Under the pieces are notes generated by a model that was not told the DNA's origin, did no database searches, and worked only from the letters and a program-made list of their open reading frames with translations. The position numbers and the translations under genes are program-made. From positions 1 through 26,833 of IMG/VR virus record IMGVR_UViG_3300025870_000061: 26,833 nt of DNA; one strand, written 5' to 3'. The stretch is from a virus. Shown here piece after piece: positions 1 to 26,833 of the stretch (its first letter is position 1; the number at the start of each line of letters is the position of its first letter).

Positions 1-69
1 GCAAATCAGCGTCCAGCGGTGGAAAACAGTACACCCATAATGTTAAAGGCTAATGGCAAAGAAAATTAA
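1..69 (+). CDS. 3' end of an upstream tail gene (partial, reading frame uncertain)
   Basis: The window opens inside a gene that precedes the tape measure. All three forward frames are open at the left edge and stop at 38-40, 51-53 and 67-69. The frame read from base 1 ends ...PIMLKANGKEN and has codons like those of the neighbouring genes, so I favour it slightly. It would overlap the tape measure start by 17 bases. The frame ending at 51-53 would give a TAATG stop/start overlap, which is the style used at several later junctions. In lambda-type tails the gene just before the tape measure is the tail assembly chaperone (G/GT), made by a programmed frameshift. That identity is inference from position only, because too little sequence is visible to recognise a family. 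Confidence 0.35.
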   Translation, partial: ANQRPAVENSTPIMLKANGKEN

Positions 70-3000
70 AATTGATATTGAAGTCAATGGCAAGATGCAA
101 AAAGCCACTGTCAGCACTAAAAAGCTGCGAACTGCGCTAGAGGGTGTAGATAAGTCTCAAAAGAAGGTTGGTGAAAGCGCTCAAACTACTGATCGAAGAA
201 TTAAAGGAGCTGCGCAAGCCTCTGCAAACGGCACAAAAAACTTCTCTAAAATGGCGCAAGGAATTAGTGGAGGCCTTGTTCCTGCGTATGCTACTTTAGC
301 TGCTCAGATATTTGCTGTTAGTGCCGTGTTTCAGTTTTTAAAAGATGCCAGTGATGTATCTAATCTTATAGCAGGTCAAGAAGCCCTTGCAGCTACAACA
401 GGTGTAGCATACAAAACTATAAGCCAAGGAATAAAAGATGCTACTGATGGGCAACTTTCTTATATTGAAGCCTCTAAGGCGGCAGCAATTGGAACCGCGT
501 CTGGACTATCTCCGTCTCAACTAAATGACTTAGGGGCCGCAGCTAAGAATGCCTCGATTGTTTTAGGAAGAGATCTTGTGGACTCTTTTAACCGACTTAT
601 TCGTGGTGTAACAAAAGCTGAGCCCGAGCTTTTAGATGAATTAGGTATTATTCTTAGACTAGATCCAGCTATTGAAAAGTACAAAAATGCTTTAAATATT
701 ACGGGCAGAGAGCTTACATCTTTTGAAAGAACTCAAGCAGTTACTAACGAAGTATTAACACAGGCCGAAAGAAAGTTTGGCGCTATTGAAGCGATAATGG
801 ATCCAAGCGCTGCTTCCTTAAACAGATTTTTAGTTAGTTTCGAGGAACTTATAAATGTCATTAAAAAAGATGTAATTCAAATTCTTAGGCCTGTATTTGA
901 TTTTTTAAGTTCTAATACAACCGCTTTAACAGCAGCACTTGGGCTTCTTGCATTACCTATTATTAAGTCTATTCTTCCATCTTTTAAAGACATGGGAGAC
1001 GGTGCTGCAGCTAGTTTAAAGAAACAAAATCAAGCTTTAGAACGTTACGAAAAGCAAGTCAATAAAGCCAAGCTTAAGACAGAAGAATTTGGAAAAACTC
1101 TTGCCCAAAGAAATGCAGATGCAATTAAAACGTCAAAGGCATTACTAGGACCGCAGCCTAAGAGTAAAAAGGGAGGCGCCGGAGCCGACTTCTTACTCGG
1201 CACCCATGATAATGCAACAGCAAAAAGAAATGCGGATAAAATACTTACAAACGCTCAAAGGGATATAGATAATCATGGGGCTGTAATAACAGGAAAGTTA
1301 AAAGGATTTAATGCACAACAAGTAGCAGATTTAAGAGCCTCTTATAATACCAGAGTTGCTACTATAAAAGGAAATGAAAAAGTTCACGGGGTTTCCATAG
1401 CAAAAATGAAAGCACACTTAAAGTTGTATGGATTACAAGTTAAAAGTACTTTCAGCGCCGCAAGGGTTGCTGTAGTGGGTTTTGCCGCTACAGCAGCAAC
1501 TGCCATGGCAACTCTTTCTGCCGCAATGGGTTGGATTGGATTAATTGCCTTAGCGGCTTCTATGATGTACGAGCTTTACAGGTACCTTAATCCTATACCC
1601 GAAGAGATAAGAAAAGCTAAAGAAGAGATGGAATCTTTTGAAGAGAAAATTAGAGGGGTTAACGAGGAGTTGACCAAAACTGTAGATCTTATGGGTACTA
1701 ACCTTCTTGGAGTATCCGAAGCAGTAGTAGCCTCTGGTAATGCTTTAAACAGTACTGATTTAATTAACAGTGTAATAGCTTTTGAAAACTTAGATAGGGC
1801 AATAGACCCAGAGCTATATGATAAAGCAAAAAAAGAACTAAATAATACTTTTAATATTGCCGCAAAACTTGCCCCCGAGATAGAAGAGCTTGCGGCTGCG
1901 TTTAAAGAATCGAGCTCCTTAACAGGAGACCAAAAACAATCTTTAAGTAAAGTTATAGAAGAGTATGTTACGGCCTCGACATCAATACAAGGAATGACAG
2001 AAGCGCTACAAAATTTAGATGCAGCAATGCTAGATGTTGGAGCCACCATACAAGTTAGTCCGTTTGCTAGACTAGGAGCAGTTGCTCAAACTGCGGCAGA
2101 CTTGAGCAATAGCGCTCTTCCTAGAATGCGTGAGCAGGCCAAGGAGCGTATAGACACAGCTTTTGAAACGATAATATCTGCGAGCGACCCAGGCAGAAAA
2201 GGGCTTAAAGAGGCCGCTGAAGCCGCGATCAAAGGTGCCCAGAAAGAGCTTGATAATTTTATAGTACAGAATCAATATTTAAATGAACTTGCTCTTGAGT
2301 ATAAAAAAGTTCAAGAAACGATATTTAGCTTGGAAAAGGCAAAGTCAACTGCTAATAAAGATTTTGCAAAAAATCAAACAGCAGGTTTAACATTTGCCGA
2401 CAAGATAAAAAATGTAGAAAATGAAAGATTGCTAATTATACCTCGAGCGGTTAAAGCTCTTAATACCCAAATAGCTGCTCAAGCAGCCTTTAACGCTGCC
2501 TCAAGTGTTGGAGACGCAGATAGAATAGCCGCCGCTAAGGTTGCTTTGCAGCTCGCTACTGACGAGCTAGAAACTCTGGGGTATCAACTCGCAACAGAGG
2601 AAGAAATAAGAAAAAGAAAAATTGCGAATCTTGAGTTCCAAGCTATATCAACAAACCTACAAGAGGCAAAAGACCTTTTAACCGCGCAGCAAAGCATAAC
2701 TCGAGAAATTGAAAAACAGCGCACCGTAGAAGAGCAAAGACGGGCTAGGGCAAATAGAAATTTAGAAAACGAAATGAAGGATCGTCTGGCACAGCAAGAA
2801 AGAAGTCCTTTTGGTTATATAGATAAAGAAAGAAGAGAGCTACAAGCTCGCATTGAGTTAGAGACAGAACTTATTGCACAAAAAGAAGCACTAATTGAAC
2901 AAGAAATAGAAACAAAACAAAAGCTAATAGGGATGGAGTACGATCTTCTAGAGAATCAATTTAAACTTGAAAAAGCTAAATTAGATAGGCTTGCAAAAAC

Positions 3001-3838
3001 TTCTGACGATCCAGAGATACGCAGCTCGGCCCAAGAGCTATCTAATACAATAGGAACTGATATTCTAGGTCCTGGAGGCGCACTAGCGACAAATGAAGCT
3101 GCTGCACTATCAGAGGCCGAGGCAGGAATGCGACAAGCTTTGTCAGATATGATTAGAAACAGGGACAATCTTCTACTAATGAAAGAAGACCTTACTGATA
3201 TTAATGTTTTAAGTGATGGAGTTGCTAAAAGTTTTGAAGAGGGAATGGCAACCGCCTTTACTTCTATACTTGATGGCACTGCGAAAGCAAAAGATGCCTT
3301 TGCAAATATGGCTAAATCAATTTTACAGTATATTATACAAATGACAGTAAAAATGTTAATCTTTCGTGCGATAAGTGGTTTGTTTGGGCAGCCTTCGGGC
3401 GGAATTCCTACAAATGTTACAAATGCTGGAGGAGGTTTAACTAGTGCTGTCGACCCTACATCTTTCAATATACCTGCTTTTAGTGGTTCAGGTAGAACCG
3501 GCGGCATATTTAGCGAAGGCAAAAAGATGCCTGGATACTCAGCAGGAGGCATAGCAAGAGGTTCACAAGCAGGCTATCCTGCAATGCTTCACGGAACGGA
3601 AGCTGTAGTTCCTCTTCCGAACGGGCGATCTATTCCTGTTCAGATGTCTGGAGCTGGTCAAGAAAATAACGTAACTGTAAATGTCGCAGTAGACAATCAA
3701 GGGGCTTCAAACACTAACACTCAGAGCAACGGGGCACAGGCAGAAAAACTTGGTGTTGCAATATCTGAAGCTGTTAAGAAAGAACTATTAAATCAAAAGA
3801 GAGTAGGGGGAATGCTTAGCCCCTATGGAGTAGCTTAA
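53..3838 (+). CDS. Tail tape measure protein (lambda gpH-like)
   Basis: This 1261-aa protein sets tail length and is expected to leave through the tail tip with the DNA. It is long and alanine-rich. Hydrophobic stretches lie near residues 73-97, 288-310 and 471-508, and a charged coiled-coil region rich in E, K, Q and R spans about 849-979. The C-terminal part has the pattern usual in lambda-type tape measures: an amphipathic stretch around 1060-1112 ending in AISGLFG, then a Gly/Ser linker and the GYPAMLHGTEAVVPLPNGRS segment near 1170-1190. At roughly 1.5 angstrom per residue, the ratio known from other siphoviruses, the tail would be near 190 nm. No lysozyme or peptidase domain is evident. 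The ATG follows a weak AAAGG at 45-49 and overlaps one of the possible upstream stops. The next gene starts on the last base of the TAA stop, so M is probably coupled translationally. The family call is firm. Confidence 0.95.
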   Translation: MAKKIKIDIEVNGKMQKATVSTKKLRTALEGVDKSQKKVGESAQTTDRRIKGAAQASANGTKNFSKMAQGISGGLVPAYATLAAQIFAVSAVFQFLKDASDVSNLIAGQEALAATTGVAYKTISQGIKDATDGQLSYIEASKAAAIGTASGLSPSQLNDLGAAAKNASIVLGRDLVDSFNRLIRGVTKAEPELLDELGIILRLDPAIEKYKNALNITGRELTSFERTQAVTNEVLTQAERKFGAIEAIMDPSAASLNRFLVSFEELINVIKKDVIQILRPVFDFLSSNTTALTAALGLLALPIIKSILPSFKDMGDGAAASLKKQNQALERYEKQVNKAKLKTEEFGKTLAQRNADAIKTSKALLGPQPKSKKGGAGADFLLGTHDNATAKRNADKILTNAQRDIDNHGAVITGKLKGFNAQQVADLRASYNTRVATIKGNEKVHGVSIAKMKAHLKLYGLQVKSTFSAARVAVVGFAATAATAMATLSAAMGWIGLIALAASMMYELYRYLNPIPEEIRKAKEEMESFEEKIRGVNEELTKTVDLMGTNLLGVSEAVVASGNALNSTDLINSVIAFENLDRAIDPELYDKAKKELNNTFNIAAKLAPEIEELAAAFKESSSLTGDQKQSLSKVIEEYVTASTSIQGMTEALQNLDAAMLDVGATIQVSPFARLGAVAQTAADLSNSALPRMREQAKERIDTAFETIISASDPGRKGLKEAAEAAIKGAQKELDNFIVQNQYLNELALEYKKVQETIFSLEKAKSTANKDFAKNQTAGLTFADKIKNVENERLLIIPRAVKALNTQIAAQAAFNAASSVGDADRIAAAKVALQLATDELETLGYQLATEEEIRKRKIANLEFQAISTNLQEAKDLLTAQQSITREIEKQRTVEEQRRARANRNLENEMKDRLAQQERSPFGYIDKERRELQARIELETELIAQKEALIEQEIETKQKLIGMEYDLLENQFKLEKAKLDRLAKTSDDPEIRSSAQELSNTIGTDILGPGGALATNEAAALSEAEAGMRQALSDMIRNRDNLLLMKEDLTDINVLSDGVAKSFEEGMATAFTSILDGTAKAKDAFANMAKSILQYIIQMTVKMLIFRAISGLFGQPSGGIPTNVTNAGGGLTSAVDPTSFNIPAFSGSGRTGGIFSEGKKMPGYSAGGIARGSQAGYPAMLHGTEAVVPLPNGRSIPVQMSGAGQENNVTVNVAVDNQGASNTNTQSNGAQAEKLGVAISEAVKKELLNQKRVGGMLSPYGVA

Positions 3839-4233
3839 TGCCACAGTTTCAGTTTATAATTGCACAAAATGATATTGCTTCAGGAGACCCTTCCTCGAAT
3901 GTAACTGTAGTAGCTGACCGAGGTTTAGCTAGAGAATCCGTGCAACGAGTTCTAACAGCTAAGTTTGGGGACGGTTACGAGCAGAGAGTTTTAGACGGCA
4001 CCAACACAAAGCTAGACGTATTTACAATTTCTTTTAATAATCGTACTGCGGCAGACATTAATCGTATAGCTGCTTTTTTTGATGTAAAAGCTGGAAAGAG
4101 TTTTACTTTTACGGTCACTGACCATAGCGGGGACACTGCAATAAAAGTTGTCTGTGAATCTTACAATATTACTTATATAACTGATTCTTTTCATAATTTA
4201 AACTGTACACTTAGACGAGTATATGAGCCATGA
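3838..4233 (+). CDS. Minor tail protein M-like
   Basis: This 131-aa protein resembles lambda gpM (phage minor tail protein family), a small tail-tip component that joins the end of the tail tube to the tip proteins. The key sign is FGDGYEQRV at residues 43-51, the hallmark motif of the family. It is followed by a beta-rich body with ISFNNRTAADINRIAAFFD and FTFTVTDHSG, which matches the usual pattern of alternating strands. Length is close to the family norm of 100-130 residues. The start is supported by GGAG at 3827-3830, seven bases upstream, and by its position directly after the tape measure as in lambda. Its TGA stop overlaps the ATG of the L-like gene (ATGA), which suggests reinitiation. 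Confidence 0.9.
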   Translation: MPQFQFIIAQNDIASGDPSSNVTVVADRGLARESVQRVLTAKFGDGYEQRVLDGTNTKLDVFTISFNNRTAADINRIAAFFDVKAGKSFTFTVTDHSGDTAIKVVCESYNITYITDSFHNLNCTLRRVYEP

Positions 4234-5231
4234 CAGACTTAATTGATACAGTACAGCTACAGGAAACAGATGATGCTGTAATTCATTTGTTTGATGTACG
4301 CCTGCCTAGTGGAACTGTAGTATATTTGACAAATGGGCTAGAGGGAGGAGCTACTAATATATACTTCCCTCAAAAAACTCTAGACGATGATTCGAACTCT
4401 GCAACTTATAATAAATACCCTTTAAAAGAGTACGTTGCAATTCCTATTGAAATATCAGGTATAGCTGCAGAAGCCTCCGGCCCTATGGCACGGCCTACAT
4501 TATCTATAGCAAATATTCCCGTGCTTGCTAGAACTCTTGTTTCTGATGGTGACGGTACTGCCGACGAAACTTTAATGGAAAACATTATTTCAGCAGAAGG
4601 AATTGAAAGCAACGTAGACTTGTTAGACTCGAGAATTACTTACAGAAAAACTTTATTAAGCTATGCCTACGCCTCTACAGACACAGCACCCTCTACCCCA
4701 CCTGTTGAATTTCCTACAGAAACATACCTTATAGATAGAGTAGGTCAAGAGAACCAACTATCTGTACAGTTTGAGCTAGCGAGCCCTTTTGATATTGAAG
4801 GAGTAGTTGTTCCTGGACGCATAGTTGTGGGAAAGTATTGTCCTTGGAGGTACCAAGGCTATAGTATATCAAGAGATGGTGGTTGTAACTGGCCCTTGAA
4901 CAGCAACGGACGCTTTTATGACATAAATAATGATGTTATTACAAAAAACATCGGCGTAATTGCTACATATTCTGCTAGTAACACCTATTCTCTGGGAGCT
5001 ACAGTTAAGACAATAGTTAGCAGCCATACAAAAATTTGGAAGGCTCTTCGTACTGTACCCACAAACAGGCCTCCAGAAACTAGTGGTGCGTACTGGGAAA
5101 GACTTGATGTTTGCTCAAAGACTATAAGAGGGTGCAAGGTTAGGTTTCAGGGAAATGCGACCGATGATATTCTTGATACTTCATTTGCTTTACCATTTGG
5201 AGGGTTCCCCGGAACGAAGAAGTTTAAATGA
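4230..5231 (+). CDS. Minor tail protein L-like, probable Fe-S tail-tip protein with an inserted module
   Basis: This 333-aa protein is a lambda gpL homologue, a tail-tip protein whose lambda member binds an iron-sulphur cluster. Four cysteines fit the family ligand pattern: C204 (KYCPWRYQG), C219 (GGCNW), C295 (DVCSKT) and C302 (RGCKVRF). The family signature near the C-terminus, ALPFGGFPG, is at about 320-328. At 333 residues it is longer than lambda gpL (about 230). Part of the excess lies between the second and third cysteines. There, residues about 243-293 have a Y..S..Y..G..V...IWKAL...P...AYW pattern like small carbohydrate-binding modules of the CBM5/12 type. It starts in an ATGA overlap with M and ends in an ATGA overlap with K, so the block is probably co-translated. 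The L call is firm. The Fe-S cluster is inferred from the family, and the inserted module is my pattern reading. Confidence 0.88.
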   Translation: MTDLIDTVQLQETDDAVIHLFDVRLPSGTVVYLTNGLEGGATNIYFPQKTLDDDSNSATYNKYPLKEYVAIPIEISGIAAEASGPMARPTLSIANIPVLARTLVSDGDGTADETLMENIISAEGIESNVDLLDSRITYRKTLLSYAYASTDTAPSTPPVEFPTETYLIDRVGQENQLSVQFELASPFDIEGVVVPGRIVVGKYCPWRYQGYSISRDGGCNWPLNSNGRFYDINNDVITKNIGVIATYSASNTYSLGATVKTIVSSHTKIWKALRTVPTNRPPETSGAYWERLDVCSKTIRGCKVRFQGNATDDILDTSFALPFGGFPGTKKFK

Positions 5232-5914
5232 TAGAAGAAATACAGAATCACTTAGAGGCTGAATACCCTCGAGAAGCTTGTGGCGTGATCGGAATTGTAA
5301 AAGGAAAGAAAAAGTACTTTCCTTGTGAAAATGTAGCAGAGTCAGATGAAGACTTTATAATGTCATCTTCAGACTACTTTAAGATAAAGAAACAAGCAGA
5401 TATTTTTGCAATTGTACATAGTCACCCAGATGCCGAATGTACTCCAAGCACAAATGACATTAATGCTTGTAATGCTTTAGGAGTACCTTACTATATTTTT
5501 AGCTATCCTGAGATGAATTTACACGTACAAGAGCCAGAAAAAAATTTCAATCCCTTAATTGGTAGAGAGTATAAGTTTGGTACACAAGATTGTTTTGAAG
5601 CCGCAAGAGATTGGCTTGCTTCAAAAGGAATTCACATACCTGCTCGTGCTCCTTTTGAGGACGACTGGTGGGATAAAGGGTTAAACTACTTTACGCCCGA
5701 AGCTATAGAAAAATGGGGGCTTACAAAGGTAGAAAGCCCAGAACCAAATGATGTATTAATTTTTCAAGTACAACACGATGTACCAGACCACTGTGGTATT
5801 TACTTAGGCAATGATATATTTTTTCATCACGCAGAAAACAGACTTTCTTGTAGGGACTCAATTATTCCCTTTTGGCATAAAAAGATTGTAGGAATTTATA
5901 GATATGTTACGTAA
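5228..5914 (+). CDS. Tail tip assembly protein K-like (JAMM plus NlpC/P60 peptidase domains)
   Basis: This 228-aa protein has the two-domain build of lambda gpK. The N-terminal half is a JAB/MPN metalloprotease fold with an intact JAMM motif: E16 in PREACGV, then H64-S-H66, seven residues, S74 and D77, which are the expected zinc-binding and catalytic residues. The C-terminal half is an NlpC/P60 cysteine peptidase with C122 (GTQDCFEAARDW) and H188 (PDHCGIYLGN). Such proteins act in tail-tip assembly and may cleave peptidoglycan or a tail component on entry. Both active sites look complete. The length is close to that of lambda gpK (about 200). The start lies in an ATGA overlap with L and has only a weak Shine-Dalgarno sequence, so translation probably depends on L. 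Its end overlaps the I-like gene by 11 bases. Confidence 0.92.
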   Translation: MIEEIQNHLEAEYPREACGVIGIVKGKKKYFPCENVAESDEDFIMSSSDYFKIKKQADIFAIVHSHPDAECTPSTNDINACNALGVPYYIFSYPEMNLHVQEPEKNFNPLIGREYKFGTQDCFEAARDWLASKGIHIPARAPFEDDWWDKGLNYFTPEAIEKWGLTKVESPEPNDVLIFQVQHDVPDHCGIYLGNDIFFHHAENRLSCRDSIIPFWHKKIVGIYRYVT

Positions 5915-6656
5915 TGTATACTTAGACGGAGAACTTGGCGAGAAGTACGGCAGTAACTTAAAAATGCGCGCGTCTTCTGTGGCTGATGTTTTTAAATGTA
6001 TTGCAGGAAATGACCCAAAATTTCAAATGTATTTGAAGGACTGCACAGAGAAAAACATAGGCTTTATGTGCGAAGTACAAGGAACCCCTCTAAAAGACGA
6101 TAGAGAGCTTTTACTCAACTTTCAAGAAGGAGATATGTATATATCTCCTCAACCCATGGGGTCAAAAAGTGGGGGAGCAAAAATATTCGCCGCTATTATT
6201 GCTGCTGCAATAATTTATGTTACAGGAGGCTTCGCAACGCCCGCTGTCGGCGGCTGGGCAGTTAATATTGGTGGCGGTCTTACGGGGTGGGGAGCTGCCG
6301 CAATTAGTGCTACAGCAAGTTTAGCACTGTCAGGTATTCAACAAATGATGCTGCCCGACCCTTCTACAGATACTCAAGATGAAAGCTATTTATTCCAAGG
6401 AAGTGGACAGACTATGGTAGAAGGAGACCCTGTACCTTTACTATACGGAGAACTAAGAATACCAGGAAGACCTGTTAGTATGGTAGTTAGGAACCAAGGC
6501 GGCTATTTCTACAATGATAGCGTGCCCGGAGGCGCAAGCCCTGATGGGGGCGGCGGGTCTCACGGAGGAACATATAATCCAGGAGATGGCGGCGGCGGCC
6601 AAGACGAGAATGGTGACATGAAAGATACCGGCCAATCTGCGCCAGGAGGACCATAA
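5904..6656 (+). CDS. Tail assembly protein I-like
   Basis: This 250-aa protein resembles lambda gpI, which is needed for tail-tip assembly but is not clearly a lasting part of the virion. The first 85 residues look like the ubiquitin-like N-terminal domain of the family (MLRNVYLDGELGEKYG, later NFQEGDMYISPQ). A glycine/alanine-rich hydrophobic stretch follows at about 92-150 and could insert in or touch a membrane. Next comes the conserved YLFQGSGQTMVEGDPVPLLY segment at about 160-180. The last 50 residues are very rich in glycine (SPDGGGGSHGG, GDGGGGQDENGD) and are probably a flexible tail. AGGAA at 5890-5894 supports the start. The stop overlaps the ATG of J (TAATG), and AGGAGG for J lies inside the end of this gene. 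Confidence 0.85.
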   Translation: MLRNVYLDGELGEKYGSNLKMRASSVADVFKCIAGNDPKFQMYLKDCTEKNIGFMCEVQGTPLKDDRELLLNFQEGDMYISPQPMGSKSGGAKIFAAIIAAAIIYVTGGFATPAVGGWAVNIGGGLTGWGAAAISATASLALSGIQQMMLPDPSTDTQDESYLFQGSGQTMVEGDPVPLLYGELRIPGRPVSMVVRNQGGYFYNDSVPGGASPDGGGGSHGGTYNPGDGGGGQDENGDMKDTGQSAPGGP

Positions 6657-9600
6657 TGACTGGTTTTTTAACTGACAGTAATGGATTTAATGTTGGCGGA
6701 TTAGACCGCAATCTATTTAATACACTCCAAAGCTCAACTTCTTCATATCAAGGAGCTACAGCGCAGAATGTAGGTATTACAGATATTTTGTGCGAAGGCC
6801 CAATAGCAGGACTTGTTGGCGGCACTAGTGGTGTATATTTAAATGATAATCCTATTACTGATGAATCAACCTCTTCTTCTTTTACCCCTGGAGCTTTAAG
6901 TGCGGCTACTATTACGTTTGATGGCACCTCAGCAACAGGAACTTTGTCTGCGGGCTTTTTTGTTCCGGGTTTTATACAAAATACGAGTAATATTAGAACT
7001 CTAAGATTATTTCAGCTAGAAGAAGCAGTAACTACAACTGTGAGCACAAACAGTCTTGGTATAGTAGAAGTATCTTGTGTTGCAAACAGTGGAACTCCCT
7101 TTACGGAGGCAGACTGGGCAAGTGCTTATGATAATGGCAAAATGACAGAGCTAGTCAATCCGGGAGTAGTAGACAAGTTTGGATTATCGTATTTTGTTAA
7201 CTCAACTACAATGATGTTTCAGCCTCCCGGCTGGGGAAACGAAGCAGACTTTCCTGATGCGAATAGCTACCTACTGCGTAGCTGGACTAAACACAATATT
7301 GTGGGTACTACAACCGACACAACTATAACAGTGGATGCGGGAAGCCTTTCGGGGATTCCCCCAGCAGGTACTTATAAATTTATAGCTATTACTAATAAGC
7401 TTACTTATGATGTTAACTATGACGCTGCCCTTGCTTTAACGCAGTCTCAGAACACTCTTACAAAGTATGACAATTTACAATTTGATATAAAACTAGGGAG
7501 AAACCCCACTAGCGAAAGATCCTTTAATTCTTTTGGAGACGCAGATGGAGGCTCTTCTTCTATTATTGGAAGTGTGTCAGGAATTAACTTAACAGAATTA
7601 AAACAACTAACAACTGTTTCTGCGAATAGTTTAAATGTAACTCTTTTAGATAGCGATGCTACCTCTTACCCCGAAAACCAGCACACAGATAGAAATAATT
7701 CTCCTACTATTCTAGACTCTGCTGATTTTGGACTAGACTCTTCGTCTAAACTATTGGAAGCAGATGAGATTTATTATAATATTCAGTATCCTTCGCTTAA
7801 ATCTAATAACTTTGGTGAAAGTGGCAATAGTGAAGATGCTTACGCTTTTTACCTAATGGAAATTTCACTAAAAAGAAATGGAGTATTTGGAGACTATGAA
7901 CATATTTTTCCTAATATCAATCCAACCTATATTAAGCACAAAGGGTTTACAACTGCACCAGTAAACTTTGAGCACAGAATTAATCTTGATGTGTATAGAC
8001 CTTTTGATGATTTTAAAGTTAGAATTATACGAGTAACTCGTCATATAGGGCTCTCAGTAACTTCAACAGGCACCAATGATGGGCGCCCTGACAGAAAGAA
8101 ATGGCAGCTTGCAGCAACTGCAAATATTACACAGTTAGGTGCTATAATTAAAGATAGGTTTACTTTTCCATATACAGCGGCTACACAATTGCAATTTTCT
8201 AGTAGAGACTTTAAAGGTGTTCCTAAAAGAAGTTTTCATCTAAGAGGTAAATTAGTTTCTATTCCGGACACCTATACTCCTAGAGAGTACTCTGCTTCTG
8301 GAAAAGCAGAGTATGAGCAGTTTTGGGGAGGAGAATTTAAAAATATTAAGTACTATACAGATAACCCTGCTTGGATTTTTCTCGATCTATTGTTAAACAC
8401 GTCTTATGGGGCAGGAAAGTACTTATTTCTTTCTGATATAGACATTTACGCTTTATATAGAATCTCAAAGTATTGTGATGAGCTTGTAGAAGATGGTAAG
8501 ACGGTTAACGCTACAGACCTTAAACTTGGCGAGTACTACAAAATTAAAACAGTAGGTGATACTACTTTTACAAATCACGGCTCTTCTGCAAATACTGTTA
8601 ATACAGAATTTCGTGCAACTTCTGTAGGTACAGGAACGGGTACAGTCTGTGGGCTAGAGCCTAGGTATCGAGCAAATATTTATCTTACAAAAGCTACTGA
8701 CGTTTACAAAGTTTTAAAAGATATGGCAACTATCTTTACAGGTTTAATATACTGGATGGATAGTAAAATTACTGTAGTACAAGACGTTGCTCAAGACGCT
8801 GTTTATTCTTTTTCACAAGCAAACGTTATTGATGGCTCTTTTATATATGAAAGCACGGGGTCGCGCACTCGAGTAAATCAAGTCATTGTCACATGGAATG
8901 ACCCTGAGTTAAACTATGAACCAGTACCTTTAATTGTAGAAGATCCCGAAGCCATCTCAAGACAAAATAAACTAATTACTCAGGCTGCTGTAGCATTTGG
9001 CTGCACTTCTGAAGGTCAGGCTACACGTCTTGGAAAATGGAAGCTATGGACTGCTCAAAATCAAAATGAAGTTGTAAGTTTCAGTACTGCACTTGCCGCT
9101 GGCTTTTTGAAGCCTGGCGACATAATTAATATAACAGACAATAAGCGTACAGGTATTCAGTACAGCGGTAGAACTTCCGCAGCAAACAGCACAACTTTGA
9201 CGTTTGATAGGAGTGTTACTTTTAACTCAGGGACAACTTATGAGTTAAGCACTCTTGTAACTGCTCCCGCTGCATTTTACACTGGACAGTCCTCTATAAC
9301 TATTAATAGTAATACTTATAATCAAGGAGACAGAGTACCAGAAGCTTTTGTCTACAGTGGAGGGTCTTTTTCTTTAACAGCTTTGGACACAGAAGAAAAA
9401 ACGTCCAATGCTTTCTTAGACTCGGCAGGTGCTACAGAACTTGTAACAAGTTGGAAAGAATACACGTATGTGCAAGCAAATACAGTCACAAATCCCGGCG
9501 CAGCTGCAAATCAAGTAACTATTGCTTCTTCTGGAACTTTTGGCGTGACTCCCGCCGTAAATAGTGTATGGGCTTTGAGAGAGATTGATAGTGATGGGCT

Positions 9601-10684
9601 AGATATAAGCGGGTCTAAAAAACTATACAGAATTTTATCAGTAGCTCAGAGCGCCTCAAATATTTACAATATTACTGGAGTAGAGCACTCTAATGAAAAG
9701 TATGAAGAAGTTGAGAGAAGGTACGAAGTAGGAGTTACTCCCGTATCAACCTTCGATGAGCAAGAGCCCCAAGAAATTCCTTCTGTACAAAATTTAACTG
9801 TTTCAAAGACAGACCTAGATAATGGAAACAGGCAACTTACTGTGAGATGGGACGCCCCCACTGACTTTGCTAGAGTAGACCACTATGAAATTGCTCATAA
9901 TATTAGCGATGATCCTCGAGGAAACCCGGTGCTAGTAGGAGATCGCACAGCTGATTTTGTTGTATCTTCTACCGCCACTTATGAGTTTAGAGTTAGAACT
10001 GTGTCTTCTTCAGGAAATAAATCGCCTTATACTATAATAGTTATTTCTCTAGGAGAGGAGGATGATATTATTTTAAGTGCAGATAGAGTGCATGGAATTG
10101 TGAAAGGTATAATATCAGATAATACTACTTCTTTATCTTCTGATGGTAATAGCTACGGCTTTGAAAATGCGAATGCGGTAGTTTCTTCTAATGCGGCCCC
10201 TGCTGATCCGGTAACTATTACAACTCAGTCCATAAATGTATCAAACGCCCCTGCAGGTAGAGAGACTTGGATTTATTTTGACCATAGTGCGGCAAGTATT
10301 GGGCTTTATGAGTGGAATACAGATATACTGAATGGAAGGGGGTTTTGGAGAAATATTGGAACCGGCTCCGGAGGCCAAACAGAGTTTGTAGAAATTGGCG
10401 CTGTAGATAGTCAACCCCTTACACCCTCTATTATACAGGATCTAGACGGTCAATTTTCTACACACTTTGTACCCGGCGATATAATAGTATTTAAGGCAGA
10501 TCTACCTACTGTTGCGTCTCCTGCTGTATTCTCAGCAGTAGCTCTAAGTGCAATTGCGGCACAATCAATTTTAATAGACACTGTTTTTGAGTCTTCGCTT
10601 GTTGGATTAAAAATATGGAAACTCGCTTTTAGGCCAGATCCTGCAAAAGACGCTTTAGTAGTGCGTTTACAAGGAGACCAATAA
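6656..10684 (+). CDS. Tip attachment / host specificity protein J-like
   Basis: This 1342-aa protein is the lambda gpJ homologue, the central tip protein that carries the host-binding fibre. The N-terminal part has the family signature ITDILCEGPIAGLVGG at about 41-56. Family segments recur at about 527-545 (FHLRGKLVSIPDTYTPREY), 570-590 (NPAWIFLDLLLNTSYGAGKY) and 672-710 (YLTKATDVYKVLKDMATIF). Residues about 613-665 are an extra small beta module inserted between YCDELVEDG and LEPRYRANIY. A fibronectin type III-like domain is visible at about 1040-1135. The remaining roughly 200 residues hold fibre-like beta sequence. AGGAGG at 6644-6649, six bases before the ATG, is the best ribosome binding site in the operon. 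The C-terminal, usually receptor-binding, part cannot be matched to a receptor. The fibre gene that follows starts on the last base of the stop codon. Confidence 0.93.
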   Translation: MTGFLTDSNGFNVGGLDRNLFNTLQSSTSSYQGATAQNVGITDILCEGPIAGLVGGTSGVYLNDNPITDESTSSSFTPGALSAATITFDGTSATGTLSAGFFVPGFIQNTSNIRTLRLFQLEEAVTTTVSTNSLGIVEVSCVANSGTPFTEADWASAYDNGKMTELVNPGVVDKFGLSYFVNSTTMMFQPPGWGNEADFPDANSYLLRSWTKHNIVGTTTDTTITVDAGSLSGIPPAGTYKFIAITNKLTYDVNYDAALALTQSQNTLTKYDNLQFDIKLGRNPTSERSFNSFGDADGGSSSIIGSVSGINLTELKQLTTVSANSLNVTLLDSDATSYPENQHTDRNNSPTILDSADFGLDSSSKLLEADEIYYNIQYPSLKSNNFGESGNSEDAYAFYLMEISLKRNGVFGDYEHIFPNINPTYIKHKGFTTAPVNFEHRINLDVYRPFDDFKVRIIRVTRHIGLSVTSTGTNDGRPDRKKWQLAATANITQLGAIIKDRFTFPYTAATQLQFSSRDFKGVPKRSFHLRGKLVSIPDTYTPREYSASGKAEYEQFWGGEFKNIKYYTDNPAWIFLDLLLNTSYGAGKYLFLSDIDIYALYRISKYCDELVEDGKTVNATDLKLGEYYKIKTVGDTTFTNHGSSANTVNTEFRATSVGTGTGTVCGLEPRYRANIYLTKATDVYKVLKDMATIFTGLIYWMDSKITVVQDVAQDAVYSFSQANVIDGSFIYESTGSRTRVNQVIVTWNDPELNYEPVPLIVEDPEAISRQNKLITQAAVAFGCTSEGQATRLGKWKLWTAQNQNEVVSFSTALAAGFLKPGDIINITDNKRTGIQYSGRTSAANSTTLTFDRSVTFNSGTTYELSTLVTAPAAFYTGQSSITINSNTYNQGDRVPEAFVYSGGSFSLTALDTEEKTSNAFLDSAGATELVTSWKEYTYVQANTVTNPGAAANQVTIASSGTFGVTPAVNSVWALREIDSDGLDISGSKKLYRILSVAQSASNIYNITGVEHSNEKYEEVERRYEVGVTPVSTFDEQEPQEIPSVQNLTVSKTDLDNGNRQLTVRWDAPTDFARVDHYEIAHNISDDPRGNPVLVGDRTADFVVSSTATYEFRVRTVSSSGNKSPYTIIVISLGEEDDIILSADRVHGIVKGIISDNTTSLSSDGNSYGFENANAVVSSNAAPADPVTITTQSINVSNAPAGRETWIYFDHSAASIGLYEWNTDILNGRGFWRNIGTGSGGQTEFVEIGAVDSQPLTPSIIQDLDGQFSTHFVPGDIIVFKADLPTVASPAVFSAVALSAIAAQSILIDTVFESSLVGLKIWKLAFRPDPAKDALVVRLQGDQ

Positions 10685-13600
10685 TGGCTATAGTAGTAGG
10701 GCCGCCCTTAGTTACTCTTGACCTTACAATAGGTCAAGTGGAGAACTTAAATCCACAAGGCCAGGCCCAGAGTGGGATTAATACAGGCGTAACTTTAAAC
10801 ACTGCAGATACGGGCATCACTTTAAGCTCTGGTGGAGTAATTAAAGGAGGTCAAACTGCATTTAATACAGGTAATGGGTTCTTTTTAGGGTACACAGGTG
10901 CACAGTATAAAGTTAGCATTGGCGACCCAAGCGGGGATAACCTAACTTGGGACGGGGCAGATTTAACTATTACTGCAGATGCCGGAACGATTTCAGGCGA
11001 CCTTACTGTTAATGGAAACTTTACCGTAAATGGTACCACTACTACTTTAAATACAGCTACATTAGATGTAGAAGATAAAAATATTACTCTAAACTACGGT
11101 TCAGGAGATACTTCTTCTACTGCTAATGGGGCAGGAATTACTATACAAGACGCAGTAAGTAACACTACTGATGCGTCCATACTTTGGAATGGGGCAACAG
11201 ATGCATTTGACTTTAGTAACTCTGTTAATGTAACTGGTAATATTGTTGTATCAGGTACTGTGGATGGCAGAGACTTGGCTACAGACGGTACTAAGCTAGA
11301 TAATGTTGAAGCCAACGCAGACGTAACCGACGCAACCAATGTTACAGCCGCTGGTGCCTTGATGGACTCAGAGGTTACTAACCTTGCACAGGTTAAGGCT
11401 TTTGACTCTTCTGACTATGCTACTGCCGCACAAGGTACTACTGCGGACTCTGCTTTGCAAAACGTAGTAGAAGACACTACACCACAGCTTGGTGGTGATC
11501 TTGCGTCTAACGGTAATGACATTTTGTTTGCAGACACTGACAAGGCTATCTTCGGTGCTGGCTCTGACCTACAGCTATATCACTCAGGTAGCCACAGTTA
11601 CATTATTGATAACGGAACTGGCGACTTAAAAATTTATGGCGCAAATATAGAAATAGGCAATACTTCTGGTGTTAAAAACCTGTTTGCAACAAGCGGCGGA
11701 GCAACAACTCTTTATTATAATAATGCCCCCAAACTAGCCACAGGGAACACAGGCATCGACGTTACTGGCACAGCCACGATGGATGGTTTGACTGTTGATG
11801 GAACAATCGCTTCCCCTTCTATAATAAAAATCAGTAATTCTGGAGGAACATGGACTTCAGGTGATGAAATAGGGCGTATTCAATTCTATTCCGCAGACGG
11901 TAGTGGTATTGGTGCACATGAAGCGGCGTCTATACGAGCGGTAACTAATCAAGGCGGCGTTCAAACAGACGGTACATTAGAGTTCTGGCGCAGTCCCTAT
12001 AACTCATCAGTAGTTAAGGCTTTAGAAATAGACGGGCCAACAGGCGACATCAGCTTTTACGAAGACACTGGCACGACTGCGAAGTTCTTCTGGGATAGTT
12101 CTGCGGAGTCTTTGGGTATTGGTACTACTCCAGACGCTGCTACTGTGTTGCATGTACAGGCTACAGAGCCGCAAGTTCTTATTAGCGATGCTTCTCTACC
12201 GCTCCAGAGGTTTATGGCTTTTGATGTTGGTTTAGCCGCTGACGAAGACACACATTTCATTACTGTAGACCAAGCTGATGCTTTAGCCTTTGGTGAAAAA
12301 CTTAATGGTGATGACCGTGTTATTGAAAATGAGTGGATGCGGATAACCAATGCAGGCTCGGTTGGAATCGGCACGGACGCCCCACAAGCTCTGACACACA
12401 TATACACCGAATCTGCAATCAACACAGCAGACACACTGCTTAAGCTAACAAACGTGGGCAACACTGCGCGTTATGTAGGTTTCCAAGCTCAACGTGATAA
12501 CGCTTCTGGACAAGGGTTGAATGTCTTAATCACGAAAACAGACGCTTCTGTTGTTAATGCTTTAACAATAGACACTTCTGCCAATGTTGGTATTGGTACT
12601 AGCAGTCCAACAAATCTTTTAGACGTTTCAGGCGCACAAGGGTCAGGCGGTATTTCTGCAAGAGTTTTAAATACAAATGCGACAAGCGCAACAACGTATG
12701 CAGAATTAAAATTAGAAACAGGTTTAAGCACTGGCGCAATACGAGAATACAGTGGTTCAGGTAGTGCGGGTTATATGGCCTTTCATAACGAAGGCACAGA
12801 AGGCATGCGCATCGACTCATCAGGCAATTTGCTCGTAAACGGCACAAACCCTACTGCAAAACTGGTCGTTGACGGAGATGCCAACGCCTACACCGCTCGA
12901 TTTAACTCTAGTACTACAGGAGGTCAAGCGTTTGGTACTCGCATAAGAGCAGGAACCAGTTCCTCTGATTATGCTTTGCTTGTAGAAAATACTAGTGCGG
13001 CATCAATGCTTGCTGTTCGTGGTGATGGAAATGTTGGTATTGGCACTAGCACTCCACAGGCATCTATACACACTACAGGTGATGCCATAATTGGCACAGC
13101 CACCCACGGCACCTCTTATGAAGGTGTATTACAGATTGCTGATGGCGCTGTGAATGAAAGAACTGTTGTTCTTATTTACAACAACCACCCAGACCAGTTT
13201 ATGAAGTTAGGTCAGGATGTGAACACAGCATTTATTGGCAGAGATCAAGCAGACGAGTTTGCTGTTGGTGTATTTGATAACGCCGCAGATACAACACTGT
13301 CCAAGCAGTTTGTTATAGATGCTAGCGGCAATGTGCTAATTGGTAAGTCAAATGCGGCTATCGCTGGAGCAGGTACTGCAATTCTTTCCTCAGGAACACA
13401 CAACGTAACAGTTGACGGGGACACTACGCTTCAATTAAACCGTTTAAGTTCACCCGGTCCAATCGCTACATTTTTTGCGGACGGCGGCACAGTCGGTAGT
13501 ATTGGTACTTTAAATTCTGCTTTGACAATTGGAACCGGCGATACAGGCATTCAATTTAACGCAGATAACAACGCTGTAATACCGCACAACATCACCACTG

Positions 13601-14142
13601 GCGCAAACGTAGACGCTAGTATTGATATTGGCTATAGCAGTGGCGGAACCAATAGACGCTTCAAAGACCTTTACCTGTCAGGCGGTGTTGTCTTTGGTGC
13701 TACTGGCGGCAACGTCTCAAGCAAGACGCTGGATGACTATGAAGAAGGAACGTTTACAGGAGCAGTTGCTGATGCTTCAAGTGGAGGAAATGAAAGCTCT
13801 TCAGTTTTAAGAGGAACATACGTCAAAATTGGAGCAGTTGTGTATGTTCAGTTTAACGTATCAAATATAAGCACCACAGGAATGACTGCTGGTAATGATG
13901 TGTTTATTACTGGGCTACCGTTTGCTACAAAGTCTGTATCCGGCACCGCTAAATATACCGGAACAGCCAACTTGAGCGTAGTGACGTTTGAACAAACTCC
14001 CTTTATGCAAGTAAATGAAGGGGAGACATACGTAAAAATACTAGAAGTCAGAAGTGGGGCAGGTAACGATGCTGTTGTTGTTTCTCAGCTTTCTTCTGGT
14101 GCATCAGATATTCACGGAAACCTTGTTTACGAAACAGCCTAA
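10684..14142 (+). CDS. Tail fibre protein with GIGT repeats
   Basis: This 1152-aa protein is probably a trimeric beta-structured tail fibre. Residues about 60-97 hold GFFLGYTGAQYKVSIGDPSG, a module often found in gpJ C-termini and central fibres. A low-complexity beta region follows (SGDLTVNGNFTVNGTTTT, then VDGRDLATDGTKLDNVEANA). The middle has four clear GIGTxxP repeats near residues 477, 560, 633 and 782 plus weaker copies. LDDYEEGTFTGAV near 1018 marks the start of a C-terminal beta domain of about 130 residues that resembles the ends of marine phage fibres. It starts on the last base of the J stop with AAGGAG at 10671-10676. From about 11250 on it looks richer in G+C than the other genes (one 60-base line has 29 G+C), with more CGT/CGC arginine codons, so part may be acquired. 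Receptor unknown. Confidence 0.88.
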   Translation: MAIVVGPPLVTLDLTIGQVENLNPQGQAQSGINTGVTLNTADTGITLSSGGVIKGGQTAFNTGNGFFLGYTGAQYKVSIGDPSGDNLTWDGADLTITADAGTISGDLTVNGNFTVNGTTTTLNTATLDVEDKNITLNYGSGDTSSTANGAGITIQDAVSNTTDASILWNGATDAFDFSNSVNVTGNIVVSGTVDGRDLATDGTKLDNVEANADVTDATNVTAAGALMDSEVTNLAQVKAFDSSDYATAAQGTTADSALQNVVEDTTPQLGGDLASNGNDILFADTDKAIFGAGSDLQLYHSGSHSYIIDNGTGDLKIYGANIEIGNTSGVKNLFATSGGATTLYYNNAPKLATGNTGIDVTGTATMDGLTVDGTIASPSIIKISNSGGTWTSGDEIGRIQFYSADGSGIGAHEAASIRAVTNQGGVQTDGTLEFWRSPYNSSVVKALEIDGPTGDISFYEDTGTTAKFFWDSSAESLGIGTTPDAATVLHVQATEPQVLISDASLPLQRFMAFDVGLAADEDTHFITVDQADALAFGEKLNGDDRVIENEWMRITNAGSVGIGTDAPQALTHIYTESAINTADTLLKLTNVGNTARYVGFQAQRDNASGQGLNVLITKTDASVVNALTIDTSANVGIGTSSPTNLLDVSGAQGSGGISARVLNTNATSATTYAELKLETGLSTGAIREYSGSGSAGYMAFHNEGTEGMRIDSSGNLLVNGTNPTAKLVVDGDANAYTARFNSSTTGGQAFGTRIRAGTSSSDYALLVENTSAASMLAVRGDGNVGIGTSTPQASIHTTGDAIIGTATHGTSYEGVLQIADGAVNERTVVLIYNNHPDQFMKLGQDVNTAFIGRDQADEFAVGVFDNAADTTLSKQFVIDASGNVLIGKSNAAIAGAGTAILSSGTHNVTVDGDTTLQLNRLSSPGPIATFFADGGTVGSIGTLNSALTIGTGDTGIQFNADNNAVIPHNITTGANVDASIDIGYSSGGTNRRFKDLYLSGGVVFGATGGNVSSKTLDDYEEGTFTGAVADASSGGNESSSVLRGTYVKIGAVVYVQFNVSNISTTGMTAGNDVFITGLPFATKSVSGTAKYTGTANLSVVTFEQTPFMQVNEGETYVKILEVRSGAGNDAVVVSQLSSGASDIHGNLVYETA
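12112..13060 (+). repeat. GIGTxxP fibre repeats
   Basis: Four spaced copies of a short coding repeat, (S/N)(L/V)GIGTxxP, occur at about 12112-12133, 12358-12384, 12583-12610 and 13029-13056. The last two are nearly identical in DNA (AATGTTGGTATTGG shared). Looser relatives lie between and after them (NLLVNGTNP, NVLIGKSN). Such repeats are common in phage fibre shafts and probably mark successive turns of a trimeric beta structure. Confidence 0.75.
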
Positions 14143-14145
14143 TTA

Positions 14146-14165
14146 TCTCAAGTGTATTCTTGAGA
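14146..14165 (+). other. Perfect 7-bp hairpin after the fibre gene
   Basis: TCTCAAG at 14146-14152 and CTTGAGA at 14159-14165 form a perfect 7-bp stem with a 6-base loop, four bases after the fibre stop codon. No U-run follows, so it does not look like a standard intrinsic terminator. It may stabilise or mark a processing site in the mRNA, or weakly slow transcription. The strong AAGGAG of the next gene lies just downstream, outside the stem. Confidence 0.5.
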
Positions 14166-14185
14166 CGGACTAAAGGAGAAAGAAA

Positions 14186-14398
14186 ATGGCATTAACAAAA
14201 GAAGTAACAGCAGACAAAATCGAAGTAGTAGAAGCCGGTGGCAACACAATTGTTCAAGTGCGGACTGCTACTCGTGTGCTAGAGGACGGCGATCTAATTT
14301 CACAGTCGTATCACCGTCATGTAATTCACTCAGGTGACGACTACTCAGCTGAACCCGCTAACGTACAAGCTATCTGCAACGCAGTATTTGGAGAATAA
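14186..14398 (+). CDS. Small conserved phage protein, 70 aa, function unknown
   Basis: This short soluble protein begins MALTKEVTADKIEVVEAGG and contains VQVRTATRVLEDG and SQSYHRHVIHSGDDYS. I recognise the pattern as one that recurs in small proteins encoded beside tail fibre genes in many phages, but no function is known to me. It has no signal peptide or membrane segment. AAGGAG at 14173-14178, seven bases before the ATG, is a strong ribosome binding site and fixes the start. It is followed after two bases by another small gene, so the two are probably made together. A structural accessory role at the fibre or tail tip is possible but is inferred only from position. Confidence 0.8.
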   Translation: MALTKEVTADKIEVVEAGGNTIVQVRTATRVLEDGDLISQSYHRHVIHSGDDYSAEPANVQAICNAVFGE

Positions 14399-14400
14399 AA

Positions 14401-14718
14401 ATGGTTACATGGACTATTGCAACACTTGAGCGTAACTTGGCAGATGGCGGTGTAACCGTTGCACACTGGCGATGTACTAAAGAAGAAACCGTAGGAACTG
14501 GTGACGACGCTGTGACCTACGCTGCATCATCTTACGGTACTGTGGCTTTTACACCAGACCCTACTGCATCTAACTATATTGCCTATGATAGCCTAACAGA
14601 AGCTAATGTCTTAGGTTGGGTATGGGAGTCTGTAGGTCAGGACAGTGTTGAAGCGGCACTGACTGCAAAAATTGAGGCGGATAAAAATCCAACTTCTGCT
14701 ACCGGAAAGCCTTGGTAA
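14401..14718 (+). CDS. Small conserved phage protein, 105 aa, function unknown
   Basis: This protein has the layout TWTIATLERNLADGG ... VAHWRCTKEE ... YGTVAFTPDP ... YDSLTEANVLGWVWE, ending in TSATGKPW. It matches a widespread family of small phage proteins found near fibre genes and of no established function. The N-terminal half looks beta-rich. The C-terminal third is helical and acidic (VEAALTAKIEADKNP). GGAG at 14390-14393, inside the end of the 70-aa gene, supports the start. It is the last gene before the promoter gap at 14719-14837, and I see no terminator after it, so readthrough into the downstream set is likely. Confidence 0.8.
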   Translation: MVTWTIATLERNLADGGVTVAHWRCTKEETVGTGDDAVTYAASSYGTVAFTPDPTASNYIAYDSLTEANVLGWVWESVGQDSVEAALTAKIEADKNPTSATGKPW

Positions 14719-14760
14719 GAATATACTAATACTATAAGTATAACCTGCAAAAAATAAATC
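14719..14760 (+). promoter_or_regulatory. AT-rich upstream region with inverted repeat and UP-like A-tract
   Basis: Upstream of the promoter, TATACT (14722-14727) and AGTATA (14737-14742) form an inverted repeat with a 9-base centre. An A-tract at 14749-14754 followed by TAAATC sits directly before the -35 box, where an UP element would bind the RNA polymerase alpha subunit. Either could be a regulator site or simply AT-rich sequence. Confidence 0.35.
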
Positions 14761-14789
14761 TTGACAAGGTAGGTGTACAATGCTATAAT
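14761..14789 (+). promoter_or_regulatory. Exact consensus sigma-70 promoter with extended -10
   Basis: TTGACA (14761-14766), a 17-base spacer and TATAAT (14784-14789) match the bacterial sigma-70 consensus at all twelve positions with the ideal spacing. TGC just before the -10 adds the extended -10 TGn element. The predicted transcription start is near A14796, giving a leader of about 42 bases before the ATG at 14838. It sits in the only sizeable gap of the window and points at the second adhesion gene set. Confidence 0.9.
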
Positions 14790-14796
14790 CATAGCA
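14781..14796 (+). promoter_or_regulatory. Candidate operator palindrome over -10 and start site
   Basis: TGCTATAATCATAGCA is a perfect inverted repeat of two 6-base arms (14781-14786 and 14791-14796) around AATC. It covers the extended -10 and reaches the predicted first transcribed base, where a bound repressor would block RNA polymerase. The left arm is constrained by the -10 box, but the right arm is not required by the promoter. No repressor gene is in the window. Confidence 0.45.
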
Positions 14797-14811
14797 ATAA
14801 ATAGTCAAAGC

Positions 14812-14824
14812 CTCCTTTTTGGAG
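14812..14824 (+). promoter_or_regulatory. Leader hairpin that could hide the Shine-Dalgarno sequence
   Basis: CTCC (14812-14815) and GGAG (14821-14824) form a short GC-rich stem with a U5 loop in the leader of the downstream mRNA. GGAG is the only Shine-Dalgarno-like sequence before the ATG at 14838, at a long 13-base spacing. Pairing would compete with ribosome binding. The upstream CCTCCTTT also mimics the 3' tail of 16S rRNA. The stem is only 4 bp, so any effect may be modest. Confidence 0.4.
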
Positions 14825-14837
14825 TATATTAATAAAT

Positions 14838-15173
14838 ATGGATATAATTCAAATAGTAAAAGGAGATACAGGTCCTTCTCTTCGAACCTCCCTCACTAGG
14901 CAGGATACGGGAGCCGCTTTTGATGTCGCAGGGCATCAAGTACAGTTGCATATTCGAAAAAAAGGTACTACAGTCGTAATCTCAAGCATTGCTGCCAGTA
15001 GTGGAGGCTCTTTGCCTGCAGGAGACTTATCGTTCCCTCTTGAGGCTTTTCTAACAAGCAGTGATTGCGAAGAAGGATTTTATGAAGCAGAAGTAGAGCT
15101 TACTCTGCCTACTAATAAAATAATGAGCACATTTGAGATTATTAATCTGAAGGTACGAAATGACTTTACATGA
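14838..15173 (+). CDS. BppU N-domain-like small virion protein
   Basis: This 111-aa protein begins MDIIQIVKGDTGPSLRTSLT and continues as a beta sandwich-like sequence: RQDTGAAFDVAGHQVQLHIR, then DCEEGFYEAEVELTLP and FEIINLKVRNDF. This is the pattern of the N-terminal domain of phage baseplate upper proteins (BppU) and of free-standing small proteins of the same fold found next to marine phage fibres. It may act as an adaptor joining fibres to the tail tip. That role is inference. No alternative in-frame start exists between the GGAG at 14821 and the ATG. It is the first gene after the consensus promoter, and its TGA overlaps the ATG of the 1010-aa gene (ATGA), so the two are probably coupled. 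Confidence 0.72.
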   Translation: MDIIQIVKGDTGPSLRTSLTRQDTGAAFDVAGHQVQLHIRKKGTTVVISSIAASSGGSLPAGDLSFPLEAFLTSSDCEEGFYEAEVELTLPTNKIMSTFEIINLKVRNDFT

Positions 15174-18100
15174 AAAAAGGTGTATTATACATATCACGCC
15201 CGTCTTTAACGTCTCCACGTCTACAGGATGCGGTAGATAATGCTCCAGATCTAACAGGAGTAGGCTTAAACGCACCTTTATTCTCTGGGCTTAGCACAAA
15301 TGCTCCAACTCTATCATCTAGTTTTGGAACATCTCCGAGCTTGCTCAAAGCAGTTCTATCTTACATTCTTAATTATAACTTTGATATATCAGAGTTAGTT
15401 GGTTTACTGGATACTTTGGATTCTATAAGAATTCCAAAAATGAAAAAAGAAGACGTAGTTGACGCGTTTGAAGAATTTAAAATATCAAGAGCTGTAGAAC
15501 TACCTGATGATATAGGCTTTTGGGACGATGAAGATATAAAGTTTAAAAAGTCGTCAGGAATTCCTACTGAGTTTGCTTTTACAGAAGATAGGCTTTTAGT
15601 ATATAAAACCGCAGCAAAAGACCCGCTACTAGATTTATTTACTGCTAGCGACTCTGCTAGTTTTGAGACAGGTGCAGACCTTATAGAAGGTATTAGTGCT
15701 TTTCTAGAAGTTGACTTACTTAAAACAAGTGCAATGGAAGACTCTAGCTTTGCCTTTATAAATTCTCCCTATATCTTTTCAGGAGCAGTCGATACATTAG
15801 AACTTCAAAAAGTAAAAACACAAAGTAGCACAACTAATCAAATTAACCCTTTTAAAGAAAGTTTTGTAGGAATTCTGAATACATTTAATGACGCAACAGG
15901 AGACGGTATGCTAGTAACTCCTGCAATCTTGCCGAAGTTTACAGAGCAAATAGCCTCTTTAGCTTCTATAGCACTAGCGTCAAAAACTCCAAAGGATAGC
16001 ATTTTAGATATTTTTAACCCCAATCAAGAAGTTCGCAAAAAGTTTTCAACAGACATTAAGAAGTTTTCAACAGAAAGCGGATTAGCAGAAGAATTTAAAG
16101 TTGGAACGACTGACCTTCTAACAAACTTTCCGAAGTTTATTAGACAAGAAAATCTTTTTACAACTGAAATTCCGTATGTTATATCTGGAGAGCAAAAGTC
16201 GTTAGACCTTCAAAAAGCAGCTACAAATAGTGAAGTACCTGTCTTTCTGACCAACAAAAAACCTTTAGACATTGTAGAAGTTTTAGAGGAAGCAAGAAAG
16301 TTTAGAAAGCCTGGCATAGTCGAAAATATAGACATTAATCAATTTGTAAACACAAGCAAGCCCCGAAGTTTAGATACTCAGAATGTAAAAGCGATTAATA
16401 AAGTAGAGCGAAGAAAGATAATATTAGAGTTTATTATTGACGAAACTTTCTTTTCCATATTTTCACAATTACCGGGCCCAATAGCAGGAAAACCTCTAGG
16501 AAGCGGGCCTACTACATATTTTGTAGACCTTGGGGATAAATTTGACAGACCTATTGTGGGAACTTCTTTAGACGAAGAGGGCAATCTTTTAAACGGCACT
16601 GGGTGGCCCGCTAATATCCAAGCACAACTACAAAATGAAAGATATATAATAGTTGACCATATTTATGCAAATTTTGGAAGATTCAGATCGGGAACTGATT
16701 CAGCGGTGCTTCCTGACCTTCGTGAGAAATATTCTCATCAAGCTGTAAAACGAACTGGCTATGGTGAGGGAGAGATAGATAGGTTTACTGACTCTGCTAT
16801 GGTATCCACTGACTCCGCTAAAATATACTCAGAGGGCGGTTTAGCTGTAGGGCTGCGTATGGTAAATGGATTTGGATACCGAGGGTACTACGGACCTGCA
16901 CCTTTAAGATATAAATACGGAGTGCGCCCAGGCAATTTTTCTCAAAATCCTCAGCCAGAGTGGCACACTGAGCAAGGCTTGTACTACAGCGATCAATATA
17001 TTGAAACTGTAACACACCAAGACAGCGGTCGTCGTATAAATTTATTTTTTAGAGAAATGACCGCAGACGATATAGCTATTAGTAATACACATGGAGGAAC
17101 TTTACAACTCACATCAGGGCAGACATTTATTGACAAAATGCTCGCAGACTCTTATTGGAGCAAATACTTTAAACACGTAGACACACTAGTTAAACTGGGT
17201 CCAGGAAGTCGCCAAGAAGAAAACATTAATTCGGCAGAAACTTTAAAATTTGCTGGGTCAAACAGAATTATTCAAGATAAAGTATCAGCAACATTTTTAC
17301 ATAGATACGAGTCAGAAGCACTAAGTTTAGAAGATCCTATTTATGATGTTATATTGCAGTACTCTCCTGGAGCTGATAGAGATGGAGCTTTTGTGGATGC
17401 TTTTAGAAATTGGCCCGCCTATGCTGGGACGCAGCCTCTTGACTTTGAGCAAAAAATGTTAATCAAATATAGTAAACAATTTGATATAGACAAGATGCAC
17501 ACAAGTAGTCTAGCTCCCCTAGTTCTTGGAGGAAATATAGAGTCTGTGCTAGAGAAATTAACAAGTACAGCGGTACGAGAGCCTCATCATATAGTTAAAA
17601 AACCAGTATATTTTAGGGATGCAAACGGGGATTCTTTACTACCAATAGACTATGATCTTATATCTTCTACTGCCCCGCAAGAGCCTGCTATAGGTTTTAT
17701 ATGGTACGACACAGGCACAGGAAAGGTATATATTAGAAGAGCTTCAGACCAAGGTTTTGAGTTCTGGGAGCATGTAGGCCCCTTCGAAGAAGCAGTCTCT
17801 CTCCTTGAAGAGCGTGATATACTTTACTTTAAGCAGTACGACCAGGACGTAGCGGCGACTAAGTCTTTAAAGCCTAGTGTTTTTAGCGGAAGCACTCTTG
17901 CTAAGTTAGAAAGAATATTTGCAATCGAAGATATTGGTATAGTTCAGAAACCTTCCCCAGAAGAAGTACTTAATTTACTAGAAGAAGGTTATCTTAAAAA
18001 CATACAAGTAGGAACAACGCCTCTAGGGGCTCCAGTTTTTGAACAAGTTTTTATTAGACAGCCTAGAATTAAAACAAATAAAGAATTTTTGAACGAAGTT

Positions 18101-18202
18101 GCTGTTGCCGACTCTGGAACTGCGTTCGTACCCATATACTGCCTCCCTAGTTACTTTACGGAGGTATACGTCGGCGAAGATGGCACTCATGCCAATTTTT
18201 AA
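15170..18202 (+). CDS. Large unrecognised virion-type protein, 1010 aa
   Basis: I do not recognise this protein as a whole. It is acidic and D/S/F-rich, without a signal peptide or membrane segment. The N-terminal 400 residues are built of degenerate units. The clearest pair is SPYIFSG...LELQKVKTQSS near 198-222 and IPYVISG...LDLQKAATNSE near 334-358, with a weaker SVFSGSTLAKLE near 905. The middle (about 430-700) is rich in aromatic residues (FGYRGYYGPAPLRYKYG). Residues about 836-867 hold the fibre knob motif PQEPAIGFIWYDTGTGKVY ... FWEHVG. The end, YFTEVYVGEDGTHANF, resembles the DYFxxDYVGxxxxF ends of some marine phage structural proteins. It is AT-rich with AGA arginine codons like the tail genes. 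Translation is probably coupled to the BppU-like gene. A structural adhesin or fibre scaffold is the likely role, inferred from context. Confidence 0.75.
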   Translation: MKKGVLYISRPSLTSPRLQDAVDNAPDLTGVGLNAPLFSGLSTNAPTLSSSFGTSPSLLKAVLSYILNYNFDISELVGLLDTLDSIRIPKMKKEDVVDAFEEFKISRAVELPDDIGFWDDEDIKFKKSSGIPTEFAFTEDRLLVYKTAAKDPLLDLFTASDSASFETGADLIEGISAFLEVDLLKTSAMEDSSFAFINSPYIFSGAVDTLELQKVKTQSSTTNQINPFKESFVGILNTFNDATGDGMLVTPAILPKFTEQIASLASIALASKTPKDSILDIFNPNQEVRKKFSTDIKKFSTESGLAEEFKVGTTDLLTNFPKFIRQENLFTTEIPYVISGEQKSLDLQKAATNSEVPVFLTNKKPLDIVEVLEEARKFRKPGIVENIDINQFVNTSKPRSLDTQNVKAINKVERRKIILEFIIDETFFSIFSQLPGPIAGKPLGSGPTTYFVDLGDKFDRPIVGTSLDEEGNLLNGTGWPANIQAQLQNERYIIVDHIYANFGRFRSGTDSAVLPDLREKYSHQAVKRTGYGEGEIDRFTDSAMVSTDSAKIYSEGGLAVGLRMVNGFGYRGYYGPAPLRYKYGVRPGNFSQNPQPEWHTEQGLYYSDQYIETVTHQDSGRRINLFFREMTADDIAISNTHGGTLQLTSGQTFIDKMLADSYWSKYFKHVDTLVKLGPGSRQEENINSAETLKFAGSNRIIQDKVSATFLHRYESEALSLEDPIYDVILQYSPGADRDGAFVDAFRNWPAYAGTQPLDFEQKMLIKYSKQFDIDKMHTSSLAPLVLGGNIESVLEKLTSTAVREPHHIVKKPVYFRDANGDSLLPIDYDLISSTAPQEPAIGFIWYDTGTGKVYIRRASDQGFEFWEHVGPFEEAVSLLEERDILYFKQYDQDVAATKSLKPSVFSGSTLAKLERIFAIEDIGIVQKPSPEEVLNLLEEGYLKNIQVGTTPLGAPVFEQVFIRQPRIKTNKEFLNEVAVADSGTAFVPIYCLPSYFTEVYVGEDGTHANF
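16040..16074 (+). repeat. Short tandem repeat inside the 1010-aa gene
   Basis: The 13-base string AGTTTTCAACAGA occurs at 16041-16053 and again at 16062-16074, a 21-base period, encoding KFSTDIKKFSTES. It looks like a recent slip duplication within an otherwise diverged repeat region. Confidence 0.6.
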
Positions 18203-18213
18203 GGAGAAACCCT

Positions 18214-19656
18214 ATGTTAAAAGATAATGCCAGTATAAGAGGTATTGTCAATCTCGTACTTCGAGATCAATATGGTAGAGTAAAGCAGCACAAGACTATT
18301 CGTAATGCTGTAACTGAGGACGGGATTGCACATATCATTGGACGCATGATTGATACCAACCAAGATAGAAAGGGTAGTGGCACCGGAGCACATGAAATGC
18401 CTCGTATGATGAGCCACATGGCTATTGGTACAGGCGTGCCAAGCCCCGCAAGCGCTGCTCAATCTTTTGTTGAGAGCGCTAATACTACTAATCGTTTTTT
18501 ACAGACAGAAGTAGGAACTCGTGTACAGCTAATGAAAGATACCTCGTTAGCTGCTGACTACGTTCAGTATTCCATTACTCTTGCTGGAGGTAGTTTAACG
18601 GCAACCGGAGGAGCAACTTTTAATAATATTGTGGTTGGTGAGACTTTTATTACTATGCCAACAGGAAGTGCTACTTCTGGAACTTTACGATCCGGGATGA
18701 CTATTGAACTTGCAAATATTATTCCTGCAAATACAACAATTGGTACGATTACAAATGTATCTTCTGGAACTCTTTCTGGAACAACTAAAATTGACCTACT
18801 TGTTGGAGGAAATCCTGCAGTGCTTCTGGGAGGGTCTGCTGGATCAGACGCGATACCTTCGGGAGCTAATATTTTAGTAAAGTATACAGACGTACTAACG
18901 TCTCTTGGAGGCGGCACAAACCCTCACCCGTTTAAAGCAGCGGCAGACGCGGCCAATACTTTTACCGACTATAAGACAAAGATTCGAGGAAAAATTGGTG
19001 GCTATTACGACACAACCAATACTCCTGCAGACATTGCTGCTAATAGTAAACTAGCTCCTTTCTTTGGGGAATCTACAGATAAGCCAAGTGCTGATTTTAC
19101 TCAATTTGGTACGGACTTAGATGGAATTTTTCAAGGAACTCGTGTAGGGGGCAGTATTGTTGCAGATACTGGTACCGCCACTGAAGGGTATCACCCCGAT
19201 GAGCATGATTTTAACAATTCACCGTTATTAACTGATGTATCCGCTGGAGGTGCTGTTGGTAAAAGAGGGGCAAAGAAGACTGGAAACAGAATTATCTTTA
19301 TTGCGACCTTTAAGGAAGAAAACCCAAATGTCGCTACAACGTTAGTACGTGAAGCAGGTGTATTTAACTGTAGAACCACTCACCCATCTTTCGGAGGAGC
19401 CTTTACAGATCGTGACGGTAGTACTGTAGTAGCTATTGATGGCTCTGTCGCGGGGTATCAAGCACTGAACTTAGAAGGTCAGGCTATTGATGCAGTTGGT
19501 GGGGGTACTATTAAATCTTTCTCAAAAGGAAGCCCTAGATCCGGCGCAATAGAGCAAACAATGCTTTGTCGAACAACGTTTGATGTAGTAACAAAAGCTC
19601 AACTTGACACACTACAGATAACTTGGTCTGTTCAACTCTCTGACCAAACGCCTTAA
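18214..19656 (+). CDS. Virion structural protein of a fibre-associated family, 480 aa
   Basis: The N-terminus (ASIRGIVNLVLRDQYGRV ... KTIRNAVTEDGIAHI, then MSHMAIGTG at about 65-73) and the C-terminus (NRIIFIATFKEENPN, VREAGVFN, then TFDVVTKAQLDTLQITWSVQ) match a common type of phage protein encoded among tail fibre genes. In that type a beta-rich N-terminal part with a MSYMALGTG-like motif is paired with an ATF..G....I.EAG end. Function is not established, but a virion or fibre-tip role is likely. Residues about 115-340 form a long Thr/Gly/Ser-rich stretch that looks like an insertion of fibre-type sequence, so this member seems long. AAGGAG at 18201-18206, overlapping the previous stop, is seven bases before the ATG and fixes the start. 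The next gene begins 16 bases after the stop. Confidence 0.75.
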   Translation: MLKDNASIRGIVNLVLRDQYGRVKQHKTIRNAVTEDGIAHIIGRMIDTNQDRKGSGTGAHEMPRMMSHMAIGTGVPSPASAAQSFVESANTTNRFLQTEVGTRVQLMKDTSLAADYVQYSITLAGGSLTATGGATFNNIVVGETFITMPTGSATSGTLRSGMTIELANIIPANTTIGTITNVSSGTLSGTTKIDLLVGGNPAVLLGGSAGSDAIPSGANILVKYTDVLTSLGGGTNPHPFKAAADAANTFTDYKTKIRGKIGGYYDTTNTPADIAANSKLAPFFGESTDKPSADFTQFGTDLDGIFQGTRVGGSIVADTGTATEGYHPDEHDFNNSPLLTDVSAGGAVGKRGAKKTGNRIIFIATFKEENPNVATTLVREAGVFNCRTTHPSFGGAFTDRDGSTVVAIDGSVAGYQALNLEGQAIDAVGGGTIKSFSKGSPRSGAIEQTMLCRTTFDVVTKAQLDTLQITWSVQLSDQTP

Positions 19657-19672
19657 AATATAGAGGTTTACT

Positions 19673-22600
19673 ATGACTGCTAGCTCAATTACAATTGTTA
19701 CAAAGAATACCTCCCAAAGCTACACGGGAGGTACTTCTGCGGCTGCAAAAGGAACAGTGCTTTCAGTCTTAGAAGTGGACTCTAATTTTATAAATCTAAA
19801 AGAAGGCATAATAAACGTAGAAACAGATTTAACAACTTATGTAAATTCTACGTTTATTACTGCACTTAATGCAAACCTTATCGGCACTCCCACAGCTCCC
19901 ACACCAGGAGCGGGTGCCGGTAATTTTCAAATTCAAACTGTAGGAGGTGTAAGCGCGCTTGTTACTCCTATATCTACTCTAGTAAATAGTGCTCAAACAG
20001 GTAATTTAGCTCTACAATCTCTTATAAACTTTAAAGCTCCCTTAGCAAGTCCGGCATTTACCGGGTTCCCTCAGCTTTCTGGGGCTACTTATAATTTTAC
20101 TGGCTGGGACGCTGCTACCTCTTATTTAGCTACTGTAGAGTACGTTCAAGATAAATTAATAAACCTAACAGGGACAGTAAAGCCCACTACTGCAGGGGGC
20201 GTGAGTATAGGTACCTCAACAGAGCACGTAAACGAGCTTCATGTAAATACTGTACTTCCTGCTGGTGCAAATGCTACTATTGGAACACCTACTAACAGAT
20301 TTACATTCGGTTATTTTGACACCGGCGACTTTGGTCCTAATACGATTCTTGTTGGATCTGCAGAAATCTCTGCAAATGGAACTACTCTTGTTGTTCCTGT
20401 AAATACTGCGATTGGTAATCAAGAAAATGTAATTCCTCCAAACTTAGCATCTACTACTGTAGATAAACGATTCAGTGAACTTTCTATAGTTGATAACTTA
20501 GATCAAACCTTTACAGCTTCAGGGGCTATTACAGCCAGAGACCCTGTAGCAATTAATGCTAATGGAACTGTATCTACCATTTCTGCAAGTGTCTCTAATC
20601 TAGAGTTTATAGGTATAGCACTTGCTAGTGCTGCAGATTCTGCCTCTGTTACAGTTCGAGTACATGGTAAAGTAACTGGGTTTAGTGGCCTTACAGACAA
20701 TACTCTTATTTTTGCAGAAACAAACGGAACTTTAACACAAACTAAAACTACCTCTGCGTTAAAAGTAGGAGTTGCTACAAGTTCGACAGAGGCATTTTTC
20801 TTTACGACATCTAATTTAGACACATATCTTTTAAATATAAAAAAGGCAGAACTAAATGACTTCTCTATCACAGCTAATGCAAGTGCTTCCGGGTCCGGCG
20901 GACTTTCTTATAATAATGCTACAGGAGAATTTACACTTACTCCTGCAGACACTTCTACTTTTGCTACTACTTCGTATGTAAATACACAAGTTGCAAGTCT
21001 CGTAGACTCAGCTCCTGGAAGTTTAGATACCTTAAATGAGCTTGCCGCAGCATTGAATGATGATGCAAGTTTTTCTACTACAGTAACTGATAGTATAGCT
21101 TTAAAAGCCCCTCTTGCAAGTCCGGCGCTTACAGGTACTCCGACAGCTCCAACAGCGGCTACCAGTACCAATACAACACAACTAGCGACGACTGCATTTG
21201 TACAAGCAGAAATATCTGGGCTCGGCAACGCTAATTTAAATAGTTTTAGTGTTACCTCGAACTCTGCTTCTGGGGGTGGATCTTTAGCATACAATAATGC
21301 TAATGGAGTATTTACTTATACTCCTCCAGCTCTTTTTGACGGAGCGTTTGGCTCTTTAACAAGCAAGCCAACTACTATAGCAGGCTACGGCATTTCTGAC
21401 GCTGTGCCCTTCGCTTCTCCTACTTTTACAGGTACTCCCGCAGCTCCCACAGCTTCAAGTGGAACAAATACTACTCAGATTGCTACAACAGAATTTGTTC
21501 AAGCTGCTGTAACTGGTGGAAGTGGTATAGCTTTAACAGATCTAAGCACTTCTACACTTGCGGCTTCATCAGGAGGTGCTTTATCATATAACAATGCTAA
21601 TGGCGTATTTACTTATACTCCTCCAGATCTTAGCTCTTTTACTACGTTCGATGGCGCGTTTAGCTCTCTTACAGGTAAGCCTACTACTATAAGTGGTTAT
21701 GGCATTACTGATGCTTTTGATGGTGTATTTAATTCTTTAACGAGTAAACCAACAACTGTAGCAGGCTATGGTATTACTGATGCTCTTTCCGCTGCATCTC
21801 CTGCTCTTACAGGTACTCCTACCGCGCCCACAGCAGCTAGTAGTACAAATACTACTCAGCTTGCGACTACAGAGTTCGTACAGACAGCCGTATCAGGTTT
21901 TAGCAGTACGGGAGGGGACTCACAAAGAGACTATACTGCCGATACTTCTATTACTGCGGGGGACCCTGTAATATTAAATAGCAGTGGTAATGTGGAAACT
22001 GTTTCTGTACAGGCTGCCGGCTATGCTTCTTCTAGTACTATAACAGATTCAGCTAGTAATGATCTACCTTATCGTAAGCACACAGTAGATTATAATGACA
22101 ACGATGGGGTGTATCTTGAGTTCTACCAACCTTGGGGCACTAACTGGATTGGTAGAGTGCTCACTCCAAACCTTAGTGCTCTTTCTTATACGGTAGGGTC
22201 AGCCCAAACTGTTATAAACGCAGATATAACAACAACTGCGGGGCACTATCATTTATATACCCATATCCCCGGTACATCTAAAGGGGTATTATCGTACTAT
22301 ACAGGCTCCGTATATAAAGCAAGAATTATAACTTACTCGTCTGGCACGCTCTCTGCGCAGGCAGCAATTACTGTATCTGAAACAATTACAGACGCTGTTG
22401 TTACTCCTGCAGGAGTGCCCCTACTTCTTGTGGAAGAGACAGACGGTACTGCAAGCGTGCTTCCCCTTTCGGTTAGTGGTAATACGCTTACTGCAGGCAC
22501 TAAGTCAAATATAACTGGTCTTACAAACGGGGCCACTGAAATATTTTGGCACAGTGGTCATAATAAAATTGTAGTAGCAGACTTAAATGGTACAAATCTT

Positions 22601-24364
22601 GATTACTCCGTAGGAACAATTTCGGGAACTACTGTTTCAATGGGAACAAAAGCCACAGTAGCCACTACAAACACGTACACTGAAGCGCACTACCATAAAG
22701 GAACCGGGAACTTTATATTATCAAGAGTAGGCCCCAATGATGCGCTCTTTAGAGTTGCGCCCTTTAATGGCACTACAATAACTGTAGCAGCCGCCGAGCT
22801 TAACCCTAGCTGGAGTATTGGGACAAGTAGCAATAGTTGGTATAGCTCCGGATTTCACTTTTCTACATCAAGCGATGGATTTATTCTTAGCGCTGCAGTA
22901 AAGCAAGGAAACTACAAAAGACTATATATAGGCGTTGGCGCAATTAGTGCAAACGGGACGTTTACTTCAACGTCTTGGACTTCAATTACTCAATACAGTC
23001 AGGCTCAAGGTGGAGGGCAAGCAACTCCTAGCCCAAAAAATAACCCTGATGGGTACTCTTTTGCAGGGTTTCATACTCACTATAACTATCAACAATTTCC
23101 TGACCTAGTAGGAAGAGTTCTAAGGCTTGATGCAGTATCAAACTATACTGATTATTTAGGGATTGCTCAAAATACTGTAGCACAGAGTGCGACTACTACA
23201 GTTATGCTTGCAGGTGCTGTTAGTGATCAGCACTCAGGCCTTACTCAAGATACTAAATACTATGTTCAAACAGATGGTACTTTAGCTACAACAATCTCAA
23301 GTGTTCTAGGCGGAGTGGCAGTAGCGTCAGATTCAATTCAAGTAGCAGATAGCTTAGGTGTTTTTGATAAAACTATTGCTTTTGATGCCTTAACTGGTAA
23401 ACCAACTACTCTTGCTGGATATGGAATTGGAGACCCTGTACTGACCAGTGGCGCAGATATAGATATCGGAAGTAATGACTTTATTACTACTGGTAAGTCT
23501 TACTATGCAAATATGTTTGCTACTACCGGCGATCTTCCAAGCGCTACTACATATCATGGTATGTTTGCACACGTTCATGGAACAGGTGGAGGTTACTTTG
23601 CTCACGCAGGAAACTGGGTAGAGCTTGCGAATAAATCTTATGTAGATACTGAAGTTGCAAATCTTGTAAATTCTGCGCCTGCGACTCTTGATACTCTGGA
23701 CGAGTTAGCGGCTGCATTAAATGACGATGCAAACTTTGCTGCTACTATTACAACAAGCCTGGGCTTAAAAGCTCCTCTTGCATCCCCAGCACTTACTGGA
23801 GTACCCACAGCACCTACAGCAGCTACTAGTACTAATACTACTCAAATAGCTACTACTGCATTTGTGACAGCCGCAGTTGCTGCTGGCGGGGGCGGGGGAG
23901 GCTCTTCTGTAACTACAGACGACACAGCTCCGTCTGCTCCAAGTGATGGAGATTTGTGGTACGATACTGCAAACGGAGGAATGTTCGTATACTACCAAGA
24001 TGCAGATTCTAGCCAGTGGGTAGAAGTAATAGGTTCTCAAGGTTCAGCAGGAGCCGCCGGAACGGACGGAGGTTTAGATGCTTGGACAGAAAAAACTTCA
24101 GCATACACAGCAGTAGCAGGAAATCGTCTAATCGTAGATACTTCTACCGCCGTTACAGTAACACTTCCTACTTCTGCTAGCATTGGAGACGAGGTGCGAA
24201 TTATTGACGGAACAGGAAATGCCGGAACAAATAATATTACTATAGCAAGAAATGGGCATAAGATACAGGGTGATGCATCCGATCTTACGATTTCTACAGA
24301 CAGAGCGGCCTTTGGACTAGTATACTATAATGTAGCTAATGGCTGGGTACTCACGGAGCGATAA
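19673..24364 (+). CDS. Giant repeat tail fibre with inserted propeller-like region
   Basis: This 1563-aa protein is a phage side-tail-fibre type. It holds four copies of the classic fibre repeat (ASPALTGTPTAPTAA ... TTQIATTAFV) near residues 479, 578, 705 and 1367, and four FxxLxxKPTTxAGYGIxD units. SYNNANGVFTYTPP occurs two to three times. Two LDTLNELAAALNDDA modules begin near 435 and 1323. A domain at about 279-383 (ITARDPVAINANG ... LEFIGIALAS ... VRVHGKVTGFSGLT) recurs at 753-1222, but that copy is split by about 390 residues. The insert has repeated strands (VGTISGTTVSMGTKATV) like a beta-propeller. A polyglycine linker sits near 1404-1410 and a knob motif (PSDGDLWYDT ... QWVEVIG) near 1420-1450. 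The C-terminal 90 residues (NRLIVDTSTAVTVTLPTSAS) resemble marine phage fibre ends. GAGGT at 19663-19667 supports the start. Receptor unknown. Confidence 0.88.
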   Translation: MTASSITIVTKNTSQSYTGGTSAAAKGTVLSVLEVDSNFINLKEGIINVETDLTTYVNSTFITALNANLIGTPTAPTPGAGAGNFQIQTVGGVSALVTPISTLVNSAQTGNLALQSLINFKAPLASPAFTGFPQLSGATYNFTGWDAATSYLATVEYVQDKLINLTGTVKPTTAGGVSIGTSTEHVNELHVNTVLPAGANATIGTPTNRFTFGYFDTGDFGPNTILVGSAEISANGTTLVVPVNTAIGNQENVIPPNLASTTVDKRFSELSIVDNLDQTFTASGAITARDPVAINANGTVSTISASVSNLEFIGIALASAADSASVTVRVHGKVTGFSGLTDNTLIFAETNGTLTQTKTTSALKVGVATSSTEAFFFTTSNLDTYLLNIKKAELNDFSITANASASGSGGLSYNNATGEFTLTPADTSTFATTSYVNTQVASLVDSAPGSLDTLNELAAALNDDASFSTTVTDSIALKAPLASPALTGTPTAPTAATSTNTTQLATTAFVQAEISGLGNANLNSFSVTSNSASGGGSLAYNNANGVFTYTPPALFDGAFGSLTSKPTTIAGYGISDAVPFASPTFTGTPAAPTASSGTNTTQIATTEFVQAAVTGGSGIALTDLSTSTLAASSGGALSYNNANGVFTYTPPDLSSFTTFDGAFSSLTGKPTTISGYGITDAFDGVFNSLTSKPTTVAGYGITDALSAASPALTGTPTAPTAASSTNTTQLATTEFVQTAVSGFSSTGGDSQRDYTADTSITAGDPVILNSSGNVETVSVQAAGYASSSTITDSASNDLPYRKHTVDYNDNDGVYLEFYQPWGTNWIGRVLTPNLSALSYTVGSAQTVINADITTTAGHYHLYTHIPGTSKGVLSYYTGSVYKARIITYSSGTLSAQAAITVSETITDAVVTPAGVPLLLVEETDGTASVLPLSVSGNTLTAGTKSNITGLTNGATEIFWHSGHNKIVVADLNGTNLDYSVGTISGTTVSMGTKATVATTNTYTEAHYHKGTGNFILSRVGPNDALFRVAPFNGTTITVAAAELNPSWSIGTSSNSWYSSGFHFSTSSDGFILSAAVKQGNYKRLYIGVGAISANGTFTSTSWTSITQYSQAQGGGQATPSPKNNPDGYSFAGFHTHYNYQQFPDLVGRVLRLDAVSNYTDYLGIAQNTVAQSATTTVMLAGAVSDQHSGLTQDTKYYVQTDGTLATTISSVLGGVAVASDSIQVADSLGVFDKTIAFDALTGKPTTLAGYGIGDPVLTSGADIDIGSNDFITTGKSYYANMFATTGDLPSATTYHGMFAHVHGTGGGYFAHAGNWVELANKSYVDTEVANLVNSAPATLDTLDELAAALNDDANFAATITTSLGLKAPLASPALTGVPTAPTAATSTNTTQIATTAFVTAAVAAGGGGGGSSVTTDDTAPSAPSDGDLWYDTANGGMFVYYQDADSSQWVEVIGSQGSAGAAGTDGGLDAWTEKTSAYTAVAGNRLIVDTSTAVTVTLPTSASIGDEVRIIDGTGNAGTNNITIARNGHKIQGDASDLTISTDRAAFGLVYYNVANGWVLTER
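20975..21220 (+). repeat. Fibre module copy 1 (LDTLNELAAALNDDA plus SPALTG repeat)
   Basis: About 80 codons, from SYVNTQVASLVDSAPGSLD through TTQLATTAFVQA. The block is repeated at 23639-23880 with mostly conservative changes (YVDTEVANLVNSAPATLD ... TTQIATTAFVTA). The two copies flank the propeller-like insert region, which suggests duplication or module exchange. Confidence 0.85.
21335..21403 (+). repeat. KPTT repeat, copy 1
   Basis: A 69-base coding unit, FDGAFGSLTSKPTTIAGYGI followed by SDA, is the first of four in this gene. It leads directly into the second SPxxTG fibre repeat (21404-21520). Confidence 0.8.
21404..21520 (+). repeat. SPALTG-type fibre repeat, copy 2
   Basis: Codes for FASPTFTGTPAAPTASSG ... 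TTQIATTEFVQAAVTGG, a diverged copy of the classic phage tail fibre repeat. Confidence 0.85.
21647..21784 (+). repeat. Tandem 69-bp KPTT repeats, copies 2 and 3
   Basis: Two adjacent 69-base units (21647-21715 and 21716-21784) encode FDGAFSSLTGKPTTISGYGI-TDA and FDGVFNSLTSKPTTVAGYGI-TDA with no gap. A shorter fourth unit (FDALTGKPTTLAGYGIGDP) lies at 23381-23437, beyond the propeller-like insert. Confidence 0.85.
21785..21900 (+). repeat. SPALTG-type fibre repeat, copy 3
   Basis: Codes for LSAASPALTGTPTAPTAA ... TTQLATTEFVQTAVSGF, directly after the tandem KPTT units. Confidence 0.85.
23639..23880 (+). repeat. Fibre module copy 2 (LDTLDELAAALNDDA plus SPALTG repeat)
   Basis: Second copy of the block at 20975-21220, followed at once by a run of glycine codons and the C-terminal knob. 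Confidence 0.85.
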
Positions 24365-26751
24365 TGACAACTTACTCTAATATACGATACGCAGCAGCAG
24401 GAGTCACAGAGTACGCTACTGCAAATGACCTCCCTAATAGTGCTGCAGCGGGTTCTCAAGCTTTTGTAGCAGACAATAACCGACTTTATATTTGGAACGG
24501 TACTGGGTGGTACAACATTGCTCTTATCAATACAAATCCAAGTATAAGTGGGGTATCTTCAAGCTATGACTTAGCACAAGATGGTACTGCTACGACTGTA
24601 ACGATTGTTGCTTCAGACCCAGAAGGTCTGCCAATTACTTATTCTCTAGCATCCGATACCTCTGGGAGCACAGCAACAGTAGTTCAAGGCACTGGAGCGA
24701 GCACAAACGTCTTTACGATTACTCCTTCAACCTCAGATGCAAATGCGGGAACGTTTACTCTTACATTTCGTGCAAGCGATGGAGTTAATATTGCCACCGC
24801 ACCGGCTGAATTTAGTTTAGCATTTCAAGTTGTAAACAGTTCTTATACTAGTGCTCTTATAACTTCTGTAGGTGCTGATAACGCTGTGAATAATGCTTTT
24901 ATTGATAGCAGCACTAACTCTCATACTATAACAGTTTCGGGAGACGCACATCAGACTACTTTTAGCCCTTATCGACAGGGAGGTTATAGTCTTCATTTTC
25001 CGGGAGCTGTTAGGATGGATCTAGGCTTTTCCACTCTGAATTCTGGAAATTGGACATTTGAATGTTGGGCTAAAATTGAGGCGGGCGAAGTTCTTCTTGG
25101 AAAGTACAATGGAGGAAACCAATTAGAAGCGTTTGGAATAAGTCCTACAACAGGTTATATGTACACGCATACAGGAGCAGGAGTAGAAACACCTACGTGC
25201 AACAATGATTTAAGGGATGGAAATTGGCACTACCTTGTCTGGGAACGGTACAATGGTACATATTACTATTGGGCGGATGGATCTCTAGAGACGAGTTTTG
25301 CTAATACGGAAACACCCGCAGGCGGAGGCAACTGGAGTTTGGGAGGTTGGAGCGCAGGCCAATTCACCGGCAATATAAAAGAAGCACGTCTTAGTTTAAC
25401 TACTGCTGTATACACTGGAAGCGCTCCCACTACACCAACAGAACCACAAACCACTGCTAAATCTACTGACGCATTTTTTACCGGAGTAGGTCTAGCGGTA
25501 AAAGATTATTCCAGCAACAATCGAACTTTTACTCCTCCTGCAACATTAGAAGTACAACCAACAGCGCCGTACGACTATACTCAGTACTCCTCTGCAGGTA
25601 ATGGAGGCTCAATGTCTTTTGATGGTACTGGAGACTATTTGACTATTAGTAACGACGCTTCACTATCCTTTGGCACAGGGGAGTTTACATTTGAATTTTG
25701 GATGTATAGAACCGCAAAGAATGGGACCTACCAATCAATTGTAAGCGCACTTGATGAAAGTGGGACCGGAGCGCAGATGGGATTTTTTGCTCACTCCACT
25801 GATACAATTCAGTTTTATTCGAGTAATGGAAACCTTCATATAACATCAAACACAATTAAGAGCAATACATGGCATCATATTTGTGCGACGAGAAACTCGT
25901 CTAGTGTGTTAAAAATATATATTGACGGCATAGAAGGCTACTCAGCAACAATTACAGATAATTTTAACACTGGTGCTAATGGTTTAAATGTAGGTAGAGA
26001 TCTTAGCTCTGGCAATGGCACATTTGCAGGTTCTGTTGCAGACGTAAGGTTAGTTAAAGGCACAGTAGTTTATACAGCTAACTTTACTCCGCCTACAGCC
26101 CCGCTCACAGCTATCACTAACACGTCTTTGCTTCTCAAGGGTACCAACGCTGGCATCATCGACAAGTCTCAGACTGTTCAGGCTATTACTTTAAACGGTG
26201 ATACTAAGTCGTCTACAACTCAGAGTAAGTATTTAACTTCATCCATAAAATTTGATGGCAATGATTATATGTTGATGCAGGATATAGAACTTGGGAGCGC
26301 AAACTATACTGTTGAATGCTGGGCTTGGATATCTGCACAAGGAGGCACTGCTGGAATACTTTCAAAAGGCTCGCCCGGAGCTTTGTCTGCTGCAACCTGG
26401 TCGCTAGAGTTTAGTAGTAGTAACAATTATGCTGCTTTGTATATTAATTCTACTGGCTCTTCGGCTTATATAATTACAGGTTCAACAAATTTAATAACTA
26501 GTAGTTGGAACCACATTGCTGTCACAAGATCAGGCAATGAAACAAAATTATTTGTAAATGGTGTGCAAGACGGTTCAACTTATACTGGCAATTACACAGT
26601 AGCAACCGGCGGAGATTTTTATCTCGGAGGTGGATTTTATGCTCCAACATCAAGAACTATTACAGGTTATATGTCTGATGTACGAATAACAAAAGGTCTC
26701 GCTCGGTACACCTCAGCATTCACACCGCCTACAGCGGCATTACAAGGATAA
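24364..26751 (+). CDS. Adhesin with cadherin-like and three LamG lectin domains
   Basis: This 795-aa protein opens with a fibre knob motif (ANDLPNSAAAGSQAFVADN ... LYIWNGTGWYNI, about 20-55). A cadherin/Ig-like beta domain follows at about 65-155 (ASDPEGLPITYSL ... GTFTLTFRASDGVN). Then come three laminin-G/concanavalin-like domains near 205-345, 415-575 and 625-785. Each has the signs of the fold: F(D/P)G...L at entry, WTFECW / FTFEFW / YTVECW, a W(H/N)(Y/H)(L/I) strand, then G.....VRLxKG and the YTxxFTPPTA linker, which is clear after the second and third. Such domains bind glycans, so this is probably a receptor-binding fibre or virion decoration that holds the phage to cell-surface polysaccharide. 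The start sits on the last base of the preceding stop (TAATG). The gene ends four bases before the next ATG. The glycan target is unknown. Confidence 0.85.
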   Translation: MTTYSNIRYAAAGVTEYATANDLPNSAAAGSQAFVADNNRLYIWNGTGWYNIALINTNPSISGVSSSYDLAQDGTATTVTIVASDPEGLPITYSLASDTSGSTATVVQGTGASTNVFTITPSTSDANAGTFTLTFRASDGVNIATAPAEFSLAFQVVNSSYTSALITSVGADNAVNNAFIDSSTNSHTITVSGDAHQTTFSPYRQGGYSLHFPGAVRMDLGFSTLNSGNWTFECWAKIEAGEVLLGKYNGGNQLEAFGISPTTGYMYTHTGAGVETPTCNNDLRDGNWHYLVWERYNGTYYYWADGSLETSFANTETPAGGGNWSLGGWSAGQFTGNIKEARLSLTTAVYTGSAPTTPTEPQTTAKSTDAFFTGVGLAVKDYSSNNRTFTPPATLEVQPTAPYDYTQYSSAGNGGSMSFDGTGDYLTISNDASLSFGTGEFTFEFWMYRTAKNGTYQSIVSALDESGTGAQMGFFAHSTDTIQFYSSNGNLHITSNTIKSNTWHHICATRNSSSVLKIYIDGIEGYSATITDNFNTGANGLNVGRDLSSGNGTFAGSVADVRLVKGTVVYTANFTPPTAPLTAITNTSLLLKGTNAGIIDKSQTVQAITLNGDTKSSTTQSKYLTSSIKFDGNDYMLMQDIELGSANYTVECWAWISAQGGTAGILSKGSPGALSAATWSLEFSSSNNYAALYINSTGSSAYIITGSTNLITSSWNHIAVTRSGNETKLFVNGVQDGSTYTGNYTVATGGDFYLGGGFYAPTSRTITGYMSDVRITKGLARYTSAFTPPTAALQG

Positions 26752-26755
26752 TATA

Positions 26756-26833
26756 ATGGCTACTAACTTTCCAAACAGTCCTTCAAACGGAGATACTCAT
26801 ACTTTTGGAGGCGCTACCTATACTTACAACTCT
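26756..26833 (+). CDS. Start of another fibre-type gene (partial)
   Basis: The first 26 codons are visible, reading MATNFPNSPSNGDTHTFGGA and then TYTYNS, and the gene runs off the right edge. This is the knob start (NFPxSPxxGDxxxxGGxTYxY) seen at the beginning of many marine phage fibre proteins. It matches the motif at the start of the LamG gene. AAGGA at 26744-26748 lies seven bases upstream. The adhesion cassette therefore continues beyond the window. Confidence 0.75.
   Translation, partial: MATNFPNSPSNGDTHTFGGATYTYNS

Follow-up and report, generated by a model that had tools for sequence, protein, structure and literature searches.

Why should an ideal host-type promoter stand between two sets of phage fibre genes? 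The question was raised by a 26,833-bp stretch of viral DNA (hereafter the window), in which an initial annotation had recognized, at positions 14761-14789, a TTGACA box separated by 17 bp from a TATAAT box with the TG of an extended -10. Late structural genes being usually read from one distant promoter, this site was considered odd, and it was proposed that it would let the downstream adhesion genes be expressed separately, perhaps early or from a prophage. Our main finding is that the site belongs to a strictly conserved family of promoters that heads an adhesion gene module in a clade of marine, T5-like phages, and that it resembles the other late-region promoters of that clade.

The sequence itself leaves no doubt as to the elements: on the plus strand, the -35 box occupies positions 14761-14766, the TG 14781-14782 and the -10 box 14784-14789. 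Compared with the housekeeping sigma-70 consensus (TTGACA, 16 to 18 bp spacing, TATAAT), the site matches at 12 of 12 positions with a 17-bp spacer and TGn, and by analogy it would be read by the sigma-70 polymerase of the host. No other 12/12 match occurs in the window. Weaker sites number 43, against 41.6 expected from shuffles, so that the perfect site alone stands out. Such chance-level background would favour taking the site itself for a fortuitous consensus match in AT-rich DNA; however, only 0.007 perfect sites are expected in the window on both strands under a first-order Markov model (0.0004 with TGn), and the site is retained in 27 of 27 related contigs. Conservation thus refutes this explanation, whose probability we regard as practically nil. 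The promoter sits in a 119-bp gap between p105, ending at 14718, and p111, starting at 14838. This is the sole sizeable intergenic gap of the window, whose 14 main open reading frames (ORFs) leave only 325 of the 26,833 bases uncovered.

Relatives were gathered by protein similarity alone, with three queries: the p111 sequence, an alignment of p111, and one of a 480-aa module protein. The 480-aa query yielded 24 relatives and the p111 search 3 further contigs; together with the window, these 27 make 28 contigs, which represent 20 distinct sequences, as some are near-identical assemblies. Perfect TTGACA-N17-TATAAT with TGn was found in 24/24 of the loci with the 480-aa protein and in the three p111-search contigs, about 76 to 88 bp upstream of p111. 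Loss of the boxes in close relatives with the flanking genes retained had been named as a result that would speak against a promoter; none has lost them, and the outcome favours the promoter. The rest of the region is far less constrained: identity is 100% in the hexamers, 59% in the spacer outside the TG, and 47% both in the leader after its first ten bases and at the fourfold-degenerate sites of p111, the protein identity of which falls to 28%. A further fixed element abuts the -35 box, namely an UP-element-like A-tract, AAAAAATAAATC (14749-14760, plus strand), whose five A's, and A and C positions, are invariant in 20/20 distinct sequences. A similar A-tract precedes most promoters of the clade. 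Neither this tract nor the leader hairpin described below (14812-14824) figured in the initial annotation.

Comparison with the nearest relative, L002, indicates to which side the promoter belongs. The 88 nt of promoter and leader are 95% identical between the two, versus 41% for the fourfold sites of p111, and DNA similarity starts 11 bp ahead of the -35 box, the upstream gene being a different one. Since upstream genes differ, the promoter belongs to the downstream module and travels with it. That similarity begins precisely where upstream genes switch could also be read as the mark of a recombination boundary, or of some other DNA signal between modules, with no promoter at all. Against this, invariance is confined to the hexamers, the 17-bp spacing, the TG and the A-tract, while spacer and flanks vary, and a like architecture precedes many other genes; we therefore judge the boundary reading very improbable. 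Nine distant p111 homologues from other phages (32 to 39% identity) have no such promoter, so it is a property of the clade and not general to p111.

Upstream of the promoter lie the tape measure gene, lambda-like tail tip genes (minor tail, assembly and central fibre J) and a gene for a 1152-aa tail fibre (10684-14142, plus strand; PHROGs tail fibre), which constitutes the first fibre set and is outside the module. The gene immediately upstream, p105 (14401-14718, plus strand; DUF7936, Pfam PF25590), is not linked to the promoter: among 80 contigs with p105 relatives, none has a perfect promoter behind the gene, and three have an 11/12 site without TG. No p105 relative was found in the 24 module loci, and from this distribution p105 looks like an extra gene inserted ahead of the promoter in the window. 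Members of the family are scattered over many phages of marine origin, among them Roseobacter phages and cyanophages.

Downstream, transcription is predicted to start at about 14796, as placed only by a distance of about 7 nt from the -10 box, which gives p111 a 5' leader at 14796-14837 (plus strand). In the window this leader is 95% conserved with respect to L002 and L094. It contains a small hairpin, CTCC-TTTTT-GGAG (14812-14824, plus strand), kept in most relatives. In the L095 group the stem takes the compensatory form CTTCTT/AAGAAG, and L117 and L185 have no clear equivalent; folding stability of the leader is not above that of shuffles. A role of the hairpin in sequestering the Shine-Dalgarno sequence was considered and set aside as unproven, the GGAG being 13 nt from the ATG and the L095-group stem being devoid of GGAG. 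Similarly, a perfect 6+6 bp palindrome, TGCTATAATCATAGCA, covers the -10 box (14781-14796); it was rejected as an operator or repressor site, being shared by the window and its nearest relative alone. Neither Rfam RNAs nor tRNAs were found in the window.

The first gene of the module, p111 (111 aa; 14838-15173, plus strand), is linked to the promoter in 28 contigs. Its predicted structure is a beta-sandwich of fair confidence (pLDDT 84.8). By E-value, the best solved match is a 139-residue baseplate chain of the T5-like phage DT57C (TM 0.52), and p111 also matches a chain of entry 4v96, a 'viral genome injection device' (TM 0.72). A collar protein assists in attaching the lateral fibres of DT57C (PMC10713586). 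On the basis of these models p111 is probably an adaptor that anchors fibres, which does not imply that the matched DT57C chain is the collar protein. Four more plus-strand genes follow within the window. They encode a 1010-aa protein (15170-18202), 38% identical to a 1060-aa protein of L002, and a 480-aa protein (18214-19656), both of no known family according to family searches; a 1563-aa tail fibre protein (19673-24364; PHROGs tail fibre families); and a 795-aa protein with LamG lectin-like domains (24364-26751; Pfam PF13385, PHROGs). No relative of either the 1010-aa or the 480-aa protein occurs in named phages, so that no cultured host can be assigned. The module was not found in bacterial genomes.

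The longer relatives indicate what kind of phage is involved. The terminase of G001 shares about 50% identity with its counterparts in T5-like phages. G018 (94.6 kb) encodes a two-piece NAD ligase, an SbcC-like subunit, a DnaB-like helicase and NrdA; its DNA polymerase shares about 44% identity with the enzymes of 105- to 122-kb Vibrio, Aeromonas and Klebsiella phages. G011 (101.3 kb), whose ends carry direct repeats of 505 bp, is probably complete. By gene content, the longest relatives (95 to 101 kb) are T5-like phages, and the clade is marine and uncultured. Searches of five relatives, with positive controls that worked, revealed neither an integrase nor sigma-70 region 2 or 4; the search for a single-subunit RNA polymerase, which had no working control, carries little weight. 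Just before its terminal repeat, G011 carries a permuted tmRNA of alphaproteobacterial type (L157:240-666, contig positions 100241-100666; 92.7 bits with RF01849, 117.3 bits with RF04321, and the tag ANDDIYALAA according to ARAGORN), which hints at an alphaproteobacterial host.

Is the fibre promoter a singular element in these genomes? Exact TTGACA-N17-TATAAT sites number nine each in G018 and G011, against zero for the reversed pattern. With one mismatch and a spacing of 16 to 18, there are 23 and 27 sites, respectively, versus 2 to 4 in random sequence of the same dinucleotide composition. In the longest relatives the sites stand at gene starts. Three late-region promoters have fixed places: PL1 before the HNH and portal genes, PL2 in the interval separating the major tail gene from the tape measure gene, and PL3, which is the fibre promoter. 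In the five longest contigs, PL3 leads 23 to 30 kb of codirectional adhesion genes (8 to 17 genes). PL1 hugs the HNH gene (L093:17279-17695 in G001; 27947-28366 in G018), the ATG being 8 nt past the -10 box, and its mRNA would be almost leaderless. G018 (13487-13830) and G011 (93189-93632) also have a region devoid of large ORFs in which promoters that are perfect or nearly so, with GC-rich starts of the kind TATAAT-CGGCGC, lie clustered, perhaps giving rise to small RNAs.

Early- and late-region promoters of the clade differ at a few positions, numbered here such that the first base of TTGACA is -35. With classes set by position and gene content, not by timing of expression, A-25 is present in 26/27 distinct late-region promoters versus 3/30 early-region ones, and T-22 in 26/27 versus 8/30. 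Conversely, early-region promoters have G-13 (26/30), A-6 (25/30), T-5 (21/30) and T-3 (22/30), and late-region promoters are mostly without these marks (A-6 in 1/27). In the fibre promoters A-25, G-23 and T-22 are invariant. The window site has the spacer motif TAGGT from -26 to -22 (14770-14774, plus strand), identified by alignment of fibre promoters and comparison of the classes and comprising both A-25 and T-22. It also has C-13, and CATAG follows the -10 box. The first three of these bases, CAT (14790-14792, plus strand), form a discriminator found in 19/20 distinct sequences, at the place where early promoters of the clade have ATNT. Judged by these sequence marks, the window promoter is of the late type.

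This result bears on the suggested early or prophage use, according to which a moron-like promoter would have the adhesion genes made outside the late phase, in early infection or lysogeny. The strong host-type boxes, for which no phage factor is needed, would suit such a role, and autonomous moron genes have been described in some marine siphophages (PMC2784084). However, the discriminator and spacer are those of late promoters, G-13 is absent, the five relatives searched with positive controls yielded no integrase, and the site stands at the head of an entire late operon, not of a single gene or a handful of genes. The early marks being absent, we consider this use improbable, and this part of the initial proposal is not upheld.

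A different question is whether the marks themselves set the timing. The near-identical consensus sigma-70 promoters of the clade might carry a two-part code, in which a phage protein or a modified polymerase reads Y-A-N-S-T (-26 to -22) and early promoters are silenced through G-13 and ATNT; the boxes alone would then not be the switch from early to late. A-25 and T-22 each recur in 26/27 late promoters at three unrelated places, versus 3/30 and 8/30, respectively, in early ones. In G022-G024, four late-position sites not used previously (three PL1, one PL2) fit the pair, and on the opposite strand G-13 is present in 10/11 sites; the marker positions had nonetheless been picked after inspection, sequences of the same locus are related, and the three new PL1 sites are identical to one another. 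Two exceptions are known: the PL2 counterpart of G011 breaks the A-25/T-22 rule, and the site at 8290 in G018, in the early region and on the late strand, bears the late motif. No candidate factor has been identified. The T5 switch is unexplained, and there gpT5.026 weakens the contact between polymerase and discriminator (PMC7472727). We therefore put the two-part code forward tentatively, as a possibility with somewhat less than even chances.

As for the promoter itself, comparative analysis makes it very probable that it is a working, very strong, late-class promoter of sigma-70 type, belonging to a marine siphophage that resembles T5. Host RNA polymerase, unmodified or modified, would bind the A-tract, the -35 box, the extended -10 and the -10 box late in infection and start near 14796, so that the adhesion operon, with its genes for the p111 adaptor, the fibres and the LamG protein, would be read as a separate late transcript, over 12 kb within the window and 23 to 30 kb in longer relatives. 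Separate expression of the downstream genes, as originally proposed, is strongly supported by sequence conservation in 27 relatives. It would add to the flow from the two upstream late promoters, before the HNH/portal genes and before the tape measure gene. No intrinsic terminator was found in the window between the upstream genes and the promoter or in the leader, and the search ahead of the promoter in relatives gave one weak candidate in one relative. Read-through may therefore supply much of the adhesion mRNA, and the probable effect of the promoter is to boost, not to insulate, the distal genes, which are some 25 kb away from PL1.

Several consequences follow. Early and late promoters of the clade can be separated by a few fixed bases, including spacer bases where sigma-70 needs no particular sequence, and the open question of the T5 early/late switch becomes reducible to a small set of point mutations; if true, the two-part code would be the answer to this unsolved T5-type switch. 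Moreover, the attachment genes appear to form a module with its own promoter, which could be exchanged between phages with expression retained.

Set beside known systems, the promoter is less odd than it had seemed. In T5, pre-early, early and late genes are all read by the host sigma-70 polymerase, with strong sigma-70 promoters ahead of both early and late genes, and the mechanism of the early/late switch is described as unknown (PMC7472727). Its late genes are read from several promoters, including P-G25, a strong sigma-70 promoter of late use (PMC7472727). P-G25 (AY543070, 92013-92087, minus strand) immediately follows the tail-tip gene pb2, in the gap that separates it from the fibre genes pb3, pb4 and ltf, and is the positional counterpart of the window site, with which it shares an A-rich stretch upstream of the -35 box. 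Unlike the window site, P-G25 has TTGATA, ATTG after the -10 box, and neither TGn nor the A-25/T-22 motif; an annotated terminator lies ahead of it. Within the late region of its T5-like phage, the window site stands between tail and fibre genes and points in the same direction as the virion genes; it lacks the ATATT that T5 early promoters have in their discriminator (PMC7472727).

At the genome level, the clade has Demerecviridae-like features (T5-like terminase, two-piece NAD ligase, SbcC-like and DnaB-like proteins, DNA polymerase) and, in common with T5-like phages, several sigma-70 promoters spread over both the early and the late region, and an AT-rich early discriminator. It differs from T5 in being marine, in its size of about 95 to 101 kb, in its end repeats (505 bp in G011 versus 10.2 kb in T5), in the lambda-like tail tip genes of the window, in a large LamG/fibre module for which named phages gave no counterpart, and in the number of perfect sites, one in 121.75 kb for T5 against nine in each of the longest relatives. 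Host-type promoters have likewise been predicted within the genome of the marine siphophage P-SS2 (PMC2784084), but there the promoters were called computationally, some of them at individual inserted genes, whereas the window site is invariant in its clade and heads an operon. It also departs from the moron arrangement, in which an autonomous promoter, one or a few genes and a terminator are carried by a temperate phage. A promoter of this kind is therefore already known. Three features of this uncultured marine clade are new: a perfect consensus that does not vary, a motif in the spacer, and early and late promoters that fall into separate types.
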